A stretch of DNA of 64,000 bases, taken from Frigoribacterium sp. VKM Ac-2836 (GTDB lineage: Bacteria > Actinomycetota > Actinomycetes > Actinomycetales > Microbacteriaceae). Position numbers and translations under genes: made by a program. Under the pieces are notes generated by a model. It was not told the origin of the DNA and made no database searches. It saw only the letters and a list, made by a program, of their open reading frames with translations. The stretch covers positions 124,001 through 188,000 of the forward strand of contig NZ_JABRPK010000002.1 of assembly GCF_013248995.1 (NCBI RefSeq), read 5' to 3'. The stretch's first letter is position 1. Every line of letters begins with the position of its first letter. Below, in pieces: positions 1-64,000 of the stretch.

Positions 1-2
1 TC

Positions 3-317
3 CCCTCGTGCACCACGTACGACCCGGTGATCGTGGCCGACCTCAGGACGGAGGCCCTCCCCGCCTGCGCACCGCACGGGGTCGAGATGCGGTTCCCCGA
101 CGGTTTCGTCATCGACCTGCCCGACGAGCCCGGCACCGGCAGCCGGTCCGGCGGAGGACACGACTACACGTACGTCGACGTCGGCGCTTTCGGCATGTAC
201 GCCTCCCAGGCCGATCGCGCCTGCGAGCAGATCGAGCAGTGGGGCACGCCCGAGGCCATCCGCCGCGTCACCGAGGCCTTCGGCGACGACTACGCCTGCG
301 CGACCGGGCACCGCTGA
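3..317 (+). CDS. 3' end of an unrecognised protein, cut by the window edge
   Basis: An open frame enters from the left edge and stops at TGA 315-317, giving at least 104 residues. It has no domain I recognise. It is fairly acidic, with a glycine-rich turn (GTGSRSGGGHDYTY) followed by YVDVGAFGMYASQ and ending ACATGHR. A GTG at 27 could start a 96-residue protein, but the frame stays open upstream and no clear ribosome binding site precedes that GTG. A truncated longer gene is therefore more likely. No function is proposed. Confidence 0.5.
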   Translation, partial: PSCTTYDPVIVADLRTEALPACAPHGVEMRFPDGFVIDLPDEPGTGSRSGGGHDYTYVDVGAFGMYASQADRACEQIEQWGTPEAIRRVTEAFGDDYACATGHR

Positions 318-320
318 CCC

Positions 321-335
321 GAGGAGGCGCGGGTC
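321..335 (+). repeat. Dispersed repeat GAGGAGGCGCGGGTC, exact copy
   Basis: This is an exact copy of a 15-mer found seven times exactly in this window (here, 26051, 27755, 30478, 32848, 33776 and 47371), far above chance. It lies three bases after the stop codon of the first gene. The remaining intergenic DNA to 516 shows a short GATC run near 431-444 and no gene. Confidence 0.8.
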
Positions 336-516
336 GGTGGACGCGGAGCCAAGTCGTGATGAGTCGCGATGCTTTTCATCCGGGCACCGATCGGTTGAGA
401 AGACACAGGGGCGTCCGCACCGGGCGAGGCCGATCGATCGATCGACAGGGTGTCCAAGAACCTCAGTCACTCCCCCGTGACGAGCACCTCACAGATCGGT
501 CCCTACGCCGCTGCCA

Positions 517-1020
517 CTAGTTCCAGGCGGCAGGGTCCACAGTCACGTGCAACCGCGCCGTTCCGGGATTTTCCTGACGGTTCGCCTCGAACGCAAAGAT
601 GTCGAGGAGTAATTGCTCCACGAATTTCGCCTGCCTGTTGCTGCCGCGCCAGGTCGTGACCTCGACCGGCATACCGTTTCCCAGACGCTTGGCCTCGAGG
701 TGTCTGCGCAGTCGTGTGCCGATCCCGATTCCGGTTTTCCCGACGTAGACGGCGTCGTAGACCTCCTTGTCGTGCACGTCGCAGAAACCGATGGCCCGCC
801 AAAGTACGTAGACGCCGGATTCCTTGTCGAGTCCGAGACCTTGGACGAACTTCTTGATGCCGTCTTCCGAGGGCTCGAGATACCACCCGTCGTGATTGTC
901 GAGCAGATCCGTCAAGTTCACGCCGAACTTGGTCTCTACGGCCATGGCTTCATCGAAGAGTCGATCCGCTGCGCGATCGAGGCAATTGAATTCGCACGTC
1001 TGAACGTCGTTGTCCTGCAT
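517..1020 (-). CDS. GIY-YIG nuclease-fold protein
   Basis: The protein has 167 residues. The second half carries the GIY-YIG signature: GVYVLW at residues 69-74, then YVGKTG at 92-97, followed by GTRLRRHL (candidate catalytic Arg at 103 or 105) and FVEQLLLDIF with the expected metal-binding Glu at 135. The fold is used by homing nucleases, UvrC, restriction enzymes and some repair proteins. Here it stands alone with an N-terminal domain of about 65 residues that I do not recognise (acidic, with LTDLLDNHDGWY). No methylase or helicase is adjacent, so the role is open: DNA repair, defence or a stand-alone nuclease. The fold call is firmer than any function. Confidence 0.72.
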   Translation of the reverse strand: MQDNDVQTCEFNCLDRAADRLFDEAMAVETKFGVNLTDLLDNHDGWYLEPSEDGIKKFVQGLGLDKESGVYVLWRAIGFCDVHDKEVYDAVYVGKTGIGIGTRLRRHLEAKRLGNGMPVEVTTWRGSNRQAKFVEQLLLDIFAFEANRQENPGTARLHVTVDPAAWN

Positions 1021-1089
1021 GAAGCTCCCCCGCGTGGTCGTCGTGACCCAGACGATACCGGCAGAGACGTGTCATGCGGTGTCACAACA

Positions 1090-1102
1090 GGAGGCGCGGG
1101 TC
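1090..1102 (+). repeat. Dispersed repeat, near-exact copy
   Basis: GGAGGCGCGGGTC lies between the GIY-YIG gene and the dehydrogenase gene. It matches 13 bases of the 15-mer core described at 321-335. The rest of the 187-base gap shows no gene. Confidence 0.65.
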
Positions 1103-1207
1103 GCCCTCACTGCAACACGATCGAGTTGCCGATCGTCGCGGATCGGAACCGCTTCGACCATGCGAGGATCGGCAGCCCAATGGCAGGTAGTTCTGTGAGG
1201 CTAACGG

Positions 1208-2263
1208 CTAACCGTTCGGCGCGACGAGCACCTTCGCGTGCTGGGTCTTGCCGCTGTCGAGCTCGTCGAGGAGGTCCGGCAGATCGTCGAGCCCGACCGT
1301 CCCCGTGATCAGCGGCCCGGCATCGACCGAGCCGTCGGCGAGCGCGCGCATCGCGCCGACGAAGTCGGAGTGCGTGTAGGCGAGGCTGCCGATGACGGTG
1401 AGCTCGCGGCTCTGCCAGTCGCCGTACGAGACCTCGGAGGTGGTCATCGGGTAGCCGAGCAGGGCGAGGGTCCCGCCGCGGCGCACCAGCTCGGCGCTGG
1501 ATTGGAACAGCGAGGAGGCGCCGGTGCACTCGTAGAGGACGTCCGCGCCGAGTCCGTCGGTCAGGTCGAGCACCCGAGCCGTGAAGCCCTCGCCGGGTGC
1601 GTGGACGTCGGTGAAGCCGAGGCGGCGGGCGGTCTCGCGCCGCGCCTCCGTGGGTTCGACGATGACGACGGCTCCGGCGCCGGCGTGGCGGGCGTGCTGG
1701 GCGGTGAGCAGGCCGATGGGGCCGGCACCCTGGACCACGACGACCGAGCCGAGGCGCTGGCCGGCGCGGCGGACGGCGTGGAAGGTGACGGCGGTGGGTT
1801 CGACGAGGGCGAGCTGTTCGTCGCTGAGGCCGTCGAGGGCGCGTTGGACGCGGCGTTCGTGGACGGTGACGTGCTGGGCGAAGGCTCCGTGGGTGGGGGC
1901 GTCGGGTGAGATGCCGTTGGCTTCGGCGAAGGCGGTGTCGCAGTGGTCGGGGTGTCCGGCGCGGCACATGGCGCAGCTGCCGCAGGGCGGTCCGACGCTG
2001 GCGACGACGCGGTCCCCCACGGCGACAATCGTGACCTGGCTGCCGGCGGCGAGGACGGTGCCGGTCCACTCGTGGCCGAACACCGCGGCGGGGATGAGCC
2101 CGCCCGACGCCCACCCGTGCGTGTCGGTGGCGCAGACGCCCGTGTAGCGGATGCGCACGACGACCTGCCACTCCCCCGGAGCCTCGAGATCGGCCTCGGC
2201 GAAGGCGACCGAGCGCTCGGCGTCGACGGTGGCGAAACGGGTGCGGGCAGGCAGGTCGGTCAT
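1208..2263 (-). CDS. Zinc-dependent alcohol/polyol dehydrogenase (MDR family)
   Basis: This 351-residue medium-chain dehydrogenase likely oxidises an alcohol or polyol with NAD(P). The N-terminal GroES-like domain has the catalytic zinc ligands Cys44 (TGVCATDTHGW) and His64-Glu65 (GHEW), and the four structural-zinc cysteines at 94, 97, 100 and 108. A Rossmann motif, GAGPIGLL, follows near residue 178. The start MTDLPARTR is chosen because the conserved domain begins soon after it and the open frame upstream is unlike the family. Substrate cannot be told from sequence; relatives include threonine, sorbitol and other sugar-alcohol dehydrogenases. A decayed second copy of its 5' end lies at 6871-7030. 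Confidence 0.88.
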   Translation of the reverse strand: MTDLPARTRFATVDAERSVAFAEADLEAPGEWQVVVRIRYTGVCATDTHGWASGGLIPAAVFGHEWTGTVLAAGSQVTIVAVGDRVVASVGPPCGSCAMCRAGHPDHCDTAFAEANGISPDAPTHGAFAQHVTVHERRVQRALDGLSDEQLALVEPTAVTFHAVRRAGQRLGSVVVVQGAGPIGLLTAQHARHAGAGAVVIVEPTEARRETARRLGFTDVHAPGEGFTARVLDLTDGLGADVLYECTGASSLFQSSAELVRRGGTLALLGYPMTTSEVSYGDWQSRELTVIGSLAYTHSDFVGAMRALADGSVDAGPLITGTVGLDDLPDLLDELDSGKTQHAKVLVAPNG

Positions 2264-2467
2264 GCAGCCCAGGGTAGACGTGGGCGACAGGTGTTGCCCT
2301 ATCAAGCGCGCGTCACGAGGACTCACCCTAGTTGCGCCGCGACCACTCGGACGCCTCAGATCATCGAGTAGAAATTGCTCTCGGACTCCGACCCCACCGT
2401 GTTGGCCGATGCAGGCAAGCCGCTTCCGAACACGAACGCCACGACTGCGGAGGCGGACCACGCGCCG

Positions 2468-3712
2468 CTAGTCCGTCGTCAGCCTGGCTCGACGCAGCGG
2501 CCCGATGAAGAAGGCCACTGCGGCAGCGACGACCACGAGGCCTGCACTCGTCATGAAGGCGGCGTCAAGGCTGGACAGCGCGACACCCTGGCCGAAGAGG
2601 ACGTAGGCAACCGGGGTGAGGCCGAGTGCCGAGAAATTGACGAGCGCCATGACACGTCCCAGGTATCGACGTTCTGTTCGCGCCTGGATGAGGCCGACGA
2701 GCAGTGCGCTTCCCGGGCCGAAGGCGAAGCCGGCGAACGCGACGGCGAGCGCGGCGAGCGGCAGGTTCGGCGCGAGAGGGACGAGCCCGATGGCGAATCC
2801 ACCGAGCATGATCCAGACGAGCGCCACGAGGGCCGGGCGCTGGACGCGCTTCTGGAATGCGACGGTCAGCGCACCCGAGATGGCACCGAGGGCGTAGGCG
2901 CTCAACACCAGGCTGTACATCGCCGCTCCCCAGCCCCTCTCGCCGCTCAGGAGGACGAGACCGACGTTGAGCGGCCCTGCCAGGCCGAGGTTCAGTGCGG
3001 TCACGACGATCAGCGTGCTGAGCAGGGCCTTGTCCGTAGCCGCGAACCTCAACCCGCCCGTCAAGGAGGCCCAGATCGATTCGTCGACGGCGTTTTTCTC
3101 GGAGAGCTTCGCGGGGCGGTCCGTGACTCGACGGAGGGACCGCAGCATGAGCCACGCCACCGAGAACAGCGCCACGTTGACGACCATGGCGGCGGGTAGT
3201 CCACCGAACGCGACGACGAGGCCACCGAGGGGCGCTCCGGCGACGAGAGCTCCTCGCTCGAGGGACTGGACGAACCCCTGCCCGGCGGGCAGGTCGTCCG
3301 GCTCGAGGAGTTGAGGCGGGAGAGCGGCCGCGGCCGGCATGTGTGCCGCGTCCAGCACGCCGAACAGCAAAGCGATCACGAGCAGCGGCCACAACTCTCC
3401 GGCACCGACGACGAACACGAGCACCGCGCCGGTCGCCATCAAGAGGATGCGGCCGATCTGGCTTGTGAGCGCGACCGTGAGCGCCCCGAAGCGATCCGCC
3501 GCCGCCCCACCGACCAGCAGGAGCAGCGCTCGAGGAACCGAGCCCGCGGCCATGACGAGAGATGTCTGGCCCGGTGAGCCCAGCTGACTCGCCGCCCAGG
3601 CCAGGGAGACGAACCAGATCTGATCGCCGATGAGGGAGGCCCCGAAACCACCGATGTAGAGCTGGAACGGCCTTTTCCGTGCGGCGTTGCCGCGCCTAGG
3701 TTCCTTGCTCAT
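2468..3712 (-). CDS. MFS transporter, probable exporter
   Basis: The 414-residue protein is almost wholly hydrophobic, with about 12 membrane segments, beginning FQLYIGGFGASLIGDQIWFVSLAW. It resembles the MFS group often annotated as enterobactin or macrolide exporters (EntS/MefA-like), with RYLGRVMALVNF in the second half. The start MSKEPRRGN overlaps the end of the upstream ArsR-type regulator gene by 17 bases, so the two are translationally coupled. It lies divergent from a peptide-modification operon and could export that product, but this is inferred from position only. Known family members act as drug or siderophore efflux pumps. Confidence 0.82.
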   Translation of the reverse strand: MSKEPRRGNAARKRPFQLYIGGFGASLIGDQIWFVSLAWAASQLGSPGQTSLVMAAGSVPRALLLLVGGAAADRFGALTVALTSQIGRILLMATGAVLVFVVGAGELWPLLVIALLFGVLDAAHMPAAAALPPQLLEPDDLPAGQGFVQSLERGALVAGAPLGGLVVAFGGLPAAMVVNVALFSVAWLMLRSLRRVTDRPAKLSEKNAVDESIWASLTGGLRFAATDKALLSTLIVVTALNLGLAGPLNVGLVLLSGERGWGAAMYSLVLSAYALGAISGALTVAFQKRVQRPALVALVWIMLGGFAIGLVPLAPNLPLAALAVAFAGFAFGPGSALLVGLIQARTERRYLGRVMALVNFSALGLTPVAYVLFGQGVALSSLDAAFMTSAGLVVVAAAVAFFIGPLRRARLTTD

Positions 3713-4322
3713 CGGGACCGCCACCCTCCGAGCCGATCGGGAAGGCGTGGAAGAACGTGAAGATCCGTGCTCGGGCGGGTGCGGCCTTGTCGGGTGGCGT
3801 CGCCTTCGCGGCCCGTGAACGATCGACCCAACGTGCAACGACGGTCTCCATCTCGGCCCCGAACTGCTCGAGTTCGTCCTGCGACAGGGTGAGCATGGAG
3901 TCCGAGCTGCGAGCGGCGGCGGACCAGGCAGGTCCCCACTCGGCCGAGCCCGAGTCGAGCCATTCTCGGAGCCGCGCGACTCGACGGGTCGCGATGACGT
4001 GTTCTGCAGCTCGGAGGACGGCGCGCGACCCCGGCGAATCGGGGAAGTCCTCGGCCGACCAGTGCAGCCCCCCAGGGGATGCGCGCCACCATCGTTCGCG
4101 CCCGTCTCGAGAGAGGTCGTCGGCCTCGTGCACGAGGTCGTGGCTGGAGAGCTGACGGAGGTGGTAGCTCAGGGTGTTCGACGGAATCGACAGCTTTCGT
4201 GACAACTGGGTGGCCGTCGACGGGCCTTCGGTGGCCAGTAGCTCGTACAACCTCACGCGGAGCGGATGAGCGATCACCCGAAGGGTCTCGAGTTCTCTGA
4301 TCCGCCCGGTTTCGTCGGTCAT
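3696..4322 (-). CDS. ArsR-type winged-helix transcriptional regulator
   Basis: The 208-residue protein has an N-terminal winged helix-turn-helix: LRVIAHPLRVRLYELLATEG, then TATQLSRKLSIPSNTLSYHLRQL as the recognition region. This is the pattern of the HTH_20/ArsR group. The rest is charged and tryptophan-rich, probably a ligand or dimerisation domain. The ATG at 4320-4322 starts directly at the conserved part. The gene is followed by the MFS exporter in the same operon and faces the peptide/radical SAM operon across a 104-base gap holding TTGCG/CGCAA half-sites, so it may repress one or both directions. A metal-sensing CxC motif is not seen. Confidence 0.85.
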   Translation of the reverse strand: MTDETGRIRELETLRVIAHPLRVRLYELLATEGPSTATQLSRKLSIPSNTLSYHLRQLSSHDLVHEADDLSRDGRERWWRASPGGLHWSAEDFPDSPGSRAVLRAAEHVIATRRVARLREWLDSGSAEWGPAWSAAARSSDSMLTLSQDELEQFGAEMETVVARWVDRSRAAKATPPDKAAPARARIFTFFHAFPIGSEGGGPDEQGT

Positions 4323-4340
4323 GAGCCCGCCTCTCAGTTA

Positions 4341-4360
4341 CGCAAACAATATTGCGCAAT
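4341..4360. promoter_or_regulatory. Candidate operator in the divergent promoter region
   Basis: CGCAA-N6-TTGCG (4341-4356) overlaps the perfect palindrome ATTGCGCAAT (4351-4360), and another TTGCG follows at 4366. These are alternating half-sites in the 104-base gap between the regulator (minus) and the peptide gene (plus). The position suits an ArsR-type repressor. No convincing -35/-10 pair could be fixed. Confidence 0.45.
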
Positions 4361-4426
4361 CGGTCTTGCGTCCACTTTCGACGGCCATCTAGCGTCAGGT
4401 ATATGAGGTGAGAGGGGGTGGGGAAC

Positions 4427-4489
4427 ATGGAGATCGACGTCTACGAGATGGAAGACGAAGCGCGCGACGTCTGCGGCGTCAAGGGCTGA
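4427..4489 (+). CDS. Putative RiPP precursor peptide, 20 residues
   Basis: A tiny frame encodes MEIDVYEMEDEARDVCGVKG and stops at TGA 4487-4489. A purine-rich ribosome-binding stretch (AGAGGGGG) lies just upstream of the ATG. The peptide is strongly acidic, has one Cys, and ends CGVKG. It is the first gene of an operon with a radical SAM enzyme and a JmjC/cupin-4 oxygenase. This arrangement is typical of ribosomally made, post-translationally modified peptides. The acidic stretch followed by a CGV tail recalls mycofactocin precursors (which end CGVY), though the match is very short. An in-frame GTG at 4418 would add three residues. That this frame is translated and modified is inference from context. 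Confidence 0.6.
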   Translation: MEIDVYEMEDEARDVCGVKG

Positions 4490-4550
4490 ACCAGGGCTCG
4501 ACCGGGGCCCGAGGCCGCTGAACTCGTCGGCTTCCCGCCTTGCCCGACCG

Positions 4551-4586
4551 TCGAGTGGTCCTCCCCCGACCAGGAGGACCACTCGA
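4551..4586 (+). terminator. Intercistronic 14-bp hairpin (attenuator or processing site)
   Basis: The arms TCGAGTGGTCCTCC (4551-4564) and GGAGGACCACTCGA (4573-4586) pair perfectly around an 8-base loop. No T-run follows. The hairpin lies between the precursor peptide and the radical SAM gene, where RiPP operons commonly use a partial terminator or RNA-stability hairpin to raise precursor mRNA over enzyme mRNA. Confidence 0.65.
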
Positions 4587-4620
4587 TGATCGGTCTCGAA
4601 CAACGAGAAATGAGAGGCTC

Positions 4621-5859
4621 ATGAACCAAGCCACCGTCGAACGAGTCGTAGACGATTCCATCCGAATCCTTCCTGGCGCCGGAGGGTGGTGGGCTGTCTC
4701 CGGATCGCAGATCGCGCGGCTGCCCCGACAGGCGGTGCCCGACGGCACATCGCGCCGTCTGACCGAGGTCGCGATGTCAGCGCTGGCTGAGAAGGGTTTC
4801 CCTCGCCTCGTCGAGGATTCCAACTACGCCGTCACGGTCTTGACCGCCACGGCCTGCAATCTCGGTTGCGCTTATTGCTTTCAGAACACCGCCTTGCCGC
4901 GAGAAGGAAGCTCCGCACCGCCCCGCATCAAGACAGCCGTCCTGACCCCTGCTCTCGTCACGCAGGTGGGCGCCTTCGTCAGACAGCAGATGACCCGTAG
5001 TCATCTGGATACCAGCAGTGTCCTCATCTTCGGCGGGGAGCCCCTCCTGAATCCTCGAGGGGCTCTCGGGGTCCTGCACGAATTCAGGCAGAACAACATG
5101 CGCATGTCCGAGATCGTCACCAACGGCGTGCTCCTCAAGAAGCAGCTGTCCCGAGAACTCGAAGACGCGGGTCTACATCGCGTCCAGATCACCTTCGACG
5201 GTCGGCGGGACGTGCACGACACTATCCGCGTCACGCGCAATGGACGGCCGACCTACGACAAGATCCTGTCGAACGTCGCCGACGCCGTTGCCTCGACCGA
5301 TCTCACATGGAACTTCAGGGTCAACGTCTCGCACCGGAACTTGGACGACCTCGAGACGGTCATCGACGATCTGCAGCAGGCGTTGTCTGGCAAGACAGCC
5401 AGCTTTCATCTGGCCCTGATCGACGACGTCGGCCTGGGCTACGACAACGACGTCGTCTACAGCGCGGAGCACGCCGAGCGTTTCATCGAACTCAACTCGC
5501 GAGCCATCGGGGCAGGGATGACCATTCCCGTGTCAAAGCCGCTCAAGGATTGTCCCTATTGCGGAGTCAAGGGCGGCTCCCAAGGTGCCGTCGTGAACGC
5601 CGACGGGGTCCTCTACAGCTCGTGGGAGACCGCCGGCCGAGCCGAGTGGGCGGTGGGCACACTCAGTGACGGCTATCGACCGACGGGCGAACTCGACGAT
5701 CTCTGGGTCGCGTGCGACTTCGACATCGCGGAGCACGGTTCGACCGAAGAGACGCGGGGCTTCTTCGACCGCGTCGACGGCGCCGCTCTCGACGACATGT
5801 ACCGGACCGAAGACCCGACGAGTGCACCGATGCACGTGACCACACAGGAGCGATCATGA
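4621..5859 (+). CDS. Radical SAM/SPASM-like peptide maturase
   Basis: The 412-residue protein has the radical SAM cluster motif CNLGCAYC at residues 79-86 (CxxxCxxC), followed by FQN, then FGGEPLL at 137-143, the usual GGE SAM-binding motif. A reduced C-terminal auxiliary region has CPYCGVKGG at 311-319, the SPASM-like GAVVNADGVLYSSWE segment with Ser where a cluster Cys is often found, VGTL, and Cys365. The cluster is thus SPASM/twitch-like but degenerate. The ATG at 4621 has GAGAGG upstream. Its stop overlaps the next ATG (ATGA). Residues CGVKG (314-318) repeat the last five residues of the upstream peptide. It most likely modifies that peptide; the reaction is unknown. Confidence 0.82.
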   Translation: MNQATVERVVDDSIRILPGAGGWWAVSGSQIARLPRQAVPDGTSRRLTEVAMSALAEKGFPRLVEDSNYAVTVLTATACNLGCAYCFQNTALPREGSSAPPRIKTAVLTPALVTQVGAFVRQQMTRSHLDTSSVLIFGGEPLLNPRGALGVLHEFRQNNMRMSEIVTNGVLLKKQLSRELEDAGLHRVQITFDGRRDVHDTIRVTRNGRPTYDKILSNVADAVASTDLTWNFRVNVSHRNLDDLETVIDDLQQALSGKTASFHLALIDDVGLGYDNDVVYSAEHAERFIELNSRAIGAGMTIPVSKPLKDCPYCGVKGGSQGAVVNADGVLYSSWETAGRAEWAVGTLSDGYRPTGELDDLWVACDFDIAEHGSTEETRGFFDRVDGAALDDMYRTEDPTSAPMHVTTQERS

Positions 5860-6830
5860 CCAGTTTCGACACCATCATTCGAGCCCTCGGCGGCCCGGAC
5901 ACCTTTCGTGCTGCCTTGGGCGAGCGTCACCTCGTCGGGGTGACTCCCGTCGACCCTTCGACATTGATCTCGTGGTCAGATCTGGACGACCTGATCACTA
6001 CGCGTCGACTCGTGCCGCCCCACCTGAAGGTGGTGAACGACGGTCGGTCGTTCCCCGCGAGCGCCTACCTGGATCAGACCAGCTCACCCCGCCGTCGGCA
6101 GCAACCTGTCGTCGACGCGGCGAAGCTTCAAGCCCTCCTCTCGAAGGGAGCGACGCTCGTTATCAATGACCTACAAGAGATCGCACCCAGGGTCACGGAG
6201 GCGGCTCAAGCGCTGTCCGAGCTGACCCACGAACGGGTCCAGGCGAATTCGTACGCCACCTGGGGCAAGACACGCGGGTTCGATCCGCACTGGGATGACC
6301 ACGACGTCCTCATCGTTCAGGTCGAGGGCCAGAAACACTGGGATATCTTCGGGCCCGGAACGCAGGCGCCCCTCGATCATCAGGTCGATGCCGACAACGA
6401 GCGCCCCTCCCTCCCCGTGTGGCACGGCAATCTGCTCCCCGGTCAGGTGGTCTACCTTCCTCGGGGATGGTGGCACGCCGTCCGGGGTTCGGGCGATCAC
6501 TCCTTGCATCTGACCTTTGGTTTTCAGCGGCGTAGTGGTCTCGATTACTTCCGTTCCCTCATCGGCCACCTCGAACACGAACCTGCGTTCAGAGAAGACC
6601 TCCCGGCCTTCGGAACCCCTCGAGAGAAGGAGGCGCACCAACAGCGAATGTTGGGAGCCCTGAGCGCCGTCCTGGCCAACCACGACAGCCAGAGCTTCCT
6701 TGACGACTTCCGACAGCTCCTCCAGCCCACGCGGCCACTCGACCTCGGCGCGATCGCCCCCTCTCGCGAGAAGGCGCCCGAGGAGGGCGTGGTCGACGAA
6801 CACCCGATTCCCGCCCCTGCAGCTGTGTAG
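5856..6830 (+). CDS. JmjC/cupin-4 (ROX-type) Fe(II)/2-oxoglutarate oxygenase
   Basis: The 324-residue protein matches bacterial ribosomal-oxygenase-like cupins. The iron ligands are visible: PHWDDHDVLIVQVEGQKHW gives His145 and Asp147 (HxD), and YLPRGWWHAV gives His207. The family hydroxylates protein side chains using O2 and 2-oxoglutarate. The start overlaps the radical SAM stop by four bases, so the two are co-translated. In this operon it probably hydroxylates the 20-residue peptide or a radical-SAM intermediate. It could instead be a housekeeping ribosomal-protein hydroxylase, but the operon position argues against that. The C-terminal part (about residues 240-324) is helical and variable, as in ROX dimers and winged helices. 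Confidence 0.8.
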   Translation: MTSFDTIIRALGGPDTFRAALGERHLVGVTPVDPSTLISWSDLDDLITTRRLVPPHLKVVNDGRSFPASAYLDQTSSPRRRQQPVVDAAKLQALLSKGATLVINDLQEIAPRVTEAAQALSELTHERVQANSYATWGKTRGFDPHWDDHDVLIVQVEGQKHWDIFGPGTQAPLDHQVDADNERPSLPVWHGNLLPGQVVYLPRGWWHAVRGSGDHSLHLTFGFQRRSGLDYFRSLIGHLEHEPAFREDLPAFGTPREKEAHQQRMLGALSAVLANHDSQSFLDDFRQLLQPTRPLDLGAIAPSREKAPEEGVVDEHPIPAPAAV

Positions 6831-6870
6831 CCGTGTCGCCCCAAATCGAGGCGCTTGCCGAGGGATGACC

Positions 6871-7030
6871 GCGTCACCAGCGGTCCCCCACGGTGACGGT
6901 GCCCGTTCACTTGCAGCCGAACGCCTCGGCGAGGATGCCCACCCGTGGGTGTCTCGCGCCCACACGCCCGTGAAGCGAATGCGCATCACGACGTGCGACT
7001 CCCCGATGCCTCGAGATCGGCCTCGGCGAC
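6871..7030 (-). pseudogene. Decayed fragment of a zinc alcohol dehydrogenase (5' part)
   Basis: Read on the minus strand, this stretch aligns with the N-terminal part of the intact dehydrogenase at 1208-2263. It keeps RIRFTGVWARDTHGWAS against RIRYTGVCATDTHGWAS, plus the GDAV region around the conserved cggtcccccacgg. Two internal deletions remove the His-Glu zinc motif, and the first catalytic Cys is now Trp. No frame continues into a functional enzyme. It points to a duplication or insertion event that placed the regulator/peptide cassette between two dehydrogenase copies. Confidence 0.75.
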
Positions 7031-7431
7031 GATCCCGGCTCGAACCCGTCGCCGTACGGCGGTCATCCGCCTCAATGACCGTAGGGCGCAGTGCGACCCC
7101 TAGGCGGCCAGGGAGAGAACTTCGGCGCGTAGTAGAGGAGCGCTAGCTCCGCGTGCCGAAAGTCTCGGAGGAACCGCTGGCGTAGCCACTCGAACGAAGA
7201 CCTGGAGGTGGCTACGAGGAACCGCAGCGACCGAGCAGCCGAAGGCTGCACGGCAAACAACGGCCTTCCAGTGCCACACGGCTCGGGGCGCAGCGGCGAC
7301 TCAGTTGGGAGCGCCGCGAGTGGGCTAGGCCGTTGCTTCATCGGACGACATTCGCCGGGTGGGGTGGTCCGCCGTGCTTGTACGGTTTACGAAGCCCCGA
7401 CCAGCAGACTGTGCCTGCGGGGTGGTAGTCA
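7031..7431. other. Gene-free stretch
   Basis: I see no convincing gene. A minus-strand frame at 7072-7341 (89 residues, with FEWLRQRFLRDFRHAELALLYYAPKF) could be a gene remnant but matches nothing I recognise. A 7-bp inverted repeat, TAGCCAC/GTGGCTA, lies near 7185-7216. Confidence 0.35.
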
Positions 7432-7515
7432 CGGAGAAGTGGCAGAGTGGCCGAACGCGGACGACTGAAGATCGTTAGACGGCACAGTCGTTTGGGCCTT
7501 CAAATCCCCCTTCTG
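7432..7515 (+). pseudogene. Class II tRNA-like relic (Ser-like body, GAA in the anticodon loop)
   Basis: The 5' half reads like a bacterial tRNA-Ser: GGAGAAGTGGCAGAGTGGCCGAA. An anticodon arm GACGA-CTGAAGA-TCGTT, a long variable arm and a T-loop TTCAAATCC follow. The T-stem has two mismatches, and the acceptor stem pairs at only about five of seven positions (GGAGAAG with CTTCTgg). No 3' CCA is encoded. A GAA anticodon on a class II body would be abnormal. I read it as a decayed tRNA or a tRNA-derived attachment-site remnant at the start of the accessory stretch. Confidence 0.4.
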
Positions 7516-7593
7516 GCCCTCTGCCGCTCCCTGGTGCTCGGTCTCGATCACGCTTTGACCGCAGCGTCGCAGCGGAGCCGACAACCAATCGGT

Positions 7594-7700
7594 CACCGAG
7601 CACCGGTGGAGGCTGGCCACTCCCTCGCAGCTACGGTGCCGGCTGTCTCGATAGGTCAGGCCGAAACGGATGTCGATGAACGATCCCCTACCGGGCGGCC
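7594..7700 (+). repeat. Direct repeat copy A bounding the PIG-L module
   Basis: The segment around CGCAGCTAC ... TGTCTCGATAGGTC ... CCGAAAC ... GATGAACGATC recurs in the same orientation at 11374-11484 with roughly three-quarters identity. The two copies bracket the PIG-L/acetyltransferase module. The sequence is noncoding and resembles a degenerate mobile-element end. Confidence 0.6.
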
Positions 7701-7793
7701 TCCGCGGCCGGCTCAGGAAGGCTCATCATCGCGTCACCCTTTAGTAACAAGCTCCACCTGAGTAGCCCACAAGTGCCAATGCATGCGAGCGTG

Positions 7794-7814
7794 CATCATG
7801 CATCATGCATCATG
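7794..7814 (+). repeat. Three tandem CATCATG heptamers at a start codon
   Basis: Three perfect CATCATG units run end to end. The last ATG (7812-7814) is the likely start codon of the first PIG-L gene. Because the unit is 7 bases, gain or loss of one unit changes spacing and reading-frame relations in front of the gene. Confidence 0.75.
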
Positions 7815-8837
7815 CGTCTTGAAGAAACCTCAGCCTCTACGCCTCGCGCCCGGAAAATAACAATCGTTGGGGTAGCGCTCGTCCTGGCCACCGTCTCTCT
7901 TGGGCTAGCTCCGATAAGCGCGCACGCTGTAGGCCCAAAACAAGTGAGCTACATCCTCGCGCCGCATCCTGATGACGAATTTCAGTCTTGGTCACTTGTT
8001 GAAAACTCGCCCGACAATTACAAGGTGTTCATCACAGCAACCCGCGGCGAAGAAACAAGTCTTTGCGAACCGGGCAACTACAACGCCGCTTTGCAAGCTT
8101 CGCTTGGGGAAACTGCGCAGTCTCCGTCACCTGCGGGCAGATGGACCACCAGTTGCGTGGCGGCAAGGCAGGAATCACAGATTCGATTCCTGACCCAGAT
8201 GTCAAGTGCCGACGCAAGTATTCCTGGCTCGTTCGGCACCAAAACTACGGTCGGCCCATTTGCGGCAAACGGCGCCAGCCTCTGTCGGTCGGACAATGGC
8301 GTAAATTCCTGCAGCGCCGCGCAAAGGACCGCGGATGTGTGGATCGACTCTCAAGGTCGCGGAGCCGTCGTCAGCTTCGACCTGGGAGACGGCGATCTTA
8401 ATGCCGCTGAGGTTGCCTGGACGGTTGCTACGGTTCGCGACAACCGTGGTGCCCTCGGCATCAATTCGTCCCTGCCCAACTTCAACGTCGTCGGAGCGTT
8501 CTCGAACACCACCACTGCGTGCGTGGCATACCCGCACGTGGACCACCGCGCAGTTCATCAGGCGCTTTGGAACACCGACTTCGGGTTCCGTTGGCAAGCC
8601 GCCGCCACATGCGCCGGCGACCCCGACCAAAGTCGGGCTGGCACGGTTTCAGCGAATGCCGTTCAGTCAGCGTTCGCGATGAGCGGGTCTGACCAAGATT
8701 CTCTATCTGCAAATCGCCTCGGTGCCCACGTCAAACAATATGGTTGGCTCGCAGGCGACTATTACCACGTAGACCGGAACGGTCAGTCATTGCTCTTCCA
8801 CTCCCACCAAAATTTCTGGATCCGATTCTTGAGATAG
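7812..8837 (+). CDS. Secreted PIG-L (LmbE-like) family deacetylase
   Basis: The 341-residue protein has an N-terminal signal sequence (ITIVGVALVLATVSLGLAPISAHA), followed at once by YILAPHPDDEFQSW with the PIG-L zinc motif HPDDE at 52-56. A second motif, YPHVDHRAVH, supplies the later zinc ligand. The family removes acetyl groups from N-acetylglucosamine in small thiols, lipids or glycans; a secreted form most likely acts on a cell-surface or environmental sugar. It is paralogous to the convergent gene at 8873-9868 (HPDDEFQ-W, QGRGAVV-DLGDGDL, QGAH-YGWL-YY shared). The start is set at the ATG of the third heptamer repeat, as no strong ribosome site is visible; an earlier ATG at 7773 is possible. 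Confidence 0.8.
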   Translation: MRLEETSASTPRARKITIVGVALVLATVSLGLAPISAHAVGPKQVSYILAPHPDDEFQSWSLVENSPDNYKVFITATRGEETSLCEPGNYNAALQASLGETAQSPSPAGRWTTSCVAARQESQIRFLTQMSSADASIPGSFGTKTTVGPFAANGASLCRSDNGVNSCSAAQRTADVWIDSQGRGAVVSFDLGDGDLNAAEVAWTVATVRDNRGALGINSSLPNFNVVGAFSNTTTACVAYPHVDHRAVHQALWNTDFGFRWQAAATCAGDPDQSRAGTVSANAVQSAFAMSGSDQDSLSANRLGAHVKQYGWLAGDYYHVDRNGQSLLFHSHQNFWIRFLR

Positions 8838-8872
8838 GAGTTGCTAAACGGACTAGTAGGGGCTCCAAGCCA

Positions 8873-9868
8873 TTACGGGGCAAATCGCGTCCAGAAGTAC
8901 TGATTCTGGGTGAATAGCTCCGTCTGCCCACGTCGGTCGACGGGGTAGTACGTCGCGTCCAGCCAGCCATAGTTGTAAGTGTGAGCGCCTTGCCTCACGC
9001 CGTTGGCGTCGACGGCAAAGGCGGCCTCGACGACATCGTCGCTGACCTTGCGGTGAATCACGCCGGCTGGGTCGTCGGCGCACGTGGCTGCTAGTTGCGG
9101 ACCGGCGTTGAAGTTGGTCGACCAGAGGGCGTCGTGGACCGCGACGTGATCGGGGTGCGGGTAGCTGAAGCAGTCATATCGTGAGTTTGCAAAACTCCCG
9201 AAGATTCCTCCGTTCGGCAGCGTGTGCTCGAGCCCGAGGCTTTCCCTGTTCGCCACAACAGTGGAGACACCCCAGCGGACTTCATCTGCGGTCAGGTCAC
9301 CGTCGCCGAGATCAAGCATCACCACGGCGCCGCGTCCCTGTCGATCGACCCAAACCTGGGCGTCGTGGTCTTCGACGGTGCAGTCGGGCCCGTCCTTCCG
9401 GCACACTGTGCCAGCTTCTGCCGGGAAGGGGCCTGCCACCGCTGGCGCGGCGAAGTCTCCAGGGATGGTCGGGTCCGTTTTGGCCATCCCTGAGATGTAG
9501 TCGATCAATGAATGAGCTCGTGCCTCGCCACATTTTTCCCCATTGCGCCCATCCGGAATGGGGTCTGCTGCAGCCTCGAGACCAGGTTGGTAACTGGCTG
9601 CATAGCCGCCGGGCTCGCAGTACTGCGTCTGTTCACCATTGGTGAGGACCAGAAAGACTTTGTACTGATCCGGTGTGTCTTCGATGAGTGACCATGCCTG
9701 GAACTCGTCGTCCGGGTGAGGCACGACGATATAGGTCACCTCACGGGGTGTGGTGTCGTGCATCCTCGACACCTGCAATGCCGAGGTCGTGCCGGTGATC
9801 AGCACGGCGACCACGACGATCCAGCCGATCCATGCGCGATTCCGGGTTCCGGCCCGTCTTCTGGCCAT
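8873..9868 (-). CDS. Membrane-anchored or secreted PIG-L (LmbE-like) family deacetylase
   Basis: The 331-residue paralogue of the convergent gene has a basic N-terminus and one hydrophobic segment (AWIGWIVVVAVLITGTTSAL) that is a signal anchor or signal peptide. HPDDEFQAW follows at 51-59, and YPHPDHVAVHDALW carries the later metal ligand. The ATG at 9866-9868 has GAGAACGG upstream on the mRNA. It lies 23 bases after the stop of the acyltransferase gene on the same strand, so the two form an operon. The pair fits removal of an acetyl group outside the cell and its re-addition through the membrane enzyme, but the substrate is unknown. Confidence 0.8.
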   Translation of the reverse strand: MARRRAGTRNRAWIGWIVVVAVLITGTTSALQVSRMHDTTPREVTYIVVPHPDDEFQAWSLIEDTPDQYKVFLVLTNGEQTQYCEPGGYAASYQPGLEAAADPIPDGRNGEKCGEARAHSLIDYISGMAKTDPTIPGDFAAPAVAGPFPAEAGTVCRKDGPDCTVEDHDAQVWVDRQGRGAVVMLDLGDGDLTADEVRWGVSTVVANRESLGLEHTLPNGGIFGSFANSRYDCFSYPHPDHVAVHDALWSTNFNAGPQLAATCADDPAGVIHRKVSDDVVEAAFAVDANGVRQGAHTYNYGWLDATYYPVDRRGQTELFTQNQYFWTRFAP

Positions 9869-9891
9869 TTTCCGTTCTCCAGTTTTCTTGG

Positions 9892-11181
9892 TCACGGGCG
9901 TAGGTAGATCTTGTGGCGGTGCAGAACGCTTGCGAGTCCGATCCAGAAGAGCAACAGCACAAGGGTCCATGTGGCTTGACGGTGTCCGGCGATCGCAATC
10001 GCCGATGCCCAATCGAGCGCAAGACTCGATCCGGATGCCGTCGGGCGCGATAAGACACTCATCACGACGTGTGAGCCGAAGTACACGAGCAGACTGTTTC
10101 GACCCAGGCCGAGCAAAGGGAAGCTTCCGATTGCTAGGCCCTTGCCCACTTTGTCTCGATCCAAGATCAAGTGACCGATTAGCAGTGCGATAGCAGCTCC
10201 CGCACCCACCCGAAAAGCGAAGGGTGCAGTCCACAGTCTCTTCATTGCTGGCAGTTCGACTCCGCCCAGGAGAGCGGGCAGTTGGGCAGCTAGTTCTCCA
10301 AGGAACAGGGCAGCGAGGCCCAGCCCGAGAAGAGGTACGACAGCGGCGCGCACACCGCTACCTGTTCGCTGGCCACGATTACGCATGGCCAGCATGAGAT
10401 GGCCAATGCAAGCCCCTATCGAGGCGCTGACAAGAGCCCCGAAAATTGCCACAAGCCCTTCAGGGTCGTGCCCTGCCAAACCAAGCCGGTACACGTGATT
10501 GGCGCCGAAAATAGCGATATCGATGGGGCCGGCCGGGTTACATCCGGGTGTGAGCAGGCCCGCTGGGCAACCGAGTGCGTAAACGGCAAGAAGGGTCGAA
10601 TGCGCACCCGCGAGAAGAATCGTGATGACAGCCCAACCAATCCACGAGCGCGTCACGAGATGCAGCAAACCCATTGCGGCGACCACGACGGCATAGAGCT
10701 GAAGTACGCCAGTCACGCGCCAGGTGTCTAACTGCCAGGAGTTGAGGACGATTGCGTTGTAGAGCAGGCCAGCTAGCAACAAGACCAGCATCCGGCGCAA
10801 CAGCGGGGCGACCTTCACACGCCGGTGCATTGCAAACGCCAGGCCACAGCCGGAGAGGGTCACGAAGAGGGGAAAAACGAGGTCGAGTGGATGAACTGAA
10901 CCCCAGGCGGCGTGATCAAACCATTCGGGCGTCATGAGCAGGCTGTTCACTGCGACGCTGACGACAAGCATGATCCCGCGAACCAGATCTAGGCTGGCGA
11001 TTCGGGGCCGTGGCGAATTCGGGGGCGCTGTTGCGCCAGTAGAGGCGGGCCTTTTCTGTGGTCGTTGAGCCACTTCCCCGGAGCCAAGGTCGTCAAGAGC
11101 CAACGGGGACGATTCGAGATCAGCCGTGGCGAATGGCTTCTCGCCATCCAAACCTTTATCCGGCCAAGAGCTGGTGGTCAT
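9892..11181 (-). CDS. Membrane acetyltransferase, HGSNAT/DUF1624-like
   Basis: The 429-residue protein has about 60 disordered N-terminal residues, then RIASLDLVRGIMLVVSVAVNSLL and some ten membrane helices. The SLDLVRG signature and the HPLDLVFPLFVTLSGCG segment are typical of the heparan-alpha-glucosaminide N-acetyltransferase-like family, which moves acetyl groups across a membrane to amino sugars. The late motif LGLGRNSLLVYFGSHVV is also family-like. It is the first gene of an operon with a PIG-L deacetylase, so both enzymes may tune acetylation of the same amino sugar. An OpgC/Acyl_transf_3-type O-acyltransferase is the main alternative. Confidence 0.72.
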   Translation of the reverse strand: MTTSSWPDKGLDGEKPFATADLESSPLALDDLGSGEVAQRPQKRPASTGATAPPNSPRPRIASLDLVRGIMLVVSVAVNSLLMTPEWFDHAAWGSVHPLDLVFPLFVTLSGCGLAFAMHRRVKVAPLLRRMLVLLLAGLLYNAIVLNSWQLDTWRVTGVLQLYAVVVAAMGLLHLVTRSWIGWAVITILLAGAHSTLLAVYALGCPAGLLTPGCNPAGPIDIAIFGANHVYRLGLAGHDPEGLVAIFGALVSASIGACIGHLMLAMRNRGQRTGSGVRAAVVPLLGLGLAALFLGELAAQLPALLGGVELPAMKRLWTAPFAFRVGAGAAIALLIGHLILDRDKVGKGLAIGSFPLLGLGRNSLLVYFGSHVVMSVLSRPTASGSSLALDWASAIAIAGHRQATWTLVLLLFWIGLASVLHRHKIYLRP

Positions 11182-11809
11182 TAAACCTCGAAAGCCATGA
11201 TCGACAGACGTCCACGCCTCAAAACGTGCGCCCGGCGGCCTCGAAAGAGGCCTTCAGTCAAGACTACCTCGGCACGTTTCACCCAATCTAAGTGAGCCCA
11301 GTCGAAGGCTGTGGCACGACGGCCACCAAGCCAAAGCATCAGACCTATTTGGGCCCGTCTCGCTAGACGATCGATCACCGACCGCCGGCGGGTGCTGGCC
11401 AGTCCCCCGCAGCTACGTGGTACCGGATGTCTCGATAGGTCCGTCCGAAACTGATCCCGGTGAACGATCGGCTATCGGGCACTCCGACGCCCTCAGGCGA
11501 GCTCGGATCAGACGAAGTTCGCTTCCACCTGGAGCGCACGCCTGAATTCCCCGACCACGCGCAGTAACCGATGGCTCTTCGTTCCTAACCGTTGCTCTCG
11601 CCACCATCTGGAATTTTCTCAAGGCCGGCCGGAAAAAGGCCCGTGCCGCCGCCTGGCTCGAGAACTATGAACGCATACTCACCCGACGAGGCGCACTGCC
11701 CGGACGGTCCGGCCAAACTGGGCGGCAAGCCCACCCCCTCCTGAGCCAACGGGGTAATCCGGGGGTAATCGGAGTGCAATTTCGGAGGTGATGTGTCTAT
11801 GATCGGGCC
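11182..11809. other. Gene-free stretch with a repeat and a small hairpin
   Basis: The stretch holds the promoter side of the acetyltransferase operon, a hairpin GGCCTC-GAAA-GAGGCC (11237-11252), repeat copy B (11374-11484), and a short double gggGTAATc near 11752-11769 just before the antitoxin. GGAGGTGAT at 11784-11792 looks like a ribosome site but lies 18 bases from the antitoxin ATG. No gene is supported. Confidence 0.5.
11374..11484 (+). repeat. Direct repeat copy B bounding the PIG-L module
   Basis: Same-orientation partner of 7594-7700. Blocks in common include CTGGCCA-TCCC-CGCAGCTAC, ATGTCTCGATAGGTC/CTGTCTCGATAGGTC, CCGAAAC-GAT and GAACGATC. The copies lie about 3.8 kb apart and could mark a past insertion or recombination. 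Confidence 0.6.
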
Positions 11810-12190
11810 ATGCCTACAAGCACAGTCACTGGTCAGCACACGAGAACCGCTCGAATGGATATCCATCAAGTGGCCGATGAACTTGTCCGCGGGCTGGGTC
11901 CCACTCTCGTTGCCGCACTGACAGGCTCCAGAGATCGCAAATTGCCGGCGAAGTGGGCAAAGCCCGATGGCCCCACCCCGACGGTGGCATTCACTCAGCG
12001 CCTGCAGCTAGGGCATCGAGCTTGGGCGACCCTTGTCACTGATGAAAGCGCGCATATCGCTCGCCAATGGTTCATTGGCGGCAACCCTCTTCTTGGCGAG
12101 GACACCCCCCTCACCGCGATCCGAGAGGACAGAGGAAAAGAAGTCATTGAGGCTGTCGCGGCGTTCTTGAGCGATGAGCCGGACGCTTAA
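11810..12190 (+). CDS. Antitoxin, Xre/MbcA/ParS toxin-binding type
   Basis: The 126-residue protein ends in the toxin-binding module ARQWFIGGNPLLGEDTPLTAIREDRGKEVIEAVAAFLS (residues about 83-121), the hallmark W-x-x-x-x-N-x-x-L-x-x-x-x-P pattern of antitoxins paired with RES toxins. The N-terminal part has only weak helix-turn-helix resemblance. It ends two bases before the RES toxin gene, so the pair is one operon, antitoxin first. It should neutralise the toxin and probably repress the operon. An internal ATG at 11855 (MDIHQVADELV) is an alternative start. Confidence 0.78.
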   Translation: MPTSTVTGQHTRTARMDIHQVADELVRGLGPTLVAALTGSRDRKLPAKWAKPDGPTPTVAFTQRLQLGHRAWATLVTDESAHIARQWFIGGNPLLGEDTPLTAIREDRGKEVIEAVAAFLSDEPDA

Positions 12191-12192
12191 GC

Positions 12193-12957
12193 GTGGGCGG
12201 GGGAACGACATGTTCGGTAACTGGATTGCACTTGGTGCCCGAGCTGGGGGAAACAACCTTCCGAATCGCCAAACCTAAGTTCGGGCCCCTGTCCGCGCCA
12301 GAACGGACAATCCGAACAGCGCGAAAGCGCTGGGGCCGATACGACTCTGGAGGAAGCACTCTGTACTTGGCTCGGGAAGCAGAGACGGCCTTTGCCGAGG
12401 TCCTGTCGCCGTTCAAGCGCCAGCTTGCATCAACAGATCCACTGGAAAAGGATGCTGCGGAGCTCGGTCTCACTCGGAGCGATTTCCTCGAGATCGTGTC
12501 CGCGGAATGGGACGAAGAACAGTTCATGGGCATGGGCGCCGTCCCCCAGCAGTGGCGCGTTGATCGGTGCATCTACCAGGTCAACGGCGAGGGAGACGGC
12601 TGGTGGATCGACGTTGAGCACCCCGACTCGCTCGCACTTCTGGAGGAGCAGCTCGAACCCGTCCTCATTCGGCAAGGCGTTAAGAGCCTGACTACCGCTG
12701 TCCTGCGGGGTGAGAACCGAATTGTGACCACAGCCATCGGTGCGCACCTTCGACACCTTCCGGTCCTCGGCGGATCACCGGCGCGCGGTTTGCAGTTCGG
12801 AAGTAAACACGGTGGCGGGTGGTGCCGCGCGGCGTGGCTGCCGAGCCCATACGACTCTTGGACGGCGGATTTCATCGCCACTAGCGGGGAACCAATCCTT
12901 GTCACCAACGAACATCTCGCCCGGGCAAGCGAACGGTTCCGCATCAAAGTCTTCTGA
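12193..12957 (+). CDS. RES-domain toxin (NAD+-consuming)
   Basis: The 254-residue frame shows the RES family features: FRIAKPKFGPLS with the conserved Arg near residue 24, RWGRYDSGGSTLYLAREAETAFAEVL with the conserved Tyr and Glu, and a C-terminal SGEPILVTNEHL. RES toxins (MbcT, ParT, Xre-RES) degrade or transfer from NAD+ and stop growth. The GTG at 12193 lies two bases after the antitoxin stop and implies translational coupling; the conserved part begins a little later, so a downstream GTG is possible. At 254 residues it is longer than the shortest family members (about 150-230). Together with the upstream gene it forms a type II toxin-antitoxin module in the accessory region. Confidence 0.78.
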   Translation: MGGGTTCSVTGLHLVPELGETTFRIAKPKFGPLSAPERTIRTARKRWGRYDSGGSTLYLAREAETAFAEVLSPFKRQLASTDPLEKDAAELGLTRSDFLEIVSAEWDEEQFMGMGAVPQQWRVDRCIYQVNGEGDGWWIDVEHPDSLALLEEQLEPVLIRQGVKSLTTAVLRGENRIVTTAIGAHLRHLPVLGGSPARGLQFGSKHGGGWCRAAWLPSPYDSWTADFIATSGEPILVTNEHLARASERFRIKVF

Positions 12958-12995
12958 CGCTCTGACCGGCTAGCGCCGTTGTGCTCGATGGCCGC

Positions 12996-13268
12996 TCAGA
13001 GGTGGTTCCGGATCCAGTCGTTGACTTCTTTCGACACTCCGTGCGTCGCCCAGGATTGCCCGGTGACGGTGACGACGGCAACAGCGTCGTTGCTGTCAAC
13101 GATCTCGCTGATGCCGTCGCGCAGCTGCTTCGCGGTGAGGTCAGTGTCGACGAAGTAGCTGCTCTTCGCTGGCCGCGCCCAGCTCCGGTGCGACTTCAAG
13201 TATGTAATAAGGGCCTCGTACTTCTGCCCGGTGGTGTTCAGGTCGTAGTTCACCCAGTGAACGGCCAT
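12996..13268 (-). CDS. SinR-family small protein (Cas2-like fold)
   Basis: The 90-residue protein MAVHWVNYDLNTTGQKYEALITYLKSH... matches the small family annotated as SinR, with the VNYDL...G..Y..L...L opening typical of a ferredoxin-like, Cas2-related fold. There is no CRISPR array or Cas1 here, so adaptation is not implied. The ATG at 13266-13268 has AGGAGA upstream on the mRNA. The gene lies 76 bases after a 51-residue gene that often looks like its partner. The role of the family is not established; the name should not be confused with the Bacillus biofilm regulator. Confidence 0.6.
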   Translation of the reverse strand: MAVHWVNYDLNTTGQKYEALITYLKSHRSWARPAKSSYFVDTDLTAKQLRDGISEIVDSNDAVAVVTVTGQSWATHGVSKEVNDWIRNHL

Positions 13269-13344
13269 GGTTGTTCTCCTATCAATGCGATGCGCTCTAG
13301 TGAGCGGGTGGGCTGCGAGAAGGTCGCAGCCCACCCGCCGCTGA

Positions 13345-13500
13345 TTACTTTTCGTTCCGGACACCCTTGTGCTGGTTCGCGCTCCCGTTGAGGATGCGAC
13401 CCGTGCTGGTATCCCGCTTGAACCACTGACCGTTGTGCTGGAACTCGCTGCGTCCCTTGACGGCACCGTTGCGGTGCCCGTTGCCGGTGTTCTTTGCCAC
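13345..13500 (-). CDS. Conserved 51-residue basic protein (KNTGNGHRNGAVKGRS type)
   Basis: This GTG-started frame is short and easily missed. It encodes VAKNTGNGHRNGAVKGRSEF, then a Gln/Asn/Lys-rich remainder ending GVRNEK. A strong ribosome site (GGAGGTG) lies about nine bases before the GTG. I recognise the NTGNGHR-GAVK-RS opening and the G-VR-EK ending from small conserved bacterial proteins of unknown function. It precedes the SinR-like gene on the same strand and is probably co-transcribed. It is basic and probably unstructured or nucleic-acid binding; no function is claimed. Confidence 0.7.
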   Translation of the reverse strand: MAKNTGNGHRNGAVKGRSEFQHNGQWFKRDTSTGRILNGSANQHKGVRNEK

Positions 13501-13697
13501 TGTTGTATTCACCTCCGCTCTGAGCGAGAGTCGGCGGTTTCGCCACGCTCACTCAGTAGTCGGAAGGACAGTCGCCGAGTTAAGCCCCTAGTGCAGATAC
13601 TTCCGCGACATGTCGGCACGGCGGTGCAGCAAAGAGCAGGGAGACATCGAAGGAGTGGAGCTGCAGAGCACGACGCCCCGCGCCATGCGGCGGCAGG
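13501..13697. other. Intergenic region upstream of the 51-residue gene
   Basis: The stretch holds the ribosome site of the small gene and the 3' end of the ImmA operon. I see no other gene or clear hairpin. Confidence 0.4.
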
Positions 13698-14711
13698 CTA
13701 CTGGCAGTCGATGCAGACGCCCGTGTCGTTGATGAGGTGTGAGTTCTTCAAGATTCCGCATTCAGCGCATGCGCGGGCGCGGGCGGCGTTCCGGTCGCAA
13801 CGGCACTTGCCGCAGACCGGGCAGTGCGGTTCCCGACACGTCGCGCACGGCCACCCGCGCACAGACACCGGCCCCTGACAGCAGGAGATGCCAATGGTCG
13901 GCCGTTGATCGTAGTCGCGTTCGCCGATCGCCTGGGCGGCGCCGTTGCCGTCGTTCCAGATATTTGCGTCTGCGAAGACGGCGAGGACATATCGTCCGTC
14001 GCGGACAGCGTCGACCCAGAAATCCGCTTGCGCTCCCCAAGGAGCACGCCAGCCGATTCGCCGTCGAAGGGGTGTTTCTTCGTGGAGTTCGAGGAGGGGG
14101 TTTCCAGGGTCGAGGATCTGGTTCCGCCAGGGGTAGACCGTTGGCCATCCGTGCTCTGGATCGGGATGCACTGAGGCGTGCGCGACGGCGCCGTATTCGG
14201 GGTCGATCATCGCGATGGCACCGAGCCCTCGGAGTTGCGCGGTGAGGGCGATGATGCAGACCGGTCGACTTGCGCGCGTGGTGCGGTACAGGTCGATGAC
14301 GTCGGCGGCTTGCAGGGGCCGCTGTAGCGGCGGCAGTGTCGCCGCGGGAAGCAGCAGCGCCTGCGCGATGCGGTCGCAGAGCATCTCGAGCAGATGTTCC
14401 GGACGGTATTGGTTCGCGATCCAGTCGTAGAGGCCAGCGTTCGTGACGAGGATGTGCGCGAACTCGTGGGCGAGTGTGAATTGGTCGCGGTCGCTGTTCG
14501 AGGAAGCGGCGTAGAGCACCACCCCGTCTTCGAGGAACGACAAACCGTCACAGGTACCATCGGCCGCACGTTGGATGCCGAGGTGTTCGACCTGCTCGAC
14601 GATGAGGCCGAACTCGTCCTGCATGGTTGCGGCGGGGTTGGCTGCGAATCGTAGTCGTTGCTCATCGGGCACGGGCTGCAGTGCTTTCGCGACAGCCCGG
14701 GTTAGGTTCAT
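13698..14711 (-). CDS. ImmA/IrrE-family metallopeptidase with C-terminal Cys-rich domain
   Basis: The 337-residue protein has the zinc peptidase motif HEFAH at 82-86 (QFTLAHEFAHILV), followed by the CDRIAQALLLPA helix found in ImmA/IrrE proteins. From about residue 278 comes a cysteine-rich zinc-ribbon-like tail (CCQGP, CATCREPHCPVCGKCRC, CAECGILK, CIDCQ) that is not standard for the family. ImmA/IrrE enzymes cleave or inactivate partner repressors. Here the partner is probably the HTH protein just upstream, with which it overlaps by four bases. The sigma factor heads the same operon. Likely role: stress-triggered switch for this module or mobile element. Confidence 0.82.
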   Translation of the reverse strand: MNLTRAVAKALQPVPDEQRLRFAANPAATMQDEFGLIVEQVEHLGIQRAADGTCDGLSFLEDGVVLYAASSNSDRDQFTLAHEFAHILVTNAGLYDWIANQYRPEHLLEMLCDRIAQALLLPAATLPPLQRPLQAADVIDLYRTTRASRPVCIIALTAQLRGLGAIAMIDPEYGAVAHASVHPDPEHGWPTVYPWRNQILDPGNPLLELHEETPLRRRIGWRAPWGAQADFWVDAVRDGRYVLAVFADANIWNDGNGAAQAIGERDYDQRPTIGISCCQGPVSVRGWPCATCREPHCPVCGKCRCDRNAARARACAECGILKNSHLINDTGVCIDCQ

Positions 14712-15376
14712 CGTCCTTCTCTACTTTCTAGCGCGCTGATGAGCGCCTCAATCGAGGAGAGCGTGTCCTCGACGTCTGTCCGAGCTCCGCGGTGCACAGT
14801 GCTGAGGGCACGACGTTCTAGGGCGCCCCGGGCCTCCGGAGCGGTCATATGACGCAGTCGCGCCCACCGTGTGACGAGCGAGGTAAATCGGGGGGAACGG
14901 CGGAGCTGCTGGACGAGGTCATCCTGCTCCGCAGGCGCGGACGCACTAATGATCTGTTCCTCTGAAGTGTTCAGCAGTGCGGCGAGAGCGGTGATGACAA
15001 CGGGCGGCACCTCAGCGGCGTTTGTGGTCTCCCACCGCATCACGTCCGCCGGAGTGAAAGTCCACCCACGTCGGTTGAGCTCGGTCGCGACGTCGCTGAC
15101 GGTGCGCTGCCGACGTTGCCGCTGCGCGCTGAGGAGGCGACCGTCTAGGCGTTTCTCCGGCGACGGTACGAGGCCAAGGAGCTTCGCCGACCGGTCTTCC
15201 TCAAGCGCTGGAGCGCCTGCGTACCGGGCGAGGTTCTGAAGTTCGTCCACGATCGCGGCGAAGGGTCGCAGGTCGGCGGAAAGTTCGGGCAGCGGAACGG
15301 GCGCTGATCCGTCGTCGCGGTTCATCCGACCGGTCGCCATTAGTCGGGTGACGAGGTCGTCGTTGTCGGTGGTCAT
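14708..15376 (-). CDS. XRE-like helix-turn-helix regulator
   Basis: The 222-residue protein has a central HTH segment QRQRRQRTVSDVATELNRRGWTFTPADVMRWETTNAAEVPPVVITALAALLNTSEEQIIS (about residues 85-143). Its R-W-E pattern is typical of Xre-type DNA-binding domains. Acidic helices flank it. It overlaps both neighbours by four bases (ATGA), the sigma factor upstream and the ImmA peptidase downstream. By analogy with ICEBs1-type repressor/ImmA pairs it may be the peptidase substrate. Whether it acts as repressor or as anti-sigma-like partner is not visible. Confidence 0.7.
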   Translation of the reverse strand: MTTDNDDLVTRLMATGRMNRDDGSAPVPLPELSADLRPFAAIVDELQNLARYAGAPALEEDRSAKLLGLVPSPEKRLDGRLLSAQRQRRQRTVSDVATELNRRGWTFTPADVMRWETTNAAEVPPVVITALAALLNTSEEQIISASAPAEQDDLVQQLRRSPRFTSLVTRWARLRHMTAPEARGALERRALSTVHRGARTDVEDTLSSIEALISALESREGR

Positions 15377-15900
15377 CGTTTCGCTCCTTCCATTCGTTGC
15401 CGCAGCTTCTTTAGTGCTTTCGTAAGGATCTGGGAAATGCGGGCCGGGGTGACCCCGAGCGCCCGCGCGACGTCCTTCTGCGGCTCGTTCCGGATCGATA
15501 CGCGGGCGATGACGTCCCGTTCCCTGTCGGTCAGCACGTCCCACGCGTCCCACACCTCGGCAACGGCCAGGCCCTCATCGAACGCGTCCTCGACCTCTAC
15601 GTACGCGTCAACGGGGTGCGAGAGACCCTCGAGGGCTTCCGGCGCGCCGGCATACTGCTTCGGATGCAGGCTCCGAATCGCGTCGATGGCGCGGCGCTTC
15701 GTCATCGTGATGACGAATGCCTCCGGATCCTCCACACCGGTGGGACGCTTGCGGAGCAGTTCCTCGACGACGGTGAGCACGACATCTTCTGCGTCGCGTT
15801 CAGCGCCGACCTTTGCCAGCTGCGCGGCCGCGATGCGGTGGAGTATGTCTTTGTGGGCGCTGTAGAACGCCGCGATACCTTCCGGAGTGGATAGGTCCAT
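15373..15900 (-). CDS. Sigma-70 family RNA polymerase sigma factor (ECF-like)
   Basis: The 175-residue protein has region 2 (DAEDVVLTVVEELL...EAFVITMTKRRAIDAIRS) and region 4 (VLTDRERDVIARVSIRNEPQKDVARALGVTPARISQILTKALKKLRQRM), the size and layout of an ECF or SigI-type factor. It is the first gene of a three-gene operon (sigma, HTH, ImmA), each overlapping the next by four bases. It may activate the module's own promoter or genes elsewhere on the element. No zinc anti-sigma gene is adjacent, so control may be through the HTH/peptidase pair. Confidence 0.85.
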   Translation of the reverse strand: MDLSTPEGIAAFYSAHKDILHRIAAAQLAKVGAERDAEDVVLTVVEELLRKRPTGVEDPEAFVITMTKRRAIDAIRSLHPKQYAGAPEALEGLSHPVDAYVEVEDAFDEGLAVAEVWDAWDVLTDRERDVIARVSIRNEPQKDVARALGVTPARISQILTKALKKLRQRMEGAKR

Positions 15901-16349
15901 CGGTCCCCCAACGTCTCAACGACTGCCATGCCGGCTGCAAGCTACCTTCACATCATGGAGTCGTCGTTCGCCCCGCGGAAGTAAGCCCCCTGAACTCACG
16001 GGCGTGTCACGGTGAGATGAGCACCCAAAAGGGGCTCCATAGCCGCCGGATATCCGCACCCCCAAACCAGAACGTCCCATGGCTGCCTAAGACCCGTCTG
16101 CGTGCCGATGGAACCACCGTCGACTAGCTCGAACTGCCAAGGGTCACCGCGTCGTGCTCGAGGAGTTGCACGACGAGTGGCGGAGCGGGGCTCATGAAAG
16201 GGCAGGGGCACTTAGGTACCCCTGCCCCCGAGCCCCAAGCTGCTGACGCATCTATTGCAAGACCGGCGCCGTACCGTCGAGATCGTCTACCGGGCATCGC
16301 CTTGTGCCCGTAGCGGCTCAGAAATGACATGTGCTCATACGCTGAGCTC
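15901..16349. other. Gene-free divergent region
   Basis: This 449-base gap separates the sigma operon (minus) from a hypothetical gene (plus). Apart from the hairpin at 16200-16227 I see nothing with coding support. Confidence 0.45.
16200..16227. terminator. Hairpin, orphan terminator-like
   Basis: GGGCAGGGG (16200-16208) pairs with CCCCTGCCC (16219-16227) around 10 bases. There is no T-run. It lies in a gap with no gene ending into it, so it may be the relic of a lost gene's terminator. Confidence 0.45.
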
Positions 16350-16775
16350 ATGACAACCGCGCAGGACATCGCCCATTGGCTACTCGAACAGATTCAGGAC
16401 AATGGGCAACGGCGCACATATCAAGAACGAATCGTGAGGATCATCCGGAACGACTTTGGGGAAGCCTGGTCGTACCGCAATCAAAACGGGAACTGGGCTA
16501 TCGACAGGACGATCTTGCGCGAGTTTGGCAAGCTCAAAAGCGACCACCTCATCTGGGATAGATCAGATCAGTCGTGGCGCATCGTGACCGACGATCAGTT
16601 GGACCTCATCAGGCAGAGGGAAGAGCGTTCTAAGGAGCGGCGCGCGGCCATCAAAGTGGCTGGGGAAGCGCGTATAGCCGCGCTGACTGACACCGAGCGC
16701 GCAGCACTGCAAGCACGGAAAGGCGAGGCCGCGGCACGGCGAGCGAAGTATCGAGCCGACCGTGCAGTCGAGTGA
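16350..16775 (+). CDS. Conserved hypothetical protein (resembles DUF6953)
   Basis: The 141-residue protein MTTAQDIAHWLLEQIQDNGQ... continues with IIRNDFGEAWSYRNQNGNWAIDRTILREFGKL and HLIWDRSDQSWRIVTDDQ, then a charged Arg/Ala-rich helical tail. The order of a small helical start, the F-Y-N-NGN-AI core and the W-RSD-SWR motif resembles the DUF6953 type of small bacterial proteins. I cannot assign a function. The start at 16350 is preferred over 16329 because family-like sequence begins there. It is monocistronic, with a resolvase gene convergent downstream. Confidence 0.6.
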   Translation: MTTAQDIAHWLLEQIQDNGQRRTYQERIVRIIRNDFGEAWSYRNQNGNWAIDRTILREFGKLKSDHLIWDRSDQSWRIVTDDQLDLIRQREERSKERRAAIKVAGEARIAALTDTERAALQARKGEAAARRAKYRADRAVE

Positions 16776-16815
16776 GCTTGCACCCAGAACCAGGCCAAAG
16801 TGACCCGCGAAACAC

Positions 16816-17385
16816 TCAGACCATGTCTGCCCTATGGACGGCGCGATAGACCGTCGAGCGGGCGACGCCGAAGAGCTCGGCGATCTCGCTCGTCGTGTGC
16901 GCGCCGGTGCGGTGTAGCTGCACGAGGTGCTTCTCCTGAGAGGCGGTGAGCTTGGGCTTGCGGCCGCGGAGCTTGCCGGCGGCCTTCGCGATCGCCATAC
17001 CCTCCCGAGTACGAGCACGGATGAGGTCGGCCTCAAACTCGGCCACCATTCCGAGGACGTTGAACAAGAGCCGGCCGACAGGGTCGGTGGGGTCGTAGAC
17101 CGCTCCCCCGAGGTTCAGCGCGACACCCTTCTTCGTCAGCTCATCGGCAATGTCGGTCGCGTCCCGCAGCGACCTGGCGAGGCGGTCGAGCTTCGTCACG
17201 ACCAAGACGTCGCCGGCCCGACACGCGGCCAGCGCTTCACGCAGACCTGGCCGTGCTCGAGTGGTGCCCGACAGGCCGTGATCAACATGCACGTGTTGAT
17301 CGTCAACACCGAGTGCTGCGAGACCGTCACGTTGTGCTGCGAGATCTTGTCCTGAGGTCGAGACGCGGGCGTATCCGATGAGCAT
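16816..17385 (-). CDS. Serine recombinase (resolvase/invertase family)
   Basis: The 189-residue protein is complete. The N-terminal catalytic domain opens MLIGYARVSTSGQD (nucleophile Ser9) and continues with KLDRLARSLRDA (active-site arginines), DPTDPVGRLLFNVLGMVAEFEADLIRARTREGM (long E-helix), then GRKPKLT and a C-terminal HTH (AHTTSEIAELFGVARSTVYRAVH). This is the Tn3-resolvase/invertase architecture. No cognate res or gix sites could be identified nearby. Together with the broken resolvase at 21667-22269 it brackets the GH31 gene, suggesting a mobile-element context. Confidence 0.92.
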   Translation of the reverse strand: MLIGYARVSTSGQDLAAQRDGLAALGVDDQHVHVDHGLSGTTRARPGLREALAACRAGDVLVVTKLDRLARSLRDATDIADELTKKGVALNLGGAVYDPTDPVGRLLFNVLGMVAEFEADLIRARTREGMAIAKAAGKLRGRKPKLTASQEKHLVQLHRTGAHTTSEIAELFGVARSTVYRAVHRADMV

Positions 17386-17669
17386 CCGATGACTGTAGCG
17401 TTTAGACCCCCGTCACCGGGCATTTTTGCGGGACAGGCATACGCGAATCCGTAGGCCAGACGCCACTTGACCTCAGCCGGTCCGGGACAGCTCGAGAAGG
17501 TGTCCCGATGAACGACCGCCTAACGGTGGGCTGTGAGGAAGCTAGCGCCTCACCTGTTCGAGCACCATCCAGCCTCGAGGCACGACCGCGGAGTTGCGAC
17601 CCAGAAGCGTAGGGTGCAGGAACTGCACACTGTCGCTGTGCGGACGACGACGTCCACGAGGAGATCCAC

Positions 17670-20600
17670 TTGCGTTCGAAGCCCCTTCGCCCACCGAGGA
17701 GGCGGCGCAGCCTCGCAGCCGCTCTCGTCACCTTCACCACCCTCAGCACCATCGGCCTCGCGGCACTGCCCGCCCAGGCCGCCACCCCTGAGAGCCGCGC
17801 GGTTGTCTCGGGCGAGGCCCGCTTCGAGGTGCTCTCCCCCACGCTCATCCGCACCGAATACGCCGGTGATGCTCAGTTCACCGATCGCGGCACGTTCAAC
17901 GTCGTCGGCCGCGACGACTTCGCCGAGACACCGTTCACGCAGAGCGTCGACGACGGCTGGCTGACGATCGACACCGGCTCCATGATCTTGAGGTACGAGC
18001 AAGACTCCGGCAGATTTGCCGAGGACAACCTGTCCGTCGCCTTGACCACCGGCGCCGGCCAGGAGGTCACGGGTTCGCCGTGGACGACCACCCCGACGCC
18101 GACCTGCGCGGTGGACACGCTCTGCGAGGCCGAGTCGCTCGGCCTGACGGGGCTCTCGCCCGCGTCGGACCACACCGGGTTCACCGGCACGGGCTTCGCC
18201 GCCGGCTACGAAGCCGCTGGCAACGCCATGACCTTCGACACCACCGTCGCCACGGCGGGCCCCCGTGACCTGACGCTCCGCTACGCGAACTCGCAGGGCG
18301 GCGACGGCCAGGTCACGACCCGCACGCTGAGCGTCGTCGTGGACGACGACGCACCCGTGACGATCCAGCTCGCACCCGGCGCCGGCTGGGACGACTGGCA
18401 GTCCGCGTCCGCTGCCCTCGACCTGAGCGCCGGTGACCACACGATCAGCATCATCCGGAATCCCTCCGACTCCGGACAGGTGAACGTTGACAGCCTCGCA
18501 CTCACCGCCCCGGGAGCCGCCTACCCGGCACCCGTGGCCGCGGGCGAGGGCACGGACTGTGCCTTCGGCGTGGTCTGCGAGGCGGAGGACGCCGGCAAGA
18601 CGGGTTCCGCCACGCAGGCCGACGACCACAACGGCGCCTCGGGCGACGCGTTCGCCGCCGGCCTGTGGAGCGCCGGTGCCGCCCTGACCACCCACCTGGT
18701 GGACGTCCCCGCGGAAGGCGACTACCGCCTCCAGGTCCGGTACGCCAACGGCGGTGCCGCCAGCCCAACGCTGACGGCTGACGACGGCACCGACGACGCG
18801 GGCACCGTGGCGCTACCGCCCACCAGCGGCTGGGACTACTGGAACACCGTGAGCGTGCCCGTGCACCTGACCGCCGGCTCGAACGACGTGCAGCTTAGCT
18901 GCCCGTCGACCGACGGCAACTGCAACGTCAACATCGACACGATCGCAGCTGTTGACGCCGACTCCGCCATCCTTGCCCCGCATGCCGCGCTCGGCGGGTA
19001 CCGGCGTGACCTCGACACGGCCGACGGCGACGTCACGACCAACCCCGGCCTGCTTTACCAGGACGGCTGGACGCTGCTCGACGACACCGCCTCCGCCCTG
19101 TACGACCAGGAGTCCGACACGGTCACCCCGCGCCCTAACCGTGGTGACGTCGCGATGCAGGACGGCTACGTCTTCGGATACGGGAATCAGTACACGACGG
19201 CGCTGAGTGACCTGGCGACCCTGACTGGCCCGACAAAGCTCCTGCCGCGTTGGGCGTACGGCGTCTGGTACTCCGAGTACTACGACCGCTCGCAGGCGGA
19301 CTACCTGGCGATCGCGGACGACTTCGCCGAGCGGGGCGTCCCGGTCGACGTCATGGCGATCGACACCGACTACAAGATCGGCAGCACGACGAACCAGGGC
19401 GACAGCAAGTGGAACGGCTGGAGCGTTGACCCCGCACGCATCCCTGACATGGAGGCGCTGCTCGCCGAGTGGCACGCCGCGGGCATCCACAACACGCTCA
19501 ATATCCACCCCACCATCTCAGGCAGCGACCCGAAGTTCCCGGACGCACAGGCCACGGCCCAGGGGAAGCTCACCAAGGGCGACGGCGACCGCTGGCTCTT
19601 CGACTGGTCGGATCCCGACCAGCTCCAGGCCTACTTCGACCTCCACGACGACACGCAGGCCGAGGGTGTCGACAACTGGTGGCTCGACTGGTGCTGCAGC
19701 GAGAACTCGCGGTACTCGGCGAACGGCGTCACCCCCGACGCGTTCATCAACCAGCAGTACGCGAACTACCTCGACGCGGCCACCGACGGCTCCGGCTTCG
19801 CGTTCTCGCGGGCGTATGGCTCGTTGACCGCAGGTGGCTACGGCAACCCGCAGCCCGTGTCCACCGGACCGTGGGCCGACAAGCGGACCACGCTGCACTT
19901 CACCGGCGACACCACGTCGTCGTGGGCGATGCTCAAGACCCAGGTCGGGTACACACCCGGAGAGTCGGCCTCGACCGGGCTCGCGGCCGTCAGCCACGAC
20001 ATCGGCGGCCACAACGGCGGCCAGTACGGCATCGCCGGAGCCGAGGAGGGCACGACGCAGCTGCCGGAGGACCTCTACGCACGCTGGGTCCAGATGGGCG
20101 CGTTCCAGCCAATCGACCGCCTCCACAGCAACCACAGTGACCGGCTGCCGTGGCAGTACCCCGATGCGGCGAACGCGTCGGCGACGAAGTTCCTGAACTT
20201 GCGTGAGGACCTGATGCCGCTGACGTACACGCTCGCCGCGCAGGCGACCGCCACCGGCACCCCGATCACGCAGCCGCTGTACCTCCAGTACCCGGACCAG
20301 CAGGAGGCGTACTCGGCCGCCGGGTCCGAGTACCTGTACGGCTCTGACGTGCTGGTGGCCCCGGTCACCACCGCAGGGGAAACCGCCACAACCTCGGTCT
20401 GGTTCCCGGCAGGTGACACGTGGACCGACTGGTTCACGGGCACGACCTACGAGGGTGGCACCACCGCCAGCATCACGACGGACCTCAACGCCATGCCGGT
20501 GTTCATCCGAGGCGGCGGCATCGTCCCGACCCGCTCGGAGCACGTTGCGAACGACGCGCAGGGCCCGCTCGACGCGGTAACCCTCACTGTCGCGACCGGC

Positions 20601-21218
20601 ACCGACGGCACGTTCTCACTGCACGAGGACGCCGGCAAGGGATCCGGCCCAGTAACCGCCGACGCCGCCACCACCGCGGTCACCTACACCCAGCAGCCCA
20701 ACGGCGGTCAACTCGACGTCGCACCGGCCGATGGCTCCTTCGACGGCCAAGTCACCGATCGCTCCTGGATCGCGACGTTCACGAACGCCGACGAGCCGGC
20801 GTCGGTGCTCGTCGACGGGGAAGCGATCCCTGCGTCGGGCTGGACCTACGACGCCGCAGCGCGCACGATCAGCGTGCCCGTCACCAGCCGGCCAGTCACG
20901 GAGAGCACCACGGTGCAGTTCTCCTCAGTGGCCGCCGTGGACCCGGCGCCGACACCCAACCCCGCACCCGTCCCCGGTGACCCTAGTGACGGCGCGTCCG
21001 AGACGCCCGGCGCAGGCGCAGGCGCAGGCGCCGGTCCTGGGTCCGCCGGGTTCGACGCCGGAGCGACCCCGGTCGCCAGCGACCCCGACCGTTCCAACGA
21101 CGGTGGTCCGCTCGCTTTCACCGGCACGGACCTCGTGCCGATGGGGCTCCTCGCACTCGCGCTTCTCGCGGCCGGCGGGACCATCGTCTGGTCCAGGAGG
21201 CGCGCGCGGCGAAACTGA
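17670..21218 (+). CDS. Secreted, wall-anchored GH31 glycosidase with two CBM35-like modules
   Basis: The 1182-residue protein has a signal peptide (residues 1-37, ends LPAQA-A), an N-terminal beta-domain interrupted by two CBM35-like modules (about 145-285 and 293-432, each opening CEAE...), the GH31 barrel from about 525 (LLPRWAYGVWYSEYY), a beta-sandwich, a Pro/Gly/Ala spacer, and LAFTG at 1148-1152 with a hydrophobic helix and RRRARR tail. The catalytic nucleophile is Asp673 in WWLDWC and the acid/base Asp747 in FTGDTTSSW. GH31 enzymes cleave alpha-linked glucose, xylose or related residues; the modules suggest binding to polysaccharide. LAFTG is a class E sortase signal. The TTG start has ACGAGGAG upstream. 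No transporter accompanies it. Confidence 0.88.
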   Translation: MRSKPLRPPRRRRSLAAALVTFTTLSTIGLAALPAQAATPESRAVVSGEARFEVLSPTLIRTEYAGDAQFTDRGTFNVVGRDDFAETPFTQSVDDGWLTIDTGSMILRYEQDSGRFAEDNLSVALTTGAGQEVTGSPWTTTPTPTCAVDTLCEAESLGLTGLSPASDHTGFTGTGFAAGYEAAGNAMTFDTTVATAGPRDLTLRYANSQGGDGQVTTRTLSVVVDDDAPVTIQLAPGAGWDDWQSASAALDLSAGDHTISIIRNPSDSGQVNVDSLALTAPGAAYPAPVAAGEGTDCAFGVVCEAEDAGKTGSATQADDHNGASGDAFAAGLWSAGAALTTHLVDVPAEGDYRLQVRYANGGAASPTLTADDGTDDAGTVALPPTSGWDYWNTVSVPVHLTAGSNDVQLSCPSTDGNCNVNIDTIAAVDADSAILAPHAALGGYRRDLDTADGDVTTNPGLLYQDGWTLLDDTASALYDQESDTVTPRPNRGDVAMQDGYVFGYGNQYTTALSDLATLTGPTKLLPRWAYGVWYSEYYDRSQADYLAIADDFAERGVPVDVMAIDTDYKIGSTTNQGDSKWNGWSVDPARIPDMEALLAEWHAAGIHNTLNIHPTISGSDPKFPDAQATAQGKLTKGDGDRWLFDWSDPDQLQAYFDLHDDTQAEGVDNWWLDWCCSENSRYSANGVTPDAFINQQYANYLDAATDGSGFAFSRAYGSLTAGGYGNPQPVSTGPWADKRTTLHFTGDTTSSWAMLKTQVGYTPGESASTGLAAVSHDIGGHNGGQYGIAGAEEGTTQLPEDLYARWVQMGAFQPIDRLHSNHSDRLPWQYPDAANASATKFLNLREDLMPLTYTLAAQATATGTPITQPLYLQYPDQQEAYSAAGSEYLYGSDVLVAPVTTAGETATTSVWFPAGDTWTDWFTGTTYEGGTTASITTDLNAMPVFIRGGGIVPTRSEHVANDAQGPLDAVTLTVATGTDGTFSLHEDAGKGSGPVTADAATTAVTYTQQPNGGQLDVAPADGSFDGQVTDRSWIATFTNADEPASVLVDGEAIPASGWTYDAAARTISVPVTSRPVTESTTVQFSSVAAVDPAPTPNPAPVPGDPSDGASETPGAGAGAGAGPGSAGFDAGATPVASDPDRSNDGGPLAFTGTDLVPMGLLALALLAAGGTIVWSRRRARRN

Positions 21219-21231
21219 CCACGTAACCAAC

Positions 21232-21265
21232 GGGAGCCCCGGTGCAGTGAGCACCGGGGCTTCCC
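21232..21265 (+). terminator. Terminator of the GH31 gene
   Basis: GGGAGCCCCGGTGC pairs with GCACCGGGGCTTCCC (one-base bulge) around AGTGA, 13 bases after the stop codon. There is no T-run, as is common in actinobacteria. Confidence 0.7.
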
Positions 21266-21628
21266 ACGTGTTGCGGCAGAGCCGTCAGCAACTGTGCCCC
21301 TAAAAGCCCGCGGGTCTCGGCCGGGGCCGAGTGCTCATGTCGACCAACGAAGTCGGAACCCAGCAGGTAACCACGGATCTTTGACATTCCAGGACGGGTC
21401 GTTGAGAAAGGCATGCTCGGTCGTTCCCAGCAAATTCTTGTCTCAGAACTTGCCCTCGCCCTCGGCACGTCCACGGACGATGCTGAAACGGTTCTCCTGG
21501 ACGTCCCTCGGACACCAGCCCTCTAAGACCAAGCCGCCCAAGGCCTCAAGAGGCCATTGCCTGTGGCTACGATGCGTGGGCGAGGGTCACCTCGTGTTTC
21601 CACGCCCCCTCCCAGGTCCCGCGGAAAC
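21266..21628. other. Gene-free stretch
   Basis: This lies between the GH31 terminator and the hairpin of the broken resolvase. No frame has coding character and no repeat was recognised. Confidence 0.4.
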
Positions 21629-21664
21629 GAGACACCCCACACCCAGAACCGTGTGGGGTGTCTC
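21629..21664 (-). terminator. 14-bp hairpin after the broken resolvase
   Basis: GAGACACCCCACAC (21629-21642) and GTGTGGGGTGTCTC (21651-21664) pair perfectly around an 8-base loop, directly after the minus-strand stop at 21667. Confidence 0.7.
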
Positions 21665-21666
21665 AC

Positions 21667-22269
21667 TCACTCCCCCACCGCCTCCTCGGCTGCCTGGCTG
21701 CGTGCGATGGCCCGGTACAGCGTCGTCCGGTCGATCTGCAGATCCCGGGCAACCTTGGCCTTCGGCACCCCGGACTCGATCAACCGCTGCGCCTCGACAA
21801 GCTGCTCGGCGGTGAGCTTCTGCGCGCGGCCCCTGTACTTCCCGGCCGCCTGCGCGAGCCGGATGCCTTCCCGCTGCCGTTCACGGATCAGGGTCCGCTC
21901 GAACTCCGCGAACGCCCCCAGCAAGTTCAGCATCAGCCGGCCGATCGCGTCGTCGGTGTCGCGGCTGTAGGTCTACTGCTCCTTGACGAACACCACCGAG
22001 GCACCCTTCCCCGTGATCTCGTCCACGATCTCCCGGAGATCCCTCAGCGACCGAGCCAGCGGATCCATCGAAGCAACCTTCACAACGTCGCCCTCGCGGA
22101 CGTATCGAATGCAGTCGATGAGCGCAACCCGATCGACTCTTGACCCGCCCGAGACCTTTTCCTCGAAGACCCGATCGACGTCGCCGACGGCCTCGAGCTG
22201 CCGACCGAGGTTCTGATCCACCGAGCTCACCCGGACGTACGCGACGACCTGCGTTTTTTGCTGCACCAT
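21667..22269 (-). pseudogene. Serine resolvase, inactivated by an in-frame amber codon
   Basis: The reading frame starts MVQQKTQVVAYVRVSSVDQN (catalytic Ser15) and runs to a TAG at 21973-21975. It then continues in the same frame as TYSRDTDDAIGRLMLNLLGAFAEFERTLIRERQ... with the HTH tail AKVARDLQIDRTTLYRAIAR. Read through, it has the normal resolvase length of about 200 residues. A second lesion is visible: the active-site DRLARS motif reads DPLARS, with the catalytic Arg changed to Pro. The gene is therefore almost certainly dead. The second half could be made as an 88-residue fragment but would lack the catalytic core. Confidence 0.85.
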
Positions 22270-22402
22270 TCCTAGACCCGGACACACACCTGTGGCACAA
22301 GCAGCGAAACACGCTCTAACGCCACGCGCGCCGCAACTCCTGGTGCTTGTGGCGCTGGGGTGTACCCAAATTAAAACCGATGTCCTGTTCGAGGACTGCT
22401 CA

Positions 22403-22408
22403 TATAAT
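22403..22408 (+). promoter_or_regulatory. Consensus -10 box of a leaderless promoter
   Basis: TATAAT is followed by six bases and then the ATG of the lipoprotein gene at 22415. Transcription would be expected to begin at or beside the A of the ATG, so the mRNA would have no leader. No good -35 is seen. Confidence 0.6.
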
Positions 22409-22414
22409 GTGGCC

Positions 22415-23158
22415 ATGGTGAAACTGACGACGGGGGTCTCTGCAGCCGCACTCGTACTGGTGCTGACAGGGTGTGCCGGGATGAGCGGCGAGGCAGGCGG
22501 CCCGCCCAGCTCGAGCGGCACGGCGACGACCGCGGCCGGGGTGCCGGACCGGCAGGCCGTCCTCGACGCGCTCGGCGCGCCTCCTGCCTCGGGGCCACCC
22601 GACCCGGCCCGCCTCGCCGAACTGCGGCAGGAAGCCACCGACCAGCGCTGGGCCCAGGTGACACAGCAGTTCCCCGACGCGGTCCGACCCGAGGTCGCCC
22701 TGGTCCATGAGATCGAGGGCGGCGACCTCGACCCGCTCACCGCGTGCCTCCGCGAGGCCGGCCTGCCCGTGGTCGACGACGTCGGGAGGGGCGAGGACGG
22801 CTCGACCTCGCAGGGCTACTCGTTCGAGATGCCCGACGGCGGGCCGTTACGCGAGCAGGCCGAGCTCGCCAGCTACCGCTGCGACGTGATGTACCCGGGC
22901 CCCGTGACTGAGACGCTCACGGTCGAGCAAGCGGCGTGGTTGTTCGACTACCTGACCATGTTCCAGTTGCCGTGCCTTGAGGCGCTCGGAGCCCCCTCGA
23001 CCGAGCCGGGCATGACCCGCGAGGAGTTCGCGTCGACCTGGCCCCACCAGGGCTGGTACCCGAGCGCTGGATCGGAATCCAGTCGAGGGCTGACGGACGC
23101 CGAAGTAGACCGGGTCGACAAGGCCTGCCCGGCGCCCGACTCGAATACCTTCGGTTAA
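22415..23158 (+). CDS. Secreted lipoprotein of unknown function
   Basis: The 247-residue protein MVKLTTGVSAAALVLVLTGCAGMSG has a lipobox LTGC with Cys20. A Ser/Thr/Ala-rich linker and an acidic domain follow (LTACLREAGLPVV, CDVMYPG, PCLEALG) with several cysteines that may form disulfides. It is exported and lipid-anchored. I recognise no family beyond this actinobacterial type. A perfect TATAAT box six bases before the ATG supports this start and a leaderless transcript, so the longer frame from 22292 is rejected. Neighbours are the broken resolvase (divergent) and dnaB (convergent); neither hints at function. Confidence 0.75.
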   Translation: MVKLTTGVSAAALVLVLTGCAGMSGEAGGPPSSSGTATTAAGVPDRQAVLDALGAPPASGPPDPARLAELRQEATDQRWAQVTQQFPDAVRPEVALVHEIEGGDLDPLTACLREAGLPVVDDVGRGEDGSTSQGYSFEMPDGGPLREQAELASYRCDVMYPGPVTETLTVEQAAWLFDYLTMFQLPCLEALGAPSTEPGMTREEFASTWPHQGWYPSAGSESSRGLTDAEVDRVDKACPAPDSNTFG

Positions 23159-23344
23159 GGATGCCGTAGCAGCTGGAGGCAACGCAGACTCGAGCCAACA
23201 CATCCAGCCACCAAGGATTCGTCCGGTAACCCACCGTTCATCGGACACGTCAGACACACGGCTCAGTCCGCTCAACTGCAGGTCAGATCGTCACCTTCCG
23301 TCAAAAGCGACAAGCCAAGCAGCATTTCGACAAACTAAATCGCG

Positions 23345-23372
23345 AACGACAACGACAACGACAACGACAACG
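23345..23372. repeat. AACGAC hexanucleotide microsatellite
   Basis: There are four full AACGAC units plus AACG in tandem, two bases beyond the dnaB stop codon in its 3' flank. It is noncoding in its present position. It marks the boundary between the accessory stretch and the core genes. Confidence 0.8.
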
Positions 23373-23374
23373 CG

Positions 23375-24763
23375 CTAGCTAGGCATGTCCACGAACCGCG
23401 AGAACATCCCGTGGAACGCCACCGTGATGGTGTCGGTGGGGCCGTTGCGGTGCTTGGCGACGATGAAGTCGGCCTCACCCTGGCGGGGGTTGTCTTTCTC
23501 GTAGGCGGACTCGCGGTGCAGCAGGATGACCATGTCGGCGTCCTGCTCGAGCGAACCGGACTCTCGCAGGTCGCTGATCGCGGGCTTCTTGTCGGCACGC
23601 TGCTCGGGGCCACGGTTCAGCTGCGACAGCGCGATCACCGGCACCTGCAGCTCTTTCGCCATCAGCTTCAACGCACGCGAGAACTCCGACACCTCTTGCT
23701 GACGGCTCTCGACCCGCTTGCCCGACGTCATCAGCTGCAGGTAGTCGATCACCACGAGCTTCAGGTTGTGCTGCTGCTTCAACCGGCGGCACTTCGCCCG
23801 GATCTCGACCAACGTCATGTTGGGCGAGTCGTCGATGAACAACGGCGCGTCGTTGATGCGGCCACGCACCTGCGCGATGTTCGTCCAGTCACGCGCGTCG
23901 ACCGTTCCCTTACGCATGTTCTGCAGCGGCACACTCGACTCCGCCGACATCAGACGCATCGCGATCTCGCTTCGCCCCATCTCGAGCGAGAAGAACACCG
24001 AGGCCTGCCCGTGCTTGATCGACGCCGCCCGCGCCAGGTCGAGCGCCAACGTCGACTTACCGAGCGCCGGTCGCGCCGCCACGATGATCAGCTGACCCGG
24101 GTGGAACCCGTTCGTCAGGGCGTCGAGCTGCGCGAACCCCGTCGGCACACCCGTCATCTGGCCGTCACGACCCTTGGCCGCCTCGATCTCGTCGATCGCG
24201 ACCGTCACCGCCTCGTTCAGCGGCACGTAGTCCTCGGTCTGCACTCCCCCGGCCACGTTGTAGACCTCGGCCTGCGCATTGTTGACCAGGTCGACGACCT
24301 CGCCCTCGCTCGCATAACCCATCTGCACGATGCGCGTGCCGGCCTCGACCAGACGACGCAGCACCGCCTTCTCGGCGACGATCGACGCGTAGTACCCCGC
24401 GTTCGCCGCCGTCGGCACGACTCCGGTCAGGGTGTGGAGGTACTCCGCTCCCCCGGCCCTCGACAGGTCGGCCGACTTCATCAGCTCGTCGCTAACCGTG
24501 ATGACGTCGGTGGGCTCGCCGTGCGAGTACAACCCGAGGATCGCGTCGTAGATGACCTCGTGCTTGGGCACGTAGAAGTCCATGCCGCGGACCGTCTCGA
24601 TGACGTCGGCCACGGCGTCCTTGCTCAGCAGCATGCCGCCGAGCGCGCTCTGCTCGGCCAGCAGGTCGTGCGGCGGGACGCGGTCCATGTTGACGGGGCC
24701 ACCACGGTCGCGATCACGGTTGTTCGACGCATCGGGAGCAAGACCGAGATGGGCGATCGACAT
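23375..24763 (-). CDS. dnaB: Replicative DNA helicase
   Basis: The 462-residue DnaB unwinds DNA at the fork as a hexamer. The N-terminal helical domain starts VPPHDLLAEQSALGGMLLSKDAV. The RecA-like motor has Walker A ARPALGKST, Walker B LVVIDYLQLM, and the H3/arginine-finger region VIALSQLNRGPEQRADKKP...SGSLEQDADMV. The start MSIAHLGLAPDA is typical of actinobacteria. It is monocistronic here, separated from the rpsF-rplI operon by the ribose genes. Its upstream region carries several DnaA-box-like nonamers. No intein is present. Confidence 0.96.
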   Translation of the reverse strand: MSIAHLGLAPDASNNRDRDRGGPVNMDRVPPHDLLAEQSALGGMLLSKDAVADVIETVRGMDFYVPKHEVIYDAILGLYSHGEPTDVITVSDELMKSADLSRAGGAEYLHTLTGVVPTAANAGYYASIVAEKAVLRRLVEAGTRIVQMGYASEGEVVDLVNNAQAEVYNVAGGVQTEDYVPLNEAVTVAIDEIEAAKGRDGQMTGVPTGFAQLDALTNGFHPGQLIIVAARPALGKSTLALDLARAASIKHGQASVFFSLEMGRSEIAMRLMSAESSVPLQNMRKGTVDARDWTNIAQVRGRINDAPLFIDDSPNMTLVEIRAKCRRLKQQHNLKLVVIDYLQLMTSGKRVESRQQEVSEFSRALKLMAKELQVPVIALSQLNRGPEQRADKKPAISDLRESGSLEQDADMVILLHRESAYEKDNPRQGEADFIVAKHRNGPTDTITVAFHGMFSRFVDMPS

Positions 24764-24903
24764 GGGTCCTCCAGCGAGAATCGGGTGGGTGCGGGGCAGC
24801 ACCGAAGACGCTCAAGGCAGTTCTACGACGAACCCCCGACATCCCCTTGCCGAACCGCCGTGACCCACCCCTATGAGCGCGGGTACACCTTATGGACACC
24901 GAG

Positions 24904-25066
24904 TTCTCCACAGCAAATGCACCTGTGGATAACTCTGGGGAGAACCGGTGAGCAACGCCGGACGACCCTGGGGAGAACTGTGGATCACGCTGTGGACAAC
25001 GAGATACTTCAGTCGACTTAGGCGCCTCTGACCAGGTATTTCGCGATTCCACACCTGTGTGGAGAA
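24904..25066. promoter_or_regulatory. Cluster of DnaA-box-like nonamers upstream of dnaB
   Basis: Five nonamers close to the DnaA consensus lie in about 160 bases: TTCTCCACA (24904), TGTGGATAA (24924, perfect), TGTGGATCA (24979), TGTGGACAA (24991) and TGTGGAGAA (25058). The gap from 24764 to 25265 has no gene. The cluster may link dnaB transcription to DnaA or titrate DnaA. Confidence 0.6.
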
Positions 25067-25265
25067 AATTGTCTAAACCGGGGGTTGAGACATCCGATTT
25101 GACATCTGCCTGTGCACAAGAGATTTGACTTTGACCCTTTTCAACCGATACCGACGCAGCCCGCGTTCAGCTTCCCGTAACCCCCGAAGACGGGCCGTGC
25201 GAAGGGCCTGGTCAGGGCGGTATCGGGGTCCGGCACCGCGCCTCCCGCCGGTCCCGGACGACGAA

Positions 25266-25325
25266 GAACCACAGCGGGGACGATGCATCACCCCGAAGAG
25301 TGGTTCATCGTCCCCGCTGTGGTTC
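25266..25325 (-). terminator. Terminator of the ribose operon
   Basis: The 20-bp arms at 25266-25285 and 25306-25325 pair perfectly (GAACCACAGCGGGGACGATG on the left) around a 20-base loop. They begin 15 bases after the rbsD stop on the minus strand. Confidence 0.8.
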
Positions 25326-25340
25326 GCGGGGCCAGCTGCC

Positions 25341-25724
25341 TCAGAAGGGAACGCCGCAGCGCAGGACCACGTTCGCGTACGGCGTCGCCTCGCCCGTCCG
25401 GACGAGGAGGCGCGCCCCACCCGACAGCCGCTTCAGCTCGTCGTGCGACACGTACGCCACGTCGTCGAAGCGGGACGTGATCCAGTCACCGGCGGGGGAG
25501 TCGTGGCTCTCGTCCGCGGCCGTGCAGGCCTCGAACACCACGTCGGTGGTCAGCGCGTCCAGCACGTCGGCGAAGGCGGGCAGACCGTGGACGACGGCGA
25601 GGTCGACCACGGGGACCCCGGCCGGCAGGGGCAGGCCGCAATCCGCGACGACGACCAGGTCGCCGTGCCCGAGACCGCTGACGGCGTGGTTCAGCTGCGC
25701 GTTGAGCAGCCCGCCGCGCTTCAC
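25341..25724 (-). CDS. rbsD: D-ribose pyranase
   Basis: The 127-residue RbsD interconverts beta-pyranose and beta-furanose forms of ribose before phosphorylation. It shows the family opening KRGGLLNAQLNHAVSGLGHGDLVVVADCGLPLP with the conserved His (NHAVS) and Asp, and the closing EATPYANVVLRCGVPF. The GTG start at 25722-25724 overlaps the ribokinase stop by four bases, confirming the last place in the operon. The long open frame upstream is antisense noise. Confidence 0.9.
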   Translation of the reverse strand: MKRGGLLNAQLNHAVSGLGHGDLVVVADCGLPLPAGVPVVDLAVVHGLPAFADVLDALTTDVVFEACTAADESHDSPAGDWITSRFDDVAYVSHDELKRLSGGARLLVRTGEATPYANVVLRCGVPF

Positions 25725-26761
25725 GAGGTCACCCCGGCAGCAGCAGCGGCAGGCAGCTCGTCGTCCAGCGTCGGGTACGACGCCTGCGTGCCCACACCCG
25801 TCACCGAGAACGCCCCGACGCGCACGGCGTCCCGGGCGGCCTCGACCAGCGACGCCCCGGCGGCCAACCCGGCGGCCAGAGCGCCGACGAAGGCGTCCCC
25901 TGCCCCGGAGGAGTCGACCGCCGCGACGCGAGGCGAGGCCACCAGAACGGTGCCCGAGGCGTCGGAGACGATCGCCCCGGCGGCACCACGGGTCATGACG
26001 ACCGAGGTGACCCCCTGGGCGCGCAGGGAGGCGACGACCGACTCGTCGTCGACCCGCGCCTCCTCGTCCGAAGCCGAAGACGACACCGACGCCGACGCCG
26101 ACGCAGAAGCCGACACCGCGCCCGCAGCCCCGGAGGCGGAACCGCCCCACGCGGCCAGCAGCAGCCGACCCTCGTGCTCGTTCACGACCAGCGGATCCGC
26201 GGCCTTGACCACGTCCGACGGCACGTCGATCACGGGTGCGAGGTTGAACACCACGCGACCGCCGGCGTGCTGCACCGCGGCGGCGATGCCGTCCACGGGG
26301 ATCTCTCCCTGCAGCACGACGACCGCAGCCTCGGCCAGCACGGCCGAGTGCGACCCGACCGCCGAAGCCCCGACGGCGCCGTTCGCCCCGGGGACGACGA
26401 CGATCGTGTTCTCGCTGTCGCCCCCGACGCTGACGATCGCCAGGCCGGTGGGCCCGGGTACGGTGGCGACGCCGCTGACGTCGACACCGCTCGAGCGGAG
26501 GTGGGGCAGGGCGTCGTCGGCACGTCCGTCGTCGCCGACCGCACCGATCATCACGGTGCGGGCGCCGCGGTGGGCGGCGGCGACGGCCTGGTTGGCGCCC
26601 TTGCCGCCGGGGGAGAGGGTCATCGACGAGCCGATCAGCGTCTCTCCGGGCAGGGGGAGGCGGTCGACGGTCACGACCTGGTCGACGTTGATCGACCCGA
26701 CCACGACGACCGTGCCGGCCGAGCCGACCCCGCCGGCACCCTGCGATTCAGAACCGGTCAT
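25721..26761 (-). CDS. rbsK: Ribokinase with a Ser/Ala-rich insertion
   Basis: The 346-residue PfkB-family kinase phosphorylates ribose to ribose-5-phosphate. It shows VGSINVDQVV, PGGKGANQAVAAA (substrate binding), NLAPV, and the catalytic DSSGAGDAFVGALAAG with Asp289. It is about 35 residues longer than usual: residues 208-238 form a low-complexity stretch of alternating Ser/Ala ending DEEARV. That end is encoded by an exact copy of the dispersed 15-mer. The insertion sits after VVNEHEGRLLLAAWG, near the lid or nucleotide site, and is probably a tolerated surface loop. It overlaps rbsB and rbsD by four bases each. Confidence 0.92.
   Translation of the reverse strand: MTGSESQGAGGVGSAGTVVVVGSINVDQVVTVDRLPLPGETLIGSSMTLSPGGKGANQAVAAAHRGARTVMIGAVGDDGRADDALPHLRSSGVDVSGVATVPGPTGLAIVSVGGDSENTIVVVPGANGAVGASAVGSHSAVLAEAAVVVLQGEIPVDGIAAAVQHAGGRVVFNLAPVIDVPSDVVKAADPLVVNEHEGRLLLAAWGGSASGAAGAVSASASASASVSSSASDEEARVDDESVVASLRAQGVTSVVMTRGAAGAIVSDASGTVLVASPRVAAVDSSGAGDAFVGALAAGLAAGASLVEAARDAVRVGAFSVTGVGTQASYPTLDDELPAAAAAGVTS
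26051..26065 (-). repeat. Dispersed repeat, exact copy inside rbsK
   Basis: GACCCGCGCCTCCTC on the plus strand is the complement of the 15-mer. It encodes EEARV at the end of the low-complexity insertion of ribokinase. Confidence 0.85.
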
Positions 26762-27708
26762 TCGGTGAAGTCACCCACGTTCTCCTTCGTGACGGTGATG
26801 ACCTCGACGGCCTGGTCCGAGGGGCCGTCGTCGCCGCTGCCACCCTTGACGGCCTTGACCGCCTGGTCGACCGCGAGGGCGCCGAGCTCGGCGGGCTGCT
26901 GCGCGATCGTGCTCGAGAGCGTACCGGCCTCGATGGCCTTGAGGCCGTCCTCGGTGCCGTCGAACGCGGCGACCTTGACGTCGCTGCCGGCGCGCGAGCC
27001 GAGCGCCTGGATCGCTCCGAGGCCCATCTCGTCGTTCTCGGCGAAGACGCCCACGGCGTTCGGGTGCGCCTGCAGCAGGTTGGTGGTCACGTCGAGCGCG
27101 GTGGCGCGGTCGAAGTTCGCGGTCTGCTGCGCGACGACGGTGATGTCCGGGTAGGCCGAGATGCCCTTGGTGAAGCCCTCACCGCGGTCGCGGCTGGCCG
27201 AGGTGCCCGCGACACCCTGCAGCACGATGACCTCGCCCTTCTCACCGATCGCCTCGGCGAGGGCCTTGGCGGCCTGCTCACCACCGGCGACGTTGTCGCT
27301 CGCGACGAACGAGGCGACGTCGGCACCGTTCACGGCGCGGTCCACGGCCACGATCGGCACGTTCGCGTCGTTCAGCGCGGCGGCAGCGGGGCCGGCGGCG
27401 TCGCTGTCCACGGCGTTCAAGATGACGGCGTCGGCGGTCGAGGCCGCGGTCGCCAGCTGGTTGGCCTGGGTGGCCGAGTCGTTCTGGGCGTCGACGATCT
27501 CGAGGTCGACGTTCTGCTTCTTCGCCTCGGCGGTCGCGCCGTCACGCAGCTCGACGAAGAACGGGTTGTTCAGGGTGCTGAGCGACAGGACCACCGTGGG
27601 GCGGTCCGCCTCTCCGGCGGGGGTGCGGTTGCAGCCGGCGGTGCCGGTCGCGACCAGGGCGGCGATCGCCGTGACGGTGGCGGCCTTGCGGAACGAGGTC
27701 AACTTCAT
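26758..27708 (-). CDS. rbsB: Ribose ABC transporter substrate-binding lipoprotein
   Basis: The 316-residue periplasmic-binding-protein homologue is anchored as a lipoprotein (lipobox TAGC, Cys26). It shows the type I sugar-binding fold: VVLSLSTLNNPFFVELRDGA, DAQNDSATQANQL, ILNAVDSDA, VAVDRAVNG, SDNVAGG and FAENDEMGLGAIQAL, all close to RbsB. It delivers ribose to RbsA/RbsC. The start has GGACAC upstream. Its stop overlaps the ribokinase start (ATGA). A 199-base gap holding two inverted dispersed repeats separates it from rbsC. Confidence 0.92.
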   Translation of the reverse strand: MKLTSFRKAATVTAIAALVATGTAGCNRTPAGEADRPTVVLSLSTLNNPFFVELRDGATAEAKKQNVDLEIVDAQNDSATQANQLATAASTADAVILNAVDSDAAGPAAAALNDANVPIVAVDRAVNGADVASFVASDNVAGGEQAAKALAEAIGEKGEVIVLQGVAGTSASRDRGEGFTKGISAYPDITVVAQQTANFDRATALDVTTNLLQAHPNAVGVFAENDEMGLGAIQALGSRAGSDVKVAAFDGTEDGLKAIEAGTLSSTIAQQPAELGALAVDQAVKAVKGGSGDDGPSDQAVEVITVTKENVGDFTE

Positions 27709-27754
27709 CGTGTGTCCTTCGGGTTGGGGTGGGTTGGGTGATTCACGGGAGAAC

Positions 27755-27884
27755 GAGGAGGCGCGGGTCGGCTGGTGACCGCCCGTCGCCGTGGGCTGCG
27801 CCGCAGCCCCAGGGCCGGGCCCCGCAGCTGCCGCCGCTCCGCCGAGACGCGACGCCGCCCGTCCGGGCCGCACCGCGCCTCCTC
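27755..27884. repeat. Inverted pair of dispersed repeats between rbsC and rbsB
   Basis: An exact plus-strand 15-mer (27755-27769) faces an inverted CCGCGCCTCCTC (27873-27884). The intervening GC-rich DNA contains further self-complementary blocks. The whole unit of about 130 bases could fold into one hairpin, like a REPIN. Confidence 0.7.
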
Positions 27885-27907
27885 GGCTCGGAGGCTGTCG
27901 GTGCGAC

Positions 27908-28879
27908 CTAGCTGCTGCGCGTCTTGCGCCGCAGCACGTCGACGCCCACGGCGAGGGCGATGACGAGGCCGATGACGACCTGCTGCCAGAACGACGTGAC
28001 GTTCAGCAGGTTGAGGCCGTTGCGGATGACGACGAGCACGAGGGCGCCGATGATCGTGCCCGAGATGCGGCCGACGCCGCCGGCCAGGCTCGCGCCGCCG
28101 ATGACCACCGCGGCGATGGCGTCGAGCTCGTAGCCCGAGGCCGCCTGCGGCTGGGCCGAGTCCAGGCGTCCGGCGAGCAGCAGTCCGGCCAGGGCCGCGA
28201 ACAGCCCGGCCAGGCCGAAGACCGTGACGACGATGCGCTTGACCGGCAGACCCGAGAGGCGCGCGGCCTCGGCGTTGCCGCCGACGGCGTACATCGACCG
28301 ACCGATGACGGTGCGGTTGAGGATGAACGACGCGACGATCGCGGCCAGCACGAGAACGATGATCGGCACGGGAACCGGCCCGATGCTGCCACCGAGGAAC
28401 GAGACGGCCGGGGGAGTCGCGATCGGGCGCCCGTCCGAGACGACGAGGGTCAGGCCGCGCGCCACGCTGAGCATGGCGAGCGTCGCGATGAACGACGGCA
28501 GCTTGCCGTACGCGCTGGCGAACCCGTTGACGAGGCCGGCCACGAGGCCCGTGCCGAGGCCGAGCGCGAGCGCCAGACCGCCGGGCAGCCCCGCCGTGGC
28601 GAAGAACCAGCCCGAGACCATCGCCGACAGCGCGGCGACCGAACCGACCGAGAGGTCGATGCCGCCCGCGACGATGACGAAGGTCATGCCGAACGCGAGC
28701 ACGGCCACGGTCGACACCTGGATGCCGATGTTCAGCAGGTTGCGGCCGGTCAAGAAGTCCGGGGTCGCGATGAAGAGGGCCAGGCACAGCACGACGAGCC
28801 CGACGAGGGCCCCGTTCGCGGCCAGGAAGGTCTTGATGTCGAAGGAGCGTCGCTGCGCCTTCACGGTGGTGGTGGTCAT
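27908..28879 (-). CDS. rbsC: Ribose ABC transporter permease
   Basis: The 323-residue membrane protein has eight to ten helices. It carries the BPD_transp_2 motifs IVAGGIDLSVGSVAALSAM and VVIGGASLAGGVGRISGTIIGALVLVVIRNGLNLLN, hallmarks of RbsC. It forms the channel with RbsA and receives ribose from RbsB. The ATG at 28877-28879 has GAGGACGAC upstream. It lies 31 bases after rbsA on the same strand. Confidence 0.94.
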   Translation of the reverse strand: MTTTTVKAQRRSFDIKTFLAANGALVGLVVLCLALFIATPDFLTGRNLLNIGIQVSTVAVLAFGMTFVIVAGGIDLSVGSVAALSAMVSGWFFATAGLPGGLALALGLGTGLVAGLVNGFASAYGKLPSFIATLAMLSVARGLTLVVSDGRPIATPPAVSFLGGSIGPVPVPIIVLVLAAIVASFILNRTVIGRSMYAVGGNAEAARLSGLPVKRIVVTVFGLAGLFAALAGLLLAGRLDSAQPQAASGYELDAIAAVVIGGASLAGGVGRISGTIIGALVLVVIRNGLNLLNVTSFWQQVVIGLVIALAVGVDVLRRKTRSS

Positions 28880-28910
28880 GGGTGTCGTCCTCGGGTCCGT
28901 GCTTCTCGGG

Positions 28911-30428
28911 TCAGTTCGTCGGGGGGACGTCGCGCGCCGCGAGCGTCATCAGGGTGTCTTGGGTGGCGTCGGCCGCGGCGACCTCGCCGGCGACGACCCC
29001 GTCGCGCATCACGAGGATGCGGTCGCTCATGCCCATCACCTCGGGCAGTTCGCTGCTGACCATCACGACCGCGCCTCCTGCGTCGGTGATGCGGTTGACC
29101 AGCTCGTAGATCTCGACCTTCGCGCCGACGTCGACGCCACGGGTCGGCTCGTCGAGCAGCAGCACGGACGAGCCGGCGATGATCCAGCGACCGAACACGG
29201 CCTTCTGCTGGTTGCCGCCCGACAGCGAACCGATCTCTTGGTCGATGTCGCGCATGCGGATACGCAGGGTCGAGGCGACCTCGTCCGCCTTGGCACGCTG
29301 GCCGGCGAAGTCGACCAGTCCGGCCTTCGCACTGCTGGCGAGCGTCGCGTAGCCCAGGTTGTCGTTGACCGAGGCGCCCAGCACGAGCCCCTGGGCCTTC
29401 CGGTCTTCGGGGACGTGGCCGACGCCTGCGGCGATGGCCCCGGCGACGTCGCCCTTCTTCAGGCGCTTGCCACGCACGGTCACGCTGCCCGAGTCGTACT
29501 TGTCGACCCCGGCGATCGCGCGGACGACCTCGGTGCGACCGGCGCCGACGAGTCCGGCGATGCCGAGCACCTCGCCCGCCCGCACCTCGAACGAGACGTC
29601 GCGGAACGTCTTCGAGGTGAGCCCGCGGACCTCGAGTACGACGGGGGAGTGGGCCTCGCTGCCGGGGGTGCGCGGGTACTGGTGCTCGATGTCGCGGCCG
29701 ACCATCAGGCGGACGAGTTCGTCCTCGCCGGTCGATGCGGGCACCTCGGCGACGAACGCGCCGTCACGCAGCACGGCCACGGTGTCGCCGATCTCGGCGA
29801 TCTCGTCGAGGTGGTGGCTGATGAACAGCATGCCGACACCGCGGGCTCGCAGCTGCCCGACGACACGGAACAGGATCTCGGTCTCGTGCCGGGTCAGCGC
29901 CGCGGTCGGCTCGTCGAGGATAAGGATGCGCGCGTCGATGCTCAGCGCCTTCGCGATCTCGACCAGCTGCTGGCGGGCGATGCCGAGCTCGCCGACCTTC
30001 TGGTCGACGTCGACGTCGAGCCCGATCAGGTCGAGGGCCGCGCGGGCGCGCTTCTTGAGCTCTGCGCGGTCGACGAGTCCGAATCGCGTCGGGAACCGCC
30101 CCATCATCACGTTCTCGGCGACGCTGAGCGAGGCGACGAGGTTGAGCTCTTGGTGGATCGTCGCGATGCCGAGCTTCTCGGCGGCGTGCGTGTTGGGCAG
30201 GTGGACGGCCTCGCCGTCGACCAGCACGCGTCCGGCGTCGGGCTGGTACACGCCCGACATCATCTTGATCAGCGTGGACTTGCCGGCGCCGTTCTCACCG
30301 AGCAGCACCTGCACGCGGCCGGGTCGGACGTGCACGGTGACGTCGTCGATGACCCGCACGGGGCCGAACGACTTGCTGACGTTCTCGAGCGTGAGCAGGG
30401 GGCGATCGTCGTCGATCGAGTGGGGCAT
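28911..30428 (-). CDS. rbsA: Ribose ABC transporter ATP-binding protein (two ATPase domains)
   Basis: The 505-residue fused double ATPase drives ribose import. The first domain has Walker A GENGAGKST, ARQQLVEIAKAL and Walker B ILILDEPTAALT. The second has the degenerate Walker A GLVGAGRTEV, the signature LSGGNQQK, and LLLDEPTRGVDVGAK. This is the typical RbsA/MglA layout. It starts three bases after the LacI-type regulator stop, so the regulator is the first gene of the operon. Confidence 0.95.
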   Translation of the reverse strand: MPHSIDDDRPLLTLENVSKSFGPVRVIDDVTVHVRPGRVQVLLGENGAGKSTLIKMMSGVYQPDAGRVLVDGEAVHLPNTHAAEKLGIATIHQELNLVASLSVAENVMMGRFPTRFGLVDRAELKKRARAALDLIGLDVDVDQKVGELGIARQQLVEIAKALSIDARILILDEPTAALTRHETEILFRVVGQLRARGVGMLFISHHLDEIAEIGDTVAVLRDGAFVAEVPASTGEDELVRLMVGRDIEHQYPRTPGSEAHSPVVLEVRGLTSKTFRDVSFEVRAGEVLGIAGLVGAGRTEVVRAIAGVDKYDSGSVTVRGKRLKKGDVAGAIAAGVGHVPEDRKAQGLVLGASVNDNLGYATLASSAKAGLVDFAGQRAKADEVASTLRIRMRDIDQEIGSLSGGNQQKAVFGRWIIAGSSVLLLDEPTRGVDVGAKVEIYELVNRITDAGGAVVMVSSELPEVMGMSDRILVMRDGVVAGEVAAADATQDTLMTLAARDVPPTN

Positions 30429-30431
30429 GGG

Positions 30432-31526
30432 TCAGTTCCTGCCGAGGGGTCGGGGTCGGGTGGGGTCTGTCGGGGACGAGGAGGCGCGGGTCGCCTCGCT
30501 CGAGGAGGCGCGGGCCGCGTCACCGCCGGAGGCGCGGGTCGTCGACTCGCGCACGATCAGTTCGCTCGGCAGGACGACCGAGTCGGGCGTGCGTCCGTCG
30601 ATGACCTCGTGCAACAGCTGGACGGCGATGCGGCCCATCTCCTCGACGCTGTGCGCGATGACGGTCAGAGCCGGGTCGAGCAGCGAGAACCACTCGATGT
30701 CGTCGAAGGCGATCACCGAGACGTCGGTCCCCATGCGCTTGCCGAGTCGGTTGAGCATGGCGATGGCGCCGACGGCCATGAGGCTGTCGGCCGCGAGCAG
30801 AGCGGTCGGCGGCTCGTCGAGCTCGAACAGGGCGTGCACGGCGGCCGAGCCGCTGGCCGACTGGAAGTCGCCGACGTAGACCAGGTCGGGGTCGGTGCTG
30901 AGGCCCAGCTCTGCGACGGCGGCCGTCCACGCCTCGAGTCGTTCGCGCCCGGTGGACACGCTCTGCGGCCCCGCAATGTAGCCGACGCGCTCGTGGCCGA
31001 GGTCGACGAGGTGCTGCACGGCGGCCCGGATGCCGGGGAGGCTGTCGGTCGTCACGCTCGGCACGTCGACGCCGGGGATCGTGCGGTCGACGAACACCGT
31101 CGGCACCTCGCGGGCGAGCAGCGAGTCGATGCTGGCCGAGTCGGTGCCCTGCGGGGCGACGATGACGCCGTCGACACGACGCGAGATGAGGGTGTCGAGG
31201 TAGCGGTCCTGCTGCTCGCGGTTCTCGTTGGCGTTGCCGAGCAGGGTGACGTAGCCGAGCTCGAGCAGGGACTGCTCGATGGTGTGGGCGAGGTCGGCGA
31301 AGAACGGGTTGCGGACGTCGGAGACGAGCAGTCCGACCGTGTCGGACCGGGTCGAGCGGAGTGCCCTGGCCTGCGCGTTCGGCCGGAAGTCGAGCTCGCG
31401 CACGGCCTGTTCGACCTGGGCCCTGGACTCGGCCGAGGTGGCCGGGTTGCCCGACAGAACACGGGAGGCCGTCGCGGCCGAGACGCCGGCGCGCTGCGCC
31501 ACGTCCCTGATCGTCACGGTGTTCAT
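30432..31526 (-). CDS. LacI-family regulator of the ribose operon
   Basis: The 364-residue LacI/RbsR-type repressor has the HTH TIRDVAQRAGVSAATASRVLSGNP and hinge helix NAQARALRSTRSDTVGLLV. The sugar-binding core includes NPFFADLAHTIEQSLLELGY and ADSLMAVGAIAMLNRLG. After the normal family end (ELIVRESTTR) comes an extra tail of about 33 residues rich in TRAS/ARAS/SSS. That tail is encoded by three copies of the dispersed repeat in about 60 bases. As the first gene of the ribose operon with palindromic operators just upstream, it most likely represses its own operon and is released by ribose. Confidence 0.9.
   Translation of the reverse strand: MNTVTIRDVAQRAGVSAATASRVLSGNPATSAESRAQVEQAVRELDFRPNAQARALRSTRSDTVGLLVSDVRNPFFADLAHTIEQSLLELGYVTLLGNANENREQQDRYLDTLISRRVDGVIVAPQGTDSASIDSLLAREVPTVFVDRTIPGVDVPSVTTDSLPGIRAAVQHLVDLGHERVGYIAGPQSVSTGRERLEAWTAAVAELGLSTDPDLVYVGDFQSASGSAAVHALFELDEPPTALLAADSLMAVGAIAMLNRLGKRMGTDVSVIAFDDIEWFSLLDPALTVIAHSVEEMGRIAVQLLHEVIDGRTPDSVVLPSELIVRESTTRASGGDAARASSSEATRASSSPTDPTRPRPLGRN
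30478..30540 (+). repeat. Three clustered copies of the dispersed repeat in the lacI 3' end
   Basis: One exact copy (30478-30492), GAGGAGGCGCGGG (30502-30514) and GGAGGCGCGGGTC (30528-30540) share one orientation. They encode TRAS/ARAS/TRAS units in the repressor's extra C-terminal tail. Confidence 0.85.
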
Positions 31527-31578
31527 CGGGCTCTACCTCGTCGTAGTGGTGCGGGTCACGGGCCTGGTCGGCCTTGCG

Positions 31579-31606
31579 TGGAATCGATTCCATGGAACCG
31601 ATTCCA
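31579..31606. promoter_or_regulatory. Tandem LacI-type operators
   Basis: TGGAATCGATTCCA (31579-31592) and TGGAACCGATTCCA (31593-31606) abut each other, 53-80 bases before the lacI start. Each is a LacI-family style palindrome centred on CG. The pair together is also nearly palindromic over 32 bases. They are the likely binding sites of the adjacent repressor. Confidence 0.75.
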
Positions 31607-31688
31607 CGACAGTAGACGACCGGCCCGGCCCTGTCAACGCGAGGCCTGGAGGAGGCGCGCCCTCGCCCCGTCCCTCGACTGCCGGCCC

Positions 31689-31752
31689 ATGAACCCCGTT
31701 CCGGACAATGAACCCTGTTGCAACGGGGTTCATTGTCCGGAACGGGGTTCAT
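31689..31752. repeat. 27-bp perfect inverted repeat built from four ATGAACCC units
   Basis: The arms 31689-31715 and 31726-31752 are perfectly complementary around a 10-base loop. Each arm holds two ATGAACCC direct repeats 19 bases apart. It lies between the lacI promoter region and the rplI terminator. It could be a multi-site operator or a palindromic mobile element; it is too far from any stop codon to be a simple terminator. Confidence 0.8.
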
Positions 31753-31776
31753 CGCGACCCGCCCCCGGCACGCAGA

Positions 31777-31809
31777 AGAGCGGCGGCCCCCGAGGGGAAC
31801 CGCCGCTCT
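31777..31809 (-). terminator. Terminator after rplI
   Basis: AGAGCGGCGG (31777-31786) pairs with CCGCCGCTCT (31800-31809), with inner CCCC/GGGG pairing, about 30 bases after the rplI stop. Confidence 0.75.
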
Positions 31810-31840
31810 CGCGTACAGCAGGCGCCGAGGCGCCCGGGTG

Positions 31841-32293
31841 CTACTTGGCCGAGACGACCGTCAGCGTGATCGTCGCGATGACGTCCTCGCGCAGGCGGAG
31901 CGTGGCTTCGTGCTCACCCGTCACCTTGATGGTGGTGGGGATCTCGACCTTGCGCTTGTCGATCGTCGCGACGCCCTGGGCGGTCACGGCGTCGGCGACG
32001 TCGGCCGGGCGAACCGAGCCGAACAGACGGCCGTCGGCACCGGTCTTCACCGTGAGACGGATCTTCTGGGCCTCGAGGCGCTGCTTGAGGTCGTGGGCCT
32101 CTTCGATCGTCTTGAGCTCGCGGGTCTCGCGGGCCGTACGGATCTGAGCGACCTGCTTCTCGCCACCGCGGCTCCACGCCACGGCGAAGCCCTGGGGCAC
32201 CAGGTAGTTGCGGGCGTAGCCGTTCTTGACGTCGACGACGTCACCGGCGGAACCGAGGCCGGAGACCTCGTGGGTCAGGATTACCTTCGACAT
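31841..32293 (-). CDS. rplI: 50S ribosomal protein L9
   Basis: The 150-residue L9 begins [40 protein letters not shown], the conserved rRNA-binding N-domain. A long helix and the C-domain follow. It is the last gene of the rpsF-ssb-rpsR-rplI operon and is 14 bases from rpsR. The terminator at 31777-31809 closes the operon. Confidence 0.97.
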
Positions 32294-32307
32294 GGTGGTC
32301 CTTCCGA

Positions 32308-32568
32308 TCAGCGGCCGGAGCCGGCGTAGGGGAGGAGCGCCATCTCACGGGCGTTCTTCACGGCACGGGCGATGAGGCGCTGCTCCTGGACGGAGACGCC
32401 GGTGATGCGACGGGCGCGGATCTTTCCACGCTCCGAGATGAACTTGCGCAGGGTCGCGACGTCTTTGTAGTCGATGACACCGACGCGGATCGACTTCGCG
32501 GGAGCGGCGTTCTTGCCGCCCTTACCGCGGAGGGGCTTGCGGCGGTCGCCGCTGCTCTTTCCAGCCAT
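32308..32568 (-). CDS. rpsR: 30S ribosomal protein S18
   Basis: The 86-residue S18 has [55 protein letters not shown], the conserved S18 core. It pairs with S6 (encoded upstream) on the small subunit. There is no CxxC zinc pair in the N-terminus, so it is the zinc-independent form. The N-terminal [15 protein letters not shown] is basic, as usual in actinobacteria. Confidence 0.96.
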
Positions 32569-32636
32569 TGGTTTCTACTTTCGATGAAGAAGGAAGTACT
32601 AAAAGGGAACGGTGACGCCTAGGAGGGCTCTGAGCC

Positions 32637-33212
32637 CTAGAAAGGCGTCTCGTCGTTGTAGGTGCCGTTGCCACCGGGGGTGTTCCACACGTCGCCACCA
32701 GAGGTGTTGCCACCCTGCTGGCCACCGGCGGGCTGACCCCACGGCTCTTGCGCCTGACCGCCGCCGACCTGGGCCGGCTGGCCACCACGGTTGCCGCCGC
32801 CGTTGCCGCCCCCGAAGGAGCCGCCACCGGCAGCGCCGTCGCGGGACGAGGAGGCGCGGGTCACCTGAGCGGTCGCGTAACGCAGCGAGGGGCCGATCTC
32901 GTCGATCTCGAGCTCCATGCTGGTGCGCTTCTCGCCCTCTTTGGTCTCGTACGAGCGCTGCTTGAGGCGGCCCTGAGCGATGACCCGGCTGCCCTTGGTG
33001 AGGCTGCTGGCCACGTGCTCGCCGAACTCACGCCACACGCTGGCACGGAGGAAGAGCGCCTCGCCGTCCTTCCACTCGTTCGACGCGCGGTCGAACGTGC
33101 GGGGGGTCGACGCGATGGTGAAGTTCGCGACCGCGAGCCCGTTCTGCGTGTAGCGCAGCTCGGGGTCACTGGTGAGGTTTCCCACCACTGTGATGACGGT
33201 CTCGCCTGCCAT
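32637..33212 (-). CDS. ssb: Single-stranded DNA-binding protein
   Basis: The 191-residue SSB has the N-terminal OB fold ([32 protein letters not shown]...[43 protein letters not shown]), a Gly/Gln-rich linker, and the acidic partner-binding tip NDETPF. The stretch TRASSSRDG, at the fold-linker junction, is encoded by an exact copy of the dispersed 15-mer, so the linker has apparently absorbed the repeat. The start is four bases from the rpsF stop. Confidence 0.96.
32848..32862 (+). repeat. Dispersed repeat, exact copy inside ssb
   Basis: An exact GAGGAGGCGCGGGTC on the plus strand, read as VTRASS in SSB at the start of its flexible linker. Confidence 0.85.
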
Positions 33213-33216
33213 CGGA

Positions 33217-33615
33217 CTACTCGGCAGCCTTCTCGGCGGCGGGAGCAGCCGGAGCGGCAGCGGCGTTGGCGGCCTTGCGGGCGGCCTTCTCGTCGCTGAC
33301 CTTCTTGGCGGCGGCGACCATGGCGATCGCCTCTTCGGCACGCAGGACCTTGGTGCGCAGCACGGCCTCGGAGAGACCCAGCTGGCGGTCGAGCTCGACC
33401 GTGGCGGCCGAGTTCGAGGTCAGGTTGACGACGGCGTAGATGCCCTCGGTCTTCTTGTTGATCTCGTAGGCCAGGCGACGACGTCCCCAGATGTCCACGT
33501 TGTCGATCGTTCCGCCATCGTTGCGGATGACGTTGAGGAACTTGTCCAAGCTCGGGGCGACGGTGCGCTCATCGATCTCGGGGTCCAGGATGACCATCAG
33601 TTCGTACTGGTGCAT
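33217..33615 (-). CDS. rpsF: 30S ribosomal protein S6
   Basis: The 132-residue S6 begins [30 protein letters not shown] and continues [50 protein letters not shown], with an Ala/Glu-rich tail. The ATG at 33613-33615 is chosen over the upstream in-frame start because GGAGGTGGG sits just before it. It is the first gene of the rpsF-ssb-rpsR-rplI operon, which couples ribosome and replication proteins. Confidence 0.97.
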
Positions 33616-33643
33616 GACTAACCCACCTCCTTCGGACTTAACG

Positions 33644-33662
33644 GTCACAGACGGTCTGTGAC
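33644..33662 (-). promoter_or_regulatory. Palindrome in the rpsF leader
   Basis: On the mRNA strand GTCACAGA-CCG-TCTGTGAC forms an 8-bp stem with a CCG loop, about 30 bases before the rpsF ATG. S6:S18 autoregulatory leaders in other bacteria use an exposed CCG, so feedback control is possible. An operator is equally possible. Confidence 0.35.
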
Positions 33663-33725
33663 AGGAGGGTATTCATGTCGCGACGTCGGCCGTGAGGCAG
33701 ACGCAACCTTCCCAGCGTAGCCGAG

Positions 33726-33790
33726 CGCGCCTCCTGAATCAATGCCGGCTCAGCGGCCACAGGCCGCGAAGAGCCGAGGAGGCGCGGGTC
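33726..33790. repeat. Inverted pair of dispersed repeats between cca and rpsF
   Basis: CGCGCCTCCT (33726-33735) faces an exact 15-mer at 33776-33790, with ggcc-rich spacer DNA between them. The pair can fold as a hairpin beyond the stop of the tRNA nucleotidyltransferase gene. Confidence 0.75.
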
Positions 33791-33807
33791 GACACCCGCA
33801 GGACGGG

Positions 33808-35247
33808 TTACGCCCCAGCACCCTCGCGGGCCTGCCACCAGGCGAGCAGGCGCTCGGTGGCGGCCTCGGCCCCCAGCGGCCCCTCGTCGGTGCGCAGCTC
33901 GAGCAGGAAGCGGTACGCCTCGCCGACCTCGCGGCTGGGGCCGATGCCCAGGACGCGCTGGATCTCGTCGCCGTTCAGGTCGGGCCGCAACGAGTCGAGC
34001 TCTTCGCGTTCGCGCAGCTCGGCGATCCGCGCTTCGAGGTCGTCGTAGGCGAAACCGAGCCGGTCGGCCTTGCGCCGATTGCGCGTGGTGACGTCGGCAC
34101 GGGTCAGCATGTGCAACCGCTCGAGCTGGTCACCGGCGTCGCGGACGTACCGGCGGACGGCCGAATCGGTCCAGGCTCCTTCGGTGTAGCCGAAGAATCG
34201 GAGGTGCAGCTCGATCAGGCGGTACACGGCGGCGATCGTGTCGTTGTCGAAGCGCAACGCCTTCAACCGCTTCTTGGCGAGCTTGGCACCGACCACGTCG
34301 TGGTGGTGGAAGGTGACGACCCCGCCGGGCTCGAGACGTCGCGTGGCGGGCTTGCCGCAATCGTGGAGCAGGGCCGCGAGGCGCAGGGTGAGGTCGGGGG
34401 CCTCGCCCGGGTGCCGTTCGCGCTCGTAGCCGATGGCCTGATCGAGCACGGTGAGGCTGTGCTCGTAGACGTCTTTGTGGTGGTGGTGCTCGTCGACCTC
34501 GAGGCGCATGGCGGCGAGCTCGGGCATGACGTGGTCGGCGAGTCCGGTGTCGACCAGCAGTCGGACACCGTCTCGAGGGGTTTCGGTCTTGAGCAGCTTG
34601 GACAGCTCGTCGGCGATCCGCTCCACCGAGACGATCGACAGGGTCTCGGCGCGCGCCGTCATCGCCTCGCGCACGTCGTCGGACACGGTGAAGCCGAGCT
34701 GGGCCGTGAACCGGGCCGCCCGCATCATGCGCAGGGGGTCGTCACGGAACGAGTCGACCGCGGTGCCCGGGGTGGCGAGCCGTGCCCGCAGCAGGTCGTC
34801 GACGCCGCCGGACGGGTCGACGAGTACGCGCTCGGGCAGGCGCAGCGCCATCGAGTTGACCGTGAAGTCACGACGGACGAGGTCGCCTTCGAGGGTGTCG
34901 CCGAACTCGACGGCGGGCTTGCGGGTCTCGCCGTCGTAGACGTCGCTGCGGTACGTCGTGATCTCGACGGTCTCGCCGTCGACCCGGGCGGCGATCGTGC
35001 CGAACACCCGACCGACGTCCCAGTGCGCCTCGGCCAGTGGCACCACGATCGCCAGGATCTCGTCGGGGTCGGCGTCGGTCGTGAAGTCGAGGTCGTTGAC
35101 CGGGCGTCCGATGAAGGCGTCGCGCACCGGACCGCCGACCAGGGCCAACTCGTGACCGGCCGCGGCGAACGCGGCGGCGAGCTTCTCGATGCGGGGGGTG
35201 GCGGCCAGTTCGTCCAGCCGCTGCAGGGCCCGTGCGACGCTGTCCAT
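33808..35247 (-). CDS. CCA tRNA nucleotidyltransferase
   Basis: The 479-residue class II CCA-adding enzyme (PcnA/Cca family) completes or repairs tRNA 3' CCA ends. It has GHELALVGGPVRDAFIGRPVNDLDFTTDA (GG and DxD catalytic motifs), DLVRRDFTVNSMAL, DDPLRMMRAARFTAQLGF, an HD domain (LTLRLAALLHDCGK), and LTRADVTTRNRRK. The start MDSVARALQRLDE is chosen because the upstream extension is shadow sequence. The gene lies back to back with the DUF6049-murJ operon, as in many actinobacteria. Confidence 0.93.
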   Translation of the reverse strand: MDSVARALQRLDELAATPRIEKLAAAFAAAGHELALVGGPVRDAFIGRPVNDLDFTTDADPDEILAIVVPLAEAHWDVGRVFGTIAARVDGETVEITTYRSDVYDGETRKPAVEFGDTLEGDLVRRDFTVNSMALRLPERVLVDPSGGVDDLLRARLATPGTAVDSFRDDPLRMMRAARFTAQLGFTVSDDVREAMTARAETLSIVSVERIADELSKLLKTETPRDGVRLLVDTGLADHVMPELAAMRLEVDEHHHHKDVYEHSLTVLDQAIGYERERHPGEAPDLTLRLAALLHDCGKPATRRLEPGGVVTFHHHDVVGAKLAKKRLKALRFDNDTIAAVYRLIELHLRFFGYTEGAWTDSAVRRYVRDAGDQLERLHMLTRADVTTRNRRKADRLGFAYDDLEARIAELREREELDSLRPDLNGDEIQRVLGIGPSREVGEAYRFLLELRTDEGPLGAEAATERLLAWWQAREGAGA

Positions 35248-35269
35248 GACGAAACAGCTTGCCACAGCC

Positions 35270-35282
35270 GAGGAGGCGCGGG
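35270..35282 (+). repeat. Dispersed repeat, near-exact copy between cca and DUF6049
   Basis: GAGGAGGCGCGGG lies in the 164-base divergent gap, with a weaker inverted partner (ggcgcctcg) near 35296. A possible -10 box for the DUF6049 gene, TAGACT, lies at 35362-35367. Confidence 0.6.
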
Positions 35283-35411
35283 CTGAGTCCCCGGCGGCGC
35301 CTCGCGACCCCGTCCGCCCACCTCGCAGGCGCTTCGCCGCTGCTTCTTGGTCGGCGTTGCCTAGACTCGGCATGCTCGAACGGCCCCTGTCGCCGTCGGC
35401 ACCTGACGCCT

Positions 35412-37661
35412 ATGAGACTCTTCTTCGCCGTGATCGCCGCCCTGTTGGCGGTGTTCGTCGTGTCGGCGGGGCTGCCCGCGACGTCGGCACGCGCGGCGTC
35501 CGTCCCCTCGGGCGACGGCGTCTCGATGACCGTCGAACCGGCGTCCGACGGCGTGCTGGCCCCCGACGACGACCTCACCCTCGGGGTCACGGTCTCGAAC
35601 GGAGGCGACACCGACCTCTCGGCCACGACGGCCCGGATCTACCTCGACCGCGAGCCGTTCACCACGCGGAGCAAGCTCGCCTCGTGGCTCGACCCCGACG
35701 ACGTCTCGGGCGACGACTACCTCGGGCGTCAGCTCGTCGCGGTCGACGTGCCGGCGGTCCCGGCCGGGTCGTCCGTCGCCCTCGACACCGTCGTGGTCCC
35801 CGCCGACCGCCTGGGGCTGGCCGGCCGCGCCTTCGGTGCGCGGGCGCTCGGGGCCCGCGTGCTCGACGCGTCGGGCAGCCAGGTGGCCCAGACCCGCAGC
35901 AGCGTGGTCTGGTACCCCGCCGACAGCTTCCAACCGACCCGCGTCGCCGTCGCCGTGCCGATCACGACTCCCGAGAGCGAGACGGGCGTCCTCGACGCGT
36001 CCGCCCTCGCCGCCTACACCTCGGACGGCGGGGTGCTCCGTCGCGAGCTCGACGCCGTGGCCGGCACGGGGGCGACCCTCGGCGTCGACCCGATGATCGT
36101 CGCGTCGATCCGACTGCTCGGCACCGAGGCCCCGCAGTCGGCCATCGACTGGCTCGCCGAGCTGCAGGCCCTGCCGAACGACATGTTCCCCTTGGCGTAC
36201 GCCGACGCCGACGTGGCCGGGCTGCGACAGGCCGGTGCGGCGACCGTCCCCACCGTCACCTCGCTCGGCACGCTGGTCGACCCCGACCGCTTCGAAGACA
36301 TGCCGGCACCGACCGGCACCCCCACCGAGGCACCGACCGAACCGGCGCCGGGGGCAGGTGACGGCTCGGACACGGGCGTCGCGGGCTCGGATCCCTCGGC
36401 CTTCCCCACCGGCGGGGCCACCGACACGCCGACCGACGAACCGACGCCCTCCGAGACGCCGACCGACGGGGTCGTCCTGCCGACGACCGCACAGCTGCTG
36501 GACTTCCCCTGGACCCAGCGCGACGTCGTCTGGCCCGTGGAGTCGTCCGTCGTGGCCGCCGACCTGACGGCGTTCGCCGCCGGCCCGTACACGTCGACCA
36601 TCCTCTCGAGCGGCAACGTGGACCTCGACGGCGACTCGACCGAGAACTCCGCGGTCACGGTCGGTGGCGTCCCGGCCGTCGTTTCGGACGACCCGCTGTC
36701 GACGCTGGTCACCCAGGCGGCCGAGGCGACGACCCTCGCCGAGTGGCAGGCCACGATGGCCCGGCTCTCCGCCACCGTCGCGACCGTCGCCTACGAGCGG
36801 CCGAGCGACGCTCGCACCCTGTTGACCTCGCTCGAGCGCGAATGGCCGTCCACCGGGCAGTTCCTCACGCGGACGCTCCAGGCCCTCAACGGCCTGCCCT
36901 GGGTCAGCGGTGCCACTCTGACCGACGCGCTGGCGAGCACGCCGTCGACGGCGACCGTCGTGGACCGTCCCGAGAGCGATGCCCGACTCGAGCGCTTGCG
37001 CGACCTGGTGGGCGCCGACGAGAGGGTCGTCGACTTCTCGACCGCCCTCGACCAACCGCAGCTCGTCACCGAGTCGGCCCGACTGCGCACGATGGCCCTG
37101 GCTTCGCACGCCTGGCGTGACAACGTCGACGGCTTCCCCGCCGAGGTCGCCTCGGCCGTCGCCGACGCGACCGCGACGTCGGGTCTCGTGGCCGTGGTCC
37201 AGGGCTCTCCGATCTCGATCCTCGGCGACCGCTCGGCGCTCCCGCTCTACCTCGAGAACAAGACCGACTCGGTCGCGACGGTGCTGTTGAACCTGACGCC
37301 GTCGAACTCGATCCTCTCGATCGAGCGCAGCCCCATCGAGGTGACCATCCAGCCGCAGTCCCAGACGCGCGTGAGCGTGCCCGTGCAGTCCGTCGCCAAC
37401 GGGACGGTCTCGGTGCAACTCCAGCTGGTGAGCCTCTCGGGCGTGGCGATCGCGACCCCGGTCGACATCCCCCTCTCGGTGCAGGCCGGGTGGGAGACCG
37501 CCATCACCTGGATCTTCGGCGTCGCGTTCGCCGCGCTGTTCGTGGGTGGCCTGTACCGCACCTTCCGCAAGCGCCGTCGGGCCCGCGACGAGGCCCGGTC
37601 CTCCCGCAGCGGCTCGTCATCCGATGCGGCCACCCCGCCGCCCGTCCAGGAGTCCATGTGA
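35412..37661 (+). CDS. DUF6049 family exported membrane protein
   Basis: The 749-residue protein has a signal peptide (MRLFFAVIAALLAVFVVSAGLPATSARA), a beta-rich extracellular region, a Pro/Thr/Glu-rich linker (about residues 300-356), and a C-terminal membrane helix (AITWIFGVAFAALFVGGLYRTF) followed by a basic cytoplasmic tail. The protein is conserved just upstream of the lipid II flippase in actinobacteria, here overlapping murJ by four bases. It probably takes part in wall assembly or MurJ control. Its molecular function is not known. Confidence 0.82.
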   Translation: MRLFFAVIAALLAVFVVSAGLPATSARAASVPSGDGVSMTVEPASDGVLAPDDDLTLGVTVSNGGDTDLSATTARIYLDREPFTTRSKLASWLDPDDVSGDDYLGRQLVAVDVPAVPAGSSVALDTVVVPADRLGLAGRAFGARALGARVLDASGSQVAQTRSSVVWYPADSFQPTRVAVAVPITTPESETGVLDASALAAYTSDGGVLRRELDAVAGTGATLGVDPMIVASIRLLGTEAPQSAIDWLAELQALPNDMFPLAYADADVAGLRQAGAATVPTVTSLGTLVDPDRFEDMPAPTGTPTEAPTEPAPGAGDGSDTGVAGSDPSAFPTGGATDTPTDEPTPSETPTDGVVLPTTAQLLDFPWTQRDVVWPVESSVVAADLTAFAAGPYTSTILSSGNVDLDGDSTENSAVTVGGVPAVVSDDPLSTLVTQAAEATTLAEWQATMARLSATVATVAYERPSDARTLLTSLEREWPSTGQFLTRTLQALNGLPWVSGATLTDALASTPSTATVVDRPESDARLERLRDLVGADERVVDFSTALDQPQLVTESARLRTMALASHAWRDNVDGFPAEVASAVADATATSGLVAVVQGSPISILGDRSALPLYLENKTDSVATVLLNLTPSNSILSIERSPIEVTIQPQSQTRVSVPVQSVANGTVSVQLQLVSLSGVAIATPVDIPLSVQAGWETAITWIFGVAFAALFVGGLYRTFRKRRRARDEARSSRSGSSSDAATPPPVQESM

Positions 37662-39322
37662 GCAACCAGGGCGGTCTCGGTCGCGCCAGCATCCTCCTCG
37701 CGTCCGGGACGATGGTCTCGCGCGTCCTCGGCTTCGTGAAGGCGGCCGTCCTGGCCGCCGCGATCGGGCAGTCGGCCAGTCGGGCGGCCGACTCGTTCGC
37801 CCTCGCGAACCAGCTGCCGAACAACATCTACGCGCTGATCGCGGGTGGACTGCTCAGTGCCGTGCTCGTGCCCCAGATCGTGCGGGCGGCGACGTCGGAC
37901 GACGGGGGTCAGCGGTTCATCAACAAGATCGTGACCCTGGGCACGATCGTCTTCGCGGCCGTCGGCCTGGCCGGCACGCTGCTCGCCCCCGTGCTCGTCC
38001 GGCTGTATGCGCAACAGAGCTCGGACGGCGGGGCGGGGTTCACCTCGGACCAGCTCGCCCTGGCTACCGCCTTCGCCTACTGGTGCCTGCCTCAGATCTT
38101 CTTCTACGCGATGTACTCGCTGCTGAGCGAGGTGCTCAACGCCCGGCAGGTCTTCGGCCCGTTCACCTGGGCACCGGTGCTCAACAACGTCGTGGCCATC
38201 GCCGGCCTGGTCGTCTTCATGGTGATGTTCGGCGGCGCCGTCGAGAACTCGGCGGTCGACGTCTGGACCGGCGACCGCATCTTCGTCATCGCGGCCACGG
38301 CCACCCTGGGCGTCCTGGCCCAGGCGGCCTTCCTGCTCTTGTTCTGGCGCCGCGCGGGCCTGACCTTCCGCCCCGACTTCCGCTGGCGGGGCGTCGGCCT
38401 CGGTGCGACGGGCAAGGCGGCCGGTTGGCTGTTCGGCATGGTCCTCGTGACCCAGCTGGCCGGGCTCGTGCAGAGCCGCGTGGCCACCCTGGGCAGCGAG
38501 GTGGGTGCCTCGAACGCTGTGCTCGCGAACGCCTGGTTGCTCTTCATGCTGCCGCACGGCATCATCGCCGTGTCGATCGGCACCGCGTACTTCACGCGCA
38601 TGAGCGGCCACGCCTCGCGTGGCGACCTGCGGGCCGTCCGCACCGACATGTCGCAGTCCCTGCGGGCGATCGGAATGTTCATGGTCTTCGCGGCCATCGC
38701 CATGTGCGTCGTGGCCTACCCGTTCGCCCGGTTCTTCGAGGTCGACTTCGCCGGATCGACCCGGACGGCCGAGGTGATCCTCGGGTACATGCCCGGTCTC
38801 GTCCTGTTCAGCGTGCTCTTCATCGTGCAGAGGGTGTTCTACTCGATGCACGACCAGCGCACGCCGTTCTTCCTGCAGTTGGTCCAGTCGGGCATCTTCG
38901 TGGCGGGCGTGGCGGTCTCGGCCGCGGTGGTGCCCCCGGAGCGCATCGCGATGGCCATCGCCATCACGACGTCGATCGCCGGGTCCAGCCAGGCCGTCGT
39001 CGCACTGTGGGTGGTCAAGAAACGCCTGGGCGGCATCGACGGCCGCTGGGTTCTGCGGCGCTACGTCCAGTTCTTCGTCTTCTCGATCGTCGCCGGCGCG
39101 GTGGGCCTCGTCGTCGTGACCGTCCTGGGGGGTTTCTCGGCCGACGGCTTCGCGCAGTCCGGCCGTGTGCCCGGTGTGCTGACGGTCGTCGTGGCCGGCG
39201 CCGTCATGGGGCTGGTCTACGGAGCGCTGCTCTGGTTCGCGCGGATCCCCGAGCTGCGGGTGCTGACCACGCCGGTGACGGCACGTCTCGCACCGGCCGT
39301 CTCGCGCCTCCTGCGCCGTTGA
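37658..39322 (+). CDS. murJ: Lipid II flippase MurJ (MviN family)
   Basis: The 554-residue MATE-like protein flips lipid II across the membrane for peptidoglycan synthesis. It has GLGRASILLASGTMVSRVLGFVKAAVLAAAIG, then FALANQLPNNIYALIAGGLLSAVLVPQIV and ARVFYSMHDQRTPFFLQ-type motifs (here QRVFYSMHDQRTPFF), with 14-15 membrane helices. The GTG start overlaps the DUF6049 stop (GTGA). The short form here lacks the pseudokinase domain fused to MurJ in mycobacteria. Confidence 0.93.
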   Translation: MSNQGGLGRASILLASGTMVSRVLGFVKAAVLAAAIGQSASRAADSFALANQLPNNIYALIAGGLLSAVLVPQIVRAATSDDGGQRFINKIVTLGTIVFAAVGLAGTLLAPVLVRLYAQQSSDGGAGFTSDQLALATAFAYWCLPQIFFYAMYSLLSEVLNARQVFGPFTWAPVLNNVVAIAGLVVFMVMFGGAVENSAVDVWTGDRIFVIAATATLGVLAQAAFLLLFWRRAGLTFRPDFRWRGVGLGATGKAAGWLFGMVLVTQLAGLVQSRVATLGSEVGASNAVLANAWLLFMLPHGIIAVSIGTAYFTRMSGHASRGDLRAVRTDMSQSLRAIGMFMVFAAIAMCVVAYPFARFFEVDFAGSTRTAEVILGYMPGLVLFSVLFIVQRVFYSMHDQRTPFFLQLVQSGIFVAGVAVSAAVVPPERIAMAIAITTSIAGSSQAVVALWVVKKRLGGIDGRWVLRRYVQFFVFSIVAGAVGLVVVTVLGGFSADGFAQSGRVPGVLTVVVAGAVMGLVYGALLWFARIPELRVLTTPVTARLAPAVSRLLRR

Positions 39323-39468
39323 CCGGCCCGGACCGACCCGCACGCCGAGCCGAGGGAATGCCCCGTCGGTAGGATGCGTTCCACCAGACGACCGAGGGAT
39401 CCGACCGCCCGAGCCACCGCTCGACGATCGTCTTCCCGCTCGTGAAGTTCTCCCCCAGGAAGGTGCCC

Positions 39469-40461
39469 ATGCGCCAGGTCATCATCATCGGTTCCGGCCC
39501 CGCCGGCTACACGGCCGGCATCTACGCCGCCCGGGCCGGTCTGCGTCCCCTCATCGTCGCGAGTTCGGTCGAGGCCGGCGGCGAGCTCATGAAGACCACC
39601 GAGGTCGAGAACTTCCCGGGCTTCCCCGACGGCATCCAGGGCCCTGAGCTCATGTTCAAGATGCAAGAGCAGGCCGAGAAGTTCGGTGCCGAGGTCCTGC
39701 TCGACGACGTGACCGCCGTCGACCTGACCGGTGACGTCAAGAAGGTCACGCTCGGCGACGGCACGGTCGAGGAGAGCCTCACGGTGATCTTCGCCACGGG
39801 CAGCGCGTACCGCAAGCTCGGGCTCGCCGACGAAGAGCGCCTGAGCGGTCGCGGCGTCAGCTGGTGCGCCACCTGCGACGGCTTCTTCTTCAAGGAGAAG
39901 GCCATCGCCGTCGTCGGCGGCGGCGACTCCGCCATGGAAGAAGCGACCTTCCTCACGCGCTTCGCCTCGAAGGTCTACGTGATCCACCGCTCGAGCAGCC
40001 TGCGCGCGTCGAAGATCATGCAAGACAGGGCGCACGCCAACGACAAGATCGAGTTCCTGTTCGACAAGCAGGTCACGGCGATCCTCGGCGGCGAGAAGGC
40101 CACCGGCGTCACCCTGACCGACACGGTCGACGGCAGCACGAGCGACCTCGACCTCGACGGGCTGTTCATCGCGATCGGTAACGACCCCCGCGTGCACCTC
40201 GTGCACGGCCAGGTCGACCTGACCTCGGACGGCACCATCGCCGTGCAGGGCCGCAGCTCGAAGACCAACCTGACCGGTGTCTTCGCCGCAGGCGACGTGA
40301 TCGACGCCACCTACCGGCAGGCAGCCACCGCCGCGGCCTCCGGCACCGTGGCGGCGCTCGACGTCGAGCACTACCTGGCCTCGCTCGACCAGACGTTCCT
40401 GGCCGAGCAGACCGTCGGTTCGGCCGAGGGCGTCGAGACGTCCGAGTCCGTGGTCGCCTGA
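39469..40461 (+). CDS. trxB: Thioredoxin reductase
   Basis: The 330-residue flavoprotein reduces thioredoxin with NADPH. It has an N-terminal FAD motif IIIGSGPAGYTAGIYAARAG, redox-active CATC at 133-136 (SWCATCDGFF), an NADPH-binding VVGGGDSAMEEA and a C-terminal FAAGDVIDATYRQAATAAASG. The ATG at 39469 has AGGAAGG at the right distance; a GTG at 39442 would add nine residues. It precedes trxA by 47 bases, forming a redox operon. TAGGAT at 39370-39375 is a possible -10 box. Confidence 0.95.
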   Translation: MRQVIIIGSGPAGYTAGIYAARAGLRPLIVASSVEAGGELMKTTEVENFPGFPDGIQGPELMFKMQEQAEKFGAEVLLDDVTAVDLTGDVKKVTLGDGTVEESLTVIFATGSAYRKLGLADEERLSGRGVSWCATCDGFFFKEKAIAVVGGGDSAMEEATFLTRFASKVYVIHRSSSLRASKIMQDRAHANDKIEFLFDKQVTAILGGEKATGVTLTDTVDGSTSDLDLDGLFIAIGNDPRVHLVHGQVDLTSDGTIAVQGRSSKTNLTGVFAAGDVIDATYRQAATAAASGTVAALDVEHYLASLDQTFLAEQTVGSAEGVETSESVVA

Positions 40462-40472
40462 CCCGCGCCTCC
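40460..40472 (-). repeat. Dispersed repeat, near-exact copy at the trxB stop
   Basis: GACCCGCGCCTCC overlaps the trxB stop codon and its 3' flank, in the 47-base gap before trxA. Confidence 0.6.
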
Positions 40473-40508
40473 CGACTTCCACCAGATCACCCTGACGAAA
40501 GGAACACC

Positions 40509-40835
40509 ATGAGCAGCGCCAAAGCAGTGACCGACGCGTCCTTCGAGGCCGACGTCCTCAACTCCGACAAGACGATCCTCGTCGACTTCTGGGCCGAATG
40601 GTGCGGCCCCTGCCGCGCCGTCTCGCCGATCCTCGACCAGATCGCGGCCGAGCACGGCGACAAGATCGAGATCGTCAAGCTCAACGTCGACGACAACCCG
40701 CAGACCGCCATGAAGTACCAGATCACGTCGATCCCGGCCATGAAGGTCTACCGCGGTGGCGAGGTCGTCAAGACCGTCATCGGTGCCAAGCCCAAGCCGG
40801 CCCTCGAGGCCGACCTGGCGGAGTTCATCGCGTAG
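40509..40835 (+). CDS. trxA: Thioredoxin
   Basis: The 108-residue thioredoxin has the active site WCGPC (Cys32, Cys35) in ILVDFWAEWCGPC, the cis-proline loop SIPAMKVYRGGE and C-terminal GAKPKPALEADLAEFI. It is the substrate of TrxB next door and supplies electrons to ribonucleotide reductase and other targets. AAAGGAAC precedes the ATG. A strong terminator follows. Confidence 0.97.
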   Translation: MSSAKAVTDASFEADVLNSDKTILVDFWAEWCGPCRAVSPILDQIAAEHGDKIEIVKLNVDDNPQTAMKYQITSIPAMKVYRGGEVVKTVIGAKPKPALEADLAEFIA

Positions 40836-40850
40836 TCGACACCGACACCA

Positions 40851-40892
40851 CGACGAGAGCCCGCCCAGCACACGCTGGGCGGGCTCTCGTCG
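40851..40892 (+). terminator. 19-bp hairpin terminator after trxA
   Basis: The arms 40851-40869 and 40874-40892 pair perfectly (CGACGAGAGCCCGCCCAGC on the left) around ACAC, 15 bases after the trxA stop. Confidence 0.85.
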
Positions 40893-40952
40893 TCCCCGGC
40901 CCGGCCGGGCATAGTCTTGACCGAATCACCCTCTGACAGAACAGGGACACCC

Positions 40953-42257
40953 ATGAGCGACAAGGGCACCAACCTCGACCCGTGGTACGACTCGTACGCC
41001 GACCGCACGGCCGGTCTCAGCGCCTCCGAGGTCCGAGCCCTGTTCGCCGTCGCCTCCCGTCCCGAGGTCGTCTCGCTGGCCGGTGGCATGCCCTACGTCT
41101 CCGCCCTGCCCCGCGAGCTCGTCACCGGTGCCATCGACCGCGTCATGGCCGACGGGGGAGCCATGGCGATGCAGTACGGCAGCGGCCAGGGCACGCCGGC
41201 GATCCGCGAACACATCATGCAGATCATGGCGATGGAGGGTATCCGAGGCAGCGCCGACGACGTGGTGGTCACGACAGGCTCGCAACAGGCCCTCGACCTC
41301 GTCACCCGCCTGTTCGTCAACCCCGGCGACGTGGTGCTCGCCGAGTCACCCAGCTACGTGGGGGCCCTGGGAGTCTTCAAGGCCTACCAGGCCGACGTCG
41401 TGCACGTCCCGATGGACGAGCACGGGCTGGTTCCCGAGGCGTTGCGCGAGGCCATCGCGGCCGTGACGGCTCGTGGTCGGCGCATCAAGTTCCTCTACAC
41501 GATCCCGAACTTCCACAATCCGGCGGGCGTGACGCTCACCTGGGCCCGCCGGGTCGAGATCCTCGAGATCTGCCGATCAGCCGGCATCCTCGTCCTCGAG
41601 GACAACCCGTACGGTCTGCTCTACTTCGACCAGCCGGCCCCCCAGGCCATGCGCTCGATCGACGACGAGGGCGTCATCTACCTCGGCTCGTTCTCGAAGA
41701 CGCTGGCGCCCGGCTTCCGGGTGGGGTGGGCACTCGCCCCGCACGCCATCCGCGAGAAACTCATCCTCGCCAACGAGTCGGCCACCCTGTCGCCCAACTC
41801 GTTCGGGCAGTTCGTCATCACCGAGTACCTCGACCAAGCCGACTGGCGAGGCCAGATCGAGACCTTCCGCGCGTTGTACCGCGAGCGACGCGACGCGATG
41901 ATCTCGGCGTTGGGCGAGTACCTCCCCTCGCTCACCTGGAACGTGCCCGACGGGGGCTTCTTCGTCTGGGTCGGCTTGCCGCCAGAGCTCGACTCGAAGG
42001 CCATGCTGCCGCGGGCTGTCAAAGAACTCGTCGCCTACACACCCGGAACAGCCTTCTTCGCGGACGGTGACGGCCGACAGAACATCCGCTTGTCGTTCTG
42101 CTACCCGACACCGGAGTCGATTCGCACCGGCGTCGCCCGCCTCGCCAACGTCGTGAACGGCGAGATCGACCTGCTGCGTACCTTCTCGCCGGCACGTCTG
42201 GCCACTCCCGTCCCACGCCGCCAGAGCGTCGTAGTACCACCGCCCAACACCAACTGA
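40953..42257 (+). CDS. PLP-dependent aminotransferase (class I/II, LysN-like)
   Basis: The 434-residue fold-type I enzyme has VVSLAGGMPYVSALP, YGSGQGTPAIREHI, TTGSQQALDLVTRLF, a conserved NPAG (PNFHNPAGVTL), and the PLP lysine in GSFSKTLAPGFRVGW. These features match the aminoadipate/branched-chain group related to MocR C-domains, but no GntR domain is present. The substrate is not determined. TAGTCT at 40912-40917 is a possible -10 box. The start at 40953 is family-typical. It is followed by a D-Ala-D-Ala ligase homologue on the same strand with a short gap. Confidence 0.9.
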   Translation: MSDKGTNLDPWYDSYADRTAGLSASEVRALFAVASRPEVVSLAGGMPYVSALPRELVTGAIDRVMADGGAMAMQYGSGQGTPAIREHIMQIMAMEGIRGSADDVVVTTGSQQALDLVTRLFVNPGDVVLAESPSYVGALGVFKAYQADVVHVPMDEHGLVPEALREAIAAVTARGRRIKFLYTIPNFHNPAGVTLTWARRVEILEICRSAGILVLEDNPYGLLYFDQPAPQAMRSIDDEGVIYLGSFSKTLAPGFRVGWALAPHAIREKLILANESATLSPNSFGQFVITEYLDQADWRGQIETFRALYRERRDAMISALGEYLPSLTWNVPDGGFFVWVGLPPELDSKAMLPRAVKELVAYTPGTAFFADGDGRQNIRLSFCYPTPESIRTGVARLANVVNGEIDLLRTFSPARLATPVPRRQSVVVPPPNTN

Positions 42258-42336
42258 CCAGCATTTTCGATGGCTGTGGACCCGTCGGCCAGAGGGCCGT
42301 CCCGTCGTGACACGAGGAAGAGACCGAGACACCACC

Positions 42337-43299
42337 ATGGCATCGAGTGAGCTACGAACCGTCACCGTTCTCGCCGGAGGAATCTCGCACGAACGCGACG
42401 TCTCCCTCCGATCCGGGAGGCGCGTGGTCGACAGCCTCGTCACCCACGGCATCGAGGTCGAACTCCGCGATCCCGACGCGACGTTGCTCGGACACCTGAC
42501 GGTGTCACGGCCGGACGTCGTGTGGCCGGCTCTGCACGGTGCCAGCGGTGAAGACGGAGCCCTGCGCGGTCTGCTCGAGGCGCTCGACGTGCCCTTCGTC
42601 GGCAGCACGGCTGCAGCCGCCCGATTGGCCTGGGACAAACCGACGGCCAAAGAACTCGCTCGACGCGCAGGCGTGTCCACACCGCGGGGGATCACCCTGT
42701 CGCACGACGCGTTCCGCGAGCTCGGTGCCGTCGGCGTGTTGGCGGCCATCGCCGAGGAGCACCCGGTGCCCGTCGTCGTGAAGCCGGCGCGGGGTGGCTC
42801 GGCACAGGGAGTCACGGTCGTCGACGAGGTCGGTGCCCTGCCCAGGGCCATGGTCGACGCCTACACCTACTGCGACGACGTCATCGTCGAACAGAAGATC
42901 ACCGGCACCGAGATCGCCGTCGGCGTGATCGACACCGGCGACGGTCCGATCGCCCTGCCTGCTGTCGAGATCGTGCCCCGCCAGGGGTTCTACGGGTTCG
43001 AGGCTCGCTACAACGCGGGGGAGACCACGTTCTACACGCCTGCTCGTCTCGACCCGTCGGCCGCAGAAACCGCCGCCACGGCCGCCGTGGCCGTCCACGA
43101 GGCACTCGCTCTGCGTCACCTGTCGCGGGTGGACCTCATCGTCGACGCGGCCGGGACGCCGTGGTTCCTCGAGGTCAACGTACTGCCCGGCCTCACAGAG
43201 ACTTCGCTCGTTCCTATGGCTCTGGAATCGGCAGGCTACGAACTGGGCATGTTCTACGCTGCCCTCGCAGAGAAGGCCGTGACCGACCACCGTCGCTGA
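42337..43299 (+). CDS. D-alanine-D-alanine ligase family protein (ATP-grasp)
   Basis: The 320-residue ATP-grasp protein has VTVLAGGISHERDVSLRSGRRV, WPALHGASGEDGALRGLLEALDVPFVGS, PVVVKPARGGSAQGVTVV and FLEVNVLPGLTETSLVPMA, the pattern of Ddl enzymes that make D-Ala-D-Ala for peptidoglycan. It is a little shorter than classical Ddl (about 360), and a second housekeeping ddl may exist elsewhere, so the exact product is less sure than the family. The ATG at 42337 is preferred to 42307. Its 3' flank contains a parS site. Confidence 0.82.
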   Translation: MASSELRTVTVLAGGISHERDVSLRSGRRVVDSLVTHGIEVELRDPDATLLGHLTVSRPDVVWPALHGASGEDGALRGLLEALDVPFVGSTAAAARLAWDKPTAKELARRAGVSTPRGITLSHDAFRELGAVGVLAAIAEEHPVPVVVKPARGGSAQGVTVVDEVGALPRAMVDAYTYCDDVIVEQKITGTEIAVGVIDTGDGPIALPAVEIVPRQGFYGFEARYNAGETTFYTPARLDPSAAETAATAAVAVHEALALRHLSRVDLIVDAAGTPWFLEVNVLPGLTETSLVPMALESAGYELGMFYAALAEKAVTDHRR

Positions 43300-43315
43300 C
43301 GGAAGACATCGTCGA

Positions 43316-43331
43316 TGTTTCACGTGAAACG
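43316..43331. promoter_or_regulatory. parS site 1
   Basis: TGTTTCACGTGAAACG carries the invariant GTTTCACGTGAAAC core bound by ParB. It lies 17 bases after the ligase stop. Confidence 0.95.
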
Positions 43332-44031
43332 TCGAAGACACGCGGGACTGCGCGGCCCGTCTACGGTCGATCTCGACCCTTAACTGAGAAAGGGGTCAGG
43401 TGGCCACGGACTGCGACATAGTGAGCCTACGACGACCACGGATACTCCGACGAATCCGCCTTTCGACATCGCTTCGGTGGGACATACAGGAATGAGCCGC
43501 GACGGTACCAGTCCAACACCCTCGACCTAGGGCCCGTTGACCAGGGGGGACTGTCCGTTCGGTGTCGGTGCAGGATGCGGCGGCTCGACACGGCACGCAG
43601 GCCGAAGAACCGATCTTCTCAAGCCCTGCCGGAGGTCGAAGTTGCCCAGTGGACGCGCCACACCTGTTGCGGCCACGTGAGGTCAGTCATCACCCCCTCG
43701 TCGTGGACCACGACCAATCAACCGGTTCGATCAATACAACGGCGGGCCGTGCGACCCACCGGAGTCAGTGTGAGTCACGAAAACTCAGATCGGACCGTCG
43801 GAAGTCAGGGCGTATCGCCCTCCTCAGCGCACGAGACCGCCATTCGACCTCAGCTCCACACGCACCAGCGGCAGACATGTCGGTCACGTGACCGGTCCCG
43901 GGAGTCCGCCGGGCTTTGAGCGTTGGGGTGTGCGGTCGTCCGGATGGACAAAGCTTCACTTGTCAGCCACGACTAGATGGACGTGATAGTTCTCCCACCG
44001 TGTGGAGACGCCCTGGTGCCGCCGAGACCCG

Positions 44032-44047
44032 CGTTTCACGTGAAACA
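44032..44047. promoter_or_regulatory. parS site 2
   Basis: CGTTTCACGTGAAACA contains the full 14-base parS core. Confidence 0.95.
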
Positions 44048-44111
44048 TCGACAACTGCGAGGACCGCACGTCATTTAGCTCTAACCCTCACCGGGAGAGC
44101 TAGCCAGACAG

Positions 44112-44127
44112 TGTTTCACGTGAAACG
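44112..44127. promoter_or_regulatory. parS site 3
   Basis: TGTTTCACGTGAAACG contains the full 14-base parS core, just downstream of parB. Confidence 0.95.
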
Positions 44128-44157
44128 ACGCGGAGGCCGCGCGTGGATCTGTCTGTA

Positions 44158-45105
44158 CTAACCCTCTTGTTCGTGCCCCAACTCGCCGAGAATACGCTTG
44201 AGGTCCTGCATGGATGCGAAGTCGATGGTGATCGACCCCTTCCGCGCACCGAGTGATACCTTGACCCGAGTCTCGAAGCGATCCCCCAGGCTTTCGGCCA
44301 CCTCGTCGAGATGCGCCTGGTGCTGCCCCGGGGTCGCTGTGCGAGTCGTCTTGGGCTTGGCACTACCGCCAGCCGCGATCGCCTCAGCAGCCCGGACGCT
44401 GAGGTCTTCGTTGACGATGCGGTCCGCAAGGCGAGCCATCAGCACGGGGTCGCCTGTGCTCAGGATGGCGCGCGCGTGACCGGCCGTGAGGACTCCCGAG
44501 GCGACCCGGCGCTGGACGGCCGCCGGCAGGCGCAACAACCTCAAGGTGTTCGTGATCTGGGGACGGCTTCGACCGATGCGTGTGGCCAACTCGTCCTGCG
44601 TGATGCCGAAGTCGGCAAGAAGTTGCTGATAGGCGGACGCTTCTTCAAGCGGGTTGAGTTCAGCGCGGTGCAGGTTCTCGAGCAATGCGTCGCGCAACAT
44701 GGCATCGTCCGCCGTGTCTTTGACGATGGCCGGGATCGTCGCGAGCCCCAATTCTTTGGTGGCACGGAGACGACGCTCGCCCATGACCAACTCATACTGA
44801 GCTGTACCTTTGCCGCCCTTCTTGATGGGACGGACCACGATGGGCTGCAGCACGCCCACCTCACGGATGGACGTCACCAGTTCAGCGAGCTCCTCCTCAC
44901 GGAACTCGGCTCGAGGCTGCTGCGCATTGGGCGTGATGTCGAGCGGGTTCAAGTTGGCCAGACGGGCCCCCGGTACGGCGATGAGCTCGTCGGCCGTCTG
45001 CTGCGCAGTCGGGAAGAACACGTCCACGGGACGGTCCTGGCTCTCGTCGGAGACAGGGATGAGGGCGCCGATGCCGCGCCCGAGGCCGGTTCGCTTGGTT
45101 GCCAT
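44158..45105 (-). CDS. parB: Chromosome partitioning protein ParB
   Basis: The 315-residue protein opens MATKRTGLGRGIGALIP. The CTPase/ParB N-domain includes ITPNAQQPRAEFREEELAELVTSIREVGVLQPIVVRP and ELVMGERRLRATKELGL (GERR motif). The HTH has YQQLLADFGITQDELATRIGRSRPQITNTLRLLRLP, and a C-terminal dimer domain follows. It binds the parS sites in this window and spreads as a CTP clamp. The start overlaps the parA stop by one base (TAATG), so they are coupled. Confidence 0.97.
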   Translation of the reverse strand: MATKRTGLGRGIGALIPVSDESQDRPVDVFFPTAQQTADELIAVPGARLANLNPLDITPNAQQPRAEFREEELAELVTSIREVGVLQPIVVRPIKKGGKGTAQYELVMGERRLRATKELGLATIPAIVKDTADDAMLRDALLENLHRAELNPLEEASAYQQLLADFGITQDELATRIGRSRPQITNTLRLLRLPAAVQRRVASGVLTAGHARAILSTGDPVLMARLADRIVNEDLSVRAAEAIAAGGSAKPKTTRTATPGQHQAHLDEVAESLGDRFETRVKVSLGARKGSITIDFASMQDLKRILGELGHEQEG

Positions 45106-46067
45106 TACTGGGGTGCTCCTCGACGTGCTAGTTCGGCGGCCGCCTCGAGGTACGAGATCGACCCGGGGGAGTTGGTGTCGTAACTGATGACCGTCTGGCC
45201 GTAACCCGGCGCCTCACTGATGCGAACCGAGCGGGGAATCAACGTCGTGAGGGCTTCATCAGGGAAATGCTCGCGCACGTCGGCGACGACTTGCTGAGCC
45301 AGGTTCGTCCGACCGTCGTACATCGTCAACAGAATGCTCGATACCTTGAGCTTCGGGTTGAGATGTTTCTCGATCAACTGGATGTTGCGCAACAGCTGAC
45401 TCAAGCCTTCCAGTGCGTAGTACTCACACTGGATGGGGATGAGAACCTCACTGGCCGCTACGAACGCGTTGATCGTGAGCAACCCGAGCGATGGTGGGCA
45501 GTCGATGAACACGTAGTCGTACCGGTCGCCGGCCTGCTCGGTGGTCGCGAGGTACTCCGACAGTGCTCTGCTCAGACGCTGCTCACGAGCGACCAACGAC
45601 ACGAGCTCGATCTCGGCGCCGGCGAGGTGGATGGTCGCGGGGATGCAGAACAGGGTGTCGAACTCGGGGCTCTTCTGCACCACGTCCGCGACCTCGCCGT
45701 CGTTGACGACGACGTCGTAGACGCTCGGTGTCTCGGCACGGTGCTCCACGCCGAGAGCCGTCGATGCGTTGCCCTGAGGATCGAGATCGATGACCAAGAC
45801 CTTGGCTCCGCTCCTCGCGAGAGCAGCCGAGAGGTTGACGGTGGTGGTCGTCTTGCCGACTCCACCCTTCTGGTTGGACACAGTGATCACCCGTGTCGCT
45901 GCCGGTGCCGGCAGCGGTTCGCGCGACAGAGCCTGCTTCCGGCGATTCAGGTCGGCAAGCTCTCGAGCCAGGGGAGTGCTTCTGTCGTCGTCAGCCGAGG
46001 AACTCACTGAAGGGGTCTCCGTATCGCCATGTTTCACGTGAAACGACCTACCCAGAGGTGTGACCAC
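45105..46067 (-). CDS. parA: Chromosome partitioning ATPase ParA (Soj)
   Basis: The protein has the deviant Walker A KGGVGKTTTTVNLSAALA and continues VLVIDLDPQGNASTALG, YVFIDCPPSLGLLTINAFVAASEVLIPIQCEYYALEGLSQL and PRSVRISEAPGYGQTVI. It moves ParB-bound origins. The start is uncertain: a GTG at 46065-46067 gives 320 residues and reads through a parS site (encoding FHVKH), while a GTG inside that parS (46037) or an ATG at 46178 are alternatives. The conserved part begins near TPLARELADLNRRKQ. A parS within or at the start of parA is common in actinobacteria. Confidence 0.93.
   Translation of the reverse strand: MVTPLGRSFHVKHGDTETPSVSSSADDDRSTPLARELADLNRRKQALSREPLPAPAATRVITVSNQKGGVGKTTTTVNLSAALARSGAKVLVIDLDPQGNASTALGVEHRAETPSVYDVVVNDGEVADVVQKSPEFDTLFCIPATIHLAGAEIELVSLVAREQRLSRALSEYLATTEQAGDRYDYVFIDCPPSLGLLTINAFVAASEVLIPIQCEYYALEGLSQLLRNIQLIEKHLNPKLKVSSILLTMYDGRTNLAQQVVADVREHFPDEALTTLIPRSVRISEAPGYGQTVISYDTNSPGSISYLEAAAELARRGAPQ
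46030..46045. promoter_or_regulatory. parS site 4, at the start of parA
   Basis: TGTTTCACGTGAAACG contains the full 14-base core and lies at or inside the parA 5' end. ParB bound here could also influence parAB transcription. Confidence 0.95.
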
Positions 46068-46250
46068 ACCACTCAGAGGCGGCTCGATGGTCTTCGGGGA
46101 TCGAAGGCCGAGTCTATCGTGAGGCCCCGACAAAGATATGGACCTCAGATCCGCGTCGCCGCCGCCCCACCGACGCATCCCGGACCGATGAGCCGCCCTG
46201 AGTTACGAAGTCCTGACTAGAGGCCCTTTTTGAAACCTAGGGTCGCGCCT

Positions 46251-46889
46251 TCAGTCGAGTGTGGCGATGAACACCCTGGTCGTCTCGTCCACGAGCCCGA
46301 CGCCCAACTCCCGGGCCTCGACGTCGATCAGATGGTGGCGAGCGATGACCTTGCGAGCCGCGGCGATCTCGTCGTCGACCCTCGCTCCCTTCATCAGCAA
46401 CAACTGACCCCCCGTCTTCACCAGGGGAGCCGTCAGCGGGATCAACTTCGAGAGCGCGGACACGGCGCGAGCCGTCGCTTGATCGAGCCAGCCGTCCAGT
46501 TGGATGTCCTCGGCACGAGCTCGGACGACCTCGACGTTGTCGAGCCCCATGCGCTCGGCCTCGGCGGTCAGCCAGTCGACACGTCGCTCCATGGGCTCGA
46601 TCAAGATGAGCGTGGAGTCCGGCCGTGCCGCGGCGAGCACGAGACCCGGCAACCCGGCACCCGATCCGATGTCGCCGACACGTCCGCCGGCGATGAGCAA
46701 CGGCGCCAACAGGCCACAGTTGACCACGTGCCGCGTCCAGAGACGGGGCAACTCGAGCGGACCGATCAGGCCGAGTTCCTCCCCGTGCTGGGCGAGGTCG
46801 GCCACGTAGCGGCGGACGACGTCGATCCGATCGCCGAAGATGGTCGCCGCGACGTCGGGCTCGGCCTCGAGAGTCGAGATGTCGGTCAT
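46251..46889 (-). CDS. rsmG: 16S rRNA (guanine-527-N7) methyltransferase
   Basis: The 212-residue SAM-dependent enzyme has LPRLWTRHVVNCGLL (the GidB-like WxRHxxxS/C motif), GGRVGDIGSGAGLPGLVLAAARPDSTLILIEPMERRVDWL for SAM binding, and VVRARAED. Loss of this family enzyme gives low-level streptomycin resistance in other bacteria. It is downstream of jag in the rpmH-rnpA-yidD-yidC-jag-rsmG series. The start is placed at ATG 46887-46889, 10 bases after the jag stop. Confidence 0.95.
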   Translation of the reverse strand: MTDISTLEAEPDVAATIFGDRIDVVRRYVADLAQHGEELGLIGPLELPRLWTRHVVNCGLLAPLLIAGGRVGDIGSGAGLPGLVLAAARPDSTLILIEPMERRVDWLTAEAERMGLDNVEVVRARAEDIQLDGWLDQATARAVSALSKLIPLTAPLVKTGGQLLLMKGARVDDEIAAARKVIARHHLIDVEARELGVGLVDETTRVFIATLD

Positions 46890-46899
46890 GGCCGCGAGC

Positions 46900-47463
46900 T
46901 CAGGGACGCGTGATGACGGTGTGGCGGTCACGGCCTTCACCCTCGGACTCCGAGGTGAAGCCTCGCGCCGCCACGATGTCGTGGACGAGCTTGCGCTCGT
47001 AGGACGACATGGGGGGGAGCGCGGCCGACGTGGCGCCGTCCTCGAGCTTGGAGACCGCGTGGTCGACCAGGCGTCCGAGCTCGGTCTCGCGCGTGGCCCG
47101 TGAACCACCGATGTCGAGGATGAGGCGCGAGAACTCGCCCGTCTTGGTCTGGACCGCGATCCGCGTCAACTCCTGGAGGGCGTTGACCGTGTCGGGCTTC
47201 GAGAGCAGACTCAGCTTCTGTTCTCCACTCGAGTCGACGGAGATGTACGAGCGGCCGCCCCGGACCTCGATGTCGATGTCGCCGTCGAAATCGCAGATGT
47301 CGAGGAGTTCCTCGATGTAGTCCGCCGCGATGTCGCCCTCGTCGAGGACGTCGGTGGCGTCGTCCGACGCGACCCGCGCCTCCTCGGTATCGACCGAGAC
47401 GACGGCAGCGTCGTCTTCGGCTGCGGGCTCGACGATGTCGGTCGTGGAGTCGTCAGAGGTCAT
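46900..47463 (-). CDS. jag: Jag/KhpB RNA-binding protein (KH and R3H domains)
   Basis: The 187-residue protein has an acidic N-terminal extension, a KH-type domain (DYIEELLDICDFDGDIDIEVRGGRSYISVDSSGEQKLSLLSKPDTVNALQEL) and a C-terminal R3H domain (MSSYERKLVHDIVAARGFTSESEGEGRDRHTVI). It binds RNA and supports wall growth and division in other bacteria. Residues TEEARV near position 26-31 of the extension are encoded by an exact copy of the dispersed 15-mer. The ATG overlaps the yidC stop (ATGA). Confidence 0.93.
   Translation of the reverse strand: MTSDDSTTDIVEPAAEDDAAVVSVDTEEARVASDDATDVLDEGDIAADYIEELLDICDFDGDIDIEVRGGRSYISVDSSGEQKLSLLSKPDTVNALQELTRIAVQTKTGEFSRLILDIGGSRATRETELGRLVDHAVSKLEDGATSAALPPMSSYERKLVHDIVAARGFTSESEGEGRDRHTVITRP
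47371..47385 (-). repeat. Dispersed repeat, exact copy inside jag
   Basis: GACCCGCGCCTCCTC on the plus strand encodes EEARV within the acidic N-terminal extension of Jag. Confidence 0.85.
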
Positions 47464-48416
47464 TTCTTGGCGCCGTTCTGCTTCTTGGAGCGGTTCTTGC
47501 CGACGGGCTGCGTCCGCTGGGTCGTCTTGGGCACGGCGGGAGCCGACTCGATCTCGGTCACCGTGATGCTCGGCAGGCCCTTGCGTTGCTGCCGACGGGC
47601 GAGTCGCTCTTCACGGGCGAGCGCCGCCTCGCTGCCGGGCGTGGGCATGTTGCGGATGACCAGGAACTGCTGGACCATCGTCCAGACGTTCGAGGTCAGC
47701 CAGTAGAACATGACGCCGAGGGGGAACGACAGACCCGAGAAGACGAACACGAGCGGCAGGAAGTACAAGAGCATCCGCTGCTGCTTGAACATCGGGCTGG
47801 CCTTGGTCTCGGGCGACATGTTCTTCGACACGATCTGCAGCTGGGTGATGAACTGCGAGGCGGTCATGATGACGACCATGGCGCCGGCCATGAGGCGGAC
47901 CTCCCAGGTGGTCGCGCCGAGGAACGTCTCTTTCAGGGGCGCGCCGAAGAGTGCGGACTCACCGAACGAGTTCGAGAGAGCGGCGTTGAGCAGGCCGATG
48001 CCGACCTTCTCTTGCTGGGCGTTGTGCAGCACGGTGTAGAGGCTGAAGAAAATCGGCATCTGGATCAGCAACGGGAGGCAGGAGCTGAGGGGGTTGGTAC
48101 CCGTGTCCTTGTAGAGCGCCATGGTCTCGCGCGACATGGCCTCGCGGCTGAACTGGTCGCGCTTGCCCTTGTACTTGTCCTGGATCTTCTTGAGCCGGGG
48201 CGCGATCTCCATCATGCGGCGCTGACTCTTGATCTGGCGCACGAAGATCGGGATGAGGCAGGCCCGCACCACGAGGACCAGGCCGACGATCGAGAGCACC
48301 CAGGTGCTGCCGGCCGCGGTGTCCATGCCGAACGCCGTGAGGACGTTGTGGAAGCCGACGAGGATCGCCTCGACGACCCATCTCAGGGGCCAGAGGATGG
48401 TGCCGATGAAGTCCAT
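47460..48416 (-). CDS. yidC: Membrane protein insertase YidC
   Basis: The 318-residue YidC/Oxa1-type insertase has STWVLSIVGLVLVVRACLIPIFVRQIKSQRRM with the groove Arg, a cytoplasmic coiled coil (APRLKKIQDKYKGKRDQFSREAMSRETMALYK), NPLSSCLPLLIQMPIFFSLYTVL, and the later helices up to GVMFYWLTSNVWTMVQQ. A basic tail (KGLPSI...KNRSKKQNGAKK) binds ribosomes. It inserts and folds membrane proteins with or without SecYEG. It follows yidD on the same strand. Confidence 0.96.
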   Translation of the reverse strand: MDFIGTILWPLRWVVEAILVGFHNVLTAFGMDTAAGSTWVLSIVGLVLVVRACLIPIFVRQIKSQRRMMEIAPRLKKIQDKYKGKRDQFSREAMSRETMALYKDTGTNPLSSCLPLLIQMPIFFSLYTVLHNAQQEKVGIGLLNAALSNSFGESALFGAPLKETFLGATTWEVRLMAGAMVVIMTASQFITQLQIVSKNMSPETKASPMFKQQRMLLYFLPLVFVFSGLSFPLGVMFYWLTSNVWTMVQQFLVIRNMPTPGSEAALAREERLARRQQRKGLPSITVTEIESAPAVPKTTQRTQPVGKNRSKKQNGAKK

Positions 48417-48426
48417 GGTGTTCGGG

Positions 48427-48789
48427 TCAGCCCTTTCCGTGGCTCTGTGCGACGATCCGACCGGATCCGACGAGGTCGGGGGTGGCGGTTCCGGATCGCG
48501 GTGTCACGAAGCCGGACTTCGTGACGTGGTACTTCTGTGTACGGGGCTCGGGGACGTCGTCGACGCCTCCTGCGGCCCAGGGGTGGCACCGGGCTATCCG
48601 CCAGCTGCCCATGGCCACACCGCGCACGACGCCGTGCAACTGGATGGCCTCGAGGGCGTACCTCGAACACGACGGGTAGTAGCGGCAGACGTCTCCGTAG
48701 AGCGGCGACACGACGGCGCGGTAGACGCGGAGCACGGCGACGCATGCGTTGCGAGGAAGCAACGCGATGAACTGCACCGCTCTTGTCAC
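48427..48789 (-). CDS. yidD: Membrane protein insertion efficiency factor YidD
   Basis: The 120-residue protein has LRVYRAVVSPLYGDVCRYYPSCSRYALEAIQLHGVVRGVAMGSWRIARCHPWAAGGVDDVP, the complete YidD signature with its conserved cysteines, plus a C-terminal extension common in actinobacteria. The GTG start at 48787-48789 overlaps the rnpA stop by four bases. It assists YidC-dependent insertion. Confidence 0.94.
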   Translation of the reverse strand: MTRAVQFIALLPRNACVAVLRVYRAVVSPLYGDVCRYYPSCSRYALEAIQLHGVVRGVAMGSWRIARCHPWAAGGVDDVPEPRTQKYHVTKSGFVTPRSGTATPDLVGSGRIVAQSHGKG

Positions 48790-49121
48790 GCCTTCACGCC
48801 CCTGTCGACGACCTCGGAGATGTCCGTCAGCAGGGTAGACCACGCAACGTCAGGGCTGCCTGGCAAGGCTCTGATCACGACGTCGAGCCCCGGGGGGAGC
48901 GTCGGCAGGAGTTCGTGACACACGCCCTTGAGACGGCGACGGACCGTGTTGCGCACGACGGCGTTGCCGACGGTCTTGGCCACGATGAAGCCGAACCGGA
49001 TCATGTCGTCGTCACGACGACGGACGTAGACGACCGAGTGCGCCGTGCCCGACTTGCGGCCACGGCGCACGGTGGTTCGGTAGTCGTCTGCGCGGACGAT
49101 CCGGTTGGCCCGGGCCAACAC
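48786..49121 (-). CDS. rnpA: Ribonuclease P protein component
   Basis: The 111-residue basic protein has the RNR motif region FIVAKTVGNAVVRNTVRRRLKGVCHELLP and an N-terminal ANRIVRADDYRTTVRRGRKS. It partners the RNase P RNA in tRNA 5' maturation. The start is a GTG at 49119-49121; the following TTG codon is an alternative. It lies eight bases after rpmH and overlaps yidD. Confidence 0.95.
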   Translation of the reverse strand: MLARANRIVRADDYRTTVRRGRKSGTAHSVVYVRRRDDDMIRFGFIVAKTVGNAVVRNTVRRRLKGVCHELLPTLPPGLDVVIRALPGSPDVAWSTLLTDISEVVDRGVKA

Positions 49122-49129
49122 GGAGGTGG

Positions 49130-49267
49130 CTACGCCGAGAGCTCGGTGCGGCCCTTGCCACGGCGGGCGGCGAGGATGGCGCGACCGGCGCGGGTGCGCA
49201 TGCGGGCACGGAAACCGTGCTTCTTGGCGCGACGACGGTTGTTCGGCTGGAACGTTCTCTTGCTCAT
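49130..49267 (-). CDS. rpmH: 50S ribosomal protein L34
   Basis: The 45-residue protein [20 protein letters not shown]... is the complete, highly basic L34. It heads the minus-strand series rpmH-rnpA-yidD-yidC-jag-rsmG. The ATG at 49265-49267 has GGAGGACC upstream. It lies divergent from dnaA, the standard origin arrangement. Confidence 0.98.
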
Positions 49268-49401
49268 GGTGGTCCTCCAGGAAAGCGGACCAGGCCTGTT
49301 GCCACGATCCGAGAAGTCTTGTACAGCCAACGCGGCTGAAATCAACTGATTAAAAGTACGCGTGATCGGAGCCCTGGTCAAACGGCCTCTTCTCAAGGCG
49401 T

Positions 49402-49553
49402 TTGTCCACACTGTTGAAAACTCCGGTTGCGGACTCCACACCCGGTCGAACTAAGGTGGGTACTTCTCGCGGTACTTCCGCGTGACCACGGGGAACACGC
49501 AGCGATCCCGGCCCGAACGGCGCCAACCGATCGGTGGACAAAGCTGTGCATAA
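49402..49553. promoter_or_regulatory. DnaA-box-like nonamers in the rpmH-dnaA gap
   Basis: TTGTCCACA (49402), GGTGGACAA (49533) and TGTGCATAA (49545) lie in the 384-base gap that holds the divergent promoters of rpmH and dnaA. They may serve DnaA autoregulation. Confidence 0.55.
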
Positions 49554-49651
49554 CTCCTCCCGCACTCGTACCTTCGAACACCAGCGGGTGAACGCGACCC
49601 GCACGCGGAGGCGGCCGGATCCGCTGCCGCCTCGCGAGAAAGAGACTCCCA

Positions 49652-51067
49652 GTGGCGCACACCGTCGACCCGGTCCAGGACCTCTGGCGTTCCGTCCTCG
49701 CGACGCTGACGACCGACGATCGCATCACGCCGCAGCTGCACGGGTTCATCAGCCTGGTCGAGCCCAAGGGAGTGCTGGGCGGCACCCTGTACCTCGAGGT
49801 GCCCAACGACCTGACCCGGGGGATGCTCGAACAACGCATTCGCGAGCCGCTCCTCGAGTCCATCGCCGGGCTGGGTGACAGCTCGGTCTCGAGCTTCGCC
49901 ATCACCGTCAATCCGGACATCACCCCCGACACCCTCACCCAGCAGGTCGAGCAGTCCGAGCCGGTCCACTACATCGAGGCCCCCTTCGTGCCGGCGCCGG
50001 TCGAGACGAGCGCGAGCGGCAAGCGCAACGACTCCCGCCTGAACCCGAAGTACAGCTTCGACAACTTCGTCATCGGTGCGTCGAACCGCTTCGCACACGC
50101 TGCGGCCGTCGCCGTCGCCGAGGCCCCGGCCAAGGCCTACAACCCCCTCTTCGTCTACGGCGAGTCGGGATTGGGCAAGACCCACCTTCTGCACGCCATC
50201 GGCCACTACGCCGAGACGATGTACCCGGGCATCCGCGTCCGGTACGTCAGCAGCGAGGAGTTCACGAACGACTTCATCAACTCGATCGCCAACAACCGCT
50301 CGAGCCTCTTCCAGCAGCGGTACCGCGAGATCGACATCCTGCTGATCGACGACATCCAGTTCCTGCAAGGCAAGGACAGCACCCAAGAGGCGTTCTTCCA
50401 CACCTTCAACACCCTGCACGACCACGACAAGCAGCTGGTGATCACCAGCGACCTGCCGCCCAAGCACCTCACCGGCTTCGAGGACCGCATGCGGTCGCGC
50501 TTCGAGTGGGGCCTGATCACGGACGTGCAGGCTCCCGACCTCGAGACACGCATCGCCATCCTCCGTAAGAAGGCCCAGAGCGAGAAGCTGCAGATCCGGG
50601 ACGAGGTGCTCGAGTTCATCGCCACCAAGGTGTCGAGCAACATCCGCGAACTCGAGGGCACGCTCATCCGGGTCACGGCCTTCGCCAGCCTCAACCGGAC
50701 GGCCGTCGACCTGGCCCTCGTGCAGACGGTCCTGAAGGACTTGATCACGCTCGACGAAGACAACATCATCGCGCCGGTCGACATCATCAACCACACGGCG
50801 GACTACTTCAAGCTCACCGTGGACGACCTGTACGGTTCCTCCCGTTCGCAGGCCATCGCGACCGCTCGACAGATCGCGATGTACCTCTGCCGCGAACTCA
50901 CGAGCCTGTCGCTGCCCAAGATCGGCCAGCTCTTCGGAAACCGCGACCACACGACGGTCATGTACGCCAACAAGAAGATCAGCGAGTTGATGAAGGAGCG
51001 TCGGTCGATCTACAACCAGGTGACCGAACTGACCAGCCGCATCAAGCAGGACACCCGCTACAAGTGA
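49652..51067 (+). CDS. dnaA: Chromosomal replication initiator DnaA
   Basis: The 471-residue DnaA has domain I ([15 protein letters not shown]), a short linker, and AAA+ domain III with [24 protein letters not shown] (Walker A) and [15 protein letters not shown] (Walker B). Domain IV has [19 protein letters not shown], the DnaA-box recognition helix. It melts oriC and loads DnaB. The GTG start at 49652 is followed by AHTVD. The adjacent gap 51068-51562 is oriC. Confidence 0.98.
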
Positions 51068-51191
51068 CGGCTCGACGGGCCGAGCCGGCCCGTCCGCCCC
51101 GACCGACCCATCCGGGCGCCGACCACGTGTCGGTGCCCGTTCGTCGTCCCAGGGGCCGCACGACACGCCTCGGAGGCCTTGACGAGGGGCG

Positions 51192-51440
51192 TTCCACACA
51201 GTGTGGATAACTTGTGGAAACTCGTGGATAACCGCGACGGTGCTGTTCAGGGATCCGACGGGCCTGTGGGATCCCGCTCCGTGCCAAGAGGTGGTCGCTC
51301 GGATTCTTGTCATTCGGTTCCACACGTCGTCCACAAGTCACACGCTTGTAGTTCCCCCGAGCCACGGGGTTTTAAACAGGTTATCCACACTGTGCACAAC
51401 GGTTAAGACTGTTAATCCTGGTTACAAGAAATTGATCGAG
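51192..51440. other. oriC: Chromosomal replication origin oriC
   Basis: The dnaA-dnaN gap holds a dense set of DnaA boxes: TTCCACACA (51192), TGTGGATAA (51202), TTGTGGAAA (51212), CGTGGATAA (51223), TTCCACACG (51318), TCGTCCACA (51327), the perfect TTATCCACA (51381) and TGTGCACAA (51391). An AT-rich stretch (GGTTAAGACTGTTAATCC and on, about 51401-51440) is a candidate unwinding element. Gene strands diverge from this region. Confidence 0.92.
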
Positions 51441-51562
51441 AGACAACCTTGTGGATCGATCGGGCCTCGAGCCACGGCTCGCGCTTCCCGGAAGGGCGAA
51501 CCTCGATGCTGTGCCAGTATTAACCGGCCATCCACGAGTGTGAAGTCGATAGGGGTCCCCGC

Positions 51563-52711
51563 GTGAAGTTCCAGGTCAACCGTGACGTCTTCAGCGATGC
51601 TGTCTCCTTCGCGGTCAAGCTGCTGCCCCAGCGCACCACCCTGCCGATCCTCAGCGGTGTGCTGATCGAAGCCGACGCCGACGGACTGACCCTGTCGTCC
51701 TTCGACTACGAGGTCTCGGCTCAGACGAGCATCCCCGCCGAGATCGACGAACCGGGCACGATCCTCGTATCGGGCCGGCTTCTCGCCGACATCGCTAGCC
51801 GACTGCCGAACGCACCGGTCACCTTCTCCACCGAAGAGAACCGCATCGCCGTCAGTTGCGGATCCGCGAACTTCTCGCTCCTCAGCATGCCGGTCGAGGA
51901 GTACCCGACCCTCCCCACCGTCGGTGATCGCTCGGGCGTCGTTCCCGGCGACTCCTTCGCCCTCGCGGTCTCGCAGGTCGCGGTAGCCGCCTCGCGCGAC
52001 GACGTCACCCCGGTCATCACGGGCGTGCAGCTCGAGGTCACCGAGAACGCCCTCTCGTTGGTCGCCACCGACCGCTACCGTGTCGCCGTCCGTGGCATCG
52101 AATTCGACCCCGGCACCGTGGCCAGCACGACCACGACCACGGCTCTCGTCCCGGCGCGCACCCTGCAAGAGGTCGGCAAGACCTTCGGCAACGCCGGCAC
52201 CGTCTCGGTCTCGATCACCGGATCCGACGAGCGTGAACTCATCGCGTTCCAGGCCGACAACAAGACCGTGACCTCGCTGCTCATCAAGGGCAACTTCCCC
52301 CCGGTGAAGCGTCTCTTCCCCGACACCGTCGAGAACTACGCCGTGATCAACACGGCCGAGCTCGTCGAGTCGGTCCGCCGTGTCTCGCTCGTGCTCGAGC
52401 GCGAGGCGGCCCTCAGGTTCACGTTCACGATCGACGGCCTCACCCTCGAGGCCATCGGTAGCGAACAAGCGCAGGCGTCAGAGTCGATCGATGCGTTGTT
52501 GACGGGAGAGGACACCGTGGTCTCGTTGAAACCGCAGTTCCTCCTCGACGGTCTCGGAGCGGTTCATTCCGAGTTCGTCCGCATCTCCTTCACCAAGACG
52601 GAGAACCCGAACAAGCCCGGTCCCGTGCTGATCACCAGTCAGTCCTCGAAAGACCAGGCCGGAGCTGACAGCTACAAGTACCTGCTGCAGCCCAACCTCC
52701 TCCTGCGCTGA
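51563..52711 (+). CDS. dnaN: DNA polymerase III beta subunit (sliding clamp)
   Basis: The 382-residue clamp begins MKFQVNRDVFSDAVSFAVKLLPQRTTLPILSGVLIEA and has three repeated domains, including VISGVQLEV-type (here VITGVQLEVTENALSLVATDRYRVAVR) and the C-terminal VLITSQSSKD...YKYLLQPNLLLR. It tethers polymerase III to DNA. The start is GTG at 51563. It is directly downstream of oriC. Confidence 0.98.
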   Translation: MKFQVNRDVFSDAVSFAVKLLPQRTTLPILSGVLIEADADGLTLSSFDYEVSAQTSIPAEIDEPGTILVSGRLLADIASRLPNAPVTFSTEENRIAVSCGSANFSLLSMPVEEYPTLPTVGDRSGVVPGDSFALAVSQVAVAASRDDVTPVITGVQLEVTENALSLVATDRYRVAVRGIEFDPGTVASTTTTTALVPARTLQEVGKTFGNAGTVSVSITGSDERELIAFQADNKTVTSLLIKGNFPPVKRLFPDTVENYAVINTAELVESVRRVSLVLEREAALRFTFTIDGLTLEAIGSEQAQASESIDALLTGEDTVVSLKPQFLLDGLGAVHSEFVRISFTKTENPNKPGPVLITSQSSKDQAGADSYKYLLQPNLLLR

Positions 52712-52772
52712 GAGCGCACTGCACGCAACGGTGCCGCCCCCCGGGCCCCACCGCCACGAACGAAGGATACTC

Positions 52773-53660
52773 ATGCACATCGGCCTCGTCGGTCTCGGCA
52801 AAATGGGCAACAACATGCGCACCCGCTTGCGCGACAACGGCATCGAGGTGACCGGTTACGACGCGAACCCGGCCGTCTCCGACGTCGCCAGCCTCGCCGA
52901 GCTCGCCTCCACGCTCCCTGCTCCGCGCATCGTCTGGGTCATGGTGCCCGCGGGCGACATCACCGCCGGCGTCATCGAAGAACTCTCGAACGAGCTCTCC
53001 GAGGGCGACCTGGTCATCGACGGCGGCAACTCGAAGTTCACCAGCGACTTCGCCAACGAGAAGCTGCTCGGCGGCAAGGGCATCAAGTACGTCGACGCCG
53101 GCGTCTCGGGTGGCGTCTGGGGCAAGGACAACGGTTACGGTCTGATGGTCGGCGGGTCCGCCGAGAACGTCGCCCTGGCCCAGCCGATCTTCGACGCGCT
53201 GCGTCCCGAAGGCCCCCGCGACGAGGGCTTCGTCCACGCCGGCGACACCGGCGCGGGTCACTACGCCAAGATGGTCCACAACGGCATCGAGTACGCCATC
53301 ATGCAGGCCTACGGCGAGGGCTACGAACTGCTCGAGGCCCGAAGCGACCTGATCAAGGACGTCACCGGCACCTTCAAGGCGTGGCAGCGCGGCACCGTCG
53401 TGCGCTCCTGGCTGCTCGAGCTGATGGTCCTGGCTCTCGAGGCCGACCCCAAGCTGGCCGAGATCTCGGGTTACGTCGAGGACAGCGGCGAGGGCCGCTG
53501 GACGCTCGAAGAAGCGATCAACCACGCCGTGCCGATGCCGGCGATCAGCGCGTCGATCTTCGCTCGATTCGTCTCGCGTCAGGGTGACGGCTCGCCGACC
53601 ATGAAGGCCGTCGCCGCGCTGCGCAACCAGTTCGGCGGCCACGCCGTCAAGAAGGCCTAG
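52773..53660 (+). CDS. gnd: 6-phosphogluconate dehydrogenase, decarboxylating (short type)
   Basis: The 295-residue enzyme has the Rossmann motif MHIGLVGLGKMGNNM, then VWVMVPAG, VIDGGNSKF, YVDAGVSGGVWGKDNGYGLMVGG (catalytic), and GAGHYAKMVHNGIEYAIMQAYGEGY. It is the short GndA-like form, likely NAD-preferring, of the pentose phosphate pathway. Its place between dnaN and recF is conserved in actinobacteria. AAGGATAC precedes the ATG. Confidence 0.95.
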   Translation: MHIGLVGLGKMGNNMRTRLRDNGIEVTGYDANPAVSDVASLAELASTLPAPRIVWVMVPAGDITAGVIEELSNELSEGDLVIDGGNSKFTSDFANEKLLGGKGIKYVDAGVSGGVWGKDNGYGLMVGGSAENVALAQPIFDALRPEGPRDEGFVHAGDTGAGHYAKMVHNGIEYAIMQAYGEGYELLEARSDLIKDVTGTFKAWQRGTVVRSWLLELMVLALEADPKLAEISGYVEDSGEGRWTLEEAINHAVPMPAISASIFARFVSRQGDGSPTMKAVAALRNQFGGHAVKKA

Positions 53661-53677
53661 CGCCTCCACCGGCCCGC

Positions 53678-54898
53678 GTGCGAGTACTGCATCTCAGCCT
53701 GACGGACTTCCGCAACTACACGTCTGCCGAAGTCAGCCTCGCGCGCGGGCCGAACCTCTTCGTCGGCAGCAACGGCCAGGGAAAGACCAACCTGGTCGAG
53801 TCCCTCGGCTACCTGTCGAGTCTCGGATCCCACCGGGTCTCGTCCGATGCCGCGCTCATCCGCCAGGGTCGCGACTCGGCCGTCGTCCGGGCTCGACTGC
53901 TCGCCGAGGACCGCGAACTCCTGGCCGAGGTGCAGATCAACCGGTCGTCACCGAATCGGGCCCAGATCAACCGGGGTGCCATCAAGCCTCGTGAGCTGCC
54001 TCGCTATTTCACGAGCGTCTTGTTCGCTCCCGAGGACCTCGCGCTTGTCCGGGGAGAACCGTCCGGACGACGCCGCTTCCTCGACGAACTGCTGGTGGCC
54101 AGGTCACCCCGCTTCGCCGGTGTGCAGACCGACTACGACCGGGTGCTCAAGCAACGCAACACGCTCCTGAAGTCGGCTCGCGCCTCCGGGGTCAGGGCGG
54201 GCCAGCTGGGCACCCTCGACATCTGGGACGAACGGCTCGTGGCCCTCGGCAGCGAGCTCGTCGTCGCCCGTGACCGACTCGCGGCCGACCTGGCGCCCGA
54301 AGTGGCTCGGGCCTATGCGGCCGTGGCCGGCGCCGATCACGCCGCGCGGCTCTCGACCGTGCTCAGCATCCGGGGCGCGACACCCGACGACGAGACGACC
54401 GCGGCCGAGGGGCCGACCGAGTCGATCCCCGCCGAGCAGGTGCCCGAGGTCTTCCGGCAGGCGCTGGCCCGCGTCCGACCGACCGAGCTCGAGCGGGGTC
54501 TGACGCTCGTCGGGCCGCACCGCGACGACCTCTTCCTCTCGCTCAACGGGCTTCCCGCGCGCGGGTACGCGAGCCACGGCGAGTCCTGGTCCTTCGCCCT
54601 CGCACTGAAGCTGGCCTCGGCCGCCGTGGTGCGGGTCGACTCACCCACGGGAGACCCGGTGATCGTCCTCGACGACGTCTTCGCCGAGCTCGACGGATCT
54701 CGTCGCGAACGGCTCGCCGATGCCGTCGCCGACTACGAGCAGGTGCTGATCACGGCCGCCGTCGAGGGCGACGTGCCTCTGAGCCTCAAGGCCCACACGG
54801 TCCGCATCGCCAAGGGGACGATCCTCGACGACGCGGTCGCCGCCACTCCGGGCGGCGACGCGCGGCCGGCCGACGGTGACACCGAGGAGGCGCGGTGA
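53678..54898 (+). CDS. recF: DNA replication and repair protein RecF
   Basis: The 406-residue SMC-like ATPase has Walker A FVGSNGQGKTNLVESLGYL, then KQRNTLLK, the signature LVGPHRDDLFLSLNG, and Walker B PVIVLDDVFAELDGSRRERLAD. It loads RecA at gaps. The GTG start at 53678 lies 17 bases after gnd. The protein ends DGDTEEAR, where the last codons come from a copy of the dispersed repeat. The stop overlaps the next start (GTGA). Confidence 0.96.
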   Translation: MRVLHLSLTDFRNYTSAEVSLARGPNLFVGSNGQGKTNLVESLGYLSSLGSHRVSSDAALIRQGRDSAVVRARLLAEDRELLAEVQINRSSPNRAQINRGAIKPRELPRYFTSVLFAPEDLALVRGEPSGRRRFLDELLVARSPRFAGVQTDYDRVLKQRNTLLKSARASGVRAGQLGTLDIWDERLVALGSELVVARDRLAADLAPEVARAYAAVAGADHAARLSTVLSIRGATPDDETTAAEGPTESIPAEQVPEVFRQALARVRPTELERGLTLVGPHRDDLFLSLNGLPARGYASHGESWSFALALKLASAAVVRVDSPTGDPVIVLDDVFAELDGSRRERLADAVADYEQVLITAAVEGDVPLSLKAHTVRIAKGTILDDAVAATPGGDARPADGDTEEAR

Positions 54899-54949
54899 GC
54901 GTCGACGACGCACCGCAGCCTCGGGAGTCCACGCCACCCGCGCCTCCTG
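54884..54949. repeat. Inverted pair of dispersed repeats across the recF/DUF721 junction
   Basis: GAGGAGGCGCGG (54884-54895) encodes the last residues of RecF. The inverted ACCCGCGCCTCCTG (54936-54949) encodes PPAPP in the start of the DUF721 protein. The pair spans the gene overlap. Confidence 0.7.
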
Positions 54950-55449
54950 AACCAGAGGCGCAGCCCGACAGCGAGGCCCAGCGGGTCTACCTGCGGTTCC
55001 GCCGCGTGTTCGGTGACCCCAACTCGCGGTCGAGGGACGCCCGGAAGCGCAAGTCGATCAAGCTCGGATCGCCGAGCCAGCCCTTCGGAACCGGACGCGA
55101 ACCCCGGGGCATCTCCGACGTGCTGTCCGCCGTCACGAACGAGCTCGGCTGGAACAGCCCGCTGGCGCAGTCCGAGCTGATGACGGCATGGCCCGACATG
55201 GTCGGTGCCGAGCTCGCCGCGCACTCGGATCCGGTGTCCATCGACGACGGCACCCTGACTGTGCAGTGCGACTCCACCGCGTGGGCGACCCAGCTGCGGT
55301 TGATGCGCACGCAGGTCACGACGACCATCGTGCAGCGGTACCCGGACGCGGGCATCCAGTCGGTGCGTTTCCTGGCACCCAACGCCCCGACCTGGAAACG
55401 CGGCCCCAGATCGGTTCCAGGGCGGGGCCCTCGCGATACTTATGGTTGA
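54895..55449 (+). CDS. DUF721 (DciA-like) family protein
   Basis: The 184-residue protein has a Pro/Glu-rich start and a C-terminal DUF721 domain (ISDVLSAVTNELGWNSPLAQSELMTAWPDMVGAELAAHSDPVSIDDGTLTVQCDSTAWATQLRLMRTQVTTTIVQRYPDAGIQSVRFLAPNAP). Members of this family (DciA) help load DnaB in bacteria that lack DnaC. Its place between recF and gyrB is standard in actinobacteria. It overlaps recF by four bases. Confidence 0.9.
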   Translation: MSVDDAPQPRESTPPAPPEPEAQPDSEAQRVYLRFRRVFGDPNSRSRDARKRKSIKLGSPSQPFGTGREPRGISDVLSAVTNELGWNSPLAQSELMTAWPDMVGAELAAHSDPVSIDDGTLTVQCDSTAWATQLRLMRTQVTTTIVQRYPDAGIQSVRFLAPNAPTWKRGPRSVPGRGPRDTYG

Positions 55450-55528
55450 CGAGGGTGAATCGTCCAAGTGCGGTGGGAAAATCCGTCTGAGGGCGGATTT
55501 CGCCCCGTGGCGGACGGGCCTGCGGTAG

Positions 55529-57589
<2,061 letters not shown>

Positions 57590-57666
57590 TGCGCGCCTCC
57601 GGCTGAACCGGAGCACGCCCGCGCCCCGACGAGCACCACGGGGCAGACCACGACAAACGGAGAATC

Positions 57667-60354
57667 ATGGCCGACGAGCCGACAGACACCCCCGAGGGCA
57701 CCGACGCCGAGGGGGCCCAGACCTTCGCCGAGGCGCCCAAGCGCGACAGCATCGAGCAGGTCGACCTGCAGCTCGAGATGCAACGCTCGTACCTCGACTA
57801 CGCGATGAGCGTCATCGTCGGTCGGGCCCTGCCCGAGGTCCGAGACGGCCTGAAGCCCGTGCACCGCCGTGTCATCTACGCGATGTACGACGGCGGCTAC
57901 CGCCCCGACCGTGCCTTCTCGAAGTGCTCTCGCGTCGTCGGCGACGTGATGGGCCAGTTCCACCCCCATGGCGACACGGCCATCTACGACGCGCTCGTCC
58001 GTCTCGTCCAGCCGTGGAGCCTGCGCTACCCGCTCGCTCTCGGGCAGGGCAACTTCGGCTCGCCCGGCAACGACGGCGCCGCCGCCCCGCGGTACACCGA
58101 GACGAAGATGGCCCCGTTGGCCCTCGAGATGGTGCGCGACATCGACGAGGACACCGTCGACTTCCAGGACAACTACGACGGTCGCACCCGCGAGCCGGCG
58201 ATCCTGCCCAGCCGGTTCCCCAACCTGCTGGTCAACGGCTCGGTCGGCATCGCCGTCGGCATGGCGACGAACATCCCCCCGCACAACCTGCGCGAGGTCG
58301 CGTCGGGTGCCCAGTGGTACCTCGAGAACCCCACGGCGACGCGCGAAGAGCTGCTCGAGGCGCTCATGCAGCGCGTCAAGGGCCCCGATTTCCCGACGGG
58401 CGCGCAGATCCTCGGCGTCCGCGGCATCCAGGACGCCTACCGCACGGGTCGCGGTTCGATCACGATGCGCGCGGTCGTCAACGTCGAAGAGATCCAGGGC
58501 CGCACCTGTCTCGTCGTGACCGAGCTGCCGTACCAGGTCAACCCCGACAACCTCGCCATCAAGATCGCCGAGCTGGTCAAGGACGGTCGCATCGGCGGCA
58601 TCGCCGACATCCGTGACGAGACCTCGGGTCGCACCGGCCAGCGCCTCGTCATCGTGCTCAAGCGCGACGCCGTCGCCAAGGTGGTGCTGAACAACCTCTA
58701 CAAGCACACGAGCCTGCAAGAGAACTTCGGTGCGAACATGCTCGCCATCGTCGATGGCGTGCCCCGCACCCTCGCGCTCGACGGGTTCATCTCGGCGTGG
58801 GTCGACCACCAGATCGACGTCATCCAGCGCCGCACGCGTTTCCGCCTGAAGAAGGCCGAAGCCGATGCGCACATCCTGCGGGGCTACCTCAAGGCTCTCG
58901 ACGCCCTCGACGAGGTCATCGCGCTCATCCGTCGGTCGCCGACCGTCGAGGAGGCGCGCGCGGGTCTCATGGAGCTCCTCGACGTGGACGAGATCCAGGC
59001 CTCGGCCATCCTCAACCTGCAGCTGCGTCGCCTGGCCGCCCTCGAGCGCCAGAAGATCCAGGACGACGCCGACAAGCTCGAGCGTGAGATCGCCGACTAC
59101 CAGGACATCCTCGCCAAGCCGGAGCGTCAGCGCACGATCGTCAGTGACGAGCTCGCCGAGATCACCGACAAGTACGGCGACGACCGCCGTACCGAGATCA
59201 TGTTCGGCTTCGACGGCGACATGAGCGTCGAAGACCTGATCCCCGAAGAAGAGATGGTCGTCACCATCACCCGTGGTGGCTACGTCAAGCGCACGCGCAG
59301 CGACAACTACCGCAGCCAGCACCGTGGCGGCAAGGGCGTCCGCGGTGCGCAGCTGCGCGCGGACGACGTCGTGAACCACTTCTTCGTCACCACCACCCAC
59401 CACTGGTTGTTGTTCCTCACGAACAAGGGCCGGGTCTACCGCGCCAAGACGTACGAGCTGCAAGAGGCCGGCCGCGACGCCAAGGGTCAGCACGTGGCCA
59501 ACCTGCTGGCCATGCAGCCCGACGAGCAGATCTCGCAGGTGCTCGACATCCGCGACTACGAGGTCGCCGACTACCTGGTGCTCGCCACGCGTGACGGCCT
59601 CATCAAGAAGACGGCGCTCACCGAGTACGACACGAACCGCACCGGCGGCATCATCGCCATCAACCTGCGCGACGACGACGAGCTCGTCTCGGCCCTGCTC
59701 GTCGACGAGCACGACGATCTGCTGCTCGTCTCCCGTCACGGCATGTCCCTGCGCTTCACGGCCACCAACGAGTCGCTGCGCCCCATGGGCAGGTCGACCT
59801 CGGGCGTGAAGGGCATGACCTTCCGCGACGACGACACGCTGCTCAGCGCCTCCGTCGTCGGCGAGGAGGGCTACGTCTTCGTCGTCACCGAGGGCGGTTA
59901 CGCCAAGCGCACCGCTGCCGACCAGTACCGCGTCCAGAACCGCGGCGGTCTGGGCATCAAGGTCGCCAAGCTCGCGGAGGCGCGGGGAGACCTCGCCGGC
60001 GCGTTGATCGTCGGCGAGGACGACGAGGTGCTCGTGGTCCTGTCCGGAGGCAAAGTGGTCCGATCGGCCGTCTCCGAGGTCCCGGCCAAGGGTCGGGACA
60101 CGATGGGTGTCGTCTTCGCCCGCTTCGCGAGCGACGATCGCATCATCGCGGTGGCGCGCAACAGCGAACGCAACCTCGCGGCCGAGGTCGACGAGAGTGC
60201 GGACGCCGTGGCCGAGGCCGTAGTGTCTGTCGAGTCCGTCGAGTCCGTCGACGCCGACAACGAGATCCCCACGACCGACGCCACGTCGGTCGAAGCCGAG
60301 TCGACCGACGACGAGGCCCCCGGAACCGCCGGAGAGGAAACGAACAATGAGTAG
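57667..60354 (+). CDS. gyrA: DNA gyrase subunit A
   Basis: The 895-residue subunit has the catalytic Tyr143 in [27 protein letters not shown] in the quinolone-binding region, and a C-terminal wrapping domain with the GyrA box QHRGGKG. The extra acidic C-terminal tail ([33 protein letters not shown]) is longer than in many relatives. The next gene starts inside the last eight bases of this one. Confidence 0.98.
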
Positions 60355-60754
60355 TGTCGCCGAGAGACTGCAGAAGAAGGCGAAACGACCGTCCGGCACC
60401 AAGCAGGTCCGTCTCAAGCTCGTCTACATCGACTTCTGGTCGGTCGTGAAGCTGGCCTTCCTGATCTCGGTCGCGATCGGCATCATCACGGTCGTCGCCA
60501 CCTTCTTGATCTGGGCGATCCTCAACCAGACCGGCATCTTCGACGATCTGGACGCCTTGCTGCGTGACATCCTCGGCGACTCGAGCTTCTCGATCCAGGA
60601 CACGTTCAACGTCGGTCAGATCATGCTCTTCTCGATCGTCGTGGCCATCCTCAACGTGGTCGTCGGCACGGTCCTCGGTGCGATCGTGGCCGTGCTCTAC
60701 AACCTGAGCGTGCGCATCACCGGCGGCCTGCTCGTCGGTTTCACCAACAACTGA
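60347..60754 (+). CDS. DUF3566 transmembrane protein
   Basis: The 135-residue protein begins with a basic segment ([38 protein letters not shown]). Two membrane helices ([21 protein letters not shown] and [29 protein letters not shown]) follow, separated by an acidic loop. This family follows gyrA in most actinobacteria and has no proven biochemical role. It overlaps gyrA by eight bases, showing co-translation. Confidence 0.93.
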
Positions 60755-60827
60755 TCCACCGCTCGGGTCGGCGCGAACCGCCGATTCGAGTTCGCCGTCG
60801 TGGTGCTGTAGGCTTTACGACGGTCCG

Positions 60828-60901
60828 GGGGCTATAGCTCAGGCGGTTAGAGCGCTTCGCTGATAACGAAGAGGTCATAGGTTCAAGTCCTATTAGCCCC
60901 A
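60828..60901 (+). tRNA. tRNA-Ile (GAT)
   Basis: A 74-base cloverleaf: acceptor GGGGCTA/TAGCCCC, D-arm AGCTCAGGCGGTTAGAGC, anticodon loop CTGATAA, T-arm AGGTTCAAGTCC. Discriminator A at 60901; CCA is not encoded. Position after gyrA is conserved. Confidence 0.97.
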
Positions 60902-60984
60902 CGCAGTACTGGTCTCATTCTCTGCTCGTCTGCTGACGGGTACGAGGGTGAAATCATGCTCGTTCCCCCGGTGACCGGGGGGTC

Positions 60985-61057
60985 GGGGCCTTAGCTCAGT
61001 TGGTAGAGCGCCTGCTTTGCAAGCAGGATGTCGGGAGTTCGATTCTCCCAGGCTCCA
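60985..61057 (+). tRNA. tRNA-Ala (TGC)
   Basis: A 73-base cloverleaf: acceptor GGGGCCT/AGGCTCC (one G-T pair), D-arm AGCTCAGTTGGTAGAGC, anticodon loop TTTGCAA, T-loop GTTCGATTC. Discriminator A; CCA is not encoded. Confidence 0.97.
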
Positions 61058-61067
61058 CTCGATTGCC

Positions 61068-61106
61068 TTGCCCCTGCTCGCTGACGAAATCAGCGAGCAG
61101 GGGCAA
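61068..61106 (+). terminator. Terminator after the tRNA pair
   Basis: The 17-bp arms TTGCCCCTGCTCGCTGA and TCAGCGAGCAGGGGCAA pair perfectly around CGAAA, followed by TTCTCATT. Confidence 0.88.
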
Positions 61107-61167
61107 TTCTCATTCCGTGCTCTTTTCTGCGCCGCCGCCCCTGCGGCGCAGGGGCGGTGACGACGAC

Positions 61168-61194
61168 GGGCCCGCCTCCGAGGGAGGCGGGCCC
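61168..61194 (-). terminator. Terminator of the small membrane-protein gene
   Basis: GGGCCCGCCTCC pairs with GGAGGCGGGCCC around GAG, 17 bases after the minus-strand stop at 61212. Confidence 0.78.
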
Positions 61195-61211
61195 ATCGTG
61201 GGGGGCGGTGA

Positions 61212-61748
61212 CTAGGCCTTGGTGTCGGCGTCGTCGTCGGCGACCCAGAGCTCGTCGTCGGCGCGCAGCGTCTGCACCGCCGCGAAGACCAGCGCGCCGA
61301 GGGCCACGACGCCCAGGCCGATCAGCAGGACACCACCGACGCCGGGGCCGGACTTCTGCTGGTGCGGAACGTACTTCGCCGCCGCCTTCTTGCCCTGCTT
61401 CTTGGCGTTCTTGACGGCCTTCTTGACCTTGGGGTCGTTGGCGAGGTCGAAGTTGCCGAGGGCCGACGAGAAGGCCGGGTACACGTCGTGCTTCAGGCGG
61501 TCCTGGGCGACCGAGGCGTAGTGCGACCCGGTCGAGAGGCCCTGCGACACCGCGGGGCGGACGTTGGAGTCCACGGCGTGCTTGATCTGGGGGACGACCT
61601 TCTTGTTCGCGATCTTGACGGCGTCGTCGCGGTATCCGCCGATGACCTTGCCGGCGTGGTCGATCACGCCGCGCTGCTCACCCCACACCGCCGCAGCGTG
61701 CTTCTTGAACTTCTTGAGTTCTTTCTTCTGCTTGCGTGACAGGGCCAT
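61212..61748 (-). CDS. Conserved hypothetical membrane protein
   Basis: The 178-residue protein starts MALSRKQKKELKKFKKHAAAVWGEQ and is very basic over its first 125 residues, with predicted helices. One membrane helix (GVGGVLLIGLGVVALGALVFAAVQTL) and an acidic tail (ADDELWVADDDADTKA) follow. The basic part would lie on one side of the membrane and may contact DNA or phospholipid. I recognise it as an actinobacterial conserved protein without assigned function. The ATG has GGAGGAACG upstream. Confidence 0.78.
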   Translation of the reverse strand: MALSRKQKKELKKFKKHAAAVWGEQRGVIDHAGKVIGGYRDDAVKIANKKVVPQIKHAVDSNVRPAVSQGLSTGSHYASVAQDRLKHDVYPAFSSALGNFDLANDPKVKKAVKNAKKQGKKAAAKYVPHQQKSGPGVGGVLLIGLGVVALGALVFAAVQTLRADDELWVADDDADTKA

Positions 61749-61885
61749 GAACGTTCCTCCAACGAGTAGGCAGTGGAGCCAGCGTCGCTGGCCCGTCCCA
61801 GTGTGGCACGGAGGTTCCTGACAGGTCACGGAACGGACCCTGGGGAGTCGCTGGTGCGCCGAGGTGGCTGTGGGAGAATGACGAC

Positions 61886-62425
61886 ATGTCAACGCACACC
61901 GCTGTCGCAACCCTCAAGACCAACCACGGCACCATCAAGGTGAACCTCTTCGGTGACCACGCCCCGAAGACGGTCGCGAACTTCGTCGGCCTCGCCACCG
62001 GCACGAAAGAGTGGACCCACCCGGCCACCGGCAAGGTCAGCACCGACAAGCTCTACGACGGCGTGGTCTTCCACCGCATCATCAAGGACTTCATGCTCCA
62101 GGGCGGCGACCCGCTCGGGCAGGGAGTCGGCGGGCCCGGCTTCCAGTTCGACGACGAGATCCACCCCGAGCTCAACTTCAACGCTCCATACATCTTCGCC
62201 ATGGCCAACGCCGGCACGCGCGGGGGCAAGGGCACCAACGGTTCGCAGTTCTTCATCACGACGGTTCCGACCCCGTGGCTGCAGGGCAAGCACACCATCT
62301 TCGGTGAGGTCGCCGACGACGAGTCCAAGAAGGTCGTCGACGCGATCGAGGCCGTCAAGACCGACGCGCGCGACAAGCCCCTCGAGGACGTGGTGCTCGA
62401 GAGCGTCACCATCGACGAGGTCTAG
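61886..62425 (+). CDS. Peptidyl-prolyl cis-trans isomerase, cyclophilin type
   Basis: The 179-residue cytoplasmic cyclophilin (no signal peptide) has FHRIIKDFMLQGGDPLGQGVGGPGFQFDDE, then FAMANAGTRGGKGTNGSQFFITTVPTPWLQGKHTIFGEV, the complete active-site set. It speeds proline isomerisation during folding. It lies just before the rhomboid gene with no gap and is conserved near gyrA in actinobacteria (ppiA). A -10-like GAGAAT lies six bases before the ATG. Confidence 0.95.
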   Translation: MSTHTAVATLKTNHGTIKVNLFGDHAPKTVANFVGLATGTKEWTHPATGKVSTDKLYDGVVFHRIIKDFMLQGGDPLGQGVGGPGFQFDDEIHPELNFNAPYIFAMANAGTRGGKGTNGSQFFITTVPTPWLQGKHTIFGEVADDESKKVVDAIEAVKTDARDKPLEDVVLESVTIDEV

Positions 62426-63274
62426 GTGACCGATCCGCACGATCGGGCGAACTACTGCTACCGGCACCCCGACCGGCAGAGCTTCGTCCTCTGCCAGCGG
62501 TGCGGCCGCACCATCTGTGGTGAGTGCCAGACACCCGCCGCCGTCGGTGTGCACTGCCCGGAGTGCGTGAAGGAGGCGCGGGGCAACGCACCGCGCCTCC
62601 AACCGCAGGTCGTCGGTCGGGTCCGCAGCGCGTCGCGGCGTGGAGTGCCCGTGGTCACCTACGGCATCATCGGTGTGACTCTCGCGGTCTTCCTGTTGCA
62701 GCTCGTGACCGGGACGGGCAACGGCGTCGTCACGAGGGCCCTGGCCTTCTACGCACCACTCGAGATCGTGCAGCCGTGGCGTGCCGTGACGACGATGCTC
62801 GTCCACGGCAGCATCCTGCACATCCTCTTCAACATGTACTCGCTGTACATCTTCGGAGCAGAGCTCGAACGTCAGCTGGGTCGAGGTCGGTTCGCCGCGC
62901 TCTACTTCTTGTCCGGCATCGGTGGGTCGGCGGCCGTGGCCCTGTTGGCTCCGGGTAATTTCGTCGTTGGTGCCTCCGGCGCGATCTTCGGCTTGATGGC
63001 TGCGTTCTTCGTCATAGCCCGCAGTCTCGGCGGTCGGAGCATCCAGCTCCTGGTGCTCGTCGGCATCAACCTGGCGATCGGCTTCATCGTGCCCGGCATC
63101 GCCTGGCAGGCCCACCTCGGCGGGATCGTCGTGGGCGGGGTCATCGCGTTCCTCTTCTCGAAGACCCGTCATCGGTCCAAGCGCGCGGTGCAGATCGCCG
63201 TGCTCGTCGCGATCGGCGTCGTCGTGGTCGCGGCCCTCCTCGTCAGATCGGCTCAGCTCGTGGGACTGCTCTGA
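62426..63274 (+). CDS. Rhomboid family intramembrane serine protease
   Basis: The 282-residue protein has an N-terminal zinc-binding B-box-like segment (YCYRHPDRQSFVLCQRCGRTICGECQTPAAVGVHCPECV) and six or more membrane helices. The rhomboid catalytic Ser is in NFVVGASGAIFGLM and His in GIAWQAHLGGIVVGG, with ATTMLVHGSILHILFNMYSLYIFG, the L1/HxxxN region. It cleaves membrane proteins inside the bilayer. The GTG start follows the cyclophilin stop without a gap. A pair of dispersed-repeat cores (62571-62600) encodes KEARGNAPRLQ between the zinc box and the first helix. Confidence 0.92.
   Translation: MTDPHDRANYCYRHPDRQSFVLCQRCGRTICGECQTPAAVGVHCPECVKEARGNAPRLQPQVVGRVRSASRRGVPVVTYGIIGVTLAVFLLQLVTGTGNGVVTRALAFYAPLEIVQPWRAVTTMLVHGSILHILFNMYSLYIFGAELERQLGRGRFAALYFLSGIGGSAAVALLAPGNFVVGASGAIFGLMAAFFVIARSLGGRSIQLLVLVGINLAIGFIVPGIAWQAHLGGIVVGGVIAFLFSKTRHRSKRAVQIAVLVAIGVVVVAALLVRSAQLVGLL
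62571..62600. repeat. Inverted pair of repeat cores inside the rhomboid gene
   Basis: AGGAGGCGCGGGG is followed closely by the inverted CCGCGCCTCC. It falls in the linker between the zinc box and the membrane domain of the rhomboid protein. Confidence 0.55.
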
Positions 63275-63296
63275 GACGACTGACTCCTGAACGACG

Positions 63297-63326
63297 AGAG
63301 GCGGCTCCCCCGGGGGAGCCGCCTCT
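63297..63326. terminator. Bidirectional hairpin between rhomboid and crgA
   Basis: AGAGGCGGCTCCCCC pairs with GGGGGAGCCGCCTCT. It follows the rhomboid stop by 22 bases and TTCTC comes after it. It may serve both converging genes. Confidence 0.8.
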
Positions 63327-63359
63327 TCTCGTCGGCCGACGCATTGTCACCTGGCCACG

Positions 63360-63383
63360 TTATCCACAGGGAAGTTATCCACA
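63360..63383. promoter_or_regulatory. Two perfect DnaA boxes near crgA
   Basis: TTATCCACA occurs at 63360-63368 and again at 63375-63383, in the same orientation, between the rhomboid terminator and the crgA stop. More distant box-like TTCTCCACA and TTGTCCACC lie upstream of crgA around 63742-63769. Confidence 0.6.
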
Positions 63384-63434
63384 GCGTTTCCCACATTGGG
63401 GATAGTTACAGGCGTGTAAGTTCGAAACTGCGTT

Positions 63435-63668
63435 CTAGCGCCACCGAGTGGTCATCAAGAAGCCGATGAACATGATTCCGAAGCCGACCAAGATGTTCAA
63501 CGAGCCGAGCGACGCGACCGGCAGGGTGCTCTGGCTGACGTAGAAGACCACGATCCAGGCGAGACCGACGAGCATGAAGCCGAACATGACCGGCTTGAAC
63601 CACACGGGGTTCGGCGCGTCCTCGGCGGAGCGGGCGGGCTTCGTGCTGCGGTTCGTCTCTTTGGCCAT
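63435..63668 (-). CDS. crgA: Cell division protein CrgA
   Basis: The 77-residue protein has a basic cytoplasmic start (MAKETNRSTKPARSAEDAPNPVWFKPVMFG) and two membrane helices (FMLVGLAWIVVFYVSQ and ILVGFGIMFIGFLMTTRW), the exact CrgA layout. It bridges FtsZ-ring proteins and peptidoglycan synthases in actinobacteria. It lies divergent from the class E sortase gene, as is typical. Confidence 0.95.
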   Translation of the reverse strand: MAKETNRSTKPARSAEDAPNPVWFKPVMFGFMLVGLAWIVVFYVSQSTLPVASLGSLNILVGFGIMFIGFLMTTRWR

Positions 63669-63819
63669 GGCGCACAGTGTACCGTGAGGCCCTTTTCGGG
63701 ACTGGGAAGGAGATCACGGCCGTCCCCGGCCGCATCGAGTTCTCCACATCCTCTCCACATGTTGTCCACCGAGGCGTCCCCTTGACTCGGAGACACGGGA
63801 CGCCGCCTAGGATCGAATC

Positions 63820-64000
63820 ATGACGGACCACGGGGGTGAGGCCCCGCCCTCGAGGCGCACGACGCGGCGCCGACGGCCACGCGCCTCCTTCGTCAGTGTC
63901 CTGGGTGAGCTGTTGATCACCGCGGGCGTGCTCGTGCTGTTGTTCATCGGATGGCAGCAGTGGTTCAACGACCTCGTCGTGGCCGACGCCTACCAGGACG
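63820..64000 (+). CDS. Class E sortase, N-terminal part (cut by window edge)
   Basis: The visible 60 residues have a basic start ([13 protein letters not shown]), then one membrane helix (GELLITAGVLVLLFIGWQQWFNDLVV), the N-terminus of class E sortases found next to crgA. The catalytic TLxTC region lies outside the window. The family attaches LAxTG proteins to the wall, which fits the LAFTG GH31 protein here. TAGGAT six bases before the ATG suggests a leaderless transcript, though the best -35 (TTGACT at 63782) is 20 bases away. Confidence 0.8.
   Translation, partial: MTDHGGEAPPSRRTTRRRRPRASFVSVLGELLITAGVLVLLFIGWQQWFNDLVVADAYQD

Follow-up and report, generated by a model that had tools for sequence, protein, structure and literature searches.

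A conserved 20-residue peptide encoded beside radical SAM and JmjC enzymes in Frigoribacterium: a candidate for an undescribed actinobacterial RiPP class

Does the 20-codon reading frame that precedes a radical SAM gene and an overlapping JmjC gene in Frigoribacterium sp. VKM Ac-2836 encode a substrate for the two enzymes? We asked this of a stretch of 64,000 nucleotides (hereafter, the window), in which the three genes lie where a first-pass annotation had placed them (Table 1). At a probability of about 0.72, we favor a reading in which the locus makes a RiPP: the radical SAM enzyme would cross-link its Cys, the JmjC protein would then hydroxylate it, and export would follow. The arrangement expected of a RiPP locus, a conserved gene-encoded precursor adjoining a modifying enzyme, is present. 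Sequence comparison establishes the gene set, the conserved Cys-containing unit, and the hairpin, and it shows the enzymes recurring alongside such precursors; from these we infer the chemistry.

Table 1. Features of the peptide locus, in window coordinates
Feature	Position	Strand	Description
MFS transporter, probable exporter	2468–3724	−	PF07690
ArsR-like regulator	3696–4322	−	PF12840; divergent from peptide gene
Precursor peptide gene	4427–4489	+	MEIDVYEMEDEARDVCGVKG, 20 aa; first of 759 short frames against relatives' profile
Hairpin, 16-pair stem and 8-base loop	4549–4588	+	Between peptide and radical SAM genes; interval 4490–4620, z −6.07
Radical SAM peptide maturase, 412 aa	4621–5859	+	ATG start; N-terminal three strands and helix, degenerate C-terminal cluster domain
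JmjC_2 (cupin-4) 2-oxoglutarate/Fe(II)-type oxygenase, 324 aa	5856–6830	+	ATG start; PF08007, HxD...H

Judged by sequence conservation, the peptide gene is real. Its frame opens with ATG, closes with a TGA stop at 4487 to 4489, and is preceded by a purine-rich GAGAGGGGGTGGGG stretch, while an alternative GTG start at 4418 could give a product of 23 residues. A profile of the peptides of four relatives, from which the window peptide was excluded, ranked it first among the 759 window frames of 14 to 60 aa (E = 2.2e-5; runner-up, 1.6). This rank rules out a chance frame, with the reservation that a profile of long units only placed the peptide fifth (E = 4.5) and that a profile of short and long units placed it first by a small margin (E = 0.42 versus 0.50). 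What ties it to the long type is the group of short relatives, together with the common enzyme. A DNA pattern for CG[VIM]xG followed by TRR matched twice in the 3.27-Mb genome, at the window locus and at a site ending in TGG, and thus found no second copy of the peptide; since the backwards control of the pattern gave 3 + 2 matches, this count shows uniqueness only. The string CGVKG also occurs in the enzyme (CPYCGVKG). We treat this as coincidence rather than mimicry, because the enzyme at locus L003 has CPFCGEFAGG while the L003 peptide has CGINL.

A short, acidic peptide unit with a conserved Cys near its C-terminus was found at 55 of the 57 loci kept, in 1 to 12–13 copies per precursor. 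One-unit precursors, those of the window and its short-type relatives, span 18 to 29 residues. The short-type peptides are MKIEIFETTERVVCGINL in L003, MTRVRIEVLDVEDRVICNVYG in L096, MEHTEETIVVFDTEEAADTCGVRTGT.. in L004 and L005, and MLAVTEAIEIVELADCDLVCSNK in L006, and all of these short-type relatives carry Cys. Longer precursors repeat an EVVAHS-type unit. The 55 loci gave 111 distinct units; after one doubtful unit was dropped, 101 of 110 had just one Cys at position 9 or later. Since this set was gathered by requiring Cys and was aligned on it, the presence of Cys in 100% of collected units is by construction. None of the precursors tested reached any Pfam or NCBIfam cut-off. For the three-unit precursor of L106, we rejected weak matches, all below cut-off, to four Pfam models, among them WW_TCERG1 (22.1 bits against 70), and to three NCBIfam models at 12 to 14 bits. 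The L106 precursor is the same frame as in L069.

In sequence, the window peptide looks like one such unit, with a putative strand (IDVYE), an acidic linker, and a core, VCGVKG, that lacks Tyr and has no Asp or Glu C-terminal of Cys. The proposal that the substrate is leaderless did not survive this comparison: the 20 residues hold a conserved strand and an acidic linker before Cys, so the peptide is probably not leaderless. The emphasis on so small a precursor is right as to its length of 20 aa, although smaller ones are known among the biarylitides, according to PMC12951456. The further claim, that the peptide accompanies the radical SAM enzyme and is conserved with it, is upheld by its profile rank and by the unit's recurrence across loci.

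The radical SAM enzyme carries CNLGCAYC (CxxxCxxC), matches PF04055 at E = 1.3e-15, and also contains GGE; PF04055 and PF13353 are its only Pfam domains. No SPASM model in Pfam matched it at E 0.1. Four C-terminal cysteines are common in ten aligned sequences, of which the window enzyme has three (C311, C314, and C365), with S334 at the fourth position, and its SPASM/twitch cysteine set is incomplete. The L009 enzyme, read from DNA, has Ser at the same place. The JmjC protein scores 86.6 bits against PF08007 (cut-off, 22) and has H145-x-D147 ... H207; its fold prediction was of too low quality for use (pLDDT, 63.6). The earlier description of a radical SAM enzyme with a degenerate SPASM domain and an overlapping HxD...H cupin-4 oxygenase is therefore accurate in both parts. 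Radical SAM proteins at ten related actinobacterial loci are 39 to 50% identical to that of the window. Within one actinobacterial family, 36 of the 249 genomes sampled contain a match to the maturase; no plasmid-borne copies were found in PLSDB at E 1e-40. Among solved structures, CteB is the closest in sequence and likewise in fold (a whole-model match, without aligned ranges), and its structure entry title concerns thioether formation. As for a leader-binding domain, the N-terminal region of the predicted model shows three strands and a single clear helix, fewer elements than the order of three strands and three helices called for in PMC12710340, and no RRE-type Pfam model matched at E 0.1. 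We also rejected antiphage viperin, since the PADLOC pVip hits (49.4 and 38.6 bits) cover residues 76 to 253, which is the shared radical SAM core.

Could the short frame instead be a regulatory leader peptide, whose translation, together with the hairpin, controls transcription of enzymes that act elsewhere? A strong hairpin does lie directly 3′ of the frame in the window, and the four short-type relatives given each have such a hairpin after the peptide, with z between −4.6 and −6.7. It is probable that the hairpin is an attenuator or an mRNA-end element; searches found no sigma-70-like promoters in 4200 to 7000, no Rfam families at gathering scores in 3600 to 8000, and no tRNA in 1 to 20000. 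However, it is the amino acid sequence of the frame that is conserved, relatives encode the unit repeatedly in one frame (up to 12–13 times), and four loci have their precursor ~7 kb away, beside the JmjC gene rather than 5′ of the radical SAM gene. The fold itself is inconstant: it fails to reach z −2 in 15 of the 37 loci whose precursor sits a short way upstream, and in L011 its z is −1.76. Regulation as the sole role of the peptide is thus very unlikely.

The part of the JmjC protein deserves separate scrutiny. Its nearest solved relatives by sequence are MINA and NO66, and MINA53 and NO66 act on ribosomal protein. It is conceivable, then, that of the two only the radical SAM enzyme works on the peptide, and that the JmjC protein has another target, such as a ribosomal protein, and is encoded alongside by chance or for co-regulation; consistent with this, 51 of the 57 loci have no JmjC gene in the fetched flanks. 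JmjC is an optional member of the clusters of this radical SAM family. Against its acting elsewhere stand the 4-nt overlap between the two enzyme genes, the JmjC protein of the L011 cluster (45% identical), and the JmjC genes directly after the precursor in L128, L131, L133, and L150. Furthermore, a JmjC gene lies no more than 9 kb from the radical SAM gene at 6 of the 57 loci, compared with a rough expectation of ~0.1, although these six represent two or three events, because the four just named belong to one clade. We therefore regard a separate target as unlikely, and the co-occurrence that the first-pass annotation had proposed looking for does recur with such precursors. A mycofactocin-like product, with decarboxylation and a C-C bond at C-terminal residues in place of a Cys cross-link, is suggested by relatives' cores such as VICGVYDKE and, in L096, ICNVYG, which we take to resemble the C-terminus of MftA. 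TIGR03962 scores only 38.3 and 36.8 bits (cut-off, 265) in L007 and L010, and it is not in the best 25 matches listed for the window enzyme or for the other three relatives scanned. Since the window core lacks Tyr, and the residue common to the units is Cys and not a C-terminal Val-Tyr, we consider such a product improbable.

Returning to the RiPP reading, the 20-residue peptide would be a complete one-unit precursor. Residues ~3 to 7 (IDVYE) would dock as a strand on the N-terminal region of the radical SAM enzyme, the acidic linker would follow, and the C-terminal core VCGVKG would be the part modified. There the enzyme may generate a radical and join the single Cys, C16, to a nearby residue. 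A thioether is somewhat favored as the bond, while other radical chemistry at the core is a more tentative possibility. The JmjC protein might then hydroxylate a core side chain, with K19 and V18 as candidates. Gly follows Cys in one or more units at each of the six JmjC-linked loci, but the residue at +3 varies among K, Y, and Q, so no JmjC target residue can be deduced from it. The strand may be trimmed by the host or by an undetected peptidase: no peptidase gene, prolyl oligopeptidase (POP) included, was seen adjoining the window locus, where the neighbors scanned were MFS, ArsR, and Zn-dehydrogenase. Export would fall to the divergent MFS protein under control of the ArsR-like regulator. 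ArsR homologues lie upstream of the peptide gene in L003 (39%) and L096 (35%), and L003 also has the MFS homologue (44%), with the two genes in the same order; by this comparison both genes probably belong to the cluster. The first-pass annotation did not include them. Other loci carry a methyltransferase, a prolyl oligopeptidase, a glycosyltransferase-like protein, or a DUF6895 protein.

Among known systems, the SCIFF peptides/ranthipeptides (CteB and PapB) share with the window a radical SAM maturase and a conserved substrate Cys. The window enzyme stays below the corresponding NCBIfam cut-offs (SCIFF, 57.4 of 425 bits; PapB, 64.1 of 340 bits), the units here mostly have one Cys each, and PapB substrates have Asp or Glu after Cys, in contrast to the window core (PMC9413430). 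The best NCBIfam matches among those listed are TIGR04463 (118.5 of 525 bits) and CefB, of the Cys-every-fifth type (116.3 of 600 bits), over residues 64 to 350; their names imply Cys-rich substrates, unlike the units described here. The characterized biphenomycin pathway joins radical SAM and JmjC chemistry in one RiPP route, its JmjC protein BipG being reported to hydroxylate ornithine, but the radical SAM enzyme there depends on B12 and is partnered by an MNIO oxidase, as described in PMC12707348; neither a B12-binding radical SAM domain nor an MNIO domain was found in the window proteins scanned. Myxarylin and the biarylitides likewise have very small precursors, cross-linked by a P450 rather than a radical SAM enzyme, and their leader is "likely" removed by a prolyl oligopeptidase (PMC12951456); we propose the same for POP-bearing relatives. 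The suggestion that the trio falls in no named class stands insofar as neither the window enzyme nor five relatives reached an NCBIfam cut-off among the matches listed, but the trio is not what defines the family, given how few loci have JmjC. No family name was found in NCBIfam, Pfam, or open-licence main texts, and within those texts neither VVAHS with radical SAM nor EVVAH with precursor gave a match.

Taken more broadly, we lean toward an undescribed and widespread actinobacterial RiPP class, defined by this radical SAM enzyme together with a strand-linker-Cys unit, single or repeated, in which JmjC, methyltransferase, glycosyltransferase-like, and DUF6895 proteins are exchanged among clusters and POP would release cores by cutting at a Pro immediately before Cys. 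The window would be its minimal form, with strand and core within 20 residues. If true, this would be a RiPP family whose maturases and precursors, as tested, reach no cut-off beyond Radical_SAM and Fer4_12, and it would offer a natural series, from 1 to 12–13 units and differing in the presence of POP, JmjC, or methyltransferase, along which changes in substrate sequence accompany changes in enzyme content. The link between POP and proline predicts cleavage sites at Pro before Cys, and the one-unit, 20-residue peptide would be a natural substrate convenient for studying maturase recognition and cross-linking.

The locus in the window represents, in minimal form, a large family of radical SAM peptide loci for which we found no name. 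The first-pass annotation had described a trio of peptide, radical SAM and overlapping JmjC_2 (cupin-4) oxygenase genes, and all three are located as listed below; its reading of the locus as a RiPP system is probably right. The radical SAM protein carries only three of the four C-terminal cysteines typical of most aligned relatives. The JmjC protein scores 86.6 bits against PF08007, keeps the HxD...H motif and has MINA and NO66 as its nearest solved relatives by sequence. A convergent pair of genes at 7773-8837 (+) and 8873-10234 (-), mutually similar in sequence (HPDDEFQxWSL), presumably encodes PIG-L-like deacetylases.

Features of the peptide locus and its left flank (window coordinates)
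Feature	Position	Strand	Remarks
Zn-dehydrogenase gene	1208-2344	-	
MFS transporter gene	2468-3724	-	
ArsR-like regulator gene	3696-4322	-	
Precursor peptide	4427-4489	+	MEIDVYEMEDEARDVCGVKG
Hairpin	4549-4588		between peptide and radical SAM genes
Radical SAM gene	4621-5859	+	CxxxCxxC, PF04055
JmjC_2 gene	5856-6830	+	PF08007; 4-nt overlap with radical SAM gene

Searches with a radical SAM alignment at E 1e-40 returned matches in 9 of 394 genomes of the class, the window's own included, and in 12/250 and 36/249 genomes of two taxonomic families, samples that overlap in a few genomes; at E 1e-60, 5 of 200 genomes in the family of locus L003 matched. Among 299 genomes of the window's own taxonomic family, a close match occurred in the window genome only, and the best matches of the other 44 genomes reached at most 34.5 bits. 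We oriented 66 loci and kept 57, counting the window, after dropping duplicates (L008, L113, L147, L148, L149) and truncated or distant loci (L097, L098, L145, L146), with no convincing precursor seen in the latter four. Flanks spanned about 5 kb in L003 to L012 and mostly 6 to 9 kb elsewhere, less near contig ends, and the neighbor survey left out three fragments (G994, G845:C167, G303:C184). In 14 of the 66 oriented loci (L099, L104, L105, L106, L115, L121, L124, L125, L129, L132, L134, L136, L138, L144), another radical SAM protein, distinct from the first, is encoded at a distance of several kilobases at most.

A scan of genome contigs yielded 10 related actinobacterial radical SAM loci at 39 to 50% identity, and upstream frames were read in all 10. 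Upstream frames of L003 (MKIEIFETTERVVCGINL), L004/L005 (MEHTEETIVVFDTEEAADTCGVRTGT..), L006 (MLAVTEAIEIVELADCDLVCSNK) and L096 (MTRVRIEVLDVEDRVICNVYG), the last obtained in a subsequent search, encode peptides resembling that of the window. These short-type peptides share a layout of a strand (e.g., IEIFE, IEVLD, IVVFD), an acidic stretch and a Cys, followed by G, N or S; the earlier description of the precursor as leaderless is probably wrong. When a profile built from the L003, L096, L004 and L006 peptides, with the window peptide left out, was run against 759 window frames of 14 to 60 residues, the window peptide ranked first (E 2.2e-5, runner-up 1.6). It came fifth (E 4.5) with a profile of 108 long-type units alone, and first by a narrow margin (0.42 versus 0.50) with short and long units combined. 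By sequence alone, then, its kinship is clear to the short relatives and weak to the long type. Hairpins between the peptide and radical SAM genes gave z scores of -6.1 in the window, -4.6 in L003, -4.8 in L096, -6.7 in L004, -4.9 in L006 and -1.8 in L011; among 37 loci whose precursor lies close upstream, the fold 3' of it had z below -2 in 22 and below -3 in 16.

Across the 57 loci, units were detected by pattern in 47, seven were entered by hand (window, L003, L004, L005, L006, L011, L096) to give 54, and the L129 precursor was recognized separately, making 55; no unit was found in L122 or L142. A frequent form is EVVAHS-acidic-P-W-C-[GVI]-[IVT]-[NHY], with up to 12 units per frame (13 with a looser pattern). 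L132, L138, L144 and L134 carry 4 to 12-13 similar tandem units upstream of the radical SAM gene (e.g., EVVAHSGEDTPWCIGHSEENAVAGP), and L100 has units as separate small genes, up to eight. After removal of one doubtful unit from 111 distinct ones, 101 of 110 had a single Cys from position 9 onward. Taken over loci, the residue after the Cys is mostly G, V or I at +1, I or V at +2 and N, H or Y at +3. Of two further loci from the 1e-60 search, L154 yielded no precursor. In L155, a frame about 120 to 890 bases before the radical SAM match contains ACGIQIGAP-type repeats that lack the EVVAHS strand; it may be a different kind of precursor for maturases of this family.

Tailoring genes in the flanks of the 57 loci vary. 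A glycosyltransferase-like protein occurs in 36, a label that is our own reading since it had no Pfam match at 0.001; a prolyl oligopeptidase (POP) in 30; a class I methyltransferase in 10; and a DUF6895 protein, which a lasso-peptide paper cited in PMC13352647 terms an epimerase in its title, in 17. Other recurring genes are those for S8 subtilase, GAF and cyclase/ATPase proteins. Pro falls within the four residues before the Cys in 23 of 29 loci with POP versus 5 of 25 without (Fisher p 2.5e-5). With relatives grouped and each group labeled by its majority, which hides exceptions within groups, the association was 13/17 versus 3/17 at 80% identity (p 0.0016), 10/10 versus 1/10 at 70% (p 1.2e-4) and 4/4 versus 0/6 at 60% (p 0.005). 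This points to POP as the enzyme that releases the core at the Pro before the Cys; in myxarylin, too, the leader is likely removed by a POP (PMC12951456). Consistent with the link, the window peptide lacks Pro and no POP turned up beside it.

JmjC genes lie near 6 of the 57 loci versus roughly 0.1 expected from JmjC match density in 53 genomes. In the window it adjoins the radical SAM gene; L011 has the run radical SAM, MFS, JmjC, POP, its JmjC 45% identical to the window's; and in L128, L131, L133 and L150 about 8 kb separate it from the radical SAM gene, with a precursor, likewise about 7 kb from that gene, directly preceding JmjC in the same orientation (e.g., core CGVQFG or CGIQFN). On the tree these loci comprise the branch of the window, L011 and a single clade; the window groups with L003 (support 88/89, a value outside the starred class). 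Since the position of L011 is unsure (a long branch at an open fork), there were two or three JmjC events, with a rough P of 1.5e-4 for three. In the biphenomycin pathway, the JmjC protein BipG is reported to be an ornithine hydroxylase (PMC12707348), and PMC12710340 mentions bacterial JmjC homologues in RiPP-like contexts.

Gene order, the conserved Cys unit, the hairpin, the POP-Pro association and the recurrence of JmjC are established. Mechanistically, the peptide strand would dock onto the N-terminal part of the radical SAM enzyme, modeled as three strands and a helix (pLDDT about 80 to 88), and the enzyme would join C16 to a neighboring residue. Among solved structures, CteB, which comes from work on thioether formation, is nearest both in sequence and in fold; TM-scores of 0.53 to 0.62 support the fold and not the reaction. 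We lean slightly toward a thioether at C16. PapB links Cys to Asp/Glu (PMC9413430), but the window core has neither after its Cys, so another acceptor would be needed: D14 before the Cys, or V18 or K19.

The place of the window's ArsR and MFS genes is taken in L003 by three opposite-strand genes, for ArsR, MFS and a methyltransferase (44% identity to the window for MFS and 39% for ArsR; ArsR 35% in L096). A methyltransferase but no JmjC occurs in the flanks of L003, L004, L005, L006 and L096; the reverse holds for the window, where JmjC is present and no methyltransferase matched. Within the genus, DNA similarity placed the peptide-enzyme stretch in 1 of 16 genomes, and of the remaining 15, 9 matched the dehydrogenase DNA, one only partly. 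In the congener locus L157 (11396-13766), the dehydrogenase is adjoined by an MFS gene that shares 82% DNA identity with that of the window, and 17 kb of this locus gave no match to ArsR, radical SAM or JmjC; we read the MFS gene as a relic or a retained exporter. Right of the window cluster, 6895-7029 duplicates in part, at 75% identity, the 5' portion of the dehydrogenase gene (2054-2202), so that with the full gene on the left the cluster has dehydrogenase sequence at either end. Given this flanking sequence and the patchy distribution in the genus, the island looks to have been acquired, at a variable site.
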